Shown here: positions 1 through 60,364 of the stretch, piece by piece | Numbering within the stretch: the first letter of the stretch is position 1 | Layout of the letters: each line of letters begins with the position of its first letter | NCBI GenBank assembly: GCA_030145195.1 | Contig: JAQYVY010000019.1 | Span: 1-60,364, forward strand | Origin: Desulfuromonadales bacterium | Lineage (GTDB): Bacteria; Desulfobacterota; Desulfuromonadia; Desulfuromonadales; BM103 | DNA: 60,364 nt | Direction: 5' to 3' | Position numbers and translations under genes: made by a program | The notes under the pieces: generated by a model | What the model was told of the DNA's origin: nothing | The model's input: only the letters and a program-made list of their open reading frames with translations | The model's database searches: none

Positions 1-154
1 GCTTGTTGAACTGGGTGCGCCAGTTGTAGATCTGACCAGGGTGAATCCCAAGTTCTCTGGCGACATCAGCGGCCGTTCTGTCTGGTTGGTCAGCCAACCG
101 GACGGCTTCGCGACGGAATGTTTCTGGATACGATTTGGTCTTTTTAGTGGCCAT
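1..154 (-). CDS. IS3-family transposase OrfA, N-terminal part (runs off window)
   Basis: The minus strand starts MATKKTKSYPETFRREAV and encodes the helix-turn-helix DNA-binding domain typical of OrfA (InsE/HTH_Tnp_1 type) of IS3-family elements: basic N-terminus, then a helix-turn-helix ending in a Gly-Ile-His-Pro-Gly-Gln-Ile-Tyr-Asn-Trp motif. OrfA binds the element's terminal repeats and is normally joined to the OrfB integrase by -1 frameshifting. The ATG at 154 is preceded by GGGAGGTGTC, a strong ribosome-binding site. Only about 51 residues lie in the window, so intactness and the presence of orfB cannot be judged. Confidence 0.85.
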   Translation of the reverse strand, partial: MATKKTKSYPETFRREAVRLADQPDRTAADVARELGIHPGQIYNWRTQFNK

Positions 155-215
155 TTTTGACACCTCCCAATTGATGATAACCTAACTGATGAGTGTGTCC
201 ATTTTTCGTGGGTAA
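1..215 (-). mobile_element. Edge of an IS3-family insertion sequence
   Basis: OrfA reads out of the window from 154, and the element's end should lie a few tens of bases upstream of it. The stretch 184-215, containing GAGTGTGTCCATTTTTCGTG, is the likely terminal repeat region. The exact boundary and target duplication cannot be set because the other end is outside the window. It abuts a decayed gmhA-like fragment, consistent with rearrangement at this end of the polysaccharide locus. Confidence 0.5.
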
Positions 216-329
216 CTCCGAGGTAAAACGGTTGCAACTTTTATCATCTCATGGGCTGGATCCATTTGCCCCATATGGTTACAACCGATTTCGGCGATTA
301 TTGTTAATATCTAAATCCCCACTCAAAAT

Positions 330-602
330 TCATGCCGTTGGAAAATCCGTAGCAAGAGAAATTGATCCCACCAATGGGATAGCAGGGATGGCTAACTGGA
401 GGTTATCAGCTAAAACCTCTCCTTCCTCAGGAAAGATTTTGCTGATTTCAAGTCGATGTGCATCGGTCAACCTCCTCTGCAGACAAGAACCTTTCATCAA
501 CTCACCAACGATATGTTCAGCATCAGCGGCACTTCCACCATTTTCACAAGTCAGAAGCTTGTTTCCGCTGAGTACAGATTGCAACAAGATGTTGAATACA
601 TC
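330..602 (-). pseudogene. Decayed phosphoheptose isomerase (gmhA-like) fragment
   Basis: The minus-strand reading keeps the SIS-domain core of sedoheptulose-7-phosphate isomerase: GNKLLTCENGGSAADAEH, then VGELMKG, a Pro-Glu-Glu-Gly stretch and ADNLQLAIPAI. The usual CGNGGSA loop reads CENGGSA, with Gly replaced by Glu in the sugar-phosphate-binding loop. An in-frame stop lies immediately upstream (603-605), and the frame closes at 330 right after the SISLATDF segment. The N-terminal helix and the C-terminal half are therefore missing. No convincing continuation was found in the other frames. It is most likely a relic of an earlier heptose module, since a separate intact SIS gene lies at 19929-20501. 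Confidence 0.8.
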
Positions 603-806
603 CTAGATCTTAAACATGGCACTAGACAACTCATGGTATCTCAAGAACATATTTTCTAAACAATTATCCATCAGCCAATCTTATCAAACATCCTCGTATG
701 TCCCAATCTAGAATAGAATCATTCCCTAACAGGTTGTAACCTATTGTTGTTGTTTTGAATGTCATATAAAACCGTTAAGTCCGCATATTATCTTTTTCAG
801 TGATTA
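603..806. other. AT-rich spacer without a recognisable gene
   Basis: This gap between the gmhA-like fragment and the methyltransferase gene holds only short open frames that resemble nothing known. No terminator-like hairpin with a T-run was seen. It may be eroded sequence continuing the fossil. Confidence 0.5.
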
Positions 807-1823
807 CTAAGGTCTAAAACAATGCAACATTTTCCTAATCATGGACGTTAACCAAAGTCTAAATTGAGGGAACAAGTATTCTCTCCGCGCCTCAAGGAGG
901 TAAGTCATAACAAGCGGTGGGAAAGGACAAAGCCTTGCATCGAAAACCTGTGAAACTTCAGCATCATCCCAATCCAGCGGCTTTTTTACTACGAAGACAC
1001 ACCTTTCGTCACCACTGATGACTGTCAAACCCAACTTGTCAAAAAAAACATTCAGATAATCGGCATAGTAATGATAAGCGTGAGAGTTTTGAAAATATTG
1101 CAATGGGCTATAACAAGTTTTCTTAAAATTAAAAATTCCAGGAACCTCTATGAGCAGATACCCACCAGGAGCTAATTTAGTTATTATCTTTTTCATCTCC
1201 GAAATTGGATCTAAAAAATGCTCCATTACATGAGAAAGAATTATTAAATCGACAGAACCGCTATCGAGAAAACAATTATAATCACCAATCTCTAGTTTGA
1301 GGCCTTTATCAACACCGTATTTAACGTACCCTTTATCGTAATCACAACCTGAGCAATCATAACCTGCTTCATAAAATGGGTACATAATGCCCCCAGAGCC
1401 ACAACCTATTTCAAAAACGCTTTTTATCTTTTCCTTAACTACCTCATTGAAAAGCGCAAACAACAATTCCCCGCGCTTGACTTGATCTCTAAAAAAATAT
1501 TCTGGGGGCGTTGGTTCGCCCATATACAAGCTTCTATATTCGTTTTTATAAAACTCTAAATTAGATTTATTATCGAATACAGGTGAGCTACGAAGCAAGC
1601 CACACTTATTACATAATAAGGTTTTTATAGGCAGCCCATACCGATCTTTTTCAGAGACTACAATATCGTTCAAATAATCAATATTTCCGCACAGGCATAC
1701 ATTCTCTTCAGTTTTGTAGTCACCATCACTAATTTTTCTCAGCAAAACATCAATAGTTTTTTTCTGTATGCTTGACAAAGGAACTATGGCCTTACTATCA
1801 GCCGAGTAAAGAGGGGAAACCAT
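807..1823 (-). CDS. Zinc-binding class I SAM-dependent methyltransferase
   Basis: Numbering from the chosen start, the N-terminus has two Cys pairs (C43/C45 and C71/C74) that look like a small zinc-binding lobe. A Rossmann methyltransferase domain follows, with the SAM motif FEIGCGSGG around 137-145 and a post-motif HVMEHFLD. This layout is common in methyltransferases of polysaccharide clusters that act on nucleotide sugars or glycan ends; the acceptor is unknown. I start at the ATG at 1823 because GGAGAGG lies six bases before it; an ATG 15 bases further upstream has no such site. It is the last intact gene of the locus, and its DNA is visibly AT-rich compared with the pil region. Confidence 0.75.
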   Translation of the reverse strand: MVSPLYSADSKAIVPLSSIQKKTIDVLLRKISDGDYKTEENVCLCGNIDYLNDIVVSEKDRYGLPIKTLLCNKCGLLRSSPVFDNKSNLEFYKNEYRSLYMGEPTPPEYFFRDQVKRGELLFALFNEVVKEKIKSVFEIGCGSGGIMYPFYEAGYDCSGCDYDKGYVKYGVDKGLKLEIGDYNCFLDSGSVDLIILSHVMEHFLDPISEMKKIITKLAPGGYLLIEVPGIFNFKKTCYSPLQYFQNSHAYHYYADYLNVFFDKLGLTVISGDERCVFVVKKPLDWDDAEVSQVFDARLCPFPPLVMTYLLEARREYLFPQFRLWLTSMIRKMLHCFRP

Positions 1824-1966
1824 TTTAAACCTCTCCATTAATTAGGTGCCGGCGATAACCAGAAATAGCATTTCTAAAGATTTTAGTATTCACAGTGGCA
1901 CTCTCATGGATTCGGCAGCTTAGTTTCTACATTGGCAAAGGCGAAGTAATTAACAGTTAAGAGTAA

Positions 1967-3241
1967 TCATTGCAACCATTCTTGATTATCACGGAGGAAT
2001 TGCGCCCCCAAACGAGCTCGAACCTCTCCGTGAAGGGGTCTGCCCGTTTCTGCATCAATAGCGCCTGTTGGGAACAATTTCCAAAAGCTGCTTTGCAATG
2101 CCTCATCATCATGAAGAGGACGCCAAGCACCATTCAAGCGGTCAACCATTTCGACAACAATGTCTCGAATCTCTTCAGGAGAATTCTCCTTTAGTTTTAT
2201 ACCTTTGGAATGATAAACGGAAGACTTAAGACATTGTTCAAGACCACTATAAAATATCTCGCTCAAGCTCAACTCTTTATGCCCTTCAATTTGAACATAT
2301 CTCTTTGGTAAGAGGAGAAATTCAGTGGAAAAGGTGGGAAGGTAACCTATAGGCGCTAAGTTAGTACCAACCATAGGTCTCCTGAATAACCATGCAGGAA
2401 CGGTATCCCATCCAGTCCCAGTAGAAATACTAAATAAACATTTAGCGCCCAAATAGATATCCATAAAGTCGTTACGCTGACCATTAACGGCGTAATCAAT
2501 TACGTTGGGATGAGTGGTTTTTATTGCTTGTTTAACAACTGCCCCCATCCGAACAACAACATATCCACGAGCAGCAAGTTCTTCTGCAGCGAGGACATAG
2601 TTTTGGATATCGGAATCACGGTAGTCATGATGACTAGCATCAAAAGAAGGGTCATGGGCTGACAAATAAGAACTATCGCGAACTTGAAGACAAACAAATG
2701 GAGTGTTGATAGGAACACCCATCTCACTCAAGCCAGCACGACCTAGCCTTTCTTCCTCTGGGGTAAATTCTAAATGTTTTGGGATTTGATCCAGAAGATT
2801 ATGAATGTCACGATCATGCAAGGTACTGTTGTCTATTTCATGCTCCTCTCCCCCTGGTATCAGCTGGTTAACCATTTTAATTGGAGCTAGAAGCCAAAAA
2901 GGCAAAACATGCAGATTGCGTCGCCACATTATCGAAAGTTGCTGATTGCAAACGAGTGCGTAGTTAAAGAAGAAAAAATCTAAACAATGCTGTTTTGGTG
3001 TATTTATACCTGCCTCCCGTTCGCATAGATACAACTCGGTATTGCCTGCAAAATGCCCAATACGAGAGTTTATCATCCCCCCCCACCTAACAAGTAGAAA
3101 AGGCCTGATTAGACGAATTAGCATCACAAGAGGAAACAAAAGGACGGCAAAAACGACCTTACAAAAAAGACGAAAGAACTTCCCATTTTTATTGAACACA
3201 ATTACGGACATATCAATAAACCGATAGATGTTTTTTGTCAT
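1967..3241 (-). CDS. Putative glycosyltransferase, TIGR04372-like
   Basis: About 424 residues. A hydrophobic segment near the N-terminus (roughly 20-50) could anchor it to the membrane. The middle has the conserved stretch CLQVRDSSYL followed by an Asp-rich HDYRDSDIQNY segment, and the C-terminal half contains FSISTGTGWDTVPAW. These match the family annotated as TIGR04372 glycosyltransferases, found in surface-polysaccharide loci; donor and acceptor are unknown. The start is uncertain. I chose the ATG at 3241, which has GGTGG upstream; a GTG at 3256 is possible. The 5' end abuts the decayed nucleotidyltransferase remnant at 3242-3447, so its native leader may have been replaced. Confidence 0.7.
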   Translation of the reverse strand: MTKNIYRFIDMSVIVFNKNGKFFRLFCKVVFAVLLFPLVMLIRLIRPFLLVRWGGMINSRIGHFAGNTELYLCEREAGINTPKQHCLDFFFFNYALVCNQQLSIMWRRNLHVLPFWLLAPIKMVNQLIPGGEEHEIDNSTLHDRDIHNLLDQIPKHLEFTPEEERLGRAGLSEMGVPINTPFVCLQVRDSSYLSAHDPSFDASHHDYRDSDIQNYVLAAEELAARGYVVVRMGAVVKQAIKTTHPNVIDYAVNGQRNDFMDIYLGAKCLFSISTGTGWDTVPAWLFRRPMVGTNLAPIGYLPTFSTEFLLLPKRYVQIEGHKELSLSEIFYSGLEQCLKSSVYHSKGIKLKENSPEEIRDIVVEMVDRLNGAWRPLHDDEALQSSFWKLFPTGAIDAETGRPLHGEVRARLGAQFLRDNQEWLQ

Positions 3242-3447
3242 CAAGTTCAACGCCACCAGTGGTTTCTAGCCCACGCGTTTCGAAAGTCGGCAGCAGAATG
3301 ACGCAACCAGCATGCCGCGAATCGTGTATCTCCATAAAAGCTTCAACATTAAATCATAAAAGGTTGTCAGCACGAACAAGCGCACTGGTCAATTTTCGAA
3401 AAAAACACGTCCAAAGCCTAGGAAGTGTCCGTGCTCTCATAGGCGAT
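3242..3447 (-). pseudogene. Decayed nucleotidyltransferase fragment, paralogue of the gene at 4785-5507
   Basis: This gap has no intact gene, but minus-strand translation lines up with the middle of the intact nucleotidyltransferase next door. The relic reads LVRADNL, then NVEAFMEIHDSRHAGCV, then TFETRGLETTGGVELD. The intact gene reads LVHADNL, DVGAFIERHNTRPVGCV and TFETDAPETCGIVEFD. The relic carries an internal TGA after LVRADNL and a probable frameshift just upstream, where VFFEN-PVRL matches PFFGNGPMML. It has no start, no GxGTRLRP motif and no C-terminus. It is a truncated duplicate between the flippase and the glycosyltransferase. Confidence 0.85.
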
Positions 3448-4794
3448 TCAATGCCATAATTTGCGACATCGGTTCCAGATTATAAATGCAAAAGGGGCAA
3501 AGAGCAGATTAAGCACAAGATATCCCGTTGCAACAGCGGTGACTGAATAATACTTGGCAAGAAAAAACGTTGACAGGCCAATGAGGATGCCAGCGGAAAC
3601 CGAAAGAACCATCATTGGCTCCTTCTTATGCGCTCTCAAATAATACGAAAACGGAAAAGTCGATAAAGCTACGACTTGGGCTACAAGGAATATGGCAAGA
3701 GGCGTCAAGGGGAGCAAACGACTGGCAAATGGCTGATAATATATACCCAGAATCCAGACAAAACCCAAGCACGACGCGGCAAGAGCAATCATAACAACCA
3801 ACATCACTCTTGTTATTTTCCAAAACAACTTATCAAGCTGTACAAAATCCCGACGAGCAATTAGCATTCCAAATTGTGGCACTTTAGGGGTAACCCAACT
3901 TGTTGCGATGGCACCGATGATCCCCACAAGACTCCAGGTCATCCCAAATTGTCCTGCAACCACTGGCCCTTGGAAGTGGAACAAAACGGGCGTAAACAAG
4001 GAGAACACGAAGTAACCACTGATCCAGGAGAGAGCAATTCGCCATTGCATTGGCAAGATATCATGACGCCAGCTAAGCACACTCGCCTTTTGCGCCTTAA
4101 ACAGCGAAGAGAAAAACCGCGTGTAATGCTTCCCCAAGAAAAACAAAGTCAGAAGATTTACTGCCGCCGTAGATAACGCTGCGGCCCAAAGACCGGCTCC
4201 AAAATAGATTGAACACCAAATGACTAAACTAGAGCAAAACCCAATAATGAGTCTGAATGTATATACTTTCGAAACTTGATTGCAACCCTCCAGCAATGAC
4301 CAAAAAGGAAGAAGGCAAACCGTAGCACCAGAGAACAGGCAGAGCGACAACCACGGCAGAAGCCAGGTTATGGTTCCACTTTCATTGTAGGCGAAGAAAG
4401 CTGAACCACCGAGGCCAAGGAGAAAAACGAGTAGCACACCTCCAACAAGATACCATTTGACAACGAGCCTTGTCAGGCTAGCCAACCTGGAGAGTGAATC
4501 AACATCACCTTGGACACGCCCCATATTGTCAAGGGAAAGGTTCGCCCACTCATGGCTTGCAAACTGGATCACTACCGCCCCGAGACCCAACTCGATAAAC
4601 ACCTGAAGCGCAAGAAGGTTGTTAAAGGTATAGAAATAACCCTGCAATTCAGGAGAAAACTTATTAATAATAAGCAGGGCGGTTACAGGCCCAGCACATG
4701 CCCCCCAGGCTCGAGTCAACACTCCCGCCAAAACGGCGCGATCGACTTCAAGGTGGCTCAACAAACTACGGACGCTAACGCCTTTCACAGACAT
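3448..4794 (-). CDS. Oligosaccharide flippase (Wzx-type, MATE/MOP superfamily)
   Basis: A 448-residue polytopic protein with about 12 hydrophobic segments spread evenly along its length, no signal peptide and few conserved polar motifs. This is the usual picture of polysaccharide flippases that move undecaprenyl-linked repeat units across the inner membrane. The start overlaps the end of the nucleotidyltransferase gene by 10 bases, suggesting translational coupling. No matching Wzy polymerase is obvious in the window, although the TMTC-like proteins at 26-29.6 kb are large multi-spanning proteins. The substrate is presumably the glycan made by this locus. Confidence 0.8.
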   Translation of the reverse strand: MSVKGVSVRSLLSHLEVDRAVLAGVLTRAWGACAGPVTALLIINKFSPELQGYFYTFNNLLALQVFIELGLGAVVIQFASHEWANLSLDNMGRVQGDVDSLSRLASLTRLVVKWYLVGGVLLVFLLGLGGSAFFAYNESGTITWLLPWLSLCLFSGATVCLLPFWSLLEGCNQVSKVYTFRLIIGFCSSLVIWCSIYFGAGLWAAALSTAAVNLLTLFFLGKHYTRFFSSLFKAQKASVLSWRHDILPMQWRIALSWISGYFVFSLFTPVLFHFQGPVVAGQFGMTWSLVGIIGAIATSWVTPKVPQFGMLIARRDFVQLDKLFWKITRVMLVVMIALAASCLGFVWILGIYYQPFASRLLPLTPLAIFLVAQVVALSTFPFSYYLRAHKKEPMMVLSVSAGILIGLSTFFLAKYYSVTAVATGYLVLNLLFAPFAFIIWNRCRKLWH

Positions 4795-5507
4795 ATCGCT
4801 TTATAACCTTGGAGCGGAAACTCTTCAAGAGCCAGACTGTAGCTATCCAGGTTACCGATATCCCGATGATAGCCATTATTGTGGAAGGTATGTATCCTGC
4901 CTAAAAAGTGCGGGAGTACCTGTGTACTAAAATCGACGAATTCCGCCTCTAAAGTTTCCATAAAACCAAAGACTTCTTGCTCAAGGATATACACGGCACC
5001 GTTCGCAAGATTCCCCGGAGGATCAGAGACCTTTTCATGGAAAGCAAGCACTACTCCCCGCTCATCAAATTCTACAATCCCGCAGGTTTCCGGCGCATCG
5101 GTTTCAAAGGTCATCATAGTCATGACGCAACCGACAGGACGGGTATTATGCCTCTCAATGAAGGCCCCAACATCAAATCGCGACAAGTTGTCGGCATGGA
5201 CCAACATCATCGGCCCATTTCCGAAAAAAGGCCTGTTCTTCAGCAACGTTCCACCGGTCCCGAGAAGATGCTCTTCAAACACGGAACAAACGTTTTCTGC
5301 ATAAGGGCTCAACGAGAGAAATTCCTCGACTTTTTCGTGCAGATAATGAAGGTTGACCAAGAGTGGACCGACGCCCGCATTGGTAAGCATCTCAAGCCAA
5401 TATTCAAGCAGAGGCCTGCCATGGATCGGCACAAGGCACTTGGGGATGGTGTCCGTCAACGGACGCAGTCGAGTCCCCATCCCTGCTGCAAGCAACAACG
5501 CTTTCAA
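4785..5507 (-). CDS. Sugar-1-phosphate nucleotidyltransferase (HddC/RmlA-like)
   Basis: A 240-residue NTP_transferase protein. The N-terminus has the nucleotide-binding signature AAGMGTRLRPLT and the PKCLVPI motif, and the middle has a VHADNL metal/sugar-site motif. Enzymes of this size activate a sugar-1-phosphate with a nucleoside triphosphate. Because it sits directly after the heptose kinase/nucleotidyltransferase-like fusion (4-base overlap at 5504-5507), heptose-1-phosphate is a reasonable substrate guess, as in the GDP-heptose route (HddC). Glucose- or mannose-1-phosphate cannot be excluded. A decayed duplicate lies at 3242-3447. Confidence 0.8.
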   Translation of the reverse strand: MKALLLAAGMGTRLRPLTDTIPKCLVPIHGRPLLEYWLEMLTNAGVGPLLVNLHYLHEKVEEFLSLSPYAENVCSVFEEHLLGTGGTLLKNRPFFGNGPMMLVHADNLSRFDVGAFIERHNTRPVGCVMTMMTFETDAPETCGIVEFDERGVVLAFHEKVSDPPGNLANGAVYILEQEVFGFMETLEAEFVDFSTQVLPHFLGRIHTFHNNGYHRDIGNLDSYSLALEEFPLQGYKAICL

Positions 5508-6988
5508 TTGAGGATCTCCGCAACGAGTTCATCATGAGAAAGAGGGATGTTCCCAATTCTGCCAACCTGACAGGCCGCTGCAAGAGACCCTAAATAGGAC
5601 GCCTGCCAGATATTTGCACCGACGGCCAAAGCCATCGCTGCAGCAGTTAGGAAAGAGTCACCTGCACCAGCCGTATCCTTAGGAGCCATATTGAGGGCAG
5701 GCATTCGATCCGTTGGCCATTGGTTCTGTTTAGTCAATTTAGCCTGAATCAACATCCCCTCGGAACCAAGGGTGACCACCACGTTTTCTGCATGGGATTT
5801 TTCCCGTAACTTTTCCGCCAGCACCACCAACCCGGAATCAAAATCCTGAGCAGCCAGCCGCGCCTCGCGCTCGGTAGGGGTGACCAGCACCATTCCTTTG
5901 AAACGAGACACGTCCCCCACCTGCGAAGAAGATTGACTATCTGCTGCCATCATAATCCCTCGTTGCTGGCACTCGGAAATGATCTCAGCCACCATAGATT
6001 GTGGCAGGCAACCATAGTTGAAGTCGGCAAAGAGCAAAAGGTCTACATTTTCAAGGACAGCACCGATATCATTCATGATCTTTTCGCGAAGTTCAGAACT
6101 GATATCGTGCTGGCGCAAATGGCTGACTCTAAGAAGGGTTTTCCCAGATGCACGAAAGCGCTGTTTCAGGGTTGTTGGGCGGCTATCGTCTTCGTAGTCA
6201 AACAAGTCCACGTTGAAAGTCTTCAGTTTTTCGCGAACAAATCCAGCCGTTTCATCAGCGCCAAGAACTGTGAAGAATGACGCCTGTGCCCCGAGGTTGC
6301 GCGCATGAGCAGCAACAATCCCAGCGCCACCGATAAACTTTTCATGCATCACAGGAGTCACCACAATGGTCGGATCTTCCTGCGACATTCCAATCGGGTC
6401 ACAGCTGATATACTCATCAATGATCGTATCACCCAGAACGCAGACCCTCAACTGTTTCATCCGTTCTAATATTGCCAAGATGCCATCTGAATCTATGTCA
6501 TGGCGAGAGAGATAATCATGAGGAAGTCGAATCGTCGAAAGGTTGAGCTCCTGCCATTCTTTTCGCAGAAGATCCACTGAAGAAAAGACTGTATCTCCCG
6601 AACTGAACAGAAGCTTTCCTCCATAGTCAGCAACAATCTCAGATTCCGGATTATCCTCTCCTTCATGCTCGTTTCCCTTAACAACAATTTCCGGTCTCAA
6701 CGCCTTGATAAATTTAGCAGGTGGTTCATGAAGTATAAATGCATAATCGACCCACTGGATGGCTTGAACACCTTCAAGTCGAAAATTAACATCGACATAA
6801 GCTCCTGATGATGAAGAGCCCAAAACCCCAACAACAAGATAATCTCCACATTCCTGGGCGAAACGGAGTAGACGCAAATGCCCAGGATGAAGAATATTAA
6901 AGTTACCTGAGACAAAAACAACTCGCTTTGATCCTGTTGCTAAAGCAAGTCGTTCAAGCTCAACATGTGAAGATGCGCATAGATTCAT
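5504..6988 (-). CDS. HldE-like bifunctional enzyme with reversed domain order (nucleotidyltransferase, then PfkB kinase)
   Basis: Residues 22-145 form a cytidylyltransferase-like domain with the HxGH nucleotide-binding motif (HPGH, 34-37). Residues 180-494 form a PfkB/ribokinase-type kinase with an N-terminal GDTIIDEY motif, a Gly-rich FIGGAGIVAA segment (218-227) and the catalytic GAGD (441-444). HldE, which makes ADP-heptose from heptose-7-phosphate, has the same two domains but with the kinase first. Here the nucleotidyltransferase comes first, so this is a circular swap of the usual fusion. The likely role is phosphorylation and nucleotidylation of a heptose or related sugar, but this is inferred. 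It overlaps the next gene by 4 bases. No gmhB-like phosphatase was seen in the locus. Confidence 0.8.
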   Translation of the reverse strand: MNLCASSHVELERLALATGSKRVVFVSGNFNILHPGHLRLLRFAQECGDYLVVGVLGSSSSGAYVDVNFRLEGVQAIQWVDYAFILHEPPAKFIKALRPEIVVKGNEHEGEDNPESEIVADYGGKLLFSSGDTVFSSVDLLRKEWQELNLSTIRLPHDYLSRHDIDSDGILAILERMKQLRVCVLGDTIIDEYISCDPIGMSQEDPTIVVTPVMHEKFIGGAGIVAAHARNLGAQASFFTVLGADETAGFVREKLKTFNVDLFDYEDDSRPTTLKQRFRASGKTLLRVSHLRQHDISSELREKIMNDIGAVLENVDLLLFADFNYGCLPQSMVAEIISECQQRGIMMAADSQSSSQVGDVSRFKGMVLVTPTEREARLAAQDFDSGLVVLAEKLREKSHAENVVVTLGSEGMLIQAKLTKQNQWPTDRMPALNMAPKDTAGAGDSFLTAAAMALAVGANIWQASYLGSLAAACQVGRIGNIPLSHDELVAEILN

Positions 6989-7058
6989 GGCAATTTACAA
7001 AGCTCCAGCCCAGATAGCGACCTTGTGGCCGCAATTAAAGTTAATTTGTGGAGAAATA

Positions 7059-8993
7059 TCAATATTCAGTTATTCCAAGGTTTGATACTTGCCCCGCTTT
7101 AATAACGCTATTTACAAAATCAATCGCATCGGGCCAGTAGTCTCCCTTTTGTCCAAATTCACATTGGATTTCAGCTTTCTCTATCCCTATTCTCCGAGCA
7201 TGAAGGCAAAGCTCGTCGAAATACTGAGGGATATTATAATCAAAGTGAATAACTTTGTGGTTATTAGTTGACCATGTCTGCACCCGAGCCTCTTGGTAAG
7301 CAAATATCTGCTTTAGCAAAAGCTCATCAAAAGTGACACCCTTGTCTTGCAAATACTGATTCGTAAAAGAAAGTAATTCCAAGTAGAATTTTTGTTTATC
7401 GGAAAGAATTTGTAACAATGCAGCCTCGGATGGCTCCAGAGCAACTTGACCAGTCAATCGGCTTTTTGCGACAGAAGCTTTTTCGTCAAGAATAGATTGA
7501 TTAGTCGCCTCAAAAACAGAGACACTCTTTCCAATAGCATCAAAAGCTTCGTCACTTGAAAAATGGATCAGCTGTTTCATGTAATCCATCAAGTCTATAT
7601 CAAGCTCATACTTGAGGTAATTCATGACAAAAAAAGCGACACGATAATTGTATAACGTCACCAAACAATAACTTATGTTATAGAGGTTCTTCCATTCTTC
7701 AACTGAACAGGTTGACGTTGAAACAACCAGATCCTCATATTCAGGAACACCATTTTCCAAGCTCTCCCGTCTACCCATCTCAACCAGACAGCTCCTAGTC
7801 TTAAGCTGGTATCGGCTAACGTAGTCAGGATTGGCCATTTCTGAGCCATTTAAAAGTCGACACAGGTATATGGAAAAATAGTAATCAAGATAGGGGAAAA
7901 GGATATTATTCAAACCGGCAACAAACGAATGATAGGTCTCGTTTGGGAGGCCTAGAATCAAATCGGTGTGCAAACCGAATCCCAAGGCATTTGTTGTTTT
8001 TACTGCATCATTGAAATCAGCTGTACTCATATTGTATCTCTTTACAGCCTGAAGAGTCGAGGGGTTGAAACTTTGAACGCTTAATGTCACTCTGAAATCT
8101 AGGCCACCTTGTTTCAAAGCATCAGCAATGCGTAAAACAGCATCCGAGGAGTGTTTAGTCCAATTGACCATCAGAAAAGAAGGGAACCCCGTCTCTTCAA
8201 ATGATCTGGCAAATTCTTTGGCAATATCTAAATCGCGTTTTAAAATACCAAAATTCGCATCTGACGCATAAACATAGCGAATCTTGTTTTGGCTTATCCA
8301 CTGGAGTTCGTTAAAAACCCTCTCTTCAGGAAACTCCCGAACCCTGGTTTTCTGAACTTGCCCCCAGTAACAAAAAGTACAACCAAAAGGGCATCCTCTA
8401 TTTGTTTCCCAAAGAGACCCGGTAAAAACATCAGGGAAGCGATGTAATAGTGAATCAAAAGTACCGTCAAGAAAGGGCGAAGCAAGCGTTTCAAGGTCAG
8501 TTGTTGTTTGTCTGGATTCGGTAAAGGCTAATCCACCAAGACTATCTAAAAAAGCAATGCCTTCAACAGTTGAAAGAGGCTGGTTTTCAATCAAAGCAAA
8601 AAGAATTTCTGCAAAAACCAGTTCGCCTTCACCATGAACAAACACATCTATCCATGGGTATTTTTCAGAGAAGCTAGAGACTTCACCATGGGCGGGTGAT
8701 GACGGCCCACCAAAGATAATCACTGCCTCAGGATGCTGTTGTTTAACAAACTTGGCGATCTCTATACTCTGCCGAATATTCCAACTGTAGCACGAGAAAC
8801 CTACAATCTTAGGATCTGTCATGGCTCTCGCAGTTTCTTCTGGCTTTTCGCGAAGAACCATAATCTCGAAATCATAAAAATCGTTCAGCTTCGGAATGCT
8901 TTTAGAGTAGGACACCAACATTCCTGCCGCTAAGGGAAGTAAGTTCCTGTCGGTAGGGGTGTTAATTTGAAGCACATAAACATTATTATTCAT
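7059..8993 (-). CDS. Cobalamin-binding-domain radical SAM enzyme
   Basis: 644 residues. The N-terminal 140 or so look like a B12-binding Rossmann domain (FSCYSWNI, IIFGGPSSP, VHGEGE motifs). A radical SAM barrel follows with the cluster motif C201-x3-C205-x2-C208 in RGCPFGCTFCYWG. The C-terminal 200 residues are not recognisable. This class includes C-methyltransferases and other enzymes of difficult C-C or C-S chemistry, and several act in glycan or antibiotic pathways. Its position between an alcohol dehydrogenase and the HldE-like gene suggests it alters a sugar or a lipid head group, but the substrate is unknown. The final step might be methylation, and that is only a family-level guess. 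Confidence 0.8.
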   Translation of the reverse strand: MNNNVYVLQINTPTDRNLLPLAAGMLVSYSKSIPKLNDFYDFEIMVLREKPEETARAMTDPKIVGFSCYSWNIRQSIEIAKFVKQQHPEAVIIFGGPSSPAHGEVSSFSEKYPWIDVFVHGEGELVFAEILFALIENQPLSTVEGIAFLDSLGGLAFTESRQTTTDLETLASPFLDGTFDSLLHRFPDVFTGSLWETNRGCPFGCTFCYWGQVQKTRVREFPEERVFNELQWISQNKIRYVYASDANFGILKRDLDIAKEFARSFEETGFPSFLMVNWTKHSSDAVLRIADALKQGGLDFRVTLSVQSFNPSTLQAVKRYNMSTADFNDAVKTTNALGFGLHTDLILGLPNETYHSFVAGLNNILFPYLDYYFSIYLCRLLNGSEMANPDYVSRYQLKTRSCLVEMGRRESLENGVPEYEDLVVSTSTCSVEEWKNLYNISYCLVTLYNYRVAFFVMNYLKYELDIDLMDYMKQLIHFSSDEAFDAIGKSVSVFEATNQSILDEKASVAKSRLTGQVALEPSEAALLQILSDKQKFYLELLSFTNQYLQDKGVTFDELLLKQIFAYQEARVQTWSTNNHKVIHFDYNIPQYFDELCLHARRIGIEKAEIQCEFGQKGDYWPDAIDFVNSVIKAGQVSNLGITEY

Positions 8994-9129
8994 ATTGGAT
9001 CACTAATATTTCTCATAATAGCCATACTTGGAGCTGTAACCACATGTCCCTTTTCAAGATTATAGATTAGGGATTTGAATCTCCCTTACACATATTATTG
9101 TGGTCTACTCTTTAGGACCACTTCTCAGA

Positions 9130-10170
9130 TTAAATCCCCATATCTATCAAGGCACGAACAATATTGCGTTGTTCAAGATCGTTGAGAGCATCGTTAATAT
9201 TCTCAAGGGGATATCGTCGATTATTCAGTTTTTCCAAAGGGAGTTTGCCCGCAAGATACAGGTTAACAAGTCTTGGGATATCGCTGTCAGGAGAACACCC
9301 GCCTCCCCAACTACCTTCAAGCCGCTTACCACTAATCAAATCATGGGGGTCTATTGAAATTTTCTCACCTGATGGCGGGTGCGATGCAAAGACGCATAAA
9401 CCGCCAAATTTTCGCACAGAATTAAACGCTGACTCTATGACCTCTACCGTGCCTGAGGCTTCAATGGCATAGTCTACGCCCTTACCACAGGTCAGACGCA
9501 ATATCTCTTCAACAGCATTTACTCGTGTACTGTTAAAAGTATGTGTCGCACCACAGCTTCGAGCAAACGCTAGTTTGGATTCCTCAACATCAACAGCAAT
9601 GATTGTTGAACACTTAAAAAGCCCAAGCGCCATTAATGCGCTGGCCCCAATTCCCCCAAGTCCAAACACAGCGACAGTAGCCCCATCAGTAGGCCGAACT
9701 TGATTAACTACGATTCCAGCACCGGTGAGAATCGCGCAACCAAAGATTACTGCCAGATCCATGGGCAGGCCGTCAGGCACTTTTACACAACGGTTTTCCG
9801 AAACAACAGTATGTGTGGCAAAGGTTGTTACTGCACCTGCATTAATTCTTTGACCACCCTTATGGATTGTGGGACCGGAAACATCGAGGCCTTCTCCCTT
9901 GATCCAGCCAAGAATAACCTTGTCTCCAGGCTTAACCTTAGTGACACCTTCACCTACTGCGACTACCGTCCCCGAACCCTCATGTCCTAAAAGGTGCGGT
10001 AGATAGGGATCTTCTCCTCGCTTGCCACGAACTTCCATGAGTTGACTATGACAAACGCCGCTGAAAGCAACCTTGACTGCAACCTGGCCTGCGGCAGGAG
10101 GTGGGAATGTTATTGACTCAACTTTGAGAGCATCAGTGAAGTTATAGAGTATGGCAGCTTTGGCTCGCAA
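9130..10170 (-). CDS. Zinc-dependent medium-chain alcohol dehydrogenase
   Basis: 346 residues of the MDR family: catalytic-zinc segment GVCHSQLMEV near 37, LLGHEGSGTV near 61, and the NAD(P)-binding GLGGIGASAL near 170. The usual four-Cys structural-zinc lobe (around 90-110) is absent; that stretch reads GWIKGEGLDVSGPTIHKGG instead. The start codon is TTG at 10170, supported by GGGAG six bases upstream; no ATG nearby fits. It probably oxidises or reduces an alcohol/keto group on a pathway intermediate; the substrate is not inferable. It follows the ThDP enzyme after a 170-base gap that carries a GC-rich hairpin pair. Confidence 0.8.
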   Translation of the reverse strand: MRAKAAILYNFTDALKVESITFPPPAAGQVAVKVAFSGVCHSQLMEVRGKRGEDPYLPHLLGHEGSGTVVAVGEGVTKVKPGDKVILGWIKGEGLDVSGPTIHKGGQRINAGAVTTFATHTVVSENRCVKVPDGLPMDLAVIFGCAILTGAGIVVNQVRPTDGATVAVFGLGGIGASALMALGLFKCSTIIAVDVEESKLAFARSCGATHTFNSTRVNAVEEILRLTCGKGVDYAIEASGTVEVIESAFNSVRKFGGLCVFASHPPSGEKISIDPHDLISGKRLEGSWGGGCSPDSDIPRLVNLYLAGKLPLEKLNNRRYPLENINDALNDLEQRNIVRALIDMGI

Positions 10171-10238
10171 ACTTTTCTCCCTTTAAATGACCTTGTTGGG
10201 ACGGGCGTTCTCATGTGTTTAAATCACTTGGGGTTGTA

Positions 10239-10306
10239 TTCCCCGCCGCTTGGGGGGTTGATGAAATCAATTACCCGAGTGATACCCCGCGGCTTGCGGC
10301 GGGGTC
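10239..10306. repeat. Pair of GC-rich hairpins (REP-like)
   Basis: Two related motifs sit about 45 bases apart: ccccgccgcttgggg at 10241-10255 and ccccgcggcttgcggcgggg at 10285-10304. The second forms a CCCCGC/GCGGGG stem. Between them, ttgatgaaatcaa (10258-10270) is a perfect 5-bp inverted repeat. Neither hairpin is followed by a T-run on the minus strand, so they do not look like ordinary terminators. Their form suggests a degenerate REP-type or miniature element between the ThDP and alcohol dehydrogenase genes. Copy number in the genome is unknown. Confidence 0.5.
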
Positions 10307-10340
10307 ATTGAGTCATCTTGGAAAGGGTTTCAATCCAGGA

Positions 10341-12074
10341 TCAACTTTCCGCGCCAAGAGACGATAAGAAGGGAACCATCTCCGACAAAGGTTGCGGGCT
10401 GAAAGTTCCGTCTGCGTTGGCCCGATAGCCCTGTTTAAACAAAACATCCTGATCCTCATCAACTACGACCTCACAGATTATCGGACCTGCCGTTGCAAGG
10501 AGATTCTGCACAGCAGAGTCAATGCAATCTGCTCTATCGAGACGAACATAGGGAATCTCAAAAGCAGAGGCTATTTTCTCGATCGACGGCATCTTCAATT
10601 TCCACTCCGGATGCGTACCGAAGAACCTGCCACCTAAAAATTCTTTTTGCGTATGACGAATCGCCAGGTAACCATTGTTGTTGATTACACTTATTACAAC
10701 GTTGATATTATCCTGTTGTATCGTCTGCAAGTCCTGAACATTCATCAAAAAACTTCCATCGCCGATTACGCACAGGAATTTTGAGAAACCGGCAAATTTT
10801 GATGCGCCGATAGTCTCTGCCAACCCAGTCCCCATAGCAGAAATTGCAGAAGAGCAAATAATCCTGCTGTTTTTCTTGAGAAATGAGCTTTGAAACCCAG
10901 CATAAAGAGCGGTGCCACCACCATCAACAACTAGGCAGGTGTCGTCGGGCGCCTGTTCAGTCAATGTTCGGACATACTGATTGGAGTTTGGCAATTGTAT
11001 AGTTTTGGGAACATACCAGTTCTGATCCTTGAATGAAGCGAGATCAGGCCAATCGATTTTTTTTATCTCTCTCTTAATGAGCCAGTCAAGATACGCATTT
11101 ACATCCTCGTTGATTTTGACATCAAAGTTAACGTTCAGGTTATCAAGTTGGTCTGCGTCAATGTTAACGATTATTTTCTTCGCCTGCGGCGCGTAATTTT
11201 TAAAGAGTGTTGTCGTATGCGGGATAGAGAGATGAGTGCCGAGGCAGATTAGTAAATCGGCCTCGAAGACAGCCCGGTTTGCACCACGTTGACCACTCAT
11301 ACCGATGATGCCAAGATTTAAGGGATTGTCGGTTGTCGACAGGTCTGCCCCCGTCCAAGTGGTAACAAAAGGAAGATTACACTGCTCAGTCAAGGTATCC
11401 AGATGTGCCGAACGGCCAGCCAGCCGGACACCATAACCAAGAACAAGCAATGGTTTCTCTGCCTGATTCAATAAAGCAAGAGATGATTTTGCCCCGTTGA
11501 GATCTCGAATACCGGTAACCGGCTTCCTCCAGACGGCAACAGATTCTTTATTAAACTCAATATCGGACCATTGAAAGTCGAGGGGGAGATCCAGCCAGAC
11601 CGGCCCAGGACGGCCGCTGCGTGCAATTTCTAAAGCGTGGTTCAGTTCGTCAATAAAGTTATTCTTGTCATCGATGAACTTGCAATATTTGCAGATGGGC
11701 CTGACTATATCGCAGATATTAACTTCTTGCGTTCCTACCTGCCGCACCTTGCGCCCATATGACGTATGTTCTGACCTCACCTGCCCACTTATAAACAGAC
11801 AGGGGATAGAGTCCTGCCAGGCTGCAAGCAGTCCTGTAATGGCATTTGTTGCACCAGGACCAGTGGTCACAACGACACATCCCAGGTTTTCTGTGACCTT
11901 CGCATAGGAGACGGCAGCGAGGGCTGCCGACTCTTCATGATGGGTGTAAGTCACTCCGACCCCATGTCGTTCAAGCGAGTCAAAAATATGTACAACAGCA
12001 CCACCTTGTAAGCCAAACACGTGGCCGATGCCGTTAGTCTTAAGCACATTTGCTAATGCGTCAGTGAGCTTCAT
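10341..12074 (-). CDS. Thiamine-diphosphate enzyme, acetolactate-synthase-like
   Basis: 577 residues with the three-domain layout of the pyruvate-decarboxylase/acetolactate-synthase family. The N-terminal domain has the catalytic Glu in THHEESAA (E47). The C-terminal ThDP/Mg motif runs from GDGSF to INNNGY. Such enzymes decarboxylate a 2-ketoacid and add the remaining unit to an acceptor; YerE of yersiniose synthesis is a relative that adds an acetyl branch to a sugar. I start at ATG 12074 because GGAGTG lies six bases upstream. An upstream extension would overlap the SDR gene by 94 bases and is unlike the family. The enzyme follows the SDR with a five-base gap, hinting that the two work in sequence. 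Confidence 0.85.
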   Translation of the reverse strand: MKLTDALANVLKTNGIGHVFGLQGGAVVHIFDSLERHGVGVTYTHHEESAALAAVSYAKVTENLGCVVVTTGPGATNAITGLLAAWQDSIPCLFISGQVRSEHTSYGRKVRQVGTQEVNICDIVRPICKYCKFIDDKNNFIDELNHALEIARSGRPGPVWLDLPLDFQWSDIEFNKESVAVWRKPVTGIRDLNGAKSSLALLNQAEKPLLVLGYGVRLAGRSAHLDTLTEQCNLPFVTTWTGADLSTTDNPLNLGIIGMSGQRGANRAVFEADLLICLGTHLSIPHTTTLFKNYAPQAKKIIVNIDADQLDNLNVNFDVKINEDVNAYLDWLIKREIKKIDWPDLASFKDQNWYVPKTIQLPNSNQYVRTLTEQAPDDTCLVVDGGGTALYAGFQSSFLKKNSRIICSSAISAMGTGLAETIGASKFAGFSKFLCVIGDGSFLMNVQDLQTIQQDNINVVISVINNNGYLAIRHTQKEFLGGRFFGTHPEWKLKMPSIEKIASAFEIPYVRLDRADCIDSAVQNLLATAGPIICEVVVDEDQDVLFKQGYRANADGTFSPQPLSEMVPFLSSLGAES

Positions 12075-12079
12075 AATGA

Positions 12080-12868
12080 TCACTCCATATAGTTGAAGTA
12101 CATATAGTGCTTCGACTGACCAGCGTCCACTGGAATAATTGCACCATGACTGAAGGAGGCAAAATCCGAGCAATAGAACACAACCACTGGGCTAATTTCA
12201 TTCGCCTCACCGAACCGACCAAGAGGACAACGCTCTTTCAAATAAGTGGCGGCGTGTTGAGGGTTTGTCTCCAGCACCTTTTCCCAGTGACCACCTTTTG
12301 TTACCACCACACCGGGGAAAATAGCCGACATCACAACGTTTTTTGCCTCTGTCGCAAGAATGCGACCCATGGTCCTCGTGTAAGCCGTTAATGCCGCCTT
12401 GGAAACTCCATAAGTGACCGGTCCGCTATTTTCCAACCCGGCACATGATGTAATATTTACGATTCGGCCCCAGTCTCTCTTTTTCATTTGTGGTATCAGA
12501 AGGTTACAAATTTGCACCGCAACCTCAAAATTAAGACCCATGACTTTACGCCAATCTTCTATTGGGCAGTAGGGATCATAGATGTTGAAATTGTGGCCAG
12601 CGTTATTAACCAGGATATCAATATCATACGGGCTGATTGCTTCTTCTAATTTTGAAAGCCAGTCTGCAGCAAGAAAATCGATAAGGATGCCATGGCCTTT
12701 CACACCGTATTGACGAACTTGTTCGCACATCTGATCGAGGGAATTTTGATCTCTAGAGGTAAATAGGACATTGACTCCCTCTTTGGCGAAAGATTCCGTG
12801 ATGCTTGCACCGATTCCATTCGCCCCACCAGTCACTAATGCATATTTGCCTGCGATTCCAAGTTCCAT
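12080..12868 (-). CDS. Short-chain dehydrogenase/reductase
   Basis: 262 residues, a classical SDR: cofactor loop TGGANGIG (13-20), NNAG around 90, and the catalytic Tyr-x3-Lys in TYGVSKAA near 153. It likely reduces a keto group or oxidises an alcohol with NAD(P)H. The neighbouring ThDP enzyme and C-methyltransferase suggest that the substrate is a keto-sugar or an acyloin made by them, as for YerF after YerE in yersiniose synthesis; this is inference by analogy. It is spaced seven bases from the preceding methyltransferase. Confidence 0.85.
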   Translation of the reverse strand: MELGIAGKYALVTGGANGIGASITESFAKEGVNVLFTSRDQNSLDQMCEQVRQYGVKGHGILIDFLAADWLSKLEEAISPYDIDILVNNAGHNFNIYDPYCPIEDWRKVMGLNFEVAVQICNLLIPQMKKRDWGRIVNITSCAGLENSGPVTYGVSKAALTAYTRTMGRILATEAKNVVMSAIFPGVVVTKGGHWEKVLETNPQHAATYLKERCPLGRFGEANEISPVVVFYCSDFASFSHGAIIPVDAGQSKHYMYFNYME

Positions 12869-12875
12869 GATTACC

Positions 12876-14042
12876 TCACGTCAGTATTGTCGGTAAAACG
12901 ATATTCTTGATGTCGAGCATCGCAAGCTTATTAAAAATGGCCCGCGCCGCGCTCTTTGTGCTTATCGAAGTAATCAGCACTGGGTCTGCCAAATTTAAGC
13001 GTGCTAAAGGCACTATTTCTGGCGCCAAATTGATAAATCGTTTTCCATGCTTGGACGTGTTTTCATCGATGATCTGCCGCAACGAATTAATTATTGGCAA
13101 ATGATACGACAAGGTCGGCACCATCAACCCCGCCCCAAAACCGGTACCATTCTCAAAAATCGGTAACAAAGCATCGTTCAGACACATGTAGTATTGTCTG
13201 AAAAACTCGTAATTGTAGACGATGGAGGAGAAAGACAGGTCTGCTAGGCAACAATCAACTGTCGCCACATTGTTAAGAGATGCGGCCACCCTTAGAGTTC
13301 CAAAATGAGCATCATCATATTCGTAATCCAGGATATGCATCCCGTATTTACCCAATAACATTTTAATTGAAGCCAGTGAAAAATAATTTATATGTTGATG
13401 GCAAATCTGGTCAAAGCGCAGGTTTTTGGACAGCATTTCCATGGAGGGAAACTGCAAAAAACAGTAATCACCGTCATTCAGTGATTCACTTATCCTTCTC
13501 ACAAGTTCATCGGGCTGAGCCAGATGCTCAATGGTGTGACTTGAGACGATAATTTTTTTATCATGCCCCTTATAGTGGCCCAAATCAACGTCCTCGAGAA
13601 AGCACTTATTCAGTTCGTAGCGCTCCCCACCTGTGGCGTTTGGATCTATGTTGATAAGCCTTAGATCGAGATCACTGAAATAGCTGAGGAATGTTGAGTC
13701 ATTGCCCCCGATATCGAGCAACATTTCGTAACCGTTAACACTGACATGCCTTTCAACAAAAGCCTTGAAACCCTTCAGGCAATCTATGGCCCCTTGACTG
13801 GCTGCACTCGTCGTTATGTAGTTTTGGTAAATAAATTTGACATCCAAAACTTTTTCGAGATACGCGTGGCTACAGTCTTGGCAAAAAAGCAAAGATTGAT
13901 CGAGAAAGCCATCTTCCAAAAACTCTGGTGACCAGTCAACGTACAACTCGGTAATGGGATACTTCATAAGAGAAATAGCCTGTCTGCCATGCGATCGGCA
14001 AACAGGACATTTATCTTGGAACGAAAACTTTATATCAGTCAT
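12876..14042 (-). CDS. NDP-sugar C-methyltransferase-like protein
   Basis: 388 residues with the three-part layout of deoxysugar C-methyltransferases. A zinc-binding N-terminus carries C12/C15 and C54/C57. The central SAM domain has DIGGNDSTFLS at 110-120. The C-terminal domain contains FDQICHQHINYFSL, matching the FDxxxHEHxxYFSL signature of the family (TylC3 and similar). These enzymes add a methyl to a carbon next to a keto group of a nucleotide-linked sugar. It lies just upstream of the SDR, so methylation followed by reduction of a 4-keto sugar is plausible. The exact carbon is unknown. Confidence 0.85.
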   Translation of the reverse strand: MTDIKFSFQDKCPVCRSHGRQAISLMKYPITELYVDWSPEFLEDGFLDQSLLFCQDCSHAYLEKVLDVKFIYQNYITTSAASQGAIDCLKGFKAFVERHVSVNGYEMLLDIGGNDSTFLSYFSDLDLRLINIDPNATGGERYELNKCFLEDVDLGHYKGHDKKIIVSSHTIEHLAQPDELVRRISESLNDGDYCFLQFPSMEMLSKNLRFDQICHQHINYFSLASIKMLLGKYGMHILDYEYDDAHFGTLRVAASLNNVATVDCCLADLSFSSIVYNYEFFRQYYMCLNDALLPIFENGTGFGAGLMVPTLSYHLPIINSLRQIIDENTSKHGKRFINLAPEIVPLARLNLADPVLITSISTKSAARAIFNKLAMLDIKNIVLPTILT

Positions 14043-14049
14043 AACAAAC

Positions 14050-15219
14050 CTACCCTAGTAACCCTTTCAACTTTTTCATACCCCTCTCAATGTTTTGCAT
14101 TGAGTTAGCATAACAGAAGCGAACATAGCCCTTGCCATAATCGCCGAAAAACGAACCGGGGCAGACCGCGACACCAACCTCACGCAATATCCGATCAGCA
14201 AATTCCAGGTCATTTAGACCAGTCTTCTTTATGTTTGCAAAAGCATAGAACGCTCCCTGTGGCATAATACAGGAAACACCCTTTATATCATTCAACATGA
14301 CTACCATGAGATCACGCCGTAGTTTGAATTCTCCCATCATCTCTGCAATTGATTCTTGACTCGATGACATGGCTTCAATCGCAGCGGACTGAATAAATGG
14401 AGAGACACATGAGGACGTTGTTTCAAGGAGCAAAGCCATTTTTGAGACCAAATCAGCGGGAGCTGTCATTGCACCAATCCGCCAACCGGTCATCGCGTAT
14501 GACTTACTGAACGAATGAATAACAATGGTGCGTTCCCTGCAGTGGTCATACTTACTTGGTGATGCAAATTTGGTGTTCGAATCCTCATAGACCATTCGGC
14601 CATACACTTCATCACTAACCAGATACAAATCGTGTTTATTGGCAATGTTGTAAATTGCCTCAATCTCTTCCGCGCCTAGCACTGCTCCTGTTGGGTTGTG
14701 AGGCGAGTTAATCAAAATCATTCTGGTTTTAGGAGTAATTGCCTTCTCGAGGTCGTCTGGATTCAACTTGAATCCATTTTCCTCAAAAAGTGGCACACTC
14801 ACTGGAACAATACCCAAGAATTTCATAATCGACTTATAGGAAACAAAGCACGGATCAACCGTTACAATTTCTTCTCCAGGGTTAACAGTGCAGGCCATGG
14901 CATAGAAAATCTGCAGGTTCCCTCCCTGAGTTACCAGAATCTGATCATAATCTGGCCTAAACCCCCGTGACTTGCTCGTCACTTCGGCTGCGGCCTCTTT
15001 GAACGCGTCCAACCCTGACGAAGTCGTGTAATGTGTATCTCCTGAGCGAAGCGCATCAACGCACTTTTCCACAATGTTAGGTGGTGTGTCGAAGTCAGGA
15101 TCTCCGATTTCGAAATGAATAATATCTCTACCCGCTTGTTCGAGTTCATTAGCAAGGGCCAGAACTTGAAACATGCGTTGCCCTTCCAACACTTTGGCTG
15201 CATCGGAAAAATGTTTCAT
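14050..15219 (-). CDS. PLP-dependent aminotransferase, class I/II
   Basis: 389 residues, fold-type I. The NSPHNPTG motif (171-178), the SDEVY motif with D203 and Y206 contacting PLP, and the Schiff-base lysine K239 in SFSKSYAMTGWRIG are all present. It resembles aspartate- and aromatic-type aminotransferases, which interconvert amino acids and 2-ketoacids, rather than the DegT-type sugar aminotransferases usual in O-antigen clusters. This suggests that it supplies or consumes a 2-ketoacid for the ThDP enzymes beside it, which is inference. It follows E1-beta after 14 bases. Confidence 0.85.
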   Translation of the reverse strand: MKHFSDAAKVLEGQRMFQVLALANELEQAGRDIIHFEIGDPDFDTPPNIVEKCVDALRSGDTHYTTSSGLDAFKEAAAEVTSKSRGFRPDYDQILVTQGGNLQIFYAMACTVNPGEEIVTVDPCFVSYKSIMKFLGIVPVSVPLFEENGFKLNPDDLEKAITPKTRMILINSPHNPTGAVLGAEEIEAIYNIANKHDLYLVSDEVYGRMVYEDSNTKFASPSKYDHCRERTIVIHSFSKSYAMTGWRIGAMTAPADLVSKMALLLETTSSCVSPFIQSAAIEAMSSSQESIAEMMGEFKLRRDLMVVMLNDIKGVSCIMPQGAFYAFANIKKTGLNDLEFADRILREVGVAVCPGSFFGDYGKGYVRFCYANSMQNIERGMKKLKGLLG

Positions 15220-15233
15220 CGTTTGTTATCTCT

Positions 15234-16292
15234 CTAAAAAGGCCCCTTAAACCACTCCCCCGGAACATCATGGGGACTCGTCCGACTTTGGATGAGTTCA
15301 TCCGTATCCAAGGTCATATTTAAAAGGTCGGCAACCGCCTGCATAATATCTTCTGCTCTTGGATAATATTTTTCCGAGAGCGCGGGGCTTGTTGGTGTTG
15401 GATAATCAGGTAGTGCAATTCTCACAGGTGGCGATTTTAATTCATGGAACAACTCCATGCTTACACGCGCAATAATTTCACTTGCGATTGAGAGGGTCTG
15501 ACTCGCAGTATCGAGTGCAATCAACCGTCCGGTTTTTTTAACCGACTCGAAAACTGTGGGCCAATCAATCGGGTTGACAGAGCGTAAATCTATGAGGTCA
15601 CAGCTAACGCCCTGCTTTTCCAAATGCTCGACTGCATGGAGTGCTTCAATCGTCATATACGAGAAAGAGACAAGGGTAACATCTTGACCACTGCTCAACA
15701 CTTGTGCCTCGCCAATTGGAACTCGATAATCCCCTTCAGGAACCTCGCCCTCAATATTATGCAACCAGCGATGTTCGAGATACACCACCGGATTGTCATC
15801 AAAGATTGCCGACAAGAGTAATCCCTTGGCATCGGCGGCGGTAGAGGGCATCACCACCTTCAACCCCGGAATATGAGCAAACCATGATTGCAAGTTCTGG
15901 GAATGCTGTGGCCCCTGCCCCCAGCCTCTGCCCAGGATGAGCCGGATGGTGATCGGAACGGAACTTTTGCCGCCGAACATATAAGACCACTTGGCAGCAT
16001 TGTTGACCAGTTGATCCATCGCCAGCAGAAAGAAATCAAGCCGCTGATGAGTCATTACCGACCGGGTCCCATTTAAGGCAGCGCCGATAGCAACACCAGT
16101 CATTGCATTTTCCGCCGTTGGCATATCGAATACACGCTCGGGGCCAAACTCCTCTACCAACCCTTCAGTCGTTCCAAAAATTCTCTTGGGATCATCAACA
16201 CCCAACCCGAATGTAATCACATTGCGGTCTTGGCGCATGGCGACACAGAGAGCTTCGTTGATGGCCTGTCCGTAGGTAAGGACTCGTTTCAT
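15234..16292 (-). CDS. 2-ketoacid dehydrogenase E1 component, beta subunit
   Basis: 352 residues with the transketolase-type pyrimidine-binding domain (motif DMPTAENAMTG near 95-105, whose Glu activates ThDP) and the C-terminal transketolase domain (ALDTAS, then ALPDYPTPTS). Its ATG overlaps the stop of the alpha-subunit gene (ATGA, 16289-16292), so an alpha2beta2 heterotetramer is expected. No E2 acyltransferase, lipoyl carrier or E3 was seen nearby. The pair may therefore act as a stand-alone decarboxylase or ligase on a 2-ketoacid, or borrow the general E2/E3. Confidence 0.85.
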   Translation of the reverse strand: MKRVLTYGQAINEALCVAMRQDRNVITFGLGVDDPKRIFGTTEGLVEEFGPERVFDMPTAENAMTGVAIGAALNGTRSVMTHQRLDFFLLAMDQLVNNAAKWSYMFGGKSSVPITIRLILGRGWGQGPQHSQNLQSWFAHIPGLKVVMPSTAADAKGLLLSAIFDDNPVVYLEHRWLHNIEGEVPEGDYRVPIGEAQVLSSGQDVTLVSFSYMTIEALHAVEHLEKQGVSCDLIDLRSVNPIDWPTVFESVKKTGRLIALDTASQTLSIASEIIARVSMELFHELKSPPVRIALPDYPTPTSPALSEKYYPRAEDIMQAVADLLNMTLDTDELIQSRTSPHDVPGEWFKGPF

Positions 16293-17287
16293 AATGATGC
16301 CCCTTCATCCTCTTTGTAGAGATACTTACCCAACTGATCAGGTGAAGGGAAAGGTGAGTTTTCTGCAAAAGCAAAGGCATCATTAACTTCGGCGACAATT
16401 GATCTCTCCATCTCCGAGAGAGCTTCTTTACTTAAAACTTCGTCGCCACACAATTTTGCTTCAAAAACTTCCACGGGGTCTTTTTGTTTCCAATCCAGAT
16501 ATTCCTGTTCAGACCGGTAGCCTATGTCATTGTCAAAGTTAGGGCCACAGTGTTCACGCCAACGGTAGGTGCTGAACTCCAGTAGGACCGGGCCACCCCC
16601 AGAGCGAATCGAAGCCACTGCACGTGACGTTTTGGCATATACATCCAAGACATCGTTGCCGTCACCAGTTTCGCTCGGGACACCAAGGCTTCTGGCAAGT
16701 TCATATATTTTTCTGTTTGCAGGTTGACGCACCTGAATTGGCGAATAAACAGAATATAAGTTGTTTTCACAGATGTAGAGCACTGGCAATTGTTTGATTA
16801 CCGCGAAATTGAGAGATTCATAAAAAACCCCTTCTTCTGTGGACCCATCGCCCAAAAACACACAGGAGACTTGATCGGTTCCTTTCAGACTGACGGAAAG
16901 CCCCAAACCCGTTCCCACAGGAATCGTCCCACCAACAATGGAGGTACTCCCCATGAACCCGACCGACTCATCAATAAGGTGCATTGAGCCACCATGCCCG
17001 GAAGAACAGCCGGTACTCTTGCCATAAATTTCAGCCAACATCCGGCTGAGGTCGCCCCCTTTGGCCAGATAGTGTCCATGCGAACGATGGGTACTCACAG
17101 CAAAATCTGTATTTCTCAATGTTGCACAGACCCCAACCGCAACCGCCTCTTGCCCAGTACAGAGGTGCGTAGGACAGCGCATTTTCCCTTCTGAATATCG
17201 AGCCGCAATCGTCTCCTCAACACAACGGATGCGCTTGACTCCATGAAGCAATCTGACTCGTTCTATATTATTGATCAATAACGTCAT
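16289..17287 (-). CDS. 2-ketoacid dehydrogenase E1 component, alpha subunit
   Basis: 332 residues with the ThDP-Mg motif from GDG (146-148) to ENN (174-176), and a THRSHGHYLAKG segment near 66-77 typical of E1-alpha. It starts with ATG at 17287 and has AAGG seven bases upstream. It pairs with the overlapping beta gene. Substrate type (pyruvate, branched-chain or other) cannot be read from sequence. Its place in a polysaccharide cluster is unusual and suggests use in making a sugar substituent. Confidence 0.85.
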   Translation of the reverse strand: MTLLINNIERVRLLHGVKRIRCVEETIAARYSEGKMRCPTHLCTGQEAVAVGVCATLRNTDFAVSTHRSHGHYLAKGGDLSRMLAEIYGKSTGCSSGHGGSMHLIDESVGFMGSTSIVGGTIPVGTGLGLSVSLKGTDQVSCVFLGDGSTEEGVFYESLNFAVIKQLPVLYICENNLYSVYSPIQVRQPANRKIYELARSLGVPSETGDGNDVLDVYAKTSRAVASIRSGGGPVLLEFSTYRWREHCGPNFDNDIGYRSEQEYLDWKQKDPVEVFEAKLCGDEVLSKEALSEMERSIVAEVNDAFAFAENSPFPSPDQLGKYLYKEDEGASL

Positions 17288-17299
17288 TTTTGCGCCTTA

Positions 17300-17959
17300 T
17301 TATGGGACAAACCAGTAGTAGTCGCCGGTGTAGCCCGTTTCATGAAAGAACGCCACCCATTCATCCACGCTCATGATCGTTTTAGCGGTTAAATTCCAGG
17401 CGTACATCCGTTCTTTCTCTTCATCATCCCGATAAGCATCGACGGTAACAAAGCTCTTCCCACGGCTGACACGCTCAATTTCCCGCAACGCTTGAGCACA
17501 TTCTTCCCGTTCCAGGTTGTGTATTGTGTTGATCGAAATGACCACATCAAAAGAGTTGTCAGGGAAAGGCAAACCCCTCGCATCGGCAACCTGAACATGC
17601 TCCTGCATATCCTGAATAGTATGGGCCACTGCATAGCTGGAGACATCTATACCCTTGACCGTGATTCCAGGGATCAGTTCGGACAAATCGTGCATCATGA
17701 AACCTTTTCCGCAGCCGACATCAAGTACAGAGCTTGATCCTGTCAAACTGAAATGCTTCTTGAATGTAGGGATCACCGGTTGCCAGAATCTGGGATTGTA
17801 AGCATAACCACCATATCCGTATTGTCTGTCGCCATCGAAAAAGTCTTTGCCGAACTGACGGGCAACGGCTCTGACTTCCTCGGTCTTGGCTTCCACACGT
17901 CCCGATAAATCGCGTTTTGCTTTCGGATAGTTAACCAACAAATCAACTTCAGACCCCAT
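17300..17959 (-). CDS. Class I SAM-dependent methyltransferase
   Basis: 219 residues. The SAM-binding motif VLDVGCGKGF lies at 78-87, with an acidic GIDVSSYA loop and a VISINTIHNLE motif after it. The fold matches small Methyltransf_11/25-type enzymes. It starts the ThDP cassette, 12 bases upstream of E1-alpha. The methyl acceptor is unknown. No zinc lobe or extra C-terminal domain is present, unlike the two other methyltransferases in the locus. Confidence 0.75.
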   Translation of the reverse strand: MGSEVDLLVNYPKAKRDLSGRVEAKTEEVRAVARQFGKDFFDGDRQYGYGGYAYNPRFWQPVIPTFKKHFSLTGSSSVLDVGCGKGFMMHDLSELIPGITVKGIDVSSYAVAHTIQDMQEHVQVADARGLPFPDNSFDVVISINTIHNLEREECAQALREIERVSRGKSFVTVDAYRDDEEKERMYAWNLTAKTIMSVDEWVAFFHETGYTGDYYWFVP

Positions 17960-17971
17960 TATATTCGTCTC

Positions 17972-18913
17972 CTAAAATTCAAGATTTTTCTTCATTGCCT
18001 TGATGTTGTAACAGCCCTCATCATCCGCAATAGCCCCGGATCGATAAGCCTCGGTCACCATGCGGATCGCATCGGCAACACCATACTTAGGGACAAATCC
18101 GGTTGCCAGCAACTTGTCGGAGTTCTGTCGATAAGAGCGCGGATCATTGGATGCCGTAACGACGATCTCTGCCGGCACGATCTCTGTGACCATGCGGGCT
18201 ATGTCCATGATCGTGATATTCTCGAAACCGGCATTATAGATTCCCGGAGCCGAGGCCCCTAATTTCAGAAAATGGCAATACACTTCAACCATATCCATTA
18301 TCGTGATGTTCGGTCGCGTCTGCTCACCGCCAAACACCGTGATCCGGCCGTTCTTGAGCGCCTGCACCGTGAGCATATTCACGGAAAGATCAAGCCGCAT
18401 GCGCGGCGATACGCCGCAGACGGTGGCGGGACGGATACATTGGATCGTAATCCGGTCCTGGTAGCTCAGCAGCACCCGTTCACTGATCATCTTGGTCTTG
18501 TTGTAGTCAGTGATCGGGACCAGCGAGAGGTCCTCTGTTACCTGCGGTTCATCCTTAACCCCATAAACGCTGCCTGAGCTGGCATAAATGAACTGTTTGA
18601 CACCACAGGCGATGGCACGCTCAACCAGCTGCATCGTCGCCAGAACATTCACCTCCCAAGAGAGCTTAGGGTTCAGGTCACTGCACGGGTCGTTGGCCAC
18701 GTTGGCCAGATGGAGAATTGCTTCGACGCCTTCCAGCGGGATAGCCTCAGCATTACGGACATCTTCACGGATGACGGTCAGATTCTCATGATCGGCAAGG
18801 AAATTACCAAACCATTGCGCATCGACGACGATGACCTGGTGGCCATCATCCAACAGCCGTTGTGTCAGGTTGCTGCCGACAAAGCCGCAGCCACCGGTTA
18901 CTAAAAGTTTCAT
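17972..18913 (-). CDS. NAD-dependent nucleotide-sugar epimerase/dehydratase
   Basis: 313 residues, extended SDR. The cofactor motif GGCGFVGSN lies at 7-15, and a catalytic Tyr-x3-Lys (YNKTK) lies near 134-138. It resembles UDP/GDP-sugar 4-epimerases and reductases. It is translated right after a second extended SDR (18929-19927), a common pair in which one dehydrates the sugar nucleotide and the next epimerises or reduces it. The sugar may be GDP- or CDP-linked heptose or hexose; this is not resolved from sequence. Confidence 0.8.
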   Translation of the reverse strand: MKLLVTGGCGFVGSNLTQRLLDDGHQVIVVDAQWFGNFLADHENLTVIREDVRNAEAIPLEGVEAILHLANVANDPCSDLNPKLSWEVNVLATMQLVERAIACGVKQFIYASSGSVYGVKDEPQVTEDLSLVPITDYNKTKMISERVLLSYQDRITIQCIRPATVCGVSPRMRLDLSVNMLTVQALKNGRITVFGGEQTRPNITIMDMVEVYCHFLKLGASAPGIYNAGFENITIMDIARMVTEIVPAEIVVTASNDPRSYRQNSDKLLATGFVPKYGVADAIRMVTEAYRSGAIADDEGCYNIKAMKKNLEF

Positions 18914-18928
18914 ATCGCGTTTCCGTTC

Positions 18929-19927
18929 CTATGGTTTATGAACATAATTCATGGGTAACTGTTGCAAAGTATCCAGGTTTTTACGGATCCAATCGATGGT
19001 CTCATCGACCCCGATTTCAAGTTTGATCTTGTCCTGCCAACCGAGGGTCTCTCGCGCCTTGGCGCTGTCGAGCAAATAGGCGGCATCCTTGCCGGGGCGT
19101 TCATCCACTACCTCAACATACTCGTCGAAAGAGACGTCCAGGCGGTCAGCGACCATCTCAACAAGCTGCCGGATCGAAATATTTCTGGCCGTCGAAAGGT
19201 GGTAGATCTCACCCGGAGGGGCCTGACGCATGATCTTCAGAGTGCCATCCGAAACATCGTTGATATGGATGAACGAACGGACTGAATGACCACCGCCATG
19301 GAGCTGCAGCTTGCGCCCGGTCAGAAAAAACAGCACCGTGCGGGGAATGATCCGGTAAAGTTGCTGCCCCGGGCCATATACGTTGGCGGCGCGGGTAAAG
19401 ACCACCGGAAAATCGTACTGCTGAAACCAGGTCATCAGGCTCATGTCAGCTGCAGCGCGCGATACCGCGTAAGGGGTGCTTGGAGCGTAGTTCGTATTCT
19501 CCTGCACCAACCCAGAACAGGAACCGTAAACCTCGGGCGTAGAGATGTGCACATATTTCTTGATGAAATCACACTGGCGCAGCCGTTCATGCAGTTGCAC
19601 TGTAGAGACGACGTTGGTCATCATCCAGTGATCCGGGTTCTGCCAGCTCTCACCCACCATGCTCTGGGCCGCAAAGTTCACGACATAGTCCGGTTTAAAC
19701 TCATGAACCAGAGCCATTAACGGATCAAGATCATGATTCAAATCGATTTTAAAAAAGCGGAATTTCTGCTGTAGCTCTCCTGCTAACCAGCGATACGGCA
19801 GAAATACCTGGTGGAGTTCATCCGAGCGACTCGCACCAACAACGTCGTAGCCGCCAGTCAGAGCGGAGGCGATAAAGCTCGCTCCGGAGAAAGCGTTGCT
19901 GCCCAATACAAGAATTTTATCAGGCAT
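18929..19927 (-). CDS. Nucleotide-sugar 4,6-dehydratase-like SDR with a YxxxR active site
   Basis: 332 residues, similar to GDP-mannose or dTDP-glucose 4,6-dehydratases: GSNAFSGASF cofactor loop, a central NFAAQS motif, HISTPEVYG, and a C-terminal YVHKP. The usual Tyr-x3-Lys pair reads TPYAVSRAAAD, with Arg (codon CGC) in place of the catalytic Lys. This may mark a subfamily or a changed activity. It would give a 4-keto-6-deoxy sugar if it acts as the family does. The stop is one base from the SIS gene's frame, so the genes are tightly packed. Confidence 0.75.
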   Translation of the reverse strand: MPDKILVLGSNAFSGASFIASALTGGYDVVGASRSDELHQVFLPYRWLAGELQQKFRFFKIDLNHDLDPLMALVHEFKPDYVVNFAAQSMVGESWQNPDHWMMTNVVSTVQLHERLRQCDFIKKYVHISTPEVYGSCSGLVQENTNYAPSTPYAVSRAAADMSLMTWFQQYDFPVVFTRAANVYGPGQQLYRIIPRTVLFFLTGRKLQLHGGGHSVRSFIHINDVSDGTLKIMRQAPPGEIYHLSTARNISIRQLVEMVADRLDVSFDEYVEVVDERPGKDAAYLLDSAKARETLGWQDKIKLEIGVDETIDWIRKNLDTLQQLPMNYVHKP

Positions 19928-19928
19928 C

Positions 19929-20501
19929 TTATTTTCTTTCCCCCGGAGGATTCTCAGTTAACCACTGCATCAGCATGTGTCCGACAATAACCTGTAAATC
20001 CTCGGCGATCTGCATGTCATCAACAGCAACGTGTATTGCCATGTCGGCAAGATCCAGAGCTTTGCCGCCGGAATAGCCAAGGATCGCAAAAGTAGCAAGC
20101 TTCATTTGCTTGGCAACTTCAATCGCCCTGACAATATTGGGGGAATTGCCGCTACCGGACAGTACTATTAAAACATCGCCGGGCTGGGCATAGCCCTTCA
20201 ACTGCTCTGAAAAGATATCGGCATAGGAAACATCGTTAGCCAAACAGGTCGTGATCGACTGGTTTGCCGATAGCGCCTGGACGCACAGACCTGGCCCCTC
20301 AATATCTTTGGCTATCCCGTAGAAGAAATCATTTGCCAGATGGATTGCGTTTGCAGCGCTGCCGCCATTGCCACACAGGAAGACCTGTCGACGTTCACGC
20401 CAGGCCTTACCCAAAACGGCAGCAAGAGATTGAATCTCATCGAGCGGCAAAGCTGCAATTGCCTTTACCAATCGTGCCTGATAATCAGTAATCTTTTTCA
20501 A
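19929..20501 (-). CDS. SIS-domain phosphoheptose isomerase (GmhA-like)
   Basis: 190 residues, a single SIS domain with GNGGSAANA near 44-52, a SANQSITT segment and VLSGSGNSPN near 115-124. GmhA turns sedoheptulose 7-phosphate into D-glycero-D-manno-heptose 7-phosphate, the first heptose step. This copy is intact, unlike the fragment at 330-602. Together with the HldE-like and nucleotidyltransferase genes it supports a heptose pathway. DiaA-like roles have a similar fold, but the neighbourhood argues for sugar metabolism. Confidence 0.8.
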   Translation of the reverse strand: MKKITDYQARLVKAIAALPLDEIQSLAAVLGKAWRERRQVFLCGNGGSAANAIHLANDFFYGIAKDIEGPGLCVQALSANQSITTCLANDVSYADIFSEQLKGYAQPGDVLIVLSGSGNSPNIVRAIEVAKQMKLATFAILGYSGGKALDLADMAIHVAVDDMQIAEDLQVIVGHMLMQWLTENPPGERK

Positions 20502-20591
20502 CAGACCTCTCTTTCCTCAAGCCCTTTGAAGGACAATTCACACCCATTTCCAATTCGCTGGCAACCCGTTCATTGATAGTCCGACAGACTG

Positions 20592-21938
20592 CTAACCCAG
20601 CACTGTGTTTTCCTGAACGTCGTGCAGGATGCTGTCGACAACTTCCACCCCCTGCATAAAGGAATGATCCATATTCCCTACCTCATACTTCCAGGCACCG
20701 AACCGCCCCCGGGAATACACATCATGTGACTCAAGGTATGGCTGAATAATCGCCAGTGCGGCATCGCGACCCGTTGTCGGGATGGGATAGGCATATGGAA
20801 CATCAATCAAGTAGCGACTGACAATCTTGTCTCTGTCGCTCTCATCAATCATCCCGCTGTTAATCAAACCCTGAATGGTGTCATCAATGATTTCAGTCTT
20901 TGACACTGGTTTGTGCGGCGAATAGCTCGTCTCACACATCAGCGAGTAGTAGTTATCAATATCACCATCAGGCACATTATTGGGGGAATAGTTATGGAAA
21001 TTGGTCACTCGATAAAAAGGGCAATTATCCTCGGGAAAATACATCCAGCATTTGGTATCTTCGCGTTTACCACGAAAGCCAAGTCCGACCACGTAGGCAC
21101 CGTTATGTACCAGCTGGGATGACGCTTCTCGAATTTCCTCTGGAACATCGACACCTTTAGTAATTAGTTGATCGAGAGGTATAGAGCTAATGAATCTATC
21201 ATATGGGCGGTACTCTCCATTGGCAAACAGAACCTGCTTATTTTTCAGATCGACGCTCACAAGTTCTTGATCAAAATGAATTTTCTCAACAAAGTCAGCG
21301 GCAATACCAGCGTAGATCGCCCCAGTACCACCATGTTTGGGGAACTTAAACATATTGTTCGGCCCCCAGGAGATATCATCTTTGGCTTCAGCGATGTTTT
21401 TCTCAATTCGAGCCAAGTCAACCACACTGACTCTTTCCGCGATCCAGTCTTTGCTCATCATTTCAGGTGGCAATGCCCAGACTTTCTGATTATACGGTTC
21501 CATGAAATATTTAACGATCCCCGAACCGAAAACCGCATCCATCCATTCCTTAAAATTATTGGTAGAAACTGGATCAGCAGTCAGATTTTTCAAACCATTA
21601 ACGCAGAGATCCCGAGCAGCATCAGGGAGATAGCGGACATTATTCTGAAAGGGGTAAGGCACCCAGTTACCCAAGATACGAACCCAGCTTTCGCGCATAT
21701 GTTCGTAAAATTGCCCCTTCAGAGCACCCTCAACAACCTGGTCAAAGTAATCGTAGTGGGAGAAAAGCACATGCCCGCCAACATCCCAGGTAAAATTGGC
21801 CTCATCGACAAACGATGCAGAGAGACCACCAACGTGCGAGTCACGTTCATAGAGTTCCCAATCAGAGTGACCGAGTTTGTTCAAATGATAAGCAGCACCC
21901 AGCCCAGCCGGGCCGGCACCAACAACAACAACTTTCAT
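20592..21938 (-). CDS. FAD-dependent UDP-galactopyranose-mutase-like enzyme (eukaryotic-type sequence)
   Basis: 448 residues. The FAD motif VVVGAGPAGLGAAYHLN lies at 3-19 and a GGHVLFSHYDYFD motif follows near 54. WVPYPFQNN lies near 110, then EPYNQKVWALP, FPKHGGTG, a CWMYFPEDNCPFYR stretch, and near the C-terminus RFGAWKYEVGNMDHSFMQG. These segments match what I remember of fungal and other eukaryotic UDP-galactopyranose mutases far better than the short bacterial Glf. Such enzymes turn a sugar pyranose into the furanose form without net redox. It probably makes a hexofuranose, or another sugar's furanose form, for the polymer. Confidence 0.8.
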   Translation of the reverse strand: MKVVVVGAGPAGLGAAYHLNKLGHSDWELYERDSHVGGLSASFVDEANFTWDVGGHVLFSHYDYFDQVVEGALKGQFYEHMRESWVRILGNWVPYPFQNNVRYLPDAARDLCVNGLKNLTADPVSTNNFKEWMDAVFGSGIVKYFMEPYNQKVWALPPEMMSKDWIAERVSVVDLARIEKNIAEAKDDISWGPNNMFKFPKHGGTGAIYAGIAADFVEKIHFDQELVSVDLKNKQVLFANGEYRPYDRFISSIPLDQLITKGVDVPEEIREASSQLVHNGAYVVGLGFRGKREDTKCWMYFPEDNCPFYRVTNFHNYSPNNVPDGDIDNYYSLMCETSYSPHKPVSKTEIIDDTIQGLINSGMIDESDRDKIVSRYLIDVPYAYPIPTTGRDAALAIIQPYLESHDVYSRGRFGAWKYEVGNMDHSFMQGVEVVDSILHDVQENTVLG

Positions 21939-22033
21939 AATATAACCTTATGTACTTCAACTATCATTCGACGTATCGAGATACTTCATCAGCTTACGAG
22001 CTTATACAAATTCACCCAGAGGACTACTTCTAC

Positions 22034-23236
22034 TTAGGTATGACCCGATACCGCGCGCGATAAAACCACATTTGCTGCATCAGCCGAAATTCCTACCTCC
22101 GAGAAATAATCGATATCGACCAAGTAATCCTGGATATATCTGGCGATGTCTTCCTCATCAAAGTCTGCATAGAGAGCACGCCCCAGCAACTCGACCGGCC
22201 GGCCCATCAACTTCGCCTCCAGACCAACCGTTGAATTTATTGTAATGACTTTCTGACAGTGTTTGATCAGCTGGAATGTATTTGTATTTACGAACAAAAA
22301 ACCCAACGATGCCTTCAAAGACAATAAATCTTTTACAAATACACGATCAGCCTCAGCCGGGTGCGGTTTGACAACGAGTCTCAGACCTTCCGCTTCTGCT
22401 CTCTTGGAAGCGATTTTGATTGCCTGGAGATTGTCGACATCACTGTTCCAGAGTAATTGGCTATCGGTACTAACCTGGAGAGGAAAGAAGAGGAACTTTT
22501 CCTGCTCCGGGTTAAAAACATCGTAATCAAATATAATTTTCTTCGACGCCAGATAATTCCAGGTGCGCTTAAGAACCGCAGGCTTTTCGCTGGTTAAGGC
22601 GTTACATAGATAAAATCCATAAAGATCCTCAAGATAGCGCCAATTGAAATTTTTCACATTGCGTGACTGAGGAACCACATGTGTCTGCAACTTGTCCTGC
22701 AAATAGCTTTCACGCCATAGATTAAACAAAGTTATATTGACCTGTTCACCCCTAAACTTGGCAAAGTTATCTGCATACCAGGATCTGATATTAACCCCAG
22801 CAGGATCAACCACCATTTTCCCGGGGAAATTGCCTATTTCAAAAAAAAGAGTCTTTACATCCTCATTCTTGGCAAAGGCCGCCATTGCGCGACCGACAAG
22901 TTGGCTGCCATTCCAAATAAAAATACAGTCGAAATCATACTCTTTACGAACCTCATGCAAAAACAGCATGACTCCAGAGACCATTTGATCCGCTGATTTC
23001 TTATCCAATAGTCCATATTGAACTTCAAATGATGGACCGATATCATGCGCCACGTTCCGGTCTTTCTCCCGAGAACGCAATAACAACCCCTTACACCCAT
23101 CTCTTCGTATGACACGACAAACAGAAAGTCTGTGAGAAAAATACTCTAACTGCGCACCAGCAACAGCCAGAGGGCTATGTAGCCGCCTGAAAAAGCGATA
23201 GTGCTCAAGGCTGTCAGCAAAGACCAGTAGCTTCAT
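22034..23236 (-). CDS. Capsule polysaccharide biosynthesis-type protein
   Basis: 400 residues without a signal peptide or membrane segment. A middle IWNGSQLVGRA motif, VVKPHPAEAD near 293, and ITINSTVGLEAKLMGRPVE near 336-354 are characteristic of the Capsule_synth family (KpsS/KpsC/LipB), whose members transfer Kdo or similar sugars in capsule or LPS assembly. It is probably a glycosyltransferase acting at the inner membrane. The DNA on its downstream side is more mixed in composition than the next gene. Confidence 0.7.
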   Translation of the reverse strand: MKLLVFADSLEHYRFFRRLHSPLAVAGAQLEYFSHRLSVCRVIRRDGCKGLLLRSREKDRNVAHDIGPSFEVQYGLLDKKSADQMVSGVMLFLHEVRKEYDFDCIFIWNGSQLVGRAMAAFAKNEDVKTLFFEIGNFPGKMVVDPAGVNIRSWYADNFAKFRGEQVNITLFNLWRESYLQDKLQTHVVPQSRNVKNFNWRYLEDLYGFYLCNALTSEKPAVLKRTWNYLASKKIIFDYDVFNPEQEKFLFFPLQVSTDSQLLWNSDVDNLQAIKIASKRAEAEGLRLVVKPHPAEADRVFVKDLLSLKASLGFLFVNTNTFQLIKHCQKVITINSTVGLEAKLMGRPVELLGRALYADFDEEDIARYIQDYLVDIDYFSEVGISADAANVVLSRAVSGHT

Positions 23237-23269
23237 TTTAAGAGGTTACCAACGTTCAAAGTTATTCTC

Positions 23270-24205
23270 TTACTCACATTGAAGTTTGAAAAAGTTATCC
23301 ATGTCAATCTCATCAACTGATCTACACTCAATCTCAGGATAGTCTTCAAGGAGATAGAGCGATGTCGAACCAAAGCCATAGAGGTTAAAAGCATGCTCTA
23401 CAGAAAGTAATATAAAGAGTTCCTCGGCTATTCGATCCGTTGCTATAAACTTCATTCTAGTATGTTCAAAGAGCAAGGGAACATCACCAGAGCGTGGATG
23501 CGGCAAAAAGTAGTCGATCCTATATTTATCTGCAATAGTTGAATAGAAACATAAACGAGAACCCTCAGAGCAACTTGCGGGAAAACAAGAGCCAAGCAAC
23601 ACTGTATTCTTGTGCTTCTTAGAAAATAGCTGTTTAACTTCAGCAGGGAGATCATTATCCGAATACTTAATTTCAACCTTTTCAACAGACAGGTCATAAA
23701 CAGGTTTTTTGTCAAAACATGACAAAAAAACCTCTGCATTTTTCATGAAGTTTGCGTAACAATATCTCCTAGAGAAAACCTTGAAAAATATTTTTGAAAA
23801 ATGATTTTCATCCGTATCTACGAAATGGACCCTATCCACAATAGTCCCGACACCATCATCAAAGAATGAGTATTTTTCAACGCCTAAGAGCATAGAGATA
23901 TATCTATTATGTGGCACCTTTGAGTTAGCAAAAAAAGCGTGGTATTTCCGCTTTTTCCAGCCAATGAACTCAAAAAATACCAATAAAAACTTAATAAAAC
24001 ACAACAGCCCGGGGCGCTTCACAAAAAGGAACTTGGAATCTATGGCTTTTTCACTCAAACGAGCATAATAATAAGAAGCTTTTTCTTTACTTTCAAAACA
24101 AATGTAAATCAGAAAAAATTCAGATATTTTTTTCTGTCTTATAATATTCTCTGCCATTACGACATGGAATGGCGTATTACAGAAAAAAACGGGAGATGTC
24201 TTCAT
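23270..24205 (-). CDS. Glycosyltransferase family 52-like (sialyltransferase-type) protein
   Basis: 311 residues. It begins with FFCNTPFHVV, contains SFFDDGVGTIVDR near 115 and a HPR motif in FLPHPRSG, then YGFGSTSLYLLED near the end. This order (Asp-Asp-Gly, His-Pro, Ser/Thr-Ser) matches the GT52/CMP-sialic-acid-type bacterial sialyltransferases. The donor need not be sialic acid, since no NeuA/NeuB is present here. The DNA is conspicuously AT-rich, with long A/T runs, unlike its neighbours, which suggests recent transfer. The start ATG at 24205 has GAGG six bases upstream. Confidence 0.7.
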   Translation of the reverse strand: MKTSPVFFCNTPFHVVMAENIIRQKKISEFFLIYICFESKEKASYYYARLSEKAIDSKFLFVKRPGLLCFIKFLLVFFEFIGWKKRKYHAFFANSKVPHNRYISMLLGVEKYSFFDDGVGTIVDRVHFVDTDENHFSKIFFKVFSRRYCYANFMKNAEVFLSCFDKKPVYDLSVEKVEIKYSDNDLPAEVKQLFSKKHKNTVLLGSCFPASCSEGSRLCFYSTIADKYRIDYFLPHPRSGDVPLLFEHTRMKFIATDRIAEELFILLSVEHAFNLYGFGSTSLYLLEDYPEIECRSVDEIDMDNFFKLQCE

Positions 24206-24223
24206 TGCAGCCTCAAGGACATA

Positions 24224-25129
24224 TCAACCATAACTCTGACTCTTCTTCCCAGACAATCCCTCAAACACCCCCGCCAGAAAACCGAGTCCAAACCGCCCCA
24301 TCTCACGGCAACGCCGATAAGGCAGAAGCAACAGCGGGATATGCCGGCTGCAATTGATGATCGTCAGGAGCCAGATTGGAAACGAATAACGCTTGATGAG
24401 ACCAGAGAAGGATGCTCCAACCGCTTTGCCTTTGCGCCAATTTGGCACCAGCATCGGCGGATGATAGTAATTAAGAGAGGAACAGCAATGGGCGGTCTTT
24501 TCGGCAAGCGTAAAACGCACGACAAACTCGACATCTTCCTGGCCGACAAACTCTGAGACAAACCCACCCAGTTGCTCCAAAACAGCACGTCGATAGGCCA
24601 TGCACCGACTGGTCATAAAATAAGGATCGTGGAAATCATAACGGTCTTCAATCAGAGCAAAGCTGGCATGACCATGGGGGATGATAGCATCCGCTTCAGG
24701 TTGCTCGGCAAAGGTTTCAACAAGATGACTCAGAAAATTGTGCTGCAATAAAACGGTATCATCATCCAGAAAAAGAACGAATTCACCACGCGCTTGAGCT
24801 AACCCGAAATTTCTCGAGTAACCCATTTTGCCGCAGTTTTCTTCCAGAGGCCGGTAAACAACCTGCAGTTGCTCCGAGAACTCATCGGCCATTGCCTTGC
24901 CCTCAGGAGTCCCACCCTGATCCTCGACCAAGACCACCTCAAAGCTCTCACGAGAGAAATCCTGCTGTACTAAAGAACAGAGGATTCCATTGAGCAGATC
25001 CAGACGACCATAAAAATTAATCACACAGGAGATTTTAATCTGACTGGAAAGAGGCATAAATTCGCGGCAGTCTCCCGTCAGGTCGAAAGGAAAGAATTTG
25101 TAAAGTTTTTGCAGAACAGCTTTTCTCAA
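24224..25129 (-). CDS. Glycosyltransferase family 2
   Basis: 301 residues. From about residue 31 it has a GT-A fold: SCVINFYGRLDLLNG, VVLVEDQGGTPEG, then YSRNFGLAQARGEFVLFLDDDT with the metal-binding D-x-D near 122, and a GFVSEFVGQEDVEF acceptor motif. It adds a sugar from a nucleotide donor to the growing glycan on the cytoplasmic face. The start codon is TTG at 25129, with AAGGAG eight bases upstream; the next ATG (residue 26) would still leave the catalytic domain whole. Confidence 0.8.
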   Translation of the reverse strand: MRKAVLQKLYKFFPFDLTGDCREFMPLSSQIKISCVINFYGRLDLLNGILCSLVQQDFSRESFEVVLVEDQGGTPEGKAMADEFSEQLQVVYRPLEENCGKMGYSRNFGLAQARGEFVLFLDDDTVLLQHNFLSHLVETFAEQPEADAIIPHGHASFALIEDRYDFHDPYFMTSRCMAYRRAVLEQLGGFVSEFVGQEDVEFVVRFTLAEKTAHCCSSLNYYHPPMLVPNWRKGKAVGASFSGLIKRYSFPIWLLTIINCSRHIPLLLLPYRRCREMGRFGLGFLAGVFEGLSGKKSQSYG

Positions 25130-25153
25130 AAGGTCTACTCCTTTCAGGAATGG

Positions 25154-25987
25154 TTATAAATAGGTTGTCAATCCAACCATCAGAACCCAGACCGAGCCAA
25201 CCATCAGCATAACGGGGTCTTTCAGTAGCGAATCGGTCGGGTCGCCGCTTTGTCCGCGTTTGACAAGCAGGACATATCGAAACAACCCAAAGCAACACAG
25301 GGGCACGGTAAAGACCAACTTGTTCATGGTGATGACATACATGGTGTACGTAACCAGCACAGCCGCTCCGGAGATGTACATAAAACTGTCAAGAACACCC
25401 TCGGGGTAGGCATCAAGAGCCTTGCGATGTTCACCGGAAGTGGCTCCAAGCATGATCTTCTCACCAAGGCGTTTGCCAGCACTCAGAAACAACGCTAACA
25501 GTAAAACACTCAGAAACAGCCAATCGGAGACGGCAACTCCGAAAGCAGCGCCCCCCGCAAACAACCTGAAAACAAAACCCGCAGCGATACAGAAGATATC
25601 AAAAACCGGGTAATCCTTCAGGACCACAGAGTAGATAAAAGAGAGGCCAATGTAAGCTATCAACCAACCCATAAATACAGCTGACATAGAAAACGAAAGG
25701 GCCAAAGAGGCAACCAACAGGCCCAAGCCCAGCACAGCAGCAGGTCCAGTTGTCACGGCACCACTGGCAATTGGGCGCAAACGTTTACGCGGATGCAACC
25801 GATCCTGTTCTTGATCCCTGATGTCATTAAAAACGTAGGTGGCACTGGAGGCGAGACAGAAAGCAACAAAAGGCACAACGCCTTTTTGAAGCATACCGAC
25901 ATGAAAAAGCCCCCCCAAAAATGGCGGGAAAAACAGCATCAGGTTTTTCAGCCACTGGTGCGGGCGCAACAATCTAATCCAGTCCAT
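25154..25987 (-). CDS. UbiA-family prenyltransferase, decaprenyl-phosphate phosphoribosyltransferase-like
   Basis: 277 residues, a membrane protein with about nine hydrophobic segments. The start MDWIRLLRPHQWLKN and the first Asp-rich motif YVFNDIRDQEQDR (N54, D55, D58, D62) match UbiA enzymes that couple phosphoribose diphosphate to polyprenyl phosphate; in mycobacteria this feeds arabinofuranose synthesis. A lipid-linked pentofuranose donor is thus possible. The gene overlaps the preceding TMTC-like gene by 14 bases, tying the two in expression. Confidence 0.7.
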   Translation of the reverse strand: MDWIRLLRPHQWLKNLMLFFPPFLGGLFHVGMLQKGVVPFVAFCLASSATYVFNDIRDQEQDRLHPRKRLRPIASGAVTTGPAAVLGLGLLVASLALSFSMSAVFMGWLIAYIGLSFIYSVVLKDYPVFDIFCIAAGFVFRLFAGGAAFGVAVSDWLFLSVLLLALFLSAGKRLGEKIMLGATSGEHRKALDAYPEGVLDSFMYISGAAVLVTYTMYVITMNKLVFTVPLCCFGLFRYVLLVKRGQSGDPTDSLLKDPVMLMVGSVWVLMVGLTTYL

Positions 25988-27716
25988 GATTAGCTCCGGG
26001 CAGACGTTTCAACTCATCTTCTGTCATGCTTATCAGCGTCTTATCTTCTGTATATTCAATAACATATTCTAGCAAGTCACGCGCCACTATTCCCTCACCC
26101 TTACGGAAAGCAACGATTCCAGCTCCGAAGCAGGCAGGTAAGCTCTCTTCACCACAGAGGCCTTGTAACAACTCATAAGCATCGTCAACCCCTTGTTGAG
26201 GCTCACTCCTATCTGAATAAATCTGCTCGAAGACAACCGTATAAGCCTTAACAGCATTCAGAGATTGGCCCTCAGTCTGTTTTAAAATCTCGCAGAAAAG
26301 ACTTTCTGATCGCTCATATTCGCCTTTGAGAAAATAAACGTTCGCTATTGCAATGTCCGGTACCGGGTTATAGCCAAGAGTAGGAGCTTTTTTCGCCTGC
26401 AAAAACTGGCGGAAGGCCTCAAAGTAATTACCATCGCTTACCAGCACATGGCCATATGCAACCAAAATGGGTACAAACACAGGGCTCTTTCGCGCCACAT
26501 CAGCCAGTAGGCGTTCGTTAGTTTGCCAGACAAAGGTGCGCTGGATAGTGGTGACTGTGAGCAGAACGACCAGAGCGACCAGAGCTATCTTGCCAACCTT
26601 TTTTTCGATGGGATGCTTACATAATTCGCTGAGGTAGTACAAGAGGGGGCAGATTATTAGAGCCATGCTGAGATACAGATATCGTTCTGCGTAGGGAGTC
26701 CATGCCACTTGATGAAACGCAGCCAGAAAAGCCGGGAAGAACATCAATACGCCGCTACAAAACATTGCTGAGACAAGAGTCCATCGGCTTAGGATATACA
26801 AAAAAAGCAGAACCAGCGGGATCGCCGCAAGTTCGTAAATGGGGTCAACCTCAACGATAGCGAAATTTAGCGGCCAGGGGACAAACAGCTTTTTGATGTA
26901 AAAGCCAAAAGCGCGCAAACAGACCATTGCTGCGTATGGCAAGTCATTAAAAATAAAAAGAATAGTTCGGTCAAAACGAGGGGCATCAGAACTGAATGCT
27001 TGCTGGCGCAGCAAAACAACACACCATACCAGCAAAGAGCCTGTTGCTGCGACAGCAACATTTGTTTTCCAGTAAGCTAACTTCTTGACAGAGCTGTGCA
27101 AGGGAACACAGAGCAACATCACGGCACCAGGCAGAAAGGCCAGAGTTGTTTCCTTGCCTAAAGCACCGAAGAAAAAAGCCATCCCTGCAAGGACTAAATA
27201 GCGCAATCTTCTATCACTTCTGTACTTCAGAAGAAACCAGGAGCAGGACAAAACTCCGATGCAAGCGAGAAGATCAGTTCGACCGGAAAGCCACGCGATA
27301 GATTCCGTGGTCAGGGGGTGAACGGCAAAGACCAAGGCCGACCAGAAGGGCAGCCAATCTTTCTTTAGGGGTTGTTTCAGTAACAACGTGATCTGATTTG
27401 CGACCAGATAAACAAGACTAACATTACACAGGTGCAACAAGATATTTACTGTGTGCATAAACACGGTATTAAACTCGAACATTGCCATATCCATCCAGTA
27501 GAACAACATAATCAACGGACGGTAATAGCTCCCATGTTCGTTCCCAGGTGAAAATATGTTCAACAAAGACCAGTTGTCAATCTGCTTGAGATTGCCCAGA
27601 ACAATCGAATCATCGACCTTACAAATTTCGGCAGTCAAGGTCGGAGAAAAAACCAAGAACGTTGTAATAAGCAAAAAACCCAACTTGTATTTATGTTGAT
27701 AAAAATTGAAATTCAT
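25974..27716 (-). CDS. TMTC-like membrane glycosyltransferase with TPR domain (copy 2)
   Basis: 580 residues: about 11 membrane segments up to residue 400, followed by a soluble C-terminal TPR-like region. The loop AVHPLTTESIAWLSGRTDL near 124-142 matches TMTC-type (GT-C) proteins, in which eukaryotic members transfer O-mannose from a lipid donor. It is a tandem paralogue of the gene upstream (27802-29556): both share the HP(V/L)(N/T)TES motif and a similar length. It may add a sugar from a polyprenyl-phosphate donor on the periplasmic face, which would fit the adjacent UbiA gene. Acceptor unknown. Confidence 0.7.
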   Translation of the reverse strand: MNFNFYQHKYKLGFLLITTFLVFSPTLTAEICKVDDSIVLGNLKQIDNWSLLNIFSPGNEHGSYYRPLIMLFYWMDMAMFEFNTVFMHTVNILLHLCNVSLVYLVANQITLLLKQPLKKDWLPFWSALVFAVHPLTTESIAWLSGRTDLLACIGVLSCSWFLLKYRSDRRLRYLVLAGMAFFFGALGKETTLAFLPGAVMLLCVPLHSSVKKLAYWKTNVAVAATGSLLVWCVVLLRQQAFSSDAPRFDRTILFIFNDLPYAAMVCLRAFGFYIKKLFVPWPLNFAIVEVDPIYELAAIPLVLLFLYILSRWTLVSAMFCSGVLMFFPAFLAAFHQVAWTPYAERYLYLSMALIICPLLYYLSELCKHPIEKKVGKIALVALVVLLTVTTIQRTFVWQTNERLLADVARKSPVFVPILVAYGHVLVSDGNYFEAFRQFLQAKKAPTLGYNPVPDIAIANVYFLKGEYERSESLFCEILKQTEGQSLNAVKAYTVVFEQIYSDRSEPQQGVDDAYELLQGLCGEESLPACFGAGIVAFRKGEGIVARDLLEYVIEYTEDKTLISMTEDELKRLPGANHGLD

Positions 27717-27801
27717 AAATAAAATCTGCCCAATCCTGGTAAAGCTGTTGTCGTTTTGACCTGAACCATTCTCAGAAGGCAGCCACCGGGCTCACCCTAG
27801 A

Positions 27802-29556
27802 TCAATTGGCAGAGGAAGTTGACTCAGCAAGAAACCTGTAAAGTTTACCTGCCGGAGCTTTATAAAAAGTCCCATCAGGAACCGTCTCATAAACCTGACG
27901 GAAACTCTCACGGGCCTCATCCAGTTGCTGGTTGGTCAGATACGCCTTCGCCAGACGATATCTCAAAAACGGGTCTGACGATCTTGCGGACAGCTCTTCC
28001 AACAGCTCAACATTCTCTCGCCGAAGGACAAACATCATCTCTTCAGACGGCTTCTTCCCAAGCCACATCAAATTTACTTTCACCAAACTATCTGCAACTT
28101 TCGAGTAATTTTTCCCAGCATTGTTTAAACGTTCACGTAGAACAGTTCTGGCTTCCGCAAAGTTTTCTTCCTTGACCAGCAGGTCGGCACGATTAATATC
28201 AACTGCTGAGTATTGACGATCTCCAAGCTTTTTACTCATTTTATCCAGAATTACCTGAGCTTTCTCAGTCTCCCCCTTACGGCTGTAAAGGGTTGCCAGG
28301 TTATTCCAGGCCGGGACAAAGTCGGGAGATTTCTCGACCGTATCCTCCATCAACAGCACGGGGTCACTCCAGAGAAGCGAGCGTTGTTGTACTGCGAAAC
28401 CTGAGACACACAAAACTGAAACAACCAATATCTGAAGCCATTGGCTATTCGCCAGGCTTTCCTTTTGCCCGAGAAGCAGGATACAGCCTGGCACAAAGGT
28501 TATCGTCGATAGATAAAGATAACGCTCGGCAATCGGGGTCCAAGTCATTTGGCCAAAAACCACCAAGAGAACCTGCAAGCCCAGGCAGAAACTAGTCAGA
28601 AAAAGTGCCGAGGCCAAGTTGAATCGCCACAGCAGATAAATGAATATAACCACCAGCAGGCAACCAAGCAGAACGTAGCCATCATGAACATCAATAATGC
28701 CAAAATTAAGCGGTAACGGCAGGAAAATTTTTTTCAGATAGAATCCAGTGACCTTGAGTGCAATACGGATTTTGTCCAGATAAGCGGCTTGCCCGTCAAT
28801 CAGACCACCCGCACGCAAGGCGGTTTGGATACCGGAGTCGCCATGAGCCAGAGCGAAGGCGCGCCAGCCAAGATAAGCAAAGGCACTGCAAAGCCAGATT
28901 ACGGCAGGGACAAGAGTCGATTTAAATGCTGACAGCAGGTTAACGGCCTCCTGTCGTTTCAAGGCCAACACAATCAGTACGGCACCACCTACAAAGAAAA
29001 TCGCGGTTTCCTTGGTCAGGCAGGCCAAAAAAAACAACCCGATCGCAGTTGCCATCAACGCGTTGGAACGTTGATTAAAGGACGCCAGAATACACCAGAG
29101 GGCACCGATGATAAATGATCCTGCGATCAAATCGGTCCGGCCAGAAATCCAGCAGACCGATTCGGTATTAACTGGATGCAGAGCAAAAAGCAAGGCTGCG
29201 ATTAAAGGCCAGATCCCCGAGTTCAATCTGGAAACACGACAAAGGCTGACAACCGCGCCATATAACAACAGACTGTTGAGCAGATGCAGCAGAACATTCT
29301 CAAGGTGCATGAAACTTGGAGCCAGTCCCCAGAGAAATTGATCCAAATGAAAGGAAAGAATGGCGACAGGCCGGTAATAATAACCGGAGCCAGGCAAAAA
29401 CAGTTTTTGCAGATTCAGGATATCGGCATTAAGTAGCGAATCGACCAGACTTAAATCATCAACCGGGGCAATCCCTGAGTGAATAACCGGATAATATACT
29501 GCCAAAGTGATCAAGACGATCAGTAGCAACTGCATACGAACGGAAAGTTTCATCAT
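27802..29556 (-). CDS. TMTC-like membrane glycosyltransferase with TPR domain (copy 1)
   Basis: 584 residues with the same plan as its tandem neighbour: a periplasmic loop with ALHPVNTESVCWISGRTDL near 123-141, multiple membrane segments, and a C-terminal region with repeated TPR-like helices (AWNNLATLYSRKGETEKAQ near 415). The start overlaps the stop of the ABC ATPase gene by four bases. Family knowledge suggests GT-C transfer from a polyprenyl-linked sugar; the substrate is not known. An 85-base gap without features separates it from copy 2. Confidence 0.7.
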   Translation of the reverse strand: MMKLSVRMQLLLIVLITLAVYYPVIHSGIAPVDDLSLVDSLLNADILNLQKLFLPGSGYYYRPVAILSFHLDQFLWGLAPSFMHLENVLLHLLNSLLLYGAVVSLCRVSRLNSGIWPLIAALLFALHPVNTESVCWISGRTDLIAGSFIIGALWCILASFNQRSNALMATAIGLFFLACLTKETAIFFVGGAVLIVLALKRQEAVNLLSAFKSTLVPAVIWLCSAFAYLGWRAFALAHGDSGIQTALRAGGLIDGQAAYLDKIRIALKVTGFYLKKIFLPLPLNFGIIDVHDGYVLLGCLLVVIFIYLLWRFNLASALFLTSFCLGLQVLLVVFGQMTWTPIAERYLYLSTITFVPGCILLLGQKESLANSQWLQILVVSVLCVSGFAVQQRSLLWSDPVLLMEDTVEKSPDFVPAWNNLATLYSRKGETEKAQVILDKMSKKLGDRQYSAVDINRADLLVKEENFAEARTVLRERLNNAGKNYSKVADSLVKVNLMWLGKKPSEEMMFVLRRENVELLEELSARSSDPFLRYRLAKAYLTNQQLDEARESFRQVYETVPDGTFYKAPAGKLYRFLAESTSSAN

Positions 29557-30461
29557 GAAGAGTTTTTCACCACATCGAGAAAATAGTTTTCCAGATCACG
29601 CTTAAGTGGCTCCAAACGCTCTATCGAACCACCGTTCTTCTTAATCGCGTCGAGGAGTAAGATCAGTTCATCCTTCCCGACAGTGTATTCAACTTCAGTC
29701 CCCTTCCGAGTAGCGACTTGACCAGCCAAAGGTTGTTCTGAAGCAATACCGCTGGCAACAAGCAGATAACCTTCAATACCCTGGTGGAGAATTTCCTCAA
29801 CGCCTGTGACAACCTGTAGTTTCCCTTTACAGATAATTGCCAGACGATCGCATATTTTCTCCACATCAGAGGTGATATGGGTACTAAAAAAAACCGTTTT
29901 CCCAAGCTCACCAAGTTCGATAATAAGCTCTTTCACCAGAGCACGCCCTTGCGGGTCGAGGCCACTCATCGGCTCATCCAGAATATAAACCTGAGGGTCA
30001 TGAATTATCGTCTGGGCCAAACCAAGCCTCTGTATCATCCCTTTACTATAACCTCGTAATGAACGATCGGCCGCATCCGCAAGGTCAAGACGCTCCAAAG
30101 TCTTCTGGATACTCGTTTCGGCAGCAGAGGTTGGCATCTGAAACGACTTAGCTACGAAACGCAGATAGTTGCGGCCGGAGAGAAAATCGTAAAATGCCGG
30201 ATTTTCAGGCAAATAGCCAACATTGCGACGCGCATCTACGTGGTCGACCGGACAGTCACACAACAGAGCCTGACCATTTGAAGGTTTCACCAACCCCATC
30301 AAGGCCTTGATAGTGGTACTTTTTCCGGCACCATTCGGGCCAAGGAAACCAAACACTTCACCTTCGGAAACCTCAAGGCTGACATCACTCAGAGCCAGGA
30401 CCTTGCGCCCACGCTTACCACGAAAGACCTTGGACAAATTTTGAATAACAATAGGAGGCAT
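29553..30461 (-). CDS. ABC transporter ATP-binding protein
   Basis: 302 residues with Walker A GPNGAGKST (41-49), signature YSKGMIQRLGLAQ near 141-153, Walker B VYILDEP and a FFSTHI H-loop. The C-terminal 80 residues form the extra domain seen in ABC-2-type ATPases. It pairs with the permease at 31363-32163 and probably exports a glycan or glycolipid. In Geobacter, an ABC ATPase in the same place downstream of pilA is xapD (GSU1501), needed for the anchoring polysaccharide; homology is inferred from position only. Confidence 0.85.
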   Translation of the reverse strand: MPPIVIQNLSKVFRGKRGRKVLALSDVSLEVSEGEVFGFLGPNGAGKSTTIKALMGLVKPSNGQALLCDCPVDHVDARRNVGYLPENPAFYDFLSGRNYLRFVAKSFQMPTSAAETSIQKTLERLDLADAADRSLRGYSKGMIQRLGLAQTIIHDPQVYILDEPMSGLDPQGRALVKELIIELGELGKTVFFSTHITSDVEKICDRLAIICKGKLQVVTGVEEILHQGIEGYLLVASGIASEQPLAGQVATRKGTEVEYTVGKDELILLLDAIKKNGGSIERLEPLKRDLENYFLDVVKNSS

Positions 30462-30493
30462 ATCTTGCTCCGTTATTGAATCATTTCTTATAC

Positions 30494-31366
30494 TTATTCA
30501 GTGTCAACAGGTTTTTTTTCATTCTCAAGAGATTGCATTACAAACTTGCTACTGCTCCGGACTTTACCATCAGCAGCCAGGTAAAACTTGCCACCATAAG
30601 GATCTGAAGGTATCTCGTCAAACAAGCCTTTTGTTACAAGTTCAGATAATGACTCAGGCAATTGCTGATAACGCATCTGAAACTCTTCCAAAGCGCTCTC
30701 TATTGCGTTGACTGCAAGCAAAGCTTCTTTACGTTGGTGGTAAATCTGGCGGACCCGATCACTCTTGGCGCCCTTTTCCATGGTATCGAGAAAAGCCAGG
30801 CCCATGGCACTCTGCCCGGATTCATGGAAATATCGAGCGGCAAGTTTGGTAAAAAGGGGATTATTCGAGCGCTCGGCGGCGAGCTGCATATAGCGCGCTG
30901 CCGTAGCGTAATCTTTCAAGAAATAAGCAGCATTGAAGCCAGCAAAAAAAGGCAGCTGGTAATCCCAGGTTCGATACTTCATGCCGTAATCGAGCAGCGA
31001 GTTGACCTCTTTAGCTCGCCCGAGTTCCCAGGTAAAAGCTGCCTCGGCAAAGTAATAAGCATCAACATTATAGGGATCCAATTGTACGGCATGTTTCAGG
31101 TGGTTATACATACTCAAATATTCTGGAGCATCCTGCATACGATTGGTATGTTTCTCAAAAAAAGAGCCAAAATAGAACATTACACTGATAACGGTTCGGA
31201 AAGAAAGTGCGGTCAGATGTTCACCAGTAGTGGCACGGACTAGGCCAGCATGCGGAACTGGACCGAGCTTTAAAATGGTCGGCCTCTGCTGAAGGCGATT
31301 TGATTGCTCCTGAACAATGCCCCCTAAAAGCGCTAGGAGCAACAGGAAAACAAGCGGCCTCATCAT
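30494..31366 (-). CDS. Membrane-anchored TPR-like protein between ABC genes
   Basis: 290 residues. The N-terminal hydrophobic stretch (2-15) is a signal anchor. A TPR-type helical region follows (for example AVQLDPYNVDAYYFAEAAF near 93-111), and the C-terminus has IPSDPYGGKFYL, a motif shared with secretion-pseudopilin tails. The start overlaps the permease stop by four bases. It is likely an accessory subunit facing the periplasm for the ABC exporter. I do not recognise a named family. Confidence 0.65.
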   Translation of the reverse strand: MMRPLVFLLLLALLGGIVQEQSNRLQQRPTILKLGPVPHAGLVRATTGEHLTALSFRTVISVMFYFGSFFEKHTNRMQDAPEYLSMYNHLKHAVQLDPYNVDAYYFAEAAFTWELGRAKEVNSLLDYGMKYRTWDYQLPFFAGFNAAYFLKDYATAARYMQLAAERSNNPLFTKLAARYFHESGQSAMGLAFLDTMEKGAKSDRVRQIYHQRKEALLAVNAIESALEEFQMRYQQLPESLSELVTKGLFDEIPSDPYGGKFYLAADGKVRSSSKFVMQSLENEKKPVDTE

Positions 31367-32163
31367 GGCAGCTCACGCCGTTTGAAACAGACAATCGCAG
31401 CCCAAAGGACGATGCTGGTATAAACCACAGCATAGAGCAGACTAAGAGCCACATCTCCCAGGTTGACATCCAGGCCATAGACCGCCTGAACATGCAGGTC
31501 AAAAGAAGAAAAATTTGGCAGGAGATAGTAGGTTAACTCCGTCAGGGTACGAAGCATCGCTGGCATTTGGTCACCCAGAGAACCAGTAATATATTCAAAA
31601 ACCTCCTGACTGGCGGAACCAGCCAGATAAACGGCCAAGGTACAGAAAAAAGGTAGTGTGAACGAAGTGCTCAGGGTGGAGAAGAACATGGCAATGGCCA
31701 TCAAGAGAATATACTTCAGCAAGTCGGTGCCAAACGCCAGGAACAGAGTCAGCCAAGCAATTGGGCGTGCTGATGGATAAGTTGAAGTAGCGTAGAGGAT
31801 GACCAGCGCCGAGCCACAGGCCAAAATAATTGTGGTCAACAGCAGAAAAAGAGACAGACCCAGAAAGCGCCCCGCAACAAACTCCCCACGAGAGAGTGGC
31901 AGAGTCAATACCGAAGACGTATAGCGCCGGTCTACCTCACGAAAAACCGAAGAGGCCCCTAACTGGGTAGCGAGCACAAGCAGAACCAGAGAAGAAGCGG
32001 AGAGCGCCAGACCGATGGAGCTCTCCTGCACCTGACGCATGGAAAAACTGCTAAAGACCGGCACCAGGACCACCAACAGAACGGCCACGCCGCAGATCGC
32101 ATGCAAAATGCGGTCACTCAGCACCGAACGCAGAGTCAAAGTCACCTGATTGATCAAAGTCAT
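31363..32163 (-). CDS. ABC-2-type transporter permease
   Basis: About 266 residues with six hydrophobic segments and a long first periplasmic loop, like NatB/CcmB-type permeases. I start at ATG 32163 because GGAGG lies ten bases upstream; the frame remains open further upstream (to 32208) but without a ribosome-binding site. It forms an operon with the TPR-like gene and the ATPase. It lies after the PilA-C-like gene with an 83-base gap that contains no clear terminator. Confidence 0.8.
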   Translation of the reverse strand: MTLINQVTLTLRSVLSDRILHAICGVAVLLVVLVPVFSSFSMRQVQESSIGLALSASSLVLLVLATQLGASSVFREVDRRYTSSVLTLPLSRGEFVAGRFLGLSLFLLLTTIILACGSALVILYATSTYPSARPIAWLTLFLAFGTDLLKYILLMAIAMFFSTLSTSFTLPFFCTLAVYLAGSASQEVFEYITGSLGDQMPAMLRTLTELTYYLLPNFSSFDLHVQAVYGLDVNLGDVALSLLYAVVYTSIVLWAAIVCFKRRELP

Positions 32164-32246
32164 AACTTCTCGGCCTCCAGCAAAGAAAAAGCGGGACGCG
32201 CAAAGCACGACCCGCCTATTCTAAACAATTGGATACTACAAATCAA

Positions 32247-32561
32247 TTACAGCGCTTTCCAATCGGAATCAAAATCTGAAGAATCAGAGGCTGTCGGGGC
32301 TACCAGAGCTGTCGCAGGAGTCGAGTAAATCTTGGTCGAGACAGAAGAGGTACCAAACATCTTGCTGCCACTGGTATGCAAAGTGGTCGCAGCAAAGGCA
32401 GTATTATTGGAGTAGATTGCCGCTGTAACATTATTTGACAGAACGCTGATGTTCTCGCCACCAGAAGCAATCTGGGTCCCTACAGCGAAAGTTGTCCCAG
32501 CAGCAAAGGCTGGAGCAGCAAACAAAACAGCAATCAAAGAAACGATAAATATTTTTTTCAT
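32247..32561 (-). CDS. PilA-C/Spc-like secreted partner of the short pilin
   Basis: About 104 residues. A clear Sec signal peptide (MKKIFIVSLIAVLFAAPAFA) is followed by a Thr/Ser/Ala-rich beta-type domain ending SDSSDFDSDWKAL. In Geobacter the truncated pilin PilA-N is stabilised by a second small secreted protein encoded just downstream, PilA-C or Spc. Size, signal, position (15 bases after pilA) and C-terminal style match that partner. It probably binds the pilin's short C-terminus in the periplasm. The start at 32561 has GGAGG five bases upstream. Confidence 0.75.
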   Translation of the reverse strand: MKKIFIVSLIAVLFAAPAFAAGTTFAVGTQIASGGENISVLSNNVTAAIYSNNTAFAATTLHTSGSKMFGTSSVSTKIYSTPATALVAPTASDSSDFDSDWKAL

Positions 32562-32576
32562 ATTGGCCTCCATCAA

Positions 32577-32795
32577 TTAAAAGTTAGGGTATTGCTGGTT
32601 GTCAGCATAATAAGCTTCCATGCCAGTTTTGGTGTTCTTAAGGTCAGACTGAGCCGCCGAGTTGTAAGCCTTCTCACGATAAGAAGCAAACTGTGGAATG
32701 GCGATAGCAGCCAGGATACCGATGATCGCAACAACGATCAGCAGTTCAATCAGGGTAAAACCCTTTTCGCTGTTTTTACGAAACTTCTTCAACAT
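32577..32795 (-). CDS. pilA: Short type IV pilin (PilA-N type), second copy
   Basis: 72-residue prepilin. The leader MLKKFRKNSEKG is cut before Phe by PilD, leaving a 60-residue mature protein beginning [14 protein letters not shown] with Glu5. This is the truncated Geobacter-type pilin. Aromatics lie at F1, F24, Y27, Y32, Y50, Y51, Y57 and F60. The F24, Y27, Y32, position-51 and Y57 pattern parallels what I recall of the Geobacter pilin implicated in conductivity, though later structural work points to a secretion role. AAGGAG lies seven bases before the ATG at 32795. A sigma-54 promoter precedes it. Confidence 0.9.
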   Translation of the reverse strand: MLKKFRKNSEKGFTLIELLIVVAIIGILAAIAIPQFASYREKAYNSAAQSDLKNTKTGMEAYYADNQQYPNF

Positions 32796-32857
32796 AGTCA
32801 TTCTCCTTCTTTGACGAAATTGCCCGTGGGCGTTAATAAACTGTGTTTAATTGATAG

Positions 32858-32873
32858 AGCAAGATAAATGCCA
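32858..32873 (-). promoter_or_regulatory. Sigma-54 promoter of the second pilin
   Basis: On the minus strand the sequence TGGCATTTATCTTGCT has GG and GC separated by ten bases and fits the TGGCAC-N5-TTGC consensus at -24/-12 well. Predicted start of transcription is near 32847, giving an untranslated leader of about 50 bases before the pilin ATG. The PilR regulator encoded upstream is a sigma-54 activator, so control by PilS/PilR is expected. Confidence 0.85.
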
Positions 32874-32917
32874 AAAAATAAAAAAAATTTCTTTTTGGAA
32901 TTAAAGTTGTAAATCAG

Positions 32918-32935
32918 GCTGTTAAGAGTAACAGC
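32918..32935. promoter_or_regulatory. Inverted repeat upstream of the sigma-54 promoter
   Basis: gctgttaagagtaacagc is a 7-bp inverted repeat with a four-base centre, about 50 bases upstream of the -24 element. It lies where a sigma-54 activator (PilR) would bind. It has no T-run, so a terminator is less likely. The true PilR motif is not known here. Confidence 0.4.
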
Positions 32936-33010
32936 TAGTGCAATTTGAATGCTGCGGTACCGATAAAGCGACCAGACACGTCAACCATTATGACAAAAAA
33001 AGTCACTTCT

Positions 33011-33220
33011 CTAAAAAACTGGATAACGATGATTGTCTGCGAAGTAAGCTTCCATACCGGACTTGAGATTTTTCAGATCACTCATAGCCGCAGAGTTTTT
33101 TGAACGCGTTACATAATCTTGATACATAGGGATAGTGATGGATGCAAGAATTCCGATAATGGCAACAACGATCAGAATTTCAATCAAGGTGAAGCCTTTT
33201 TGTAAAGATTGTCCGCGCAT
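33011..33220 (-). CDS. Short type IV pilin (PilA-N type), first copy
   Basis: 69-residue prepilin with leader MRGQSLQKG and a 60-residue mature part beginning [14 protein letters not shown]. It shares 41 of 60 mature residues with the second copy. Differences include Y24 for F24 and K32 for Y32; Y27, Y50, F51, Y57 and F60 keep the aromatic belt. I start at ATG 33220, with AGG seven bases upstream; an upstream ATG overlaps pilR and lacks such a site. It has no recognisable sigma-54 promoter of its own and lies right after pilR, so it may be expressed with the pil operon while the second copy has its own promoter. Confidence 0.85.
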
Positions 33221-33258
33221 ATCAAATCCTCGCTTCTCTCGTACAAAAAAATTGTTTT

Positions 33259-34659
33259 TCATTTAACATCAACATCATCTTCAACATCAATGCCAAATTT
33301 GGAAAGGCGATAGCGGATCGATCGAAAGGTTATACCAAGTAACCCTGCCGCCGTTTTGCGCACACCGCCAGTACGGGTCAAGGCCTTGAGCAGAATCTCT
33401 TGTTCGATTTCACCAAGGTAGGCATCGAGGTCCATACCGGCTTCAGGGATATCGGTGAGCGGTGTGACCGAAGTTGACATCCCTGTTACCAGATTGGGCG
33501 GCAGACAATCGAGGGTAACTTTACCTTCGTGGCCTAGCACCGTGGCTCTTTCAATGACATTTTCCAGTTCGCGGACATTACCGGGCCAGTGATAATCAAT
33601 CAGGCGACGCATGGCATCCTCGTCGACCTTAACCCCCTGCTGTCCAGTAAACCGCTCCCAAAAATATTCAATCATCACCGGGATATCTTCGCGGCGCTGG
33701 CGCAGCGGCGGCAGATCGACGCGGATAACGTTAAATCGGTAGTAAAGATCTTCGCGAAAGCTGCCCTCGGCAACAGCCTCTTCAAGGTGACGATTGGTCG
33801 CCGCCAACACGCGCACATCAACCTGCAGATCTTTGGTGCCGCCAACCCGACGGAACTCATTCTCCTGCAACACACGCAACAGTTTGACCTGCATCATGGC
33901 GGGCAGTTCGCCGATTTCATCCAGAAAGATCGTGCCGTTGGCCGCTGTTTCAAACAGGCCAGGTTTCTGCTTGATTGCCCCGGTAAAGGCCCCCTTTTCA
34001 TGACCGAAGAGTTCGCTCTCAAGCAAATTCTCCGGTATCGCGCCACAGTTGATCGGCACGAACGGGCCATCACGACGATCACTATTATAATGGATCGCCC
34101 GCGCCACTAGCTCCTTACCGGTTCCAGATTCACCGGTGATCAAGACTTTGACCGGACTCGATGCAACTTTCTTGACCATTGTGAAAACATCGTGCATGGC
34201 CTTCGATTTGCCGACCAGCCCATCAAAGGTGTACCGCTTGCCCAACTCCTCCTTCAACGCCAGGTTTTCCTGGCGCAATTCGCGGCGCTCCAAAGCGTTT
34301 TTGACAATCAGCCGGATTTCTTCGTTTTTAAACGGTTTGGTGATGTAATCGTAAGCACCCTGCTTCATCGCTTCGACAGCTTCATCTGTTGATGAAAAAG
34401 CCGTCACCATCAGCACCACTGTTTCCGGTGTGCGTTCTTTGATATGAGCCAACAACGCCAGACCATTCATCCGCGGCATTTTGATATCTGAGATAACCAG
34501 GTCATAACTGTGATCACGCAGATGAGTGACTGCCTGGAGGCCGTCAATAGAAGTGTCGACCTGATAACCTTCACGATGCAGCATGATACTGAGGAAATCG
34601 CGCATGCTTTCTTCGTCATCGACAATCAGGATTCGGTATTTATTTGATTCAGCACTCAT
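33259..34659 (-). CDS. pilR: Sigma-54-dependent response regulator PilR
   Basis: 466 residues: receiver domain with phospho-acceptor D58 and acid pair D14/D15, AAA+ domain with GESGTGKE Walker A and the sigma-54-contacting GAFTGA loop, and a C-terminal Fis-type helix-turn-helix (ending [19 protein letters not shown]). It activates sigma-54 promoters. The start overlaps the end of pilS by four bases. The sigma-54 site at 32858-32873 is the obvious local target. Confidence 0.9.
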
Positions 34660-36323
34660 TGCAGGTTCTCCGGCTCACATGAGCAGCGGCACTCATCAGG
34701 CAGTTCAATAATAAAACGGGCACCACCGAGGCTCCCTGGTTCAACAAAAATGCGGCCTTGATGTGCCTCAATCTTTGCGTAAACATTGGCCAAACCAAGG
34801 CCTGTCCCTCGATCTTTGGTGGTAAAAAACGGTTCGAAGAGTTTGTCACGATCATCTTCAACGATCCCGGCACCGGTATCTTCAACCACTATTTCACCCT
34901 TATCCGCATCGATAGATATCTGGATCTGTCCCTCGTGGCCACAGGCTTCTCCAGCGTTAAGCAGCAAATCCCACAAAGCTTGATGCATCTTTTGACGATC
35001 AATATTCATCAGGACCGGACTTTGATAATTTTTTACGATTTCGACGCCTTCAAACTGACCGCTGGCATTCAATAGTGCAATCAACTCATCGAGCAATAGC
35101 GCCAAATTAACACACTCCAACTGCACCGGAGTCGGTCGGGCAAAAGTCAAAAAATCACTGAGCAACAGGCTCAAGCGATCAGCCTCTTTAATAACAATTT
35201 TCATAAGACGCTGGTCTTCTTCATTGACGTCAGCATCCTCAAGCAACAGTTGAACTGAGCCGCTGATAGAGGCCAAAGGGTTGCGGATTTCGTGGGCCAA
35301 ACCAGAGGCCAGACGCCCGACGGCGGCCAGGCGATCAGAGCGCTTGAGTTGCTCTTCCAGGGCCTTATACTCAGTCAAATCCTGAAATGCGATCAAAAGA
35401 CCGAGATTGTTATTGGTTTTATCGACAACCGGGCTGGCAGAATATCCAAGGGTGAGAGTCTCATTTGGATTCTTCTTATAAGTTGTCTCGCCACGCTCAA
35501 TACCAATCAAATTCTGCGGATCAAACGCATCAAATTCTGGGAAGATAACTTCCACTGGACGATTATAAACCTCTTCCAAATGATACCCGGTGATCTTGCA
35601 GGCAGCATTATTGAAAGAGCGAACCCGCCCCTTTGAATTGACGACCATCAGACCGCTGTTGATATTGGTTAAAATCGACTGGTTCAAACGCTCCAGTTCG
35701 CCATAATCGATCTCACGCCTTTCTCGGGCCTCCTCGCTACGACGCAATCTCTCGGCAAGAGCACCACCCAGCAATGCGGTTAGAAAAAATGCCCCGACGT
35801 GAAGAAAAACTGCATAAAACACATCGTAATGATTAAGGACTTTAGGAACCGGTTGTCCGACAAACAGCGGTAGATAACCATAGTACTGCAAATCGAGCAA
35901 GCTACCGTACAGGATTGAAGAGGCCGAAGCCACGATCAAAAGTTGTGGTCGGGGACAAAAAACACTGGCAGCAATAATGACCAGAATAAAAAAGAAAGAG
36001 AACGGGCTGATAACACCGCCAGTCAGATAAATAACCAGGACCACAAAGAGCAAATCCCAGGTCAACTGTGCATTGATGAAATTACGGTAATGATCAAGGC
36101 GGGTGAGAAGCGTTGCCGAGATGGCTGCCTGAAATATGGTAAAAAAAGCCAAAGCGACAAGGTAGCGAGCGACCGGCGAGCTGCTCCAACTTGCCGATTG
36201 CAAATGGTATAAAACCGTGCCGCTCAGAAACAGGCATATCATCAGCAGCCGAACGATAAGATACCACGTTAGCTGCCGACGCAACGTTGGCTGAGGAATT
36301 TCAGGCTCCGGCACTACCATCAT
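34656..36323 (-). CDS. pilS: Sensor histidine kinase PilS
   Basis: 555 residues: about six membrane segments (up to roughly 190), a PAS domain (about 215-320), then a HisKA domain with the phospho-accepting His in LAHEIRNPLASISGS and a C-terminal ATPase with DTGAGI and GTGLGL motifs. This is the usual membrane-embedded PilS. It phosphorylates PilR. The gene follows pilC after nine bases. Confidence 0.9.
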   Translation of the reverse strand: MMVVPEPEIPQPTLRRQLTWYLIVRLLMICLFLSGTVLYHLQSASWSSSPVARYLVALAFFTIFQAAISATLLTRLDHYRNFINAQLTWDLLFVVLVIYLTGGVISPFSFFFILVIIAASVFCPRPQLLIVASASSILYGSLLDLQYYGYLPLFVGQPVPKVLNHYDVFYAVFLHVGAFFLTALLGGALAERLRRSEEARERREIDYGELERLNQSILTNINSGLMVVNSKGRVRSFNNAACKITGYHLEEVYNRPVEVIFPEFDAFDPQNLIGIERGETTYKKNPNETLTLGYSASPVVDKTNNNLGLLIAFQDLTEYKALEEQLKRSDRLAAVGRLASGLAHEIRNPLASISGSVQLLLEDADVNEEDQRLMKIVIKEADRLSLLLSDFLTFARPTPVQLECVNLALLLDELIALLNASGQFEGVEIVKNYQSPVLMNIDRQKMHQALWDLLLNAGEACGHEGQIQISIDADKGEIVVEDTGAGIVEDDRDKLFEPFFTTKDRGTGLGLANVYAKIEAHQGRIFVEPGSLGGARFIIELPDECRCSCEPENLQ

Positions 36324-36332
36324 GAGGTTATA

Positions 36333-37547
36333 TTATCCGATCGCACTGCCCATTTGGAAGATAGGGAGATACATGGCGATAACCAGACCACCGACTGCGA
36401 CACCAAGGAAAAGCATCAGCAACGGCTCCATCATGGCCGTTAGGTTACCAACCGCATCATCGACTTCATCATCATAAAAGTCGGCGACCTTGTTGAGCAT
36501 GGTGTCGATAGATCCAGACTGCTCACCGACCGCAATCATCTGGCAGACCATCGACGGAAAAACTCCAGACTTTTCCAATGGTTCTGCAATCGTCTTGCCT
36601 TCACTGATACTTTGAGCCACTCGATAAATAGCGTTCTCAACGATTTTGTTGCCCGCAGTTTTGGCGACAATATCCAGCCCATCCAAAATCGGCACACCAC
36701 TGGTGATCATGGTACCGAGGGTTCTGGTAAATTTGGCTACGGCAACCTTGCGAACCAAAGGCCCCATCACCGGTAGTTTCAGAAACAATGCATCAAAGAG
36801 CAGTTCCCCTTTGGGCGTTTTGTAGATCAATTTAAGACCCTTCACAATCACGAAACAGGCAACGATGATAGCTATAAAGTAGGCTTGGAGCAGCTCACTC
36901 AAAAAGATAACAACCCGGGTCGGTAGCGGCAACTGGGCGCCAAAAGATTCAAACACTGATTGGAACTGTGGAATAACGAAAACCAGAATAACGGCAATAA
37001 CAATGACAGCAATACCGACAATTGTCGCCGGGTAGGTCATCGCGCTTTTAACCTGCTTTTTCAATTTGAGTGCTTTTTCAATATAAGCCGCTAATCGATT
37101 GAGAATAGTATCAAGGATACCGCCGATTTCACCGGCGGCGACCAGATTGACGTAAAGGCTATCAAACGCTTTAGGATGTTTTTTCAGGGCATCGGCAAAA
37201 GTTGAGCCCGATTCAACATCTTCCTTGACCTGAGTCAGGACTGTTTTGAAGGTTTTATTCTCCTGCTGTTTGCTCAGGATATCAAGGCACTGCACCAGCG
37301 GCAGACCCGCATCAATCATGGTGGCAAACTGCCTGGTGAAGATCACGATATCCTTGGTTGTGACCTTCGGCTCAAAACCAGGGATATTAATTTCCAGATC
37401 AAGGCCCTTGCCACGTTCCTTGATAGGACCAGGAGCAATCCCCTGCGTACGAAGTTGCGCCTGGACAGCCTCAACGCTCGGGGCTTCCATCTCCCCCTTC
37501 ATGACTTGACCTGACCTGGTGGTACCTTCCCAAGCGAACTTACCCAT
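36333..37547 (-). CDS. pilC: Type IV pilus platform protein PilC
   Basis: 404 residues with two T2SSF domains (each holding cytoplasmic helices and ending in membrane segments near 170-220 and 370-395). The conserved stretches FTRQFATMIDAGLPLVQCL and FTRTLGTMITSGVPIL mark the two halves. It is the inner-membrane platform on which pilins assemble. I start at ATG 37547; a TTG six bases upstream is an alternative. GAGAGG lies upstream. Confidence 0.9.
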   Translation of the reverse strand: MGKFAWEGTTRSGQVMKGEMEAPSVEAVQAQLRTQGIAPGPIKERGKGLDLEINIPGFEPKVTTKDIVIFTRQFATMIDAGLPLVQCLDILSKQQENKTFKTVLTQVKEDVESGSTFADALKKHPKAFDSLYVNLVAAGEIGGILDTILNRLAAYIEKALKLKKQVKSAMTYPATIVGIAVIVIAVILVFVIPQFQSVFESFGAQLPLPTRVVIFLSELLQAYFIAIIVACFVIVKGLKLIYKTPKGELLFDALFLKLPVMGPLVRKVAVAKFTRTLGTMITSGVPILDGLDIVAKTAGNKIVENAIYRVAQSISEGKTIAEPLEKSGVFPSMVCQMIAVGEQSGSIDTMLNKVADFYDDEVDDAVGNLTAMMEPLLMLFLGVAVGGLVIAMYLPIFQMGSAIG

Positions 37548-37613
37548 AATCAACCTCTCAGTTGTTGTTGGAAATACTTCATCAACCCTACACCTTGCAC
37601 CTTACTGCAACGG

Positions 37614-38729
37614 TTACCTTCTCGCGCCACCGGTTGCAACCCCACGCTTAAGAGCCGCCTGAGGATTGGACATCATTTCCTTGAGCTCTTCAATATCGGG
37701 AGATCGGGACATGGCATTGTCCAACGAAATCTGTTTCTTGTGCAAGAGTGAGAACAGACACTGGTTCATCGTCTGCATCCCATACTTTTCCTGCCCCATC
37801 TGCATCTGCGAATAGAGCTGGTGAACTTTATTATCGCGGATCAAGGCACGAATCGCGGTATTAGGCACCATGATTTCCAGCGCAAGAACCCGACCCTTAG
37901 TGTCCTGACGCGGGATCAAGGTCTGGGAAAGGACACCTTCCAGAACGAAGGAAAGCTGGGTACGCACCTGCTGCTGCTGGTGAGTTGGAAAGACATCCAC
38001 GATACGGTTGATGGTCTGCACCGCTCCATTGGTATGCAACGTCGCAAAGCAAAGGTGGCCGGTTTCGGCAATCGACAGTGCCGCCTCAATGGTTTCCAGA
38101 TCACGAAGTTCGCCGAGCAAAACAACATCAGGATCCTGACGCAGGATATATTTGAGTGCATTTTTGAAGGAATGAGTATCTGAGCCAACCTCACGCTGAT
38201 TAACGATACAATTTTTATGCGGATGAAGATACTCAATCGGATCCTCAATTGTAACAATGTGTTCGTGTCGCTCGGCATTAACATTGTCGATAATCGACGC
38301 CAACGTTGTTGATTTACCGGAGCCGGTCGGCCCGGTCACCAGCACCAATCCGTTCGACTTGCCGGATATCTGTCTAATGACAGGCGGCAAGCCAAGTTCG
38401 TCAAAAGAAAGGAATTTATAGGGGATAAGGCGGAAGACGCCACCTACGGCGCCGCGCTGTACATAGATGTTACCGCGAAAACGAGCCAACCCCTTAACGC
38501 CGAAAGAAAAATCTAATTCATTGATTTCCTCAAATTTGCGTTTCTGCATTTCAGTGAGAATGCTGTAGCAGATATTTTTCGTATCGGCGGGCGTGAGAGC
38601 GCGCATTTTCATTGGCGTCATCTTACCGTTAACGCGTATCTGCGGCGGTGTCCCCGTTGTGATGTGAAGATCGGAAGCTCCGTTCTCCACCATGGTGTTT
38701 AGCATTTGCTGAATTGAAAATTCGGCCAT
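37614..38729 (-). CDS. pilT: Pilus retraction ATPase PilT
   Basis: 371 residues: Walker A GPTGSGKST near 130, Asp-box IEDPIEYLH, Walker B RQDPDVVLLGELRD, His-box HTNGAVQTINRIVD, and the PilT-type C-terminal AIRALIR motif, which here reads NTAIRALIRDNKV. It powers pilus retraction. It is spaced 115 bases from pilB by a strong terminator, so pilT-pilC-pilS-pilR may be expressed separately from pilB. Confidence 0.9.
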   Translation of the reverse strand: MAEFSIQQMLNTMVENGASDLHITTGTPPQIRVNGKMTPMKMRALTPADTKNICYSILTEMQKRKFEEINELDFSFGVKGLARFRGNIYVQRGAVGGVFRLIPYKFLSFDELGLPPVIRQISGKSNGLVLVTGPTGSGKSTTLASIIDNVNAERHEHIVTIEDPIEYLHPHKNCIVNQREVGSDTHSFKNALKYILRQDPDVVLLGELRDLETIEAALSIAETGHLCFATLHTNGAVQTINRIVDVFPTHQQQQVRTQLSFVLEGVLSQTLIPRQDTKGRVLALEIMVPNTAIRALIRDNKVHQLYSQMQMGQEKYGMQTMNQCLFSLLHKKQISLDNAMSRSPDIEELKEMMSNPQAALKRGVATGGARR

Positions 38730-38813
38730 ACCGCAGGTTGCTCCTTATTATTTCTTATTACCCCATAGAAACCAAAATACTACAGAAACAAAGATATAGG
38801 GGTTATCGCCCCG

Positions 38814-38837
38814 AAAAATAGCCCCCATGCGGGGGTA
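38814..38837 (-). terminator. Rho-independent terminator after pilB
   Basis: The minus-strand CCCCCGCATGGGGG stem-loop is followed by CTATTTTT. It lies just downstream of the pilB stop codon at 38845. Confidence 0.8.
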
Positions 38838-38844
38838 GCCATTA

Positions 38845-40548
38845 CTAACCTTCATCAGCGATGGTACAACGCAGTGTTTCTTCAAATGAAGTAATTTTCT
38901 CGGACATTTTTGTTAAAGCTGCCTGACGCATTGTTTTCACGCCCAATCGCATCGACTCCCGCTTCAATTCTGCGGTGTTGGCACCCGACAGAACCATTTC
39001 GCGCAGCTCCTCAAACATTGGCATAACCTGGTAAAAGCCGACCCGCCCCTTGTAACCAGTACCGTTGCATTTAGCGCAGCCTTCACCCTTGTAGCAGACG
39101 AAATCATCAACTTCAGCCTCAGGGACCCCGGCCTGAATAAGGGTCTCCCTGGGGATATCTTCCGGAACCATGCATTCGGTACAAAGTCGGCGACCAAGGC
39201 GCTGCCCGGTAATCAGGTTAACGGCAGAGGCCACCAGGAAAGGCTCAATCCCCATATTGAGCAGACGATTGACCGTACTGGGGCAATCATTGGTATGCAG
39301 CGTAGAAAGCACCAAGTGTCCAGTTAATGCGGCCTTGACACCAATTTCGGCAGTTTCGAAGTCGCGGATCTCACCAATCATGATGATATCCGGGTCCTGG
39401 CGCAAGAAGGAGCGCAGGGCTGATGCGAAGTTTAGGCCGATTTCTTCATGCATCTGACACTGGTTAATTCCGGCGAAGTTGAATTCGACGGGATCTTCTG
39501 CGGTCGAAATGTTCTCAGTCACCTTGTTCAGTTCAGCCAGTGCCGAGTAGAGAGAAACGGTTTTACCGGAACCGGTCGGTCCGGTCACCAGCACCATACC
39601 GAACGGCTTATGAATTTGTTCTTTAAACCACTTCAGCGAACTTTCTTCATATCCGAGTTTGGTCATATCAAGCTGCAAGTTCGACTTATCAAGCAGACGC
39701 AGTACGATCTTTTCGCCAAACAAAGTCGGCAGGCAACTTACGCGATAGTCCATGTCCTTACCGCCAGGAAGTTTGATCTTGATCCGACCGTCCTGCGGCA
39801 GACGCCGTTCAGAGATATCCATCTCCGACATAATTTTGATACGCGAAGTCAAGGCGTTCTTCAGCTTCAGCGGCGGCTTCATGACCTCGTGCAACACACC
39901 GTCGATGCGATAACGAACCCGAAAAGATTTTTCGTAGGGCTCAACATGGATGTCGGAGGCTTGTTTCTTGATCGCATCGGTGAGAATCAGGTTGACCAGC
40001 TTAACAACCGGGGCATCCTCACTGGATTTCGCCAGTTCACTCAGATCGACTTCATCATCATCATCGATAACCTCAAGATCGATATCATCGAGATCTCCCA
40101 TGACATCGTCGAAAGAGGCGCTCTGGTCGTAATATTTATCGATTGCCGCTTTAATACTTGCTTCGGCGGCAACGACGACCTCAACATTGTAGCCAGTCAT
40201 AAACTTGATATCGTCGATGGCGAAAATATTGGAAGGATCAGCCATCGCGACGATCAAGGTCGAACCGGCGCGGTTAACCGGGACCAGTTGATACTTTTGC
40301 GACACCTCGGCAGGAATGAGCTTGATGACGCTCTCATCAATTTCAAATTCACTGAGATTTATGGATGGAACACCGTACTGTCGAGAGAGAAACGCTGCCA
40401 GGTCTTCTTCTTTGAGATAACCAAGCTTGACCAGGCTGGCACCAAGGCGCCCACCGCTGGTCTTCTGCTCATCAAGGGCCATGGCGAGTTGTTTTTCGTC
40501 AATTAAATTGTTGCGAACCAAAAGTTCGCCGAGACGGTTAGTTGCCAT
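38845..40548 (-). CDS. pilB: Pilus assembly ATPase PilB
   Basis: 567 residues: N-terminal MshEN domains (about 1-150, with an acidic linker), then a secretion ATPase with Walker A GPTGSGKT near 324, Walker B RQDPDIIMIGEIRD, and a zinc-binding four-Cys motif of two C-x2-C pairs (CTEC and CAKC near 460-490). It drives pilus extension at the inner membrane. N-terminal MshEN domains can bind cyclic di-GMP in some family members. Confidence 0.9.
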   Translation of the reverse strand: MATNRLGELLVRNNLIDEKQLAMALDEQKTSGGRLGASLVKLGYLKEEDLAAFLSRQYGVPSINLSEFEIDESVIKLIPAEVSQKYQLVPVNRAGSTLIVAMADPSNIFAIDDIKFMTGYNVEVVVAAEASIKAAIDKYYDQSASFDDVMGDLDDIDLEVIDDDDEVDLSELAKSSEDAPVVKLVNLILTDAIKKQASDIHVEPYEKSFRVRYRIDGVLHEVMKPPLKLKNALTSRIKIMSEMDISERRLPQDGRIKIKLPGGKDMDYRVSCLPTLFGEKIVLRLLDKSNLQLDMTKLGYEESSLKWFKEQIHKPFGMVLVTGPTGSGKTVSLYSALAELNKVTENISTAEDPVEFNFAGINQCQMHEEIGLNFASALRSFLRQDPDIIMIGEIRDFETAEIGVKAALTGHLVLSTLHTNDCPSTVNRLLNMGIEPFLVASAVNLITGQRLGRRLCTECMVPEDIPRETLIQAGVPEAEVDDFVCYKGEGCAKCNGTGYKGRVGFYQVMPMFEELREMVLSGANTAELKRESMRLGVKTMRQAALTKMSEKITSFEETLRCTIADEG

Positions 40549-40685
40549 ATAAGTCTAGTTTCTCCCACTTATTAAAAATAATTTGACCATACTAGCTAAT
40601 GGTCAAGATACCTGTCAAGCGAGATGCCGTCTAACACACTGTAATCAGAATCAAAATTGTTTTCTAACCGAAGACTCTATTAGAA

Positions 40686-41660
40686 TCAAGCCTTCGGTTC
40701 TCCGCAATCAAGATATTCATGATATTCAACGACATGCGATGTTGCAAGCAGCGAACGAGCGGTGCCAATATCACTATCAACTGATCGCTGTAGTTCAGCG
40801 ACCGATGAGAAACGCTTCTCATCACGTAACCGCTCGACAAAATAGATTCTCAGGCGCTCGCCATAGAGATCGCCCTGAAAATCTAACAGATGAATCTCCA
40901 GAGAGGGCTCGGCCCCGACGAAAGTCGGCCGCTGCCCGATATTGACCACCGCATCGAAATAGTCATCTCGCCATTTGACCTTGACTGCATAGACCCCCTC
41001 TTTCGGTAACAACTCTTTTTCAACCGACAGATTGGCAGTCGGAAAACCGAGTTTGCGCCCTCGCCCGTCACCATGAATGACCAAACCGTCCAGGGTGAAA
41101 TTGCGGCCCAGGATTTTAACTGCCGAGGCAACCTGACCAGAGCCTACCGCCTGACGGATTCGCGTGGAACTGTAGGCCTCTGCTCCGGCCTGTATCGGCT
41201 CCAGCACATCAAGACCAAAACCGTGTCGCGCCGCCTGAACAGCAAGGAACTCGGCATCACCCTCCCGGTTGCGACCAAAGGCGTAGTCGTAGCCGACCAC
41301 CAGGTGACACAGCCCCAACCGGCGGAGCAAGATCTCTTCAACAAAATCAGCCGCTGGCAGCTTTGCCAGTTCATGGGTAAAGGCAAGGATCGCCAGTAGG
41401 TCGATGCAGGACGCTTCGAGCAGTCGAACTTTCTCATCCGGAGTGTTAATCCGCAAAGGCGCACGCTCTGGTGCCAGCAGACGTAGAGGGTGCGGCTCGA
41501 AAGTCAACACCGCCGAGGTGCCATCCAACGCCCTCGCTTTATGCACAACCCGCCGGAAAATCTCACGGTGCCCGAGATGAACACCATCAAAGTTCCCAAT
41601 CGTCAAGACCGTGCGTTTGGGCACTTCATCTAAACTGTCAAGATCTCTTACAACCTGCAT
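40686..41660 (-). CDS. ribF: Bifunctional riboflavin kinase/FAD synthetase
   Basis: 324 residues: N-terminal nucleotidyltransferase with TIGNFDGVHLGH near 21-32 and the TFEPHPL motif, then the riboflavin kinase domain with KLGFPTANL near 207-215 and VNIGQRPTF. It makes FMN and FAD from riboflavin. A 40-base gap separates it from the exoribonuclease gene. Housekeeping function. Confidence 0.9.
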   Translation of the reverse strand: MQVVRDLDSLDEVPKRTVLTIGNFDGVHLGHREIFRRVVHKARALDGTSAVLTFEPHPLRLLAPERAPLRINTPDEKVRLLEASCIDLLAILAFTHELAKLPAADFVEEILLRRLGLCHLVVGYDYAFGRNREGDAEFLAVQAARHGFGLDVLEPIQAGAEAYSSTRIRQAVGSGQVASAVKILGRNFTLDGLVIHGDGRGRKLGFPTANLSVEKELLPKEGVYAVKVKWRDDYFDAVVNIGQRPTFVGAEPSLEIHLLDFQGDLYGERLRIYFVERLRDEKRFSSVAELQRSVDSDIGTARSLLATSHVVEYHEYLDCGEPKA

Positions 41661-41700
41661 TGATAACTCTCTTCGGAGACTGTCTTTACGGGGACAGTCA

Positions 41701-43857
41701 CTAACGCTTCCGCCCTCTCGGTTTACGACTTCTCATCGGAGCGGGGTTCGACTCCACCAAGCGAAAATCGATTTCCCGGCGATCAAGATCAACTTTATGG
41801 ACCACCACCTTAACCAAGGTACTAATGCCAAATTCTCGCCGGCGATTCATGCCGATCAAACGATGTCGTTCTTCTTCATACTGATAAAAGTCATCAGTCA
41901 AACTTGAGACATGCACCATCCCTTCAACAAAGTAATCTTGAAGTTCAACAAAGAAACCAAAAGCATGCGCAGAAGTGACGATACCACTAAAATGCTCACC
42001 CAGTTTATCCGACATAAACTGACATTTTTTCAAATGAACGACATCGCGTTCGGCCTCCATCGCCCTGCGCTCGGTCATGGAGGCACGATTGGCAATCTCC
42101 TCAAGTGACGCCAAAGGTTTCCCTGGCTGGGGTTCACGTTCTCCCAGTCGTCGTTTCAAGACGCGATGCACCATCAGGTCGGGGTAACGCCGAATCGGCG
42201 AAGTAAAATGACAGTAGTTATCAGCAGCCAGGCCAAAGTGCCCCAAGTTGTGAATAGAATAATAAGCCCGAGGCAAGCTGCGCAACAAGACATGGTTGAT
42301 AACATGCTCTTCAGGCTGTCCGGCGACCCGATCCAGGAATTCCTGCAGTACTTTGGGCTTGAGGCCTTCTGCCGGAATTGAAATCCCCTGGTTAAAGTAG
42401 GCGATAAATTCCTGAAAAGCGGCGATTTTACCTTCGGTCGGAGCTTCGTGGACCCGGTAAATCATCGGTTCCCGTTGTTGTCCGAGCCAGGCGGCAACCG
42501 CCTCATTGGCTGCCAGCATGAATTCTTCAATCAAGCGATGTGCCAGATTGCGTTCGGTGCGCACAATATTCTCCGGACGCCCTTTCAAATCAAGCTGGAT
42601 CTGCGCCTCGGGAAGATCGAAGTCAAGGCTACCGCGTTGCTGGCGTAGCTCGATACGCAACTCGGCTAATTCCCGCATATTTTCGAGGTCTTCAACCAGA
42701 GGTTGTCGTTGGGTGCGTGCCTCAGGGTCTCTCTCAACCAGAATAGCTGCAACCTCAGTATATGTCAGACGAGCCCGACTGTGAATCACCGCCGGGCAAA
42801 AACGCATCCCGACCCGATGCCCCGAGGCATCAAAATCCAGCTCCGCCACCATCACCAGTCGGTCAACTTCCGGATTGAGCGAGCAGATCCCGTTACTCAA
42901 AGCCTCTGGAAGCATCGGCAGGCAGGCCCCGGGAAAATAAACACTGGTGCCGCGACCGAAAGCTTCTTGATCGATAACACTACCGGCGGGGACATAATGC
43001 GCCACATCGGCAATCGCAACCCAAAGACGATAACCGTCGCCCGCCCGTCGAGCGATTGCAACGGCATCGTCGAAATCCTTCGCCGACTCACCATCAATCG
43101 TCACAAAATCAAGCTGCCGCAGGTCCTCGCGTTCCGCTAACTCCTGTGGGCTAACCTGCAGCGGCACCTTACCAGCAGCGACCATGGCTTCTGGTGAGAA
43201 TTCGTATGGGAGGTCGAATTGGATGGCAGCAACTCTGACTTCGACAGCTGGATCTGTGGCATCTCCGAGGACCTCAGTGACCCGGCCAACAGCGCCACGG
43301 GAGTGTTCAGGATAACTTTCAATCGTGACCAGAACCATCTGCCCAGATTTGGCGTCACCGGCGGCTCCTGGAGGAACAAGAAGGTCATCTTTAAGGTGTG
43401 GATCGACGGGGGAAACATAGTCCACACCATGCTCGGTAAAATAACGTCCGACCACCGTTTGATGCGCTCTCTGTTCGACACGGATCACCCGGCCTTCCGG
43501 GCGACCAGTCCGTAGCGATCGTTCCAGTCGGACGACCACCAGATCACCATGCATTGCTGGCCGAATGTGCCGTGCCGGGATGAAAACATCCTGGGCCTTA
43601 TCATCAACCGGGGAGACAAAACCATAACCATCACGATGCAGGCTGAGAGTTCCAACGACCAGATTTACTTTTCTGGGCAGGGCAAAGCGTCCGCCCTTCA
43701 GTTGCACCAGGGAACCGTCTTTCACCATCCCCTTCAAATTTTTCCCAAGCTCTTTACGTTCGCCAGCACTCAGATCAAGCGCCTCCTGAATCTCCTTGAG
43801 GCCCAAGGGACGGTTGGCACGCTGTTGCATCAAAATGAGAATAACGTTGAAATCCAT
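41701..43857 (-). CDS. rnr: Ribonuclease R (RNase II-family exoribonuclease)
   Basis: 718 residues: an N-terminal winged-helix domain, cold-shock-type RNA-binding domains, the RNB catalytic domain with VTIDGESAKDFDDAVAI holding the metal-binding Asp residues, and a C-terminal S1 domain followed by a basic tail (MRSRKPRGRKR). It degrades structured RNA 3' to 5'. I start at ATG 43857 (MDFNVILILM); a further 20 residues upstream are open but unlike the family. Confidence 0.85.
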   Translation of the reverse strand: MDFNVILILMQQRANRPLGLKEIQEALDLSAGERKELGKNLKGMVKDGSLVQLKGGRFALPRKVNLVVGTLSLHRDGYGFVSPVDDKAQDVFIPARHIRPAMHGDLVVVRLERSLRTGRPEGRVIRVEQRAHQTVVGRYFTEHGVDYVSPVDPHLKDDLLVPPGAAGDAKSGQMVLVTIESYPEHSRGAVGRVTEVLGDATDPAVEVRVAAIQFDLPYEFSPEAMVAAGKVPLQVSPQELAEREDLRQLDFVTIDGESAKDFDDAVAIARRAGDGYRLWVAIADVAHYVPAGSVIDQEAFGRGTSVYFPGACLPMLPEALSNGICSLNPEVDRLVMVAELDFDASGHRVGMRFCPAVIHSRARLTYTEVAAILVERDPEARTQRQPLVEDLENMRELAELRIELRQQRGSLDFDLPEAQIQLDLKGRPENIVRTERNLAHRLIEEFMLAANEAVAAWLGQQREPMIYRVHEAPTEGKIAAFQEFIAYFNQGISIPAEGLKPKVLQEFLDRVAGQPEEHVINHVLLRSLPRAYYSIHNLGHFGLAADNYCHFTSPIRRYPDLMVHRVLKRRLGEREPQPGKPLASLEEIANRASMTERRAMEAERDVVHLKKCQFMSDKLGEHFSGIVTSAHAFGFFVELQDYFVEGMVHVSSLTDDFYQYEEERHRLIGMNRRREFGISTLVKVVVHKVDLDRREIDFRLVESNPAPMRSRKPRGRKR

Positions 43858-44036
43858 GTTACCAATAATACCTTGGGATAAGCTCTGTGCCCGAAAAAAG
43901 TTAAGGCAGAGGATCACACGACCGGGGAAGCACAGCGACGTAGAGAAAAAACTGCCAAGGAATCGGTCCCGCTGGGGGGTCCTCTGTGCCTCTCTACCGC
44001 TGTGGCAAAAGTTTTATTGTGGTTTTAAGCTAAAGC

Positions 44037-44062
44037 AAAAACGCCCCCAGAGAATGGGGGCG
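44037..44062 (-). terminator. Rho-independent terminator after the ParM-like gene
   Basis: The minus-strand CGCCCCCATTCTCTGGGGGCG hairpin is followed by TTTTT. It ends nine bases past the stop of the ParM-like gene. Confidence 0.85.
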
Positions 44063-44070
44063 CGTCGAGA

Positions 44071-45129
44071 TCAATCCGTTTTCGGTGCTGCTGGCGCCTG
44101 CGGAGGGGTATTACCCCGTGCCCAGAGATGCTGACCAAATTTGCGATAGCCATGCACATTGTACAGTCTCATATCAAGTTCCGGATCAGTCGTCATAACC
44201 ACGCCGTTAAGCAGTGGCTTGAGATACTTGGCTAGCACGGCTCCGCCACCACCGGTAATCACCATCGCGTCGATATCCCAATCATCGACCCAGAGGCGAT
44301 CAACCTCGTTGGCGATCGATGTCGCCAACTGACTGAAGACCTGCTCCGTCAAGCTGGACAAATCATACTCCTTGCCGCGGATTTTGATGTTGCCGCGGTC
44401 AATGGCCTCATAAAGGCGGTACAGCTCTACATTGATGCCGCTGTTCTCGCGCAGTTTGGTCGCAATCACATTGAACGCCCTGGCAATACCGGAGTCCGTG
44501 GTGCGACTGCCACGCTCGGAATAACGCATTTTATCGGAAATCGTATAATCAGAGGTCCTGAAACCAACATCGATAATCCCGATCTTTTCCTTGACCAGAC
44601 GCTTATCTCCCATCTCACCCAAATCATTGAGCATCAGGTTGAAGAGAGAGCCGAATGGCTGTGGTACAACCCGGACCTTGTTGATGCTGATCGACTTCTC
44701 CTCACGTTTACCATCACCATTAATCAACGTGACTTTGTGTTCACCAACCAGCAGTTTGGCCAGTTCATCTTTGTACTGACGATAAGAGCCAATCGGCAGA
44801 CCAGTCACCAGATTGACCGGGACGAAGCCCTTGACCATCTGCGCCGTTGCTGCCAACGCAAAAACTTTGGCAAATTTACCAATAAATTGTGCTTGATCGA
44901 GGGTAAAAAAACGGACGTTGCTCTGACGCTCAGCCAATTCCCCGACAAAGTAGGCTTTGCCGTCAACCTCAACTTGCAGGTGGTTAACGCCATCATCTTC
45001 GACCGTAATCATTTCGTCTCGAAACTGAATATCGGTTGCTTCACCCAGCACCGACTTAAAGATCAGATCCTGCTTGCCATCAGTCGCTTTGGTAAAACCA
45101 AAGCCGATGTCGATTCCCAGAGTTTCCAC
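44071..45129 (-). CDS. ParM/StbA-like actin homologue
   Basis: About 352 residues of the actin/Hsp70 fold: phosphate-1 motif LGIDIGFGFTKA near residue 3, phosphate-2 motif GIIDVGFRTSDY near 166, and adenosine motif VITGGGGAVLAKYL near 294. It is related to ParM of plasmid R1 but sits on a chromosome between rnr and the iron block, without a recognisable ParR or parC. Chromosomal relatives occur in this lineage with unknown function. The GTG at 45129 has AAGGAGG six bases upstream, which fits better than the earlier ATG at 45171. Confidence 0.8.
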   Translation of the reverse strand: METLGIDIGFGFTKATDGKQDLIFKSVLGEATDIQFRDEMITVEDDGVNHLQVEVDGKAYFVGELAERQSNVRFFTLDQAQFIGKFAKVFALAATAQMVKGFVPVNLVTGLPIGSYRQYKDELAKLLVGEHKVTLINGDGKREEKSISINKVRVVPQPFGSLFNLMLNDLGEMGDKRLVKEKIGIIDVGFRTSDYTISDKMRYSERGSRTTDSGIARAFNVIATKLRENSGINVELYRLYEAIDRGNIKIRGKEYDLSSLTEQVFSQLATSIANEVDRLWVDDWDIDAMVITGGGGAVLAKYLKPLLNGVVMTTDPELDMRLYNVHGYRKFGQHLWARGNTPPQAPAAPKTD

Positions 45130-45253
45130 AAATTCCTCCTTGTACTCAAGGGTCGCCTGTACAAATAACAATTTAAGAAGATTCTTAACTATAGGGAATC
45201 AAAGGACTGGTTGCAAGAGTTAAAGCGGCACAACAATGGGCAGGACCAATTGC

Positions 45254-45907
45254 TCAGCAGAGGTTCTTGCGCACAAAAATTTCCCGGGCCAATTCGTCGT
45301 CAACCGCAAACTCTGAATGCCCTACTTTAAAGATGAACGAGGGGAATCGTCGAAGCAGTTTAAGGTTACATCCAGGCAGCACCCCCATGCTCATCAGCTT
45401 CTGCATTTTGCTGACATCACTGGCTGCCAGATACGCAATTTCGCCCTGCTCGCCTGCTTTCAGTTCGGTCAGAGCCACAACCCCGACCTCGCCTTCTTGA
45501 CGGGCTTGATCGCAACAAGTTCCCGGAGGGATTGGTTTACCGTGCGGGCAGGTAACGGGATGGTTCAACAAGGTACAGATTTTAGTGTCGACTCCATGAT
45601 GCAGCAGATGCTCAAATTCACAGGCCCGTTCATCTCCAGACCGTCCTTTGATATCAAGGATATCCATCATCAGGCGTTCAGCCAGACGATGACGACGCAC
45701 AGTCATGCGGGCCTCCTCGCGCCCTTCCCTGCGCAATCGAACCCGCTCGCCATGAACCTCCACGTAGGCCATACGGGTCAGTTCAGCCAAGCCCTCATCA
45801 TCGTTTTCAATGCCGAGCCGTTCGAAATGAGCCGCATCTTCACCTTTCTCTTCGGTCGCTATCCAGAGAGCTTCGAGAATCTCTTCCGCTTTGGCTGAAA
45901 CTTTCAT
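45254..45907 (-). CDS. DtxR-family metal regulator fused to a FeoA-like domain
   Basis: 217 residues: winged-helix DNA-binding domain (1-70), a DtxR dimerisation and metal-binding domain with RACEFEHLLHHGVD near 105-118, and a C-terminal SH3-like FeoA domain (about 150-217). It likely senses Fe2+ or Mn2+ and controls the feo genes upstream. No separate feoA is visible in the block, so the fused domain is the only FeoA-type fold in it. I start at ATG 45907, with AAGGA eight bases before it. Confidence 0.8.
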   Translation of the reverse strand: MKVSAKAEEILEALWIATEEKGEDAAHFERLGIENDDEGLAELTRMAYVEVHGERVRLRREGREEARMTVRRHRLAERLMMDILDIKGRSGDERACEFEHLLHHGVDTKICTLLNHPVTCPHGKPIPPGTCCDQARQEGEVGVVALTELKAGEQGEIAYLAASDVSKMQKLMSMGVLPGCNLKLLRRFPSFIFKVGHSEFAVDDELAREIFVRKNLC

Positions 45908-46021
45908 ATTAAAAATCCTTTTATTTTTTTTACTGTGCAATGGCCACATAAAGACGAATTCAAACGCTCAAAGACCTTACTCTGCGGCCGCTGCGACTCC
46001 GCGTTAAAACTATCTTTTATG

Positions 46022-46198
46022 TTATAGACCTTCTTCTTTGTCTGAGTTTATCACTTTTTTTAGAATCGCCGAATCCAGTGGATTCTCCTGCCCGCAATAG
46101 GGGCAATGAATTTTCCGGCATCCTCCGATGCAACTGCCGCATCCCTTCGCACGGATCATGTCAGGAGTCAATTCATGCTCGCAGAAATGGCACTTCAT
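46022..46198 (-). CDS. Small Cys-rich (zinc-ribbon-like) protein coupled to FeoB
   Basis: 58 residues with seven cysteines: C3/C6, C20, C23, C27 and C32/C35, the last in HCPYCGQENP. The ATG overlaps the feoB stop as ATGA (46195-46198), so translation is coupled. It resembles a metal-binding ribbon rather than the known FeoC helix-turn-helix. A role as a FeoB partner that binds iron or senses metal is inferred from linkage. Confidence 0.7.
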   Translation of the reverse strand: MKCHFCEHELTPDMIRAKGCGSCIGGCRKIHCPYCGQENPLDSAILKKVINSDKEEGL

Positions 46199-48150
46199 GC
46201 GAGCACCCCGCTCATCAGCAGAATCTTATTCAACAACCAGCCAACGCCAAAGGCGATAGAGGTCACCAATACAAAAATCCCCAGAGCCATTTTCCAGCCA
46301 CGCTCCTTGAGCATAACCAGAAATTGCGCGACGCATGGGACGAACAGGGTCAGCGTCACGGCAGCAACCGTCAACTGCGTCGGATTGAGCAGCCCCTGAG
46401 TCTGTAAATCATAAAGTCCGGCAGCGCCGAAATCGCGCCGGAAAAAGCCAAAGATGAAGGCTGCCGAAGCTTGATTCGGCAAGCCGAGAAGTTGCATAAC
46501 CGGGTTGAACATCTCCACCAGCCATTGCAAAGCGCCGGTCAATTTTCCTGCCCAGAGCAGCACCGAGGCAATCATGAACAGGGGGAAGATTTCCAGCAGG
46601 TACCACTTCATGCGAGTCAGGGTCTTGACCAGTACATTCTGTAGCTGAGGCATGCGCAGCGGCGGGATTTCCATATAAAACATCGGCCGCTCTCCCGGAA
46701 CGACCTGCGCGGCAAGAAAACCAACCAGCAGGAAGACTCCGACCATACAAACGAGCCAAACTGCCAACGAACCAGGAACACCCGACAACAAGCCAAGGAT
46801 TACACCCATCTGGGCGCTGCACGGGATCGCCAATGTCAACAGCAGCGTGGCGAGAATCCGTTCACGAGTCGTTTCCAGAGTTCGCGTCACCACCGTTGCC
46901 ATGGTATCGCAACCGAAACCAAGCACCATTGGAATCACAGCCCGTCCGTTCAAACCAATCTTCTTGAAGACCCGGTCAACCAGCATCGCCAGACGTGGAA
47001 AATAGCCACTATCCTCAATGACAGCAAAGGCCACAAAGAAGGTACCCACAATCGGCAGAATGATCGCCACTGCGTAACGTAAGCCAAGAGTAAACAACCC
47101 ATACTCACCGACCACCAGTTCGTTGAGCCAGTACCACGGAAGGTACTGTTCGCTCCAGGCAATCACCCAGGGGTTAAGATGCTCCTCGAAAAGCGTCCCC
47201 TCGAGAACGTCAACAATCGTCCCGGCACCAAAGACTCCGACAAACTGGTAAAGACCAAAGTAAAGCACCAGCAGAAGCAAAGGGATACCGGTCCAGGGGT
47301 TCATCGACCAGGCGGAGAGATGATCCGCCAAAGTTGGTTTTTGATCTTGCTTTTGCGTAATCACGCCATCGAGCAGCCCTTTGCAGATCCGCTTGCGTTC
47401 AAGACTGATCCGCAAATGCAGATCAACCCGCCGCGCAAACACAACATCATTGACCGCTGTTTCCACAACACCGTAGTTGTCACCCTCCTGGACCTTAACC
47501 CGCTGCACAATTTCCGCATCACGCTGCAATAACATAAGAGACAGGCTGCGGCGGTCGAGGAAATATTTGCCCTGCATCATGGCACTTATTTTCTGAATAT
47601 CTTTTTCCAGATCGGGAGCATAGGCAAAAGCAGCGCGGAGAGGCTGATAATCTTGCAGCGCCTGACGCAAATCCCAAAGTCCACGTTTGCCACGGCCTAT
47701 GGCACCACCGATGACCGGGATCTGGAGTTTCTCCTGAAGCAGCGCGATATCGATCTGCATACCGAGGTGCTCGGCCTCGTCCATGATATTCACCAGAAGA
47801 ACCACCGGCAAACCCGCCTCGACAAGTTGCAGCGTCATCGGCAACATTCGTTCAAGATTACGGGCGTCAATGACGTGGAGCACAATGTGCGGAGCTTCAT
47901 CCAGAAGAATTCTGCGAGCGACGTGCTCTTCTTCTGTAATCGGCAACATCGAATACATTCCCGGAGTATCAAGAACCAGGTAACGCTCATCAGCAATTTG
48001 ACAATTCCCGCGCGACACTTCCACAGAAGTCCCAGGATAATTCGACACTGTCGTGTAGCTGCCAGTGAGCGTGTTAAAAACCACACTCTTACCGACATTC
48101 GGATTGCCGACCAGAATAATTTTCTTTTCAGACTGTTCTTGTTTTTGCAT
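46195..48150 (-). CDS. feoB: Ferrous iron transporter FeoB
   Basis: About 651 residues: an N-terminal G domain with G1 GNPNVGKS (15-22), G3 DTPGMYSM and G4 NIMDE near 121, a helical bundle, then about eight membrane segments with two gate repeats (GCDTMATVV and the later GFFRRDFGAAGLY). It imports Fe2+ from the periplasm. I start at ATG 48150; a TTG at 48171 is possible. A Fur-box-like site lies just upstream. Confidence 0.9.
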   Translation of the reverse strand: MQKQEQSEKKIILVGNPNVGKSVVFNTLTGSYTTVSNYPGTSVEVSRGNCQIADERYLVLDTPGMYSMLPITEEEHVARRILLDEAPHIVLHVIDARNLERMLPMTLQLVEAGLPVVLLVNIMDEAEHLGMQIDIALLQEKLQIPVIGGAIGRGKRGLWDLRQALQDYQPLRAAFAYAPDLEKDIQKISAMMQGKYFLDRRSLSLMLLQRDAEIVQRVKVQEGDNYGVVETAVNDVVFARRVDLHLRISLERKRICKGLLDGVITQKQDQKPTLADHLSAWSMNPWTGIPLLLLVLYFGLYQFVGVFGAGTIVDVLEGTLFEEHLNPWVIAWSEQYLPWYWLNELVVGEYGLFTLGLRYAVAIILPIVGTFFVAFAVIEDSGYFPRLAMLVDRVFKKIGLNGRAVIPMVLGFGCDTMATVVTRTLETTRERILATLLLTLAIPCSAQMGVILGLLSGVPGSLAVWLVCMVGVFLLVGFLAAQVVPGERPMFYMEIPPLRMPQLQNVLVKTLTRMKWYLLEIFPLFMIASVLLWAGKLTGALQWLVEMFNPVMQLLGLPNQASAAFIFGFFRRDFGAAGLYDLQTQGLLNPTQLTVAAVTLTLFVPCVAQFLVMLKERGWKMALGIFVLVTSIAFGVGWLLNKILLMSGVLA

Positions 48151-48180
48151 ATGTTTAAAGACACACTCCAACGATGTTAT

Positions 48181-48195
48181 TGATAATCAATTTCA
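48181..48195. promoter_or_regulatory. Fur-box-like site before feoB
   Basis: Read on the minus strand, TGAAATTGATTATCA matches the 7-1-7 Fur motif TGATAATnATTATCA at 12 of 14 fixed positions. Its right half is perfect. It would repress feoB when iron is ample. Confidence 0.75.
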
Positions 48196-48233
48196 TTCAT
48201 TATACAAAAAAAGGGGTTCAGTTTACCAGAGGA

Positions 48234-48671
48234 TTATTTGCTACGACAATCCTGACAATGACCGTAAAGCTCTAACCGATGTCGCTCAATCGCAAAGCCG
48301 TTTGAACAGGCGACTTCATCCTGAAGTTTCTCGATGCGAGGGTCCTCAAACTCAACAATCTTACCGCAATCAACGCAGATCAGGTGATCATGATGTTCAT
48401 CGCGGGCGCACGCTTCGTAGCGGGCCTGACCGTCACCGAAATGTCGACGTTCAGCAATGCCGCACTCTGAAAAAAGTTTCAAGGTTCGATGAACTGTCGC
48501 GTAACCGATACGCGGTTGTTTCTTACGCAGACGCAGGTATAACTCCTCCGTGGAAAGATGAGACCCTGCGCGCAGAAATTCTTCAAGAATCAATTCGCGT
48601 TGACTGGTTGACTTCAGCCCTTGAGCCAGCAGATAGTCTTTGAATTCATTTTTTGTTTTCGCCTTAAGCAT
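48234..48671 (-). CDS. fur: Fur-family iron regulator
   Basis: 145 residues: winged-helix domain with IGYATVHRTLKLF near 55-67, HHDHLICVDCG (C99/C102) for zinc, and a C-terminal C139/C142 pair. It matches the Fur family, and its location and the sites around it favour iron-sensing Fur. It represses target genes with Fe2+. Its own promoter contains a Fur-box-like palindrome. Confidence 0.85.
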   Translation of the reverse strand: MLKAKTKNEFKDYLLAQGLKSTSQRELILEEFLRAGSHLSTEELYLRLRKKQPRIGYATVHRTLKLFSECGIAERRHFGDGQARYEACARDEHHDHLICVDCGKIVEFEDPRIEKLQDEVACSNGFAIERHRLELYGHCQDCRSK

Positions 48672-48684
48672 AGAAGCGCTCCGT

Positions 48685-48699
48685 TGAAAATGAATTTCA
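48685..48699. promoter_or_regulatory. Fur-box-like palindrome in the fur promoter
   Basis: TGAAAATGAATTTCA is an imperfect 15-base palindrome that fits the 7-1-7 Fur motif. It touches the predicted -10 box. This would give autoregulation. Confidence 0.65.
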
Positions 48700-48727
48700 A
48701 TTTAATCGAAGGGCTAATCATAGTCAA
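48699..48727 (-). promoter_or_regulatory. Sigma-70-type promoter of fur
   Basis: On the minus strand TTGACT is followed after 17 bases by TAAATT. The -10 box overlaps the Fur-box-like palindrome. Distance to the fur start is about 27 bases. Confidence 0.6.
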
Positions 48728-48778
48728 GGGTTTTTTAATCAGGGGGATTTACTAGAACAGACCGAGGAACAGGCCCTT

Positions 48779-49519
48779 TTATAGCGGAAGGACTTGATAG
48801 AGATACATCGTCAAATTATCCACCAGTTTAAACATAAGGATAACACCGACGATCATCAACATGACACCAGTGAAGATTTCCACCAGCCGAATATATTTAC
48901 GGAAACGGTTGAAGCCCAGTATAAATTGATGAAAAAGGAGCCCCGAAATCAGAAATGGCACGCCAAGTCCAAGGGAATATATCGACAGCAAACCGATCCC
49001 TTGGCCGACATGTCCGGAGGTTGCCGCGATCATCAGGATCGAAGCAAGGATAGGCCCGATACAAGGCGTCCAGCCTGCAGCAAAAGCAATCCCGACAACA
49101 AAAGTCCCAATGAAGCCACTTGGTTTCTTATGCAGATGGACCCGCTTCTCACCAAGCAAGACACCGAAATGGAACAGCCCGGTGATATGAACACCAAAGA
49201 GAAAAATCAGCAAACCACCGACCCTTTCAACCCATACCAGACCCTCACGAAGATACATCTCAAATTTGGCAGAGGCAATCCCAGCAATAGCACCCAGAGT
49301 GATGAAGACGAAGCTGAAACCTAGAATAAAAACCAGGGAGTGGAGCAGGACGGTCATACGTATCTTGGCACCGGGGTGAGACTCCTGGAGTTGGCTGAAG
49401 GACAAACCGGTAATATAGGTCAGATATGACGGGATAAGAGGTAACACACACGGGGAAAAAAATGACAATATCCCCGCGGTGAACGCGATCCAGTAGGTTA
49501 TTTCGGCACCTTGATTCAA
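48779..49519 (-). CDS. ccdA: CcdA-family thiol reductant transporter
   Basis: 246 residues, six or so membrane segments. Two conserved Cys motifs, SPCVLPLIPSYL near 22-33 and GWTPCIGP near 159-166, mark the DsbD-beta/CcdA fold. It carries electrons from cytoplasmic thioredoxin to periplasmic partners for cytochrome c maturation. It is encoded six bases after a TlpA-like protein, its likely partner. Such a pair is expected in a cytochrome-rich organism. Confidence 0.85.
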   Translation of the reverse strand: MNQGAEITYWIAFTAGILSFFSPCVLPLIPSYLTYITGLSFSQLQESHPGAKIRMTVLLHSLVFILGFSFVFITLGAIAGIASAKFEMYLREGLVWVERVGGLLIFLFGVHITGLFHFGVLLGEKRVHLHKKPSGFIGTFVVGIAFAAGWTPCIGPILASILMIAATSGHVGQGIGLLSIYSLGLGVPFLISGLLFHQFILGFNRFRKYIRLVEIFTGVMLMIVGVILMFKLVDNLTMYLYQVLPL

Positions 49520-49525
49520 AACTTG

Positions 49526-50062
49526 TTATCCCTTTGACAGATCTTTGAAATAGGCGACGGTTTCAGGATGTGCCCAGTCTATTGCGCCGATGACTTTGTC
49601 ATCAATCACGCCGTCTTTTCGAATAACGAAAGATTCAGGGAACTTATAAACACCGTATAGTTTCTGAACCAGCCCATCATCATCATACAAGACTGAAAAG
49701 CTGTGCGGTGTCTTTTCCAGGAAACTGGCGACAGAGGTCCGACCATTTTCCTCCACATTGATTGCCAACATGACAAAATCCTCATCGGCCATCAATTGGT
49801 TGAGTTTTTCCATGGAAGGCATCTCTGCCCGACAGGGAGGACACCAGGTTGCCCAGAAATTAACCAGAACCACCTTACCGCGTAAATCGACAAGCGAGAC
49901 CTTATTGCCCGTAGTATCTTCCAATAAAAAATCCGGAGCAACCTCGCCAATAGTTGCATTTACCTGTGGTTCCTGAGGGGGACGCGAACTACTGGCAGAG
50001 CCAAGATAGAGAGAACCTCCGACCAGAATGAGCACAACCACAATCAATAACAAACGACGCAT
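49526..50062 (-). CDS. TlpA/ResA-like thiol-disulfide oxidoreductase
   Basis: 178 residues: an N-terminal membrane anchor (about 4-22), then a thioredoxin domain with the active site WCPPC in WATWCPPCRAEMP near 72-84. It reduces apocytochrome or other periplasmic disulfides. It forms an operon with CcdA. The inverted repeat at 50136-50153 lies about 75 bases upstream. Confidence 0.85.
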   Translation of the reverse strand: MRRLLLIVVVLILVGGSLYLGSASSSRPPQEPQVNATIGEVAPDFLLEDTTGNKVSLVDLRGKVVLVNFWATWCPPCRAEMPSMEKLNQLMADEDFVMLAINVEENGRTSVASFLEKTPHSFSVLYDDDGLVQKLYGVYKFPESFVIRKDGVIDDKVIGAIDWAHPETVAYFKDLSKG

Positions 50063-50135
50063 GACACTTCCTTATCTAAGCAACTAACCGAATCCGCGGT
50101 AAGCGACGATTCGGATATAGGAAAAACCAAATGTA

Positions 50136-50153
50136 TACGCTCATGTAAGCGTA
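50136..50153. promoter_or_regulatory. Inverted repeat upstream of the tlpA-ccdA pair
   Basis: tacgctcatgtaagcgta is a 6-bp inverted repeat (tacgct/agcgta) with a six-base centre, a typical operator layout. It is followed on the minus strand by a CGAATC/GATTCG pair (50090-50113) with a longer loop. The regulator is unknown. Confidence 0.4.
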
Positions 50154-50218
50154 CTAAAGCACAAAAGTCAACCTGCAGCAGAACCCTTTTCGATAGAAAC
50201 CGACAACAAACCAGTAGG

Positions 50219-50683
50219 TCAGTCATCAAACCCCTGGTTACGAGCGACTCTGAAAACCGAGGAGAAACGAGCGAAGACGATATCGTCTTCGTTACGCAAT
50301 TCACACTCACCGTAAAAAGTTCGCCCTTCCGGCCCCTTGATCAAGGCATGAGCGATGACCTGTCCGGAGACCACCGGAGCAAGAAACGCCATTTTCAACT
50401 CTGTGGTCGCAAAAACCGTCCCCTGCGGCAACACACTTTTGATCGCCATGGCCACCGCCGTATCGGCCAATGTGGTCATGGCCCCGCCGTGCATGACTCC
50501 ACCGCCATTGGAGTGTTTGACCTTGAATGGCAAAGTCAACACTGACCGTCCGGCAGAAGCCTTCACGATCTCCAGTCCGAGCAAGCGTTCAAAAGGGGCA
50601 GCATCAATCCAGCCATCCAGGGTAAATTGCGGAAGGTCCGGTTGACGAAGCGTGTCTGGATCAACGAGAAGCTGCATATTCAT
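50219..50683 (-). CDS. PaaI-type hotdog-fold thioesterase
   Basis: 154 residues. The hotdog motif NGGGVMHGGAMTTLADTAVA near 63-82 carries the HGG signature of PaaI thioesterases. It hydrolyses an acyl-CoA. Neighbours give no further clue. A 153-base gap on its upstream side (50684-50836) shows no recognisable feature. Confidence 0.8.
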   Translation of the reverse strand: MNMQLLVDPDTLRQPDLPQFTLDGWIDAAPFERLLGLEIVKASAGRSVLTLPFKVKHSNGGGVMHGGAMTTLADTAVAMAIKSVLPQGTVFATTELKMAFLAPVVSGQVIAHALIKGPEGRTFYGECELRNEDDIVFARFSSVFRVARNQGFDD

Positions 50684-50836
50684 CCTTTTTCCGAGCCTAA
50701 TGAACTCACCGACTCAAGGTTAATACTATCAATCGTTGCCACTCAGGGCAACTCCACCGGGGGATACTCCACTTCCTCAATTATCTTAAGGAGAATAAGA
50801 ACCATCGTAGCACGGGAGCATAGGTGTGCCGTAGCG

Positions 50837-52237
50837 TCAGAGACTCGGTTGCCGGGTTTTTTTTATCCCATACTTCTCAATCCGATAAATCAAGGTATGT
50901 CGCGGGATTCTTAAGAACTCTGCGGCCCGAGTCTGGTTCCAACGGTTACGTTGCAACGCCTGTAACACTGCTTCTTTTTCTATTTCTTCCAGCGGATACC
51001 CTTCAACGGGCAGTTCGATCACGCAGCGACCTCCTGGGGTTTGAACTGTACGCACTTTCTCCGGCAAATCACTCAAACCAAGGATGTCGCCGCGCCGCAG
51101 CACAATCATCCGTTCAACAGCATTCTGTAACTCCCTGACATTTCCTGGCCAGGAATAAGTTGCCATCGCCTGCAACGCATCATCGCTGAGCACCACGCTG
51201 GCTCCCACAGCATAACGCGCCAGGAAATGGTGCGCCAGCAATGGGATGTCTTCAATTCGCTCACGCAAAGGAGAAAGCTCGATAGGGATGACCGCCAGGC
51301 GGTAATAGAGATCTTCTCGGAACTTACCCGATTTAAGAGCGGCTTCAACATCTTGATTGGTCGCAGCAACAACCCTGACGTTAACCGGAAGCGTCTTGCC
51401 GCCCACCGGTTCAACCTCCATTTCCTGCAAAACCCGCAACAGCTTGGGCTGCAATTCGAGCGGTAGCTCTCCAACCTCATCAAGGAAAATCGTTCCGCCA
51501 TCGGCCTGTTCAAATTTACCGGCCCGATCACGAACCGCACCGGTGAACGCCCCCCGAACATGACCAAAGAGCTCACTCTCAAGCAAGTTGGCCGGGATTG
51601 CCGCGCAGTTGATTGCCACAAAAGGCTCTTTGCCACGCGTACTTCCCTGATGAATCGCCCGAGCAATCAGTTCTTTGCCGGTACCGCTCTCTCCGGTAAT
51701 CAGCACATTTGCCTCGGTGGGGGCCACCCGCCGGACGACCTCGAAAACATCTTGCATCGTATCGGAAATTCCAACCATATGACTGAAATCAACATGGTGT
51801 TCAAGCTCATCCCGCAACCGCCGGTTTTCATGCTGCAAGCCAAGCAAGGCAAAAGCCTTTTCGACAACAATGACAAGTTCGTCACGACTGAACGGCTTGG
51901 TAATATAGTCATGTGCGCCCTGCCTCATCGCCTCGACCGCTTTCTCGACGGAACCAAACGCTGTAATAACAATCACCAAAGTATCGGGATTTTCGGCCTT
52001 GATTTGTTGCAACACGTCGTAACCGGAAAGGCCAGGCATCTGCATATCGGTGATAACGACCTCGGGAGCTTCTTCATGAAAACAGGACAGGCCCTGTTCA
52101 CCATCGGTTGCCGTCACCACTTGGAAGCCAGCGGACTGAAGAGAATATTCCGTCACCCGACGCAGGGAGGCATCGTCATCAATCAATAGCACCTTTCGCG
52201 GCATTTTTTTCGCAACCACAGCGGCACGAGGACTCAT
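50837..52237 (-). CDS. Sigma-54-dependent response regulator (NtrC/ZraR type)
   Basis: 466 residues: receiver with phospho-acceptor D64 in [12 protein letters not shown]+ domain with GESGTGKE and GAFTGA, and a C-terminal Fis-type helix-turn-helix ending near [19 protein letters not shown]. It is a paralogue of PilR in general plan. The partner kinase follows upstream in the operon (52261-53364). Target promoters are unknown. I start at M1 (52237), with GGAGG about 11 bases upstream. Confidence 0.85.
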
Positions 52238-52260
52238 AATTATTCAAACCTCCGGTTCAA

Positions 52261-53364
52261 TCAGTTAAGCGGCAAGCAGACCGTGAAACGGGCACCTTCT
52301 CCAGGAACGCTGTCTAAGATTATACGACCATCATGGCCATGGATGATCCGTTGCGTGATGGCCAGGCCCAAGCCCGTGCCAGTATCGCGTGTGGTGACAA
52401 AGGGGTTAAAGATACGTTCCCGATCCTCCACGGTGATTCCAGTGCCACTGTCAGCAACCACAATCTGCATTTCATTCCCGATCACCTTGGTCAATACGTC
52501 AAGGGTGCCGCCATCAGGCATAGCCTGTAAAGCGTTGAGCACCAGATTGAGCAGCGCCTGCTGAATCTGTTCGCCCCGACCCGGGAGCTCAACATCTTCA
52601 GCTTCCAGCCATTCAACCTTGACATTATTGTGCAGAGCTTGCTGTCGGGTCAGATCAATCACTTGCTGAACAATCCGATTCAGGAAGAAACGCCCATGTT
52701 CGACCGGTTCCGGGCGGGCAAAGCTAAGAAAATCTTCAAGAACCCGATTCAAACGATCAACTTCCGTGATCAAAATTTCGGCAAATTCGAGTTTGGGATC
52801 GTCTGCAGCCACGCCATCACGCAGAATTTCCGCCGTCCCCTTAATAGATCCAAGGGGGTTGCGGATTTCGTGCGCCATACCAGCGGAAAGTTCTCCCAGT
52901 GCAGAGAGACGATCGGCACGCCGCAACTGCTCTTCAATTTCGATGATTTGATCGGCTTGCTCCCGCAACGTCCGGTAGCTATCTTCAAGCGTTTCAGCGG
53001 CCTGCTGGTAGCGCAGTTTTTGCTGATGTTCACGTTGGGCGAGAAAACCGGTCAGACAACCGATGACGTTATAGAGGACAATTTCCAGATACTGTTCAAG
53101 GGCGATGCTCGGATGGTGGTCCCAGTGATAGAGAACATGCGGCACATACAGCAGCGATGCAACCAGAGCAGTGCTGATACCTCCTCGCAAGGTAAACCAG
53201 ACCCCACCCAGCACAATCGGCACATAGTAAAGACGACGATAAATATCGTGGGCATTCACTTTCTGCGTGGTCGTCAGATAATGCAGAGCAGTGACCAACA
53301 TGAGTAAGCCGACAATAATTGCCAATCGCAGATAAACATTTTTATTCGATATCACCATTTTCAT
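52261..53364 (-). CDS. Membrane sensor histidine kinase
   Basis: 367 residues: N-terminal membrane segments (about four within residues 8-105), then HisKA with phospho-accepting His in AHEIRNPLGSIKG near 172 and an ATPase with DSGTGI and GTGLGL. No periplasmic sensor domain is visible. It pairs with the NtrC-type regulator. Signal unknown. The divergent gene at 53524 shares the 153-base spacer. Confidence 0.85.
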   Translation of the reverse strand: MKMVISNKNVYLRLAIIVGLLMLVTALHYLTTTQKVNAHDIYRRLYYVPIVLGGVWFTLRGGISTALVASLLYVPHVLYHWDHHPSIALEQYLEIVLYNVIGCLTGFLAQREHQQKLRYQQAAETLEDSYRTLREQADQIIEIEEQLRRADRLSALGELSAGMAHEIRNPLGSIKGTAEILRDGVAADDPKLEFAEILITEVDRLNRVLEDFLSFARPEPVEHGRFFLNRIVQQVIDLTRQQALHNNVKVEWLEAEDVELPGRGEQIQQALLNLVLNALQAMPDGGTLDVLTKVIGNEMQIVVADSGTGITVEDRERIFNPFVTTRDTGTGLGLAITQRIIHGHDGRIILDSVPGEGARFTVCLPLN

Positions 53365-53523
53365 CTCGGTTAGTCCCTCTACCTGCTATTGGTGTAGGAT
53401 ATTACACAAACGCCACAAAAAGAAACCCCAACGTGTCAGTAACATCAAAGTTTTCTGCTGTATTCCAAAGGCCAAAGTCTGTATTCTGATCACCATTAAC
53501 AACCAACCACGGACAAATTGCAG

Positions 53524-54468
53524 ATGCATTTATTCATCGACATTATCAATATCGTCCTGCCGGTCTTCTCGGTCATTGCACTCGGCTGGCTACTTCGCCG
53601 CTGGGGGTTGATTGATGCTCCTTTTCTACTTCAAACCAACAGGTTGGTTTATTACGTCTGTTTGCCGTTACTGCTCTTTTACAAGATCGGCACCGCTGAT
53701 TTTTTTGCCAATTTCAACGGCCGCTTGATTATTGGTTCAATTCTCGCCGTAACCGTCACTTTTGTCGCATCCTATCTCTACACGGTCATACGGAACTATC
53801 CCGCCAATACTCGCGGGGTCTTCAGCCAAGGAGCTTTTCGGGGCAACATTGCCTACATGGGCCTGGCCATCACTCTCAACGCTTACGGCGAGGCAGGACT
53901 AACCAAGGCTGGCATTCTGATGGGTTTCCTGGTGCCGTTTCTCAACCTCTTTGCCATTCTGGCTCTGCTCTGGCCACACCGTAGTGATGGTGAACCGCGA
54001 AATGCATCTTTCTGGTTTCGCCAAGTGGCACTGAACCCGCTGATCCTTGCGTCCTTCCTTGGTATCATCTGGAGCTTTTTCAACCTGCCCATTCCTCTGG
54101 TCTTCGAACGCAGCCTGAAGATTGCGACCGGCATGACCCTGCCGTTGGCGTTGCTGGCAATCGGCGGTGGTTTCTCCATCGAGAAGTTGCGCGGTGACCT
54201 GGTTAAGGCGGCTCTGGCGACCGGTGCTAAAACAATCTGGATGCCGATTCTCGCAGCAGTGATATTGATCGCTCTGGGGGTCAGGGGCATGGACCTCGGG
54301 ATCGGCGTACTGATTGCTGGCACCCCTGCAGCAACGGCTAATTACATCATGGCCCACCAGTTCAAAGGCGATGCCGAGCTGGCGGGCACAATAGTTATGT
54401 TCTCAACACTCTTTTCGGCTGTTACTTACACCGTTGCCCTCCTGATCCTGCGCAGCCAAGGGCTCTAA
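53524..54468 (+). CDS. AEC-family transporter
   Basis: 314 residues with about ten membrane segments and no signal peptide. The layout matches the auxin-efflux-carrier family, whose bacterial members export or import organic anions and small metabolites. The first gene of the only plus-strand block; it starts at ATG 53524 (a TTG at 53518 is possible). Substrate unknown. Confidence 0.8.
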   Translation: MHLFIDIINIVLPVFSVIALGWLLRRWGLIDAPFLLQTNRLVYYVCLPLLLFYKIGTADFFANFNGRLIIGSILAVTVTFVASYLYTVIRNYPANTRGVFSQGAFRGNIAYMGLAITLNAYGEAGLTKAGILMGFLVPFLNLFAILALLWPHRSDGEPRNASFWFRQVALNPLILASFLGIIWSFFNLPIPLVFERSLKIATGMTLPLALLAIGGGFSIEKLRGDLVKAALATGAKTIWMPILAAVILIALGVRGMDLGIGVLIAGTPAATANYIMAHQFKGDAELAGTIVMFSTLFSAVTYTVALLILRSQGL

Positions 54469-54491
54469 CTTCACGACTGAAATCGGCTAAC

Positions 54492-55082
54492 ATGAACTAC
54501 AAACCGTTTGAAATTGGCAAATCCTTTCGTATCACACCACCTGAGTGTCCCGCTTCAACTGACAATCGCACTGACCTGATCATGCAACGTGGTGCTTTCG
54601 GCTCTGGGGAGCATGAAACCACAGAAAGTTGTCTGGAGATTCTTGAATGTCTGGAAGGGATTAACGATGCCCGCACCCTTGATCTTGGCAGTGGAACGGG
54701 GATTCTGGCGCTGGCAGCCCTCAAACTCGGAGCGAGTCATGCCGTCTGCGTCGATATTGAGCCAAAAGCCGTTATCACCGCGAAGATTAACTGTCGTCTC
54801 AACCACCTCGCCGACCGGATCACACACATCACCGGAACTCTGGAAGCAGTAACCGAGGAGAGCTTCGACCTGATCCTGGCCAATATTTACGGCGACATCC
54901 TGCTGACCTTGGCTGAACCTTTGGCCGCAAAGCTTAAATCGGGAGGGATCCTGCTGCTTTCTGGGATATTGTGGGAGTACAACTTTGATGTACGGCAGGC
55001 TTATGAAAAGCAAGGGTGTAAGGTCGTCAAGAATCGGCTCTTAGAGGAATTCAGTACCATCCTGTTCACCAAGGATGAATAG
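54492..55082 (+). CDS. Short PrmA-like methyltransferase
   Basis: 196 residues: GAFGSGEHETT near 34-44 recalls the PrmA AFGTGTHxTT motif, and the SAM motif DLGSGTG is at 64-70, followed by LILANIYGD. Full PrmA (about 300 residues) methylates ribosomal protein L11; this protein lacks the N-terminal substrate-recognition domain. It may act on a different protein. It follows the AEC gene after 23 bases. Confidence 0.7.
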   Translation: MNYKPFEIGKSFRITPPECPASTDNRTDLIMQRGAFGSGEHETTESCLEILECLEGINDARTLDLGSGTGILALAALKLGASHAVCVDIEPKAVITAKINCRLNHLADRITHITGTLEAVTEESFDLILANIYGDILLTLAEPLAAKLKSGGILLLSGILWEYNFDVRQAYEKQGCKVVKNRLLEEFSTILFTKDE

Positions 55083-55135
55083 AACCGGGACTCTTTTCAT
55101 TTCCGTTCTTTGACGTTCCCCCTCAACTTGAAACT

Positions 55136-56059
55136 ATGAAATCATCTCTAGCTATCACATTACTGCTCCTTCTTGCCTATTCTCTCCCCTGCTACGCGAC
55201 TGATGTCATCGTGGAAGAGGCCAAGTTTCCCGTGGTTGTCGGTGAGACCGAAACGACCCAGGTTGGGGCAGACGAGACCCTGATGGAGGTCGCACTACGA
55301 GGGGGGCTAGGCTACGAAGTCGTCGCTAACGCCAACCGACACATCGATCCATGGAAACCCGGGAAGGGAACCCAGATCATTTTGCCTGGGGAAGCGATAC
55401 TCCCTTTTGGCTCAAAACTTGGGCTGACAATCAACCTGGCAGAGCTACGATTATTTCACGTGCGCATAACTGAAGAGAAACCACAGGCATCAGTCTACCC
55501 GCTTGGCATCGGTCGTGCCGGGAGAGAAACCCCGGAAGGCAACTATCATATTGTCATCAAAAAGGAGCGCCCGGACTGGCGGGTTCCTGAGGGGTTGCGC
55601 GAACAGGATCAAACGCTTCCTGAGATCGTTCAACCGGGGCCACAAAACCCGCTTGGTGACTACTGGCTCGGGCTATCAGCTCCGGGTTATGGTGTCCACG
55701 GCACCAATCGCCCGCTTGGTGTCGGTCGCCGCGTCAGCTACGGATGCATGCGTATGTATCCGCAAGACATTGCAACACTTTATGCCCAGGTTGAAACCGG
55801 CACGCCCGTACAAATTGTCTACCAACCGGTTAAAGCAGCATGGTCAGGGAATAAGCTGCTACTTGAAGTCCATCCTGACTATCTCGGCCGTTTTGACAAC
55901 GGGTTTCAGAACGCCTTAACCATGATTTCACATACTGGGTGGCCAGATGAAATTGATTATGCAGAAGTTCAAAGGCTTATCGAGGAGAAAAACGGCACAG
56001 CAACGATAATCAACATTCTCGGTCTTGGACTTGCACCGCAGAGAGAGGCTTCACCGTAA
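55136..56059 (+). CDS. L,D-transpeptidase (YkuD domain) with a LysM-like segment
   Basis: 307 residues with a signal peptide (1-21), a LysM-like region (about 40-85), and a YkuD catalytic domain containing H188 in VHGTN and the catalytic C204 in RRVSYGCMRM. Most relatives have SHGC before the Arg, whereas this one has SYGC. It cross-links peptidoglycan or attaches a lipoprotein. A Lpp-like protein is encoded immediately downstream on the other strand, a suggestive substrate. Confidence 0.8.
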   Translation: MKSSLAITLLLLLAYSLPCYATDVIVEEAKFPVVVGETETTQVGADETLMEVALRGGLGYEVVANANRHIDPWKPGKGTQIILPGEAILPFGSKLGLTINLAELRLFHVRITEEKPQASVYPLGIGRAGRETPEGNYHIVIKKERPDWRVPEGLREQDQTLPEIVQPGPQNPLGDYWLGLSAPGYGVHGTNRPLGVGRRVSYGCMRMYPQDIATLYAQVETGTPVQIVYQPVKAAWSGNKLLLEVHPDYLGRFDNGFQNALTMISHTGWPDEIDYAEVQRLIEEKNGTATIINILGLGLAPQREASP

Positions 56060-56227
56060 CAATGGAAAGAGTTATTCATCGCGTCGTTGCATTAGCTTTT
56101 CAATTCACAGAAAATTCTACTTTAGAGTTGAGGCACAGAGAAAGCTCTTGAGTTATCAAGAGCTGCATCTCTACCTCTATGCAATAATAGAGTGACTGCA
56201 TTTGTTTTTTTCGCGATGAGTCCAAAC

Positions 56228-56259
56228 AAAAAGGCTCCAGGAAAACCCGGAGCCTTTTT
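56228..56259. terminator. Bidirectional rho-independent terminator
   Basis: The sequence aaaaaggctcc...ggagccttttt forms a six-base GC stem with A and T runs on both sides. It ends the Lpp-like gene on the minus strand and could also stop plus-strand transcripts from the L,D-transpeptidase. Confidence 0.85.
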
Positions 56260-56276
56260 GCTAATTTGAGAACAGG

Positions 56277-56564
56277 TTACTTGCGCAGACCCATTTCAAA
56301 TGCTTTAGCAGCCTTAGCAGCGCTGTCTTGGGCTGAAGCAGCAGCAGCTTCCGCACGTTTGGCAGCGGCATCCGCCGTAGCAGCAGAAGCAGCAGCTTTC
56401 TGCGCTGAAGAATCCGCTTTCTGTGCTGAGGTCATAGCAGCATCAGACGCCTGCAGTGCAGCATCCAGCTTTGCCTGGTCTTCCAAGCTTAATTTTGCGA
56501 CGCAACCGCCAAGTAGCATTCCAACCAGAGCCAATACAATCAGTTTCATCTGCGTTTTTTTCAT
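56277..56564 (-). CDS. Alanine-zipper Lpp/OprI-like lipoprotein
   Basis: About 95 residues. A lipoprotein signal with lipobox LLGGC (Cys25) is followed by a long helix rich in Ala (QKAAASAATADAAAK and similar, near 57-71) and a terminal Lys. The pattern matches OprI and Braun-type lipoproteins that form trimeric alanine coiled coils and anchor the outer membrane to peptidoglycan. GGAGG lies nine bases before the ATG at 56564. An L,D-transpeptidase is encoded next door. Confidence 0.8.
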   Translation of the reverse strand: MKKTQMKLIVLALVGMLLGGCVAKLSLEDQAKLDAALQASDAAMTSAQKADSSAQKAAASAATADAAAKRAEAAAASAQDSAAKAAKAFEMGLRK

Positions 56565-56601
56565 AAACATGTTCCTCCATTGTGGTTTTAGTAACTCCAC
56601 C

Positions 56602-56630
56602 AATAGAACCACAACCTTAGAATATGTCAA
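56602..56630 (-). promoter_or_regulatory. Sigma-70-type promoter of the Lpp-like gene
   Basis: On the minus strand TTGACA is followed after 17 bases by TCTATT. It lies about 38 bases upstream of the start. The perfect -35 suggests strong expression, as usual for Lpp proteins. Confidence 0.65.
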
Positions 56631-56743
56631 TATTATTCACACCACAGAACAAAAAAGGACCAGCCCTGGCGGGAACGGCCATGTAAACATCAATTTATCG
56701 GCGAAAGCTGGTATTTATCTGCAGCTTCAACCAGCAAAAAAAA

Positions 56744-56941
56744 CTAATCGTCTTGACCGGACTCCCTAGATTCTGACCAGGCATATTGTCTCGATGCCAT
56801 ACTGCGCCGAAAAAAGGCAACCATCGCCACAAAGAATAGCCCCCCCATATACATGGCACCGAATGCGACCAAAAAGGAATACTGATAAATCAGATAAGCA
56901 ACCACACAGAGAAAAAACATTTGTATAACATAGGATCTCAT
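56744..56941 (-). CDS. Small two-helix membrane protein of unknown function
   Basis: About 65 residues: two hydrophobic stretches (near 6-19 and 25-40), a basic loop, and a polar C-terminal tail. The start ATG at 56941 has AGGAGG four bases upstream. No family was recognised. It lies between the Lpp-like gene and the frd operon. Confidence 0.6.
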   Translation of the reverse strand: MRSYVIQMFFLCVVAYLIYQYSFLVAFGAMYMGGLFFVAMVAFFRRSMASRQYAWSESRESGQDD

Positions 56942-57075
56942 CCGCCCTCCTGCATGCACTACCTTGCGGATTAAAGTTTTGATTAAAATGTTTAAAATAG
57001 CTATATCATAGTCTTCTCACAATCGTCTCACAGCCGCAACGCATAAGCTCAAGCACTGCTTTGGCACAATAACAT

Positions 57076-57110
57076 AAAAAAAGGAGCGAACCAGATGGCC
57101 CGCCCCTTTT
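57076..57110 (-). terminator. Rho-independent terminator after frdB
   Basis: On the minus strand GGGGCG pairs with CGCTCC around an inner GGCC/GGTT stem, followed by a run of seven T. It lies about 24 bases past the frdB stop. Confidence 0.85.
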
Positions 57111-57133
57111 AGAGTTACTACAGTAACGACAGA

Positions 57134-57874
57134 TTACTTACATAGTGCCTTCATAAATTCACGGTTCAACTTACCGATAAATTTAACATCAAGACCTTTG
57201 GGGCAAGAAGCCTGGCACTCATAATGGTTGGTGCAATTACCGAAACCATGTTCCGTGGCAGCTTCGGTCATTGCCATGACGCGGGTATGTGCTTCGACCT
57301 TACCTTGCGGCAAAACCGCCAATTGGGCAACCTTGGCGCCAGTGAAGAGCATAGCCGAACTGTTCGGACAAGAAGCGACACAAGCACCGCAACCGATACA
57401 CTCGGCAGCATCCATGGAATATTCAGCAACAGGGTTGCCGATAGGCAGGGCGTTACCATCAGCAACACCGCCGGTGTGGCAGGAAGTGTAGCCACCTGCC
57501 TGCATAATTTTTTCCAGGCCGCCACGATCAACGACCAGGTCTTTAATCACCGGGAAGGCACGTGCTTTCCAAGGCTCGATGAAAACTTCATCGCCATCCT
57601 TAAACTGCCGCATATGCAGCTGACAGACCGTGGTCCGTTCCTGGCCGCCGTGAGGAACTCCGTTAATAACCTGTGAACACATTCCGCAGATACCCTCGCG
57701 GCAATCGTGGTCAAACGCAATGACATCCTTGCCTGCTTTTGCCAGAACCAGATTGATATCATCCAGCATCTCCAGAAAGGACTGGTCTGGGCTTACATCT
57801 GGAGCATCAAAAGTCTCCAGCCTTCCTTTATCATTTGGGCCGTTCTGGCGCCATACGTGCAGTTTGAGTTTCAT
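57134..57874 (-). CDS. frdB: Fumarate reductase/succinate dehydrogenase iron-sulfur subunit
   Basis: 246 residues: [2Fe-2S] site from CREGICGMC near 59-67 plus a later Cys, [4Fe-4S] site CIGCGACVASC near 149-159, and [3Fe-4S] site with CTNHYECQASCPKG near 214-227. It carries electrons between the flavoprotein and the membrane subunit. The Geobacter complex is used in both directions. The start abuts the frdA stop. Confidence 0.9.
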   Translation of the reverse strand: MKLKLHVWRQNGPNDKGRLETFDAPDVSPDQSFLEMLDDINLVLAKAGKDVIAFDHDCREGICGMCSQVINGVPHGGQERTTVCQLHMRQFKDGDEVFIEPWKARAFPVIKDLVVDRGGLEKIMQAGGYTSCHTGGVADGNALPIGNPVAEYSMDAAECIGCGACVASCPNSSAMLFTGAKVAQLAVLPQGKVEAHTRVMAMTEAATEHGFGNCTNHYECQASCPKGLDVKFIGKLNREFMKALCK

Positions 57875-59790
57875 TATTTGTAACTCCTTACGGCAAGCTT
57901 GATATTCTCAAATTTCAAAGGCTCTTTGTGTAATTCGGGCTCGACACCTACGCCTTTGAATTCCCAGGCAGCAACGTAACAAAAGTCTTCATCATTACGC
58001 ATTGCTTCGCCATCATCAGTCTGATGCTCAGTCCGGAAGTGACCGCCACAAGATTCTTCCCGGTTCAGTGCATCTCTGGTAAGGATTTCTGCAAACTCAA
58101 AGAAATCAGCCAGACGACAGGCATTTTCAAGCTCCTGGTTGAACTGCTCATTAGTCCCAACCACCTTGACATTTTTCCAGAACTCTTCGCGAATCTCGGG
58201 GATACGTTTGAGAGCGTGTTCAAGGCTTTCCTTGCTACGAGCCATGCCGACATCTTCCCACATGACCTTGCCGAGCTCACGATGATATTCGGAAGGAGTC
58301 TTGGTGCCATTGATAGAGAGCAATTTATCGATGTTGGACTTAACCTCATCAGCAGACTTCTTAAACTCTGCGTGATCGTCCTTGACTTCACCCGGCTTCA
58401 CAGTCGCCAGATAACCAGCAATAGTGTAAGGAATGACGAAGTAGCCGTCGGCAAGTCCCTGCATCAGAGCAGAAGCACCGAGGCGGTTGGCACCGTGCAC
58501 GGAGAAATTGGCTTCACCGAGAACGAACAGGCCTGGGACGTTACTCATACAGTTGTAATCAACCCAGAGGCCACCCATGGCATAGTGCGGTGCCGGATAG
58601 ATACGCATCGGTTGCTTGTAACCGTTTTCATCAGTGATCTTCTCATACATCTCGAAGAGGTTGCCGTAACGCCCGCGGATGGTGTCTTCACCGAGACGCT
58701 TGATCGAATCGGCGAAATCGAGAAATACGCCGCGTTTACCGGGGCCAACGCCACGCTCGTCATCACACTGCTCTTTGGCAGCACGGGAGGCGATGTCACG
58801 CGGGGCAAGGTTACCAAATGAAGGATATTTACGCTCAAGGTAGTAGTCGCGATCGTCCTCAGCAACATCTCCTGCCGGCTTCTCGCAATCTTCAACCTTC
58901 TTAGGTACCCAACAACGACCATCATTACGCAACGACTCGGACATCAAAGTCAGCTTCGACTGATGCTCACCAGACTGGGGGATACAGGTCGGATGAATCT
59001 GAGTGTAACAAGGGTTGGCCATATAGGCACCCTTACGGGCAGCCTTCCAGGCAGCGGTAACACTACAGCCCATAGCGTTGGTAGAGAGATAAAAGACGTT
59101 GACATAACCACCGGTTGCCAGAATAACGGCATCACCCCAATGGGACTCAATTTCGCCGGTTACCATGTTGCGACAGGTGATACCTCTGGAGACGCCGTCA
59201 ACCACAACGAGGTCGAGCATTTCACGCCGCTCGTGGAGCGTAACCGTTCCGGCCTTAACCTGACGAGAAAGCGCTGAATAAGCACCGAGCAGCAGTTGCT
59301 GACCGGTCTGACCGCGAGCAAAGAAGGTACGCGAAACCTGGGCACCACCAAAAGAGCGGTTATCCAGGTAACCGGCGTAATCGCGAGCGAAAGGAACGCC
59401 CTGAGCGACACACTGGTCAATAATGTTGTTTGACACCTGAGAGAGACGCCAGACGTCTGCTTCACGAGCACGGAAGTCGCCGCCCTTGATAGTATCGTAG
59501 AACAAACGGTAAATGGAGTCACCATCGTTCGGGTAGTTTTTAGCGGCGTTAATGCCGCCCTGAGCTGCGATGGAGTGAGCGCGGCGGGCACTGTCCTGGT
59601 AGCAGAAAGCATGGACTTGATAGCCCAGTTCGCCCAAGGAAGCCGCCGCAGCACCACCGGCAAGACCGGTGCCGACGCAGAGTACTTTGTATTTACGTTT
59701 ATTCGAAGGATTGACCAACTTCGATTCGAAGCGATGACGATCCCAGGAAGTTTCAATTGGTCCGGTAGGACACTTGCCGTCGAGTATCAT
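57874..59790 (-). CDS. frdA: Fumarate reductase/succinate dehydrogenase flavoprotein
   Basis: 638 residues: FAD-binding [19 protein letters not shown] near 38-56, the covalent-FAD His in [11 protein letters not shown] near 69-79, and a succinate-site HxTxxGxxR-like region. Active-site and capping domains are complete. It resembles B-type Frd/Sdh of Wolinella and Geobacter. It is spaced 12 bases from the membrane subunit gene. Probably functions as succinate dehydrogenase in acetate oxidation and fumarate reductase when fumarate is the acceptor. Confidence 0.9.
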
Positions 59791-59802
59791 TAAATCGACC
59801 TC

Positions 59803-60364
59803 CTAAAGCTTGATGAGTCCGGCAACAACCAGCAGCGGAATTGAGATGTATCCTACCAAAAGGACCAAACCAACCAACTTGCTGATCATTCCCATGACCG
59901 GAAGGGACTTGTCATTGCTCAGTCCCAAAGTCTGGAACAGGCTCTGGAAGCCGTGACTAACATGCAGGAACAGAAAGCCCATACCGATCAGGTAGATCAG
60001 AACCGGTAACGTGCTTTTGAAACCTGCAACCACCATGGTGTAAACATTAACCATGTGTGTAGCTTCATTCATCTCGTAGACGCCCATACCAGGCACCTGC
60101 ACGGTAAAATGCAGCAAGTGATAGATGGCAAAAGCCAGCAACACCAGACCCGAAACGATCATGGTTTCGGCACCGAAACCTGTTTTCAGCCGTTTGATCT
60201 GAACGTTTTTCTCAGGAGTTGCCGCCTTGTTTTCAAGGGTCAGCTGAATCCCAAAGAAGATGTGAATTGCAAAAGCCGCCAGCATAACAAGCCGGAAGAC
60301 CCAGACGAATGGTCCGAGGCTATGAAGCTTCTGCGCATAAGCGTTGATTGCATCTGCACCGACA
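59803..60364 (-). CDS. frdC: Fumarate reductase membrane subunit (cytochrome b), 5' end outside window
   Basis: The frame is open to the window edge, so the N-terminus is cut off. What remains is about 186 residues with at least four membrane segments and the haem-region HLLHFTVQVPG. The C-terminal part has GFLFLHVSHGFQSLF with a haem His. This is the B-type single-subunit diheme anchor. An internal ATG at 60285 is not a sensible start because upstream residues continue the protein. Confidence 0.85.
   Translation of the reverse strand, partial: VGADAINAYAQKLHSLGPFVWVFRLVMLAAFAIHIFFGIQLTLENKAATPEKNVQIKRLKTGFGAETMIVSGLVLLAFAIYHLLHFTVQVPGMGVYEMNEATHMVNVYTMVVAGFKSTLPVLIYLIGMGFLFLHVSHGFQSLFQTLGLSNDKSLPVMGMISKLVGLVLLVGYISIPLLVVAGLIKL

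Follow-up and report, generated by a model that had tools for sequence, protein, structure and literature searches.

Several ThDP-dependent systems that branch sugars at carbon have been described in bacteria. The alpha-KADH2 pairs, which include AviB1/AviB2 of avilamycin, Pau11/Pau12 of paulomycin, KbDH of kibdelomycin and the aldgamycin pair, are split E1 enzymes encoded within sugar clusters, as is the pair studied here. The attachment of a C2 unit to a keto sugar by such enzymes has been proposed in some cases and demonstrated in others (PMC12247030, PMC4425429, PMC4753412), and for Pau11 knockout and complementation back C2 branching (PMC4425429). Split transketolases were also proposed to branch keto sugars, as in miharamycin and amipurimycin, and the 13 listed in a review are all from streptomycetes (PMC12247030). 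YerE, ErwE and JanthE form another type found in glycan loci, and JanthE is represented by structure 8rph (PMC12188165). Cj1427 of Campylobacter jejuni makes GDP-4-keto-heptose with alpha-ketoglutarate (PMC10680097).

The window, that is, the whole stretch of DNA analysed here, comprises 60,364 nt of a Desulfuromonadales bacterium (contig JAQYVY010000019.1, forward strand). A first-pass annotation had singled out a cassette at 10341-17959 with seven minus-strand genes in the order methyltransferase, E1-alpha, E1-beta, aminotransferase, C-methyltransferase-like gene, SDR and acetolactate-synthase-like gene; the ORF coordinates bear out this arrangement, and a domain search matched its domain calls for all seven (Table 1). 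The ORFs are spaced by -4 to 14 bases when the ThDP gene is taken to start at 12074, the likelier start because it avoids overlap with the SDR gene and because the JanthE alignment begins at residue 2. The same minus-strand run extends past both cassette borders, with the SIS isomerase, epi2 and epi1 upstream and the ADH, B12-radical SAM, kinase and nucleotidyltransferase genes downstream. The N-terminus of the HldE-like fusion is cytidylyltransferase-like.

Table 1. Genes of the cassette and its flanks in the window
Gene product and assignment	Coordinates	Strand	Basis
SIS-domain sugar-phosphate isomerase, GmhA-like, divergent; core module	19929..20501	-	TIGR00441 120 bits, cut-off 209
epi2, RmlB-like NAD-dependent sugar enzyme; core module	18929..19927	-	TPEVYG replacing TDEVYG
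epi1, putative Cj1427-like NAD-dependent sugar C4 dehydrogenase; core module	17972..18913	-	phmmer, Foldseek, VIA-align
Class I SAM methyltransferase, 219 aa; core module	17300..17959	-	domains; relatives in E1 loci
E1-alpha, EHCGP family, 332 aa; probable alpha subunit of a stand-alone ThDP carboligase	16289..17287	-	E1_dh PF00676, 222 bits
E1-beta, 352 aa; probable carboligase beta subunit	15234..16292	-	Transket_pyr/Transketolase_C; DVPGxWFKGPF tail
Class I aminotransferase, 389 aa; proposed 2-keto acid supplier for the YerE-like enzyme	14050..15219	-	Aminotran_1_2
Sugar C-methyltransferase-like, TylC3/TcaB9 type, 388 aa	12876..14042	-	4rv9 match, E 1e-13
SDR reductase of the CMT-SDR-carboligase module, 262 aa	12080..12868	-	SDR domain; locus comparison
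YerE-like ThDP carboligase, 577 aa	10341..12074 (ORF to 12173, 610 aa)	-	three-domain TPP enzyme; JanthE match
Zn-dependent dehydrogenase (ADH); core module	9130..10170	-	domains; locus comparison
B12-binding radical SAM protein, KedN5-like; pathway membership uncertain	7059..8993	-	NF033712 249 bits, cut-off 700
Nucleotidyltransferase-PfkB fusion, HldE with reversed domain order; core module	5504..6988	-	TIGR02198 188 bits over 174-491, cut-off 345
NDP-sugar nucleotidyltransferase, HddC/MurU/RmlA type; core module	4785..5507	-	domain/profile match

The seven genes do not form one conserved unit. The functional unit assumed in the first-pass annotation was rejected, as its exact gene order is absent from the best 80 of 209 loci encoding an E1 relative and from 14 further loci; the latter comprise 11 loci, of which L173 and L180 bear different E1 motifs and L174 and L179 gave no clear motif, and the EHCGP loci (L135, L136 and L150) among 20 from the same phylum. 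The E1 pair is part of a different module, which extends across the cassette borders and consists of the SIS isomerase, two NAD-dependent sugar enzymes, the methyltransferase, E1-alpha, E1-beta, the Zn-dehydrogenase, the HldE-like kinase and the nucleotidyltransferase, while the aminotransferase, C-methyltransferase, SDR and ThDP enzyme genes constitute a variable tailoring slot. Among the best 80 of 209 loci, the shorter flank of E1-alpha measures less than 2 kb in 23, and 41 have flanks of 6 kb or more on each side. In these 41 loci epi1 was found in 31, epi2 in 30, the kinase in 33 and a gmhA-like gene in 28, versus none for each of the four in 13 equally flanked controls; the identity thresholds for the locus counts were fixed after the hits had been inspected, and the Fisher tests on them assume independent loci. 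GmhB-like and LhgO-like genes occur in 8 and 7 of the best 80 of 209 E1 loci, respectively, and in none of 19 controls. Relatives of the methyltransferase, with identities up to 77%, are present in 46 of the same 80; its fold comparison retrieved generic class I methyltransferases, AtmM and RebM first, with a TM of only about 0.55. The core genes are not universal (L043, L057, L061 and L073, for example, show none), and this speaks against the pathway proposed below.

Branched-sugar chemistry, as suggested by the first-pass annotation, is still the best reading of the locus, and the chances appear about even that its product is a higher sugar, activated and carbon-branched, destined for a surface glycan, with the E1 pair and the YerE-like enzyme as the branching enzymes. 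In this pathway, for which we infer the reactions, the heptose identity, the step order and the donor acids, the isomerase, HldE-like kinase and nucleotidyltransferase would make an NDP-heptose that epi1 would oxidise at C4 to a 4-keto sugar. E1-alpha/E1-beta, acting without E2/E3, would decarboxylate a 2-keto acid (pyruvate is the likeliest) and attach the resulting two-carbon unit at the keto position of the NDP-4-keto-heptose, and the Zn-dehydrogenase and methyltransferase may finish this branch. The class I aminotransferase would make a second 2-keto acid, whose acyl unit the YerE-like enzyme may join to another ketone of the same or a sister sugar; the SDR would reduce the new ketone, and the C-methyltransferase would add a methyl group. 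A bolder version is put forward tentatively, with odds clearly against it: two ThDP carboligases of different superfamilies would act sequentially on one NDP-heptose to yield a doubly C-branched sugar of at least nine carbons, the E1/heptose module would represent a sugar pathway that is widespread and so far unrecognised, and the second slot would be interchangeable between YerE-like and split transketolase enzymes.

The assignment of the ThDP enzyme as YerE-like, already made in the first-pass annotation, agrees with its best solved relatives, JanthE (8rph, 303 bits, residues 2-570 of 577) and 5ahk (227 bits), followed by an acetolactate synthase (194 bits); 5ahk, whose record is titled acetolactate synthase II, is presumably the YerE of P. 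protegens. The enzyme is encoded within a glycan/keto-sugar gene cluster. The C-methyltransferase-like protein has N-terminal CxxC pairs and two His aligned with 4rv9, features that we take to be functional in the TylC3/TcaB9 type. A second carboligase, either YerE-like or a split transketolase, was identified in 27 of the best 80 of 209 E1 loci, these labels denoting tblastn matches to the respective queries, with the split transketolase confirmed by Pfam in L006 and L034; in L009, from Herbaspirillum sp. CF444, E1 is present and no second carboligase was detected. The combination of two ThDP systems in one glycan cluster, not known to the first-pass annotation as a characterised one, is thus recurrent. 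An SDR of either of two families accompanies the second carboligase in 27 of 27 such loci versus 2 of the 53 others, counts for which the SDR, SDR2, CMT, ThDP, TK and Mhp queries came from the window and from members of the same 80 loci. The link is weaker outside this query-source set, which counts against the proposed pathway: in four further loci with a second carboligase the SDR is present in both YerE-like cases and in neither split transketolase case, L150 has an SDR and no carboligase was found there, and neither SDR family was detected at 35% identity or more in 20 YerE-like loci drawn from the ThDP side, which do not overlap with the 80. The genome behind one of these 20 (G559) encodes an E1 relative as well, on a different contig (L173). 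A plasmid tblastn search with the YerE-like enzyme at E 1e-60 retrieved three records, all ilvG at 30%.

Genes that may supply a keto acid are associated with the YerE-like type. The aminotransferase is present in two, and acetaldehyde dehydrogenase with 4-hydroxy-2-oxovalerate aldolase in three, of the best 80 of 209 loci; all five fall among the 22 YerE-like loci, and the latter pair also occurs in 3 of the 20 separately drawn YerE-like loci. Among the best 80 of 209 loci, the two ThDP enzymes most similar to that of the window (71% and 59%) adjoin the closest aminotransferases (75% and 60%); with the window included, however, this coupling involves three loci only, which weighs against the proposed pathway. 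The earlier suggestion that the aminotransferase and the E1 pair together supply or process a 2-keto acid can be retained for the aminotransferase, given its co-located relatives, but not for the E1 pair, which belongs to a separate NDP-heptose-type module. It is conceivable, though we judge it unlikely, that each carboligase acts on a sugar of its own, or that an acetolactate-like acyl precursor is the product of the YerE-like enzyme, so that two pathways are stacked in the locus and no double branch is formed. Such an arrangement would agree with the 53 of the best 80 of 209 E1 loci in whose fetched stretch no second carboligase was found, and with the absence of E1 from all 20 YerE-like loci drawn from the ThDP side; it is less easily reconciled with the tailoring genes that lie between E1-beta and the core ADH/kinase genes in the window, L011, L027, L036 and L037, or with the single full-length copy each of the kinase, nucleotidyltransferase and SIS genes in the window.

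The acceptor in the proposed branching pathway depends on epi1, which is proposed, from its similarity to Cj1427, as the maker of the 4-keto-heptose. Cj1427 is its best phmmer match (115 versus 88 bits), occupies Foldseek ranks 1-6, scores VIA-align Z values of 38.0 and 37.8 versus 36.6, and shares with it an SPRMRLDLxVN stretch; its margin over the other sugar epimerases is small (VIA Z gap 1.2), and this counts against the pathway. An alpha-ketoglutarate-dependent C4 oxidation, as predicted, would fit the LhgO-like genes seen at some of the loci, and no such gene was found in the window. The epi2 protein lacks the Asp of the RmlB TDE motif, a triad that we take to be catalytic in RmlB, and a Pro (TPE-type) is found at this place in 46 of 46 sequences of at least 44% identity, the window included. 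A plain 4,6-dehydratase was therefore not upheld for epi2, and the missing Asp, which leaves the origin of further ketones in doubt, speaks against the proposed pathway. The SIS protein is likewise no plain GmhA, since it falls well below the profile cut-off and reads D and Q at the sites aligned with the GmhA Glu and His presumed to be catalytic. These non-canonical features and a near-canonical GmhA elsewhere in the host (204.8 bits) also weigh against the pathway. The divergent active site, with its hint of an unusual substrate, would suit a quite improbable alternative in which the E1 pair acts earlier, like transketolase or DXS, and lengthens a sugar phosphate, combining a 2-keto acid with an aldose phosphate, to a heptulose or 1-deoxy-ketose for the SIS isomerase and kinase, with no branch formed. 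The linkage of SIS and kinase (28 and 33 of the 41 well-flanked loci from the best 80 of 209) is about equal to that of epi1 (31), which suits this alternative; equally linked, however, is epi1 itself, the likely maker of an NDP-sugar ketone, two genes upstream of E1-alpha, and branching of keto sugars is the reaction of the split E1 sugar enzymes known so far (PMC12247030).

The properties of the E1 pair also favour the branching pathway. E1-alpha and E1-beta are separate genes with intact ThDP-enzyme domains, and E1-alpha is the single one at E <= 0.001 in the host genome (G000, 99.95% complete). The first-pass annotation had reported E2, a lipoyl carrier and E3 as absent, and no E2 or E3 gene was found nearby; the only lipoyl-bearing E2 found in the host is SucB, encoded in a sucA-sucB-lpd operon. 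The second of the two PF00198 proteins of this genome (241 aa) lacks a preceding lipoyl domain, starting directly with its catalytic domain, and four other lipoyl/biotin-domain matches are present. E3 was searched for in the surroundings of E1 loci. The stretches fetched for the best 80 of 209 E1 loci, for the 14 further loci and for 20 own-phylum loci (of 23 matches) yielded neither E2 nor E3. Among 19 control E1 loci from relatives, E2 is present in 16 and E3 in 8, and the three without E2 (L101, L103, L118) are short contigs of 5 to 7 kb. In place of the PDH phospho-loop GHSxSDP, 72 of 75 family rows have EHCG, and the window E1-alpha has WREHCGPNFDNDIGYR; the PDH motif is retained in 16 of 19 controls, and L113, L117 and L118 group beside those 16 in the tree. 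In this E1-alpha tree of 122 loci, minus two with pieces too short, 81 of 82 EHxGP-labelled rows form one clade (SH-aLRT 97). The E1-beta tail (DVPGxWFKGPF) is nearly invariant, and the family with the EHCGP loop and WFKGPF tail is represented by records from 17 bacterial phyla, many of them MAGs, including cyanobacterial, SAR86, chlamydial and leptospiral records. Relatives of E1-alpha or the aminotransferase were not found among viral contigs in a search reaching close relatives. An ordinary 2-oxoacid dehydrogenase E1 that uses a general E2/E3 to form acyl-CoA, for instance for acyl decoration of the glycan, was rejected on the control loci and the host E2 set and is highly improbable: the E1 fold, many conserved PDH-type residues and the presence of SucB and Lpd in the genome agree with it, but no E2/E3 was found at the best 80 of 209 family loci, the phospho-loop is replaced, the only lipoyl-bearing E2 found belongs to the sucA operon, and E1 is linked to NDP-sugar genes across phyla. 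With NDP-sugar genes beside it and no dedicated E2/E3, the pair resembles alpha-KADH2, and a role as a carboligase of this kind is more likely for it than the supply of 2-keto acids.

In the literature searched, which was accessible in part and mostly excluded subscription papers, no description was found of an E1 pair encoded alongside genes for heptose, O-antigen or polysaccharide. ThDP-made branched sugars are already known, and the heptose/E1 cassette with a second carboligase in polysaccharide loci looks like a new variant. If this reading is correct, PDH-like E1 pairs, which tend to be annotated as central metabolism, would be glycan enzymes in records from 17 bacterial phyla, recognisable by the EHCGP and WFKGPF signatures and by their neighbour genes; C-branched heptoses would be predicted in surface polysaccharides, and the carboligases might accept NDP-heptose ketones, a property relevant to the enzymatic synthesis of tertiary alcohols.

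Compared with the C. jejuni Cj1427 pathway, the window shares isomerase-like, kinase and nucleotidyltransferase genes and the C4 dehydrogenase, but its kinase is an HldE-like fusion, its isomerase is divergent, and an E1 pair is linked to the dehydrogenase; in a term search, 'branched', 'carboligase' and 'thiamine' were absent from the GDP-heptose paper (PMC10680097). The YerE-like enzyme shares a glycan locus with YerE, ErwE and JanthE, and has GDG where JanthE has CDG (PMC12247030); unlike those enzymes, it is encoded alongside an aminotransferase, a C-methyltransferase, an SDR and a heptose-type module that includes an E1 pair. A split transketolase replaces it beside CMT-SDR in L006, L034 and L044, which are records from Nitrospinota, Nitrospirota and Chloroflexota, in contrast to the streptomycete split transketolases. 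The likeness to alpha-KADH2 (AviB1, Pau11, KbDH), drawn from architecture and gene context, is accompanied by a different setting: the reviewed cases considered here belong to secondary metabolites (PMC12247030), whereas the E1 pairs reported here lie in a surface-glycan locus with heptose-type genes, are found in many phyla and carry signatures of their own.

The glycan genes of the window form a single long minus-strand run, in which all seven genes claimed by the first-pass annotation were recovered by the ORF listing in the order given: SAM methyltransferase (MT), E1-alpha, E1-beta, class I aminotransferase (AT), C-methyltransferase (CMT), SDR and a ThDP enzyme. Their domain assignments were confirmed by domain searches. 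For the ThDP ORF, 12074 is a likelier start than 12173, as the former avoids overlap with the SDR and the match to the carboligase JanthE begins at residue 2. The run extends beyond these genes both upstream and downstream, as listed in the table.

Genes of the minus-strand run flanking the seven-gene segment (10341-17959)
Gene	Position	Strand	Location relative to the seven genes
SIS (GmhA-like isomerase)	19929-20501	-	upstream
epi2 (RmlB-like NAD-dependent sugar enzyme)	18929-19927	-	upstream
epi1 (Cj1427-like NAD-dependent sugar enzyme)	17972-18913	-	upstream
ADH (Zn-dependent dehydrogenase)	9130-10170	-	downstream
B12-radical SAM protein	7059-8993	-	downstream
Kinase (HldE-like nucleotidyltransferase-PfkB fusion)	5504-6988	-	downstream
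NT (nucleotidyltransferase)	4785-5507	-	downstream
Wzx-like protein	3448-4794	-	downstream

The best 80 of 209 loci in genome_contigs encoding an E1-alpha relative were compared with 19 E1 loci from relatives (controls). The exact seven-gene order, whose recurrence had been suggested as a check, was found in none of the 80 loci and none of 14 further loci; the nearest arrangement is epi1-gmhA-epi2-MT-E1a-E1b-AT-SDR2-ThDP-ADH-kinase-NT in a Rhodocyclaceae MAG (L037), where SDR2 denotes a second SDR family. In 41 of the 80 loci E1-alpha is flanked by at least 6 kb on either side; of these 41, 33 hold the kinase, 31 epi1, 30 epi2, 28 a gmhA-like gene, 24 MT, 19 ADH and 15 NT. None of these genes was detected above threshold in 13 equally flanked controls. 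The conserved unit therefore comprises MT, E1-alpha and E1-beta of the original seven together with genes outside that segment, and in some E1 loci (L043, L057, L061, L073) no core gene was seen.

As to whether the E1 pair belongs to a dehydrogenase complex, the only E1-alpha match in the host genome (99.95% complete) is the window protein itself. The two PF00198 proteins are SucB, within a sucA-sucB-lpd operon, and a catalytic domain of 241 aa that lacks a lipoyl domain. Neither E2 nor E3 was found in the fetched stretches of the 80 loci; the same queries detected E2 in 16 and E3 in 8 of the 19 controls. The phospho-loop region of the family reads TYRWxEHCGPNxDNxxGYR (EHCG in 72 of 75 aligned rows), as against TYRFRGHSISDPGTYR and variants in relatives (11 of 11). 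E1-beta ends in the tail DVPGxWFKGPF (window 15234-15269), whose residues D, P, F, G, P and F are each present in 99 to 100% of family rows reaching the tail, and which has no counterpart in 16 PDH-type E1-beta controls. In an E1-alpha tree of 121 rows, 81 of the 82 EHxGP rows fall in one clade (SH-aLRT 97; sole exception L078), and the 16 PDH-type rows group together with support 99. Records in the EHxGP clade are labelled as belonging to 17 bacterial phyla, with a single archaeal MAG besides; as many of them are MAGs, any one placement could be due to misbinning.

Further E1 sub-families, in which the loop reads GHVGP or GHAG, were noted within the window's phylum (L137-L149, L151-L154); several adjoin DegT aminotransferases, no E2 or E3 was detected in the fetched loci, and they are perhaps further sugar carboligases. 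An EHVGP-type pair also lies in a natural-product-like cluster (KS, ACP, condensation domain) of Streptomyces griseofuscus pSGRIFU1 (L084:18001-20047), and S. albogriseolus pSALBX2 (L155) encodes an E1-alpha relative at 74%.

The distribution of the cassette is patchy, as expected for exchanged surface-glycan genes. With a cut-off of E 1e-98, E1-alpha relatives were found in 6 of 398 genomes sampled from the G444 phylum and in 7 of 148 from the G445 phylum, centre genomes included. Among 395 genomes sampled from the window's phylum they occur at E 1e-85 in 24, the window genome included, with the EHCGP motif in 3 of 20 fetched relatives; a ThDP enzyme within E 1e-130 was found in 1 of 395, the window itself.

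With regard to the acceptor, the best sequence match of epi1 is Cj1427 (115 bits; next 88), an enzyme that forms GDP-4-keto-heptose with alpha-ketoglutarate (PMC10680097; compare PMC7949155). With an AlphaFold2 model of epi1 (34-sequence input, mean pLDDT 93.8), Foldseek placed Cj1427 chains at ranks 1 to 6, and VIA-align gave Cj1427 Z scores of 38.0 and 37.8 versus 36.6 for the next entry. An L-2-hydroxyglutarate oxidase-like (LhgO-like) gene is present in 7 of the 80 loci and in none of the 19 controls, and a GmhB-like phosphatase in eight of the 80. The single members examined differ, the LhgO-like protein of L025 falling below its family cut-off and the phosphatase of L022 passing that of TIGR00213; neither gene was found in the window. 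The likeness of epi1 to Cj1427, together with these genes, fits a 4-keto-heptose acceptor. LhgO-like genes near E1 (L002, L025, L026, L027, L035, L039, L077, L086) match an alpha-ketoglutarate-driven C4 dehydrogenase.

Counting against such an acceptor, SIS was rejected as a canonical GmhA (120 bits versus a cut-off of 209); it carries Asp and Gln at the places aligned with the Glu and His of GmhA that we take to be catalytic, and a near-canonical GmhA is encoded elsewhere in the host genome. The epi2 family has Pro in place of the motif Asp in 46 of 46 close sequences, and the chemistry of this RmlB-like family is probably altered. The KedN5-like B12-binding radical SAM protein between ADH and the kinase (249 bits versus a cut-off of 700) could be a C-methyltransferase of the same pathway; radical SAM matches in related loci are all at or below 30% identity. 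Two minus-strand remnants, a short GmhA/SIS-type one (471-590; 26.9 bits) and one of 57 residues 49% identical to NT (3234-3404), may be what is left of a previous or duplicated set of heptose genes.

Split E1 pairs in antibiotic pathways are known or proposed to place a C2 unit from pyruvate onto C3 or C4 of a keto-sugar (PMC12247030), and disruption of pau11 abolished paulomycins, which complementation restored (PMC4425429). By analogy, the window pair would transfer a C2 unit from pyruvate onto an NDP-4-keto-heptose, and the YerE-like enzyme would add a second acyl unit to the same or a different sugar.

The latter enzyme aligns with JanthE (8rph; PMC12188165) over residues 2-570 at 303 bits, followed by 5ahk at 227 bits, ahead of the next acetolactate synthase (194). 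A second carboligase is present in 27 of the 80 loci (YerE-like 22, split transketolase 6), and all 27 also hold an SDR from either of two families, versus 2 of the 53 others. DegT-type sugar aminotransferases and the second carboligase are nearly exclusive (1 of 26 loci with it versus 12 of 30 without, given at least 5 kb downstream). CMT and the window-type SDR occur both with YerE-like enzymes (L004, L018, L049, and L046 with the SDR 11 kb away) and with split transketolases (L006, L034, L044). Outside the loci that supplied the queries, the carboligase-SDR link is mixed: among the 14 further loci, an SDR is present in two YerE-like loci, absent from two split-transketolase loci, and found without a carboligase in L150. 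Twenty YerE-like loci drawn from the ThDP side had neither SDR family at 35% identity or above, nor E1 in the fetched stretches; the SDR link is thus particular to E1 loci.

The suggestion that AT supplies a 2-keto acid is supported, though in few loci, by the recurrence of a keto-acid source beside the YerE-like enzyme. The closest ThDP-enzyme relatives among the 80 loci (L037, 71%; L025, 59%) stand with the closest AT relatives (75% and 60%), and no AT relative was detected in L046, the next at 52%. Acetaldehyde dehydrogenase and 4-hydroxy-2-oxovalerate aldolase genes replace AT in L004, L016 and L018, two of which also carry an HpaI-type aldolase, and the same two genes occur in 3 of the 20 separately drawn YerE-like loci; ErwE prefers 4-hydroxy-2-oxo acids (PMC12247030).

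Branched sugars made by ThDP enzymes are already known, as are YerE-like enzymes and branching pairs of the E1 type. A review (PMC12247030) places E1-type pairs in secondary metabolites, and the word heptose does not occur in its main text. As far as our literature searches go, three things are new: an E1/heptose module that occurs in polysaccharide loci of different phyla, the signatures of its E1 family, and the frequency with which a second, exchangeable carboligase accompanies the module.
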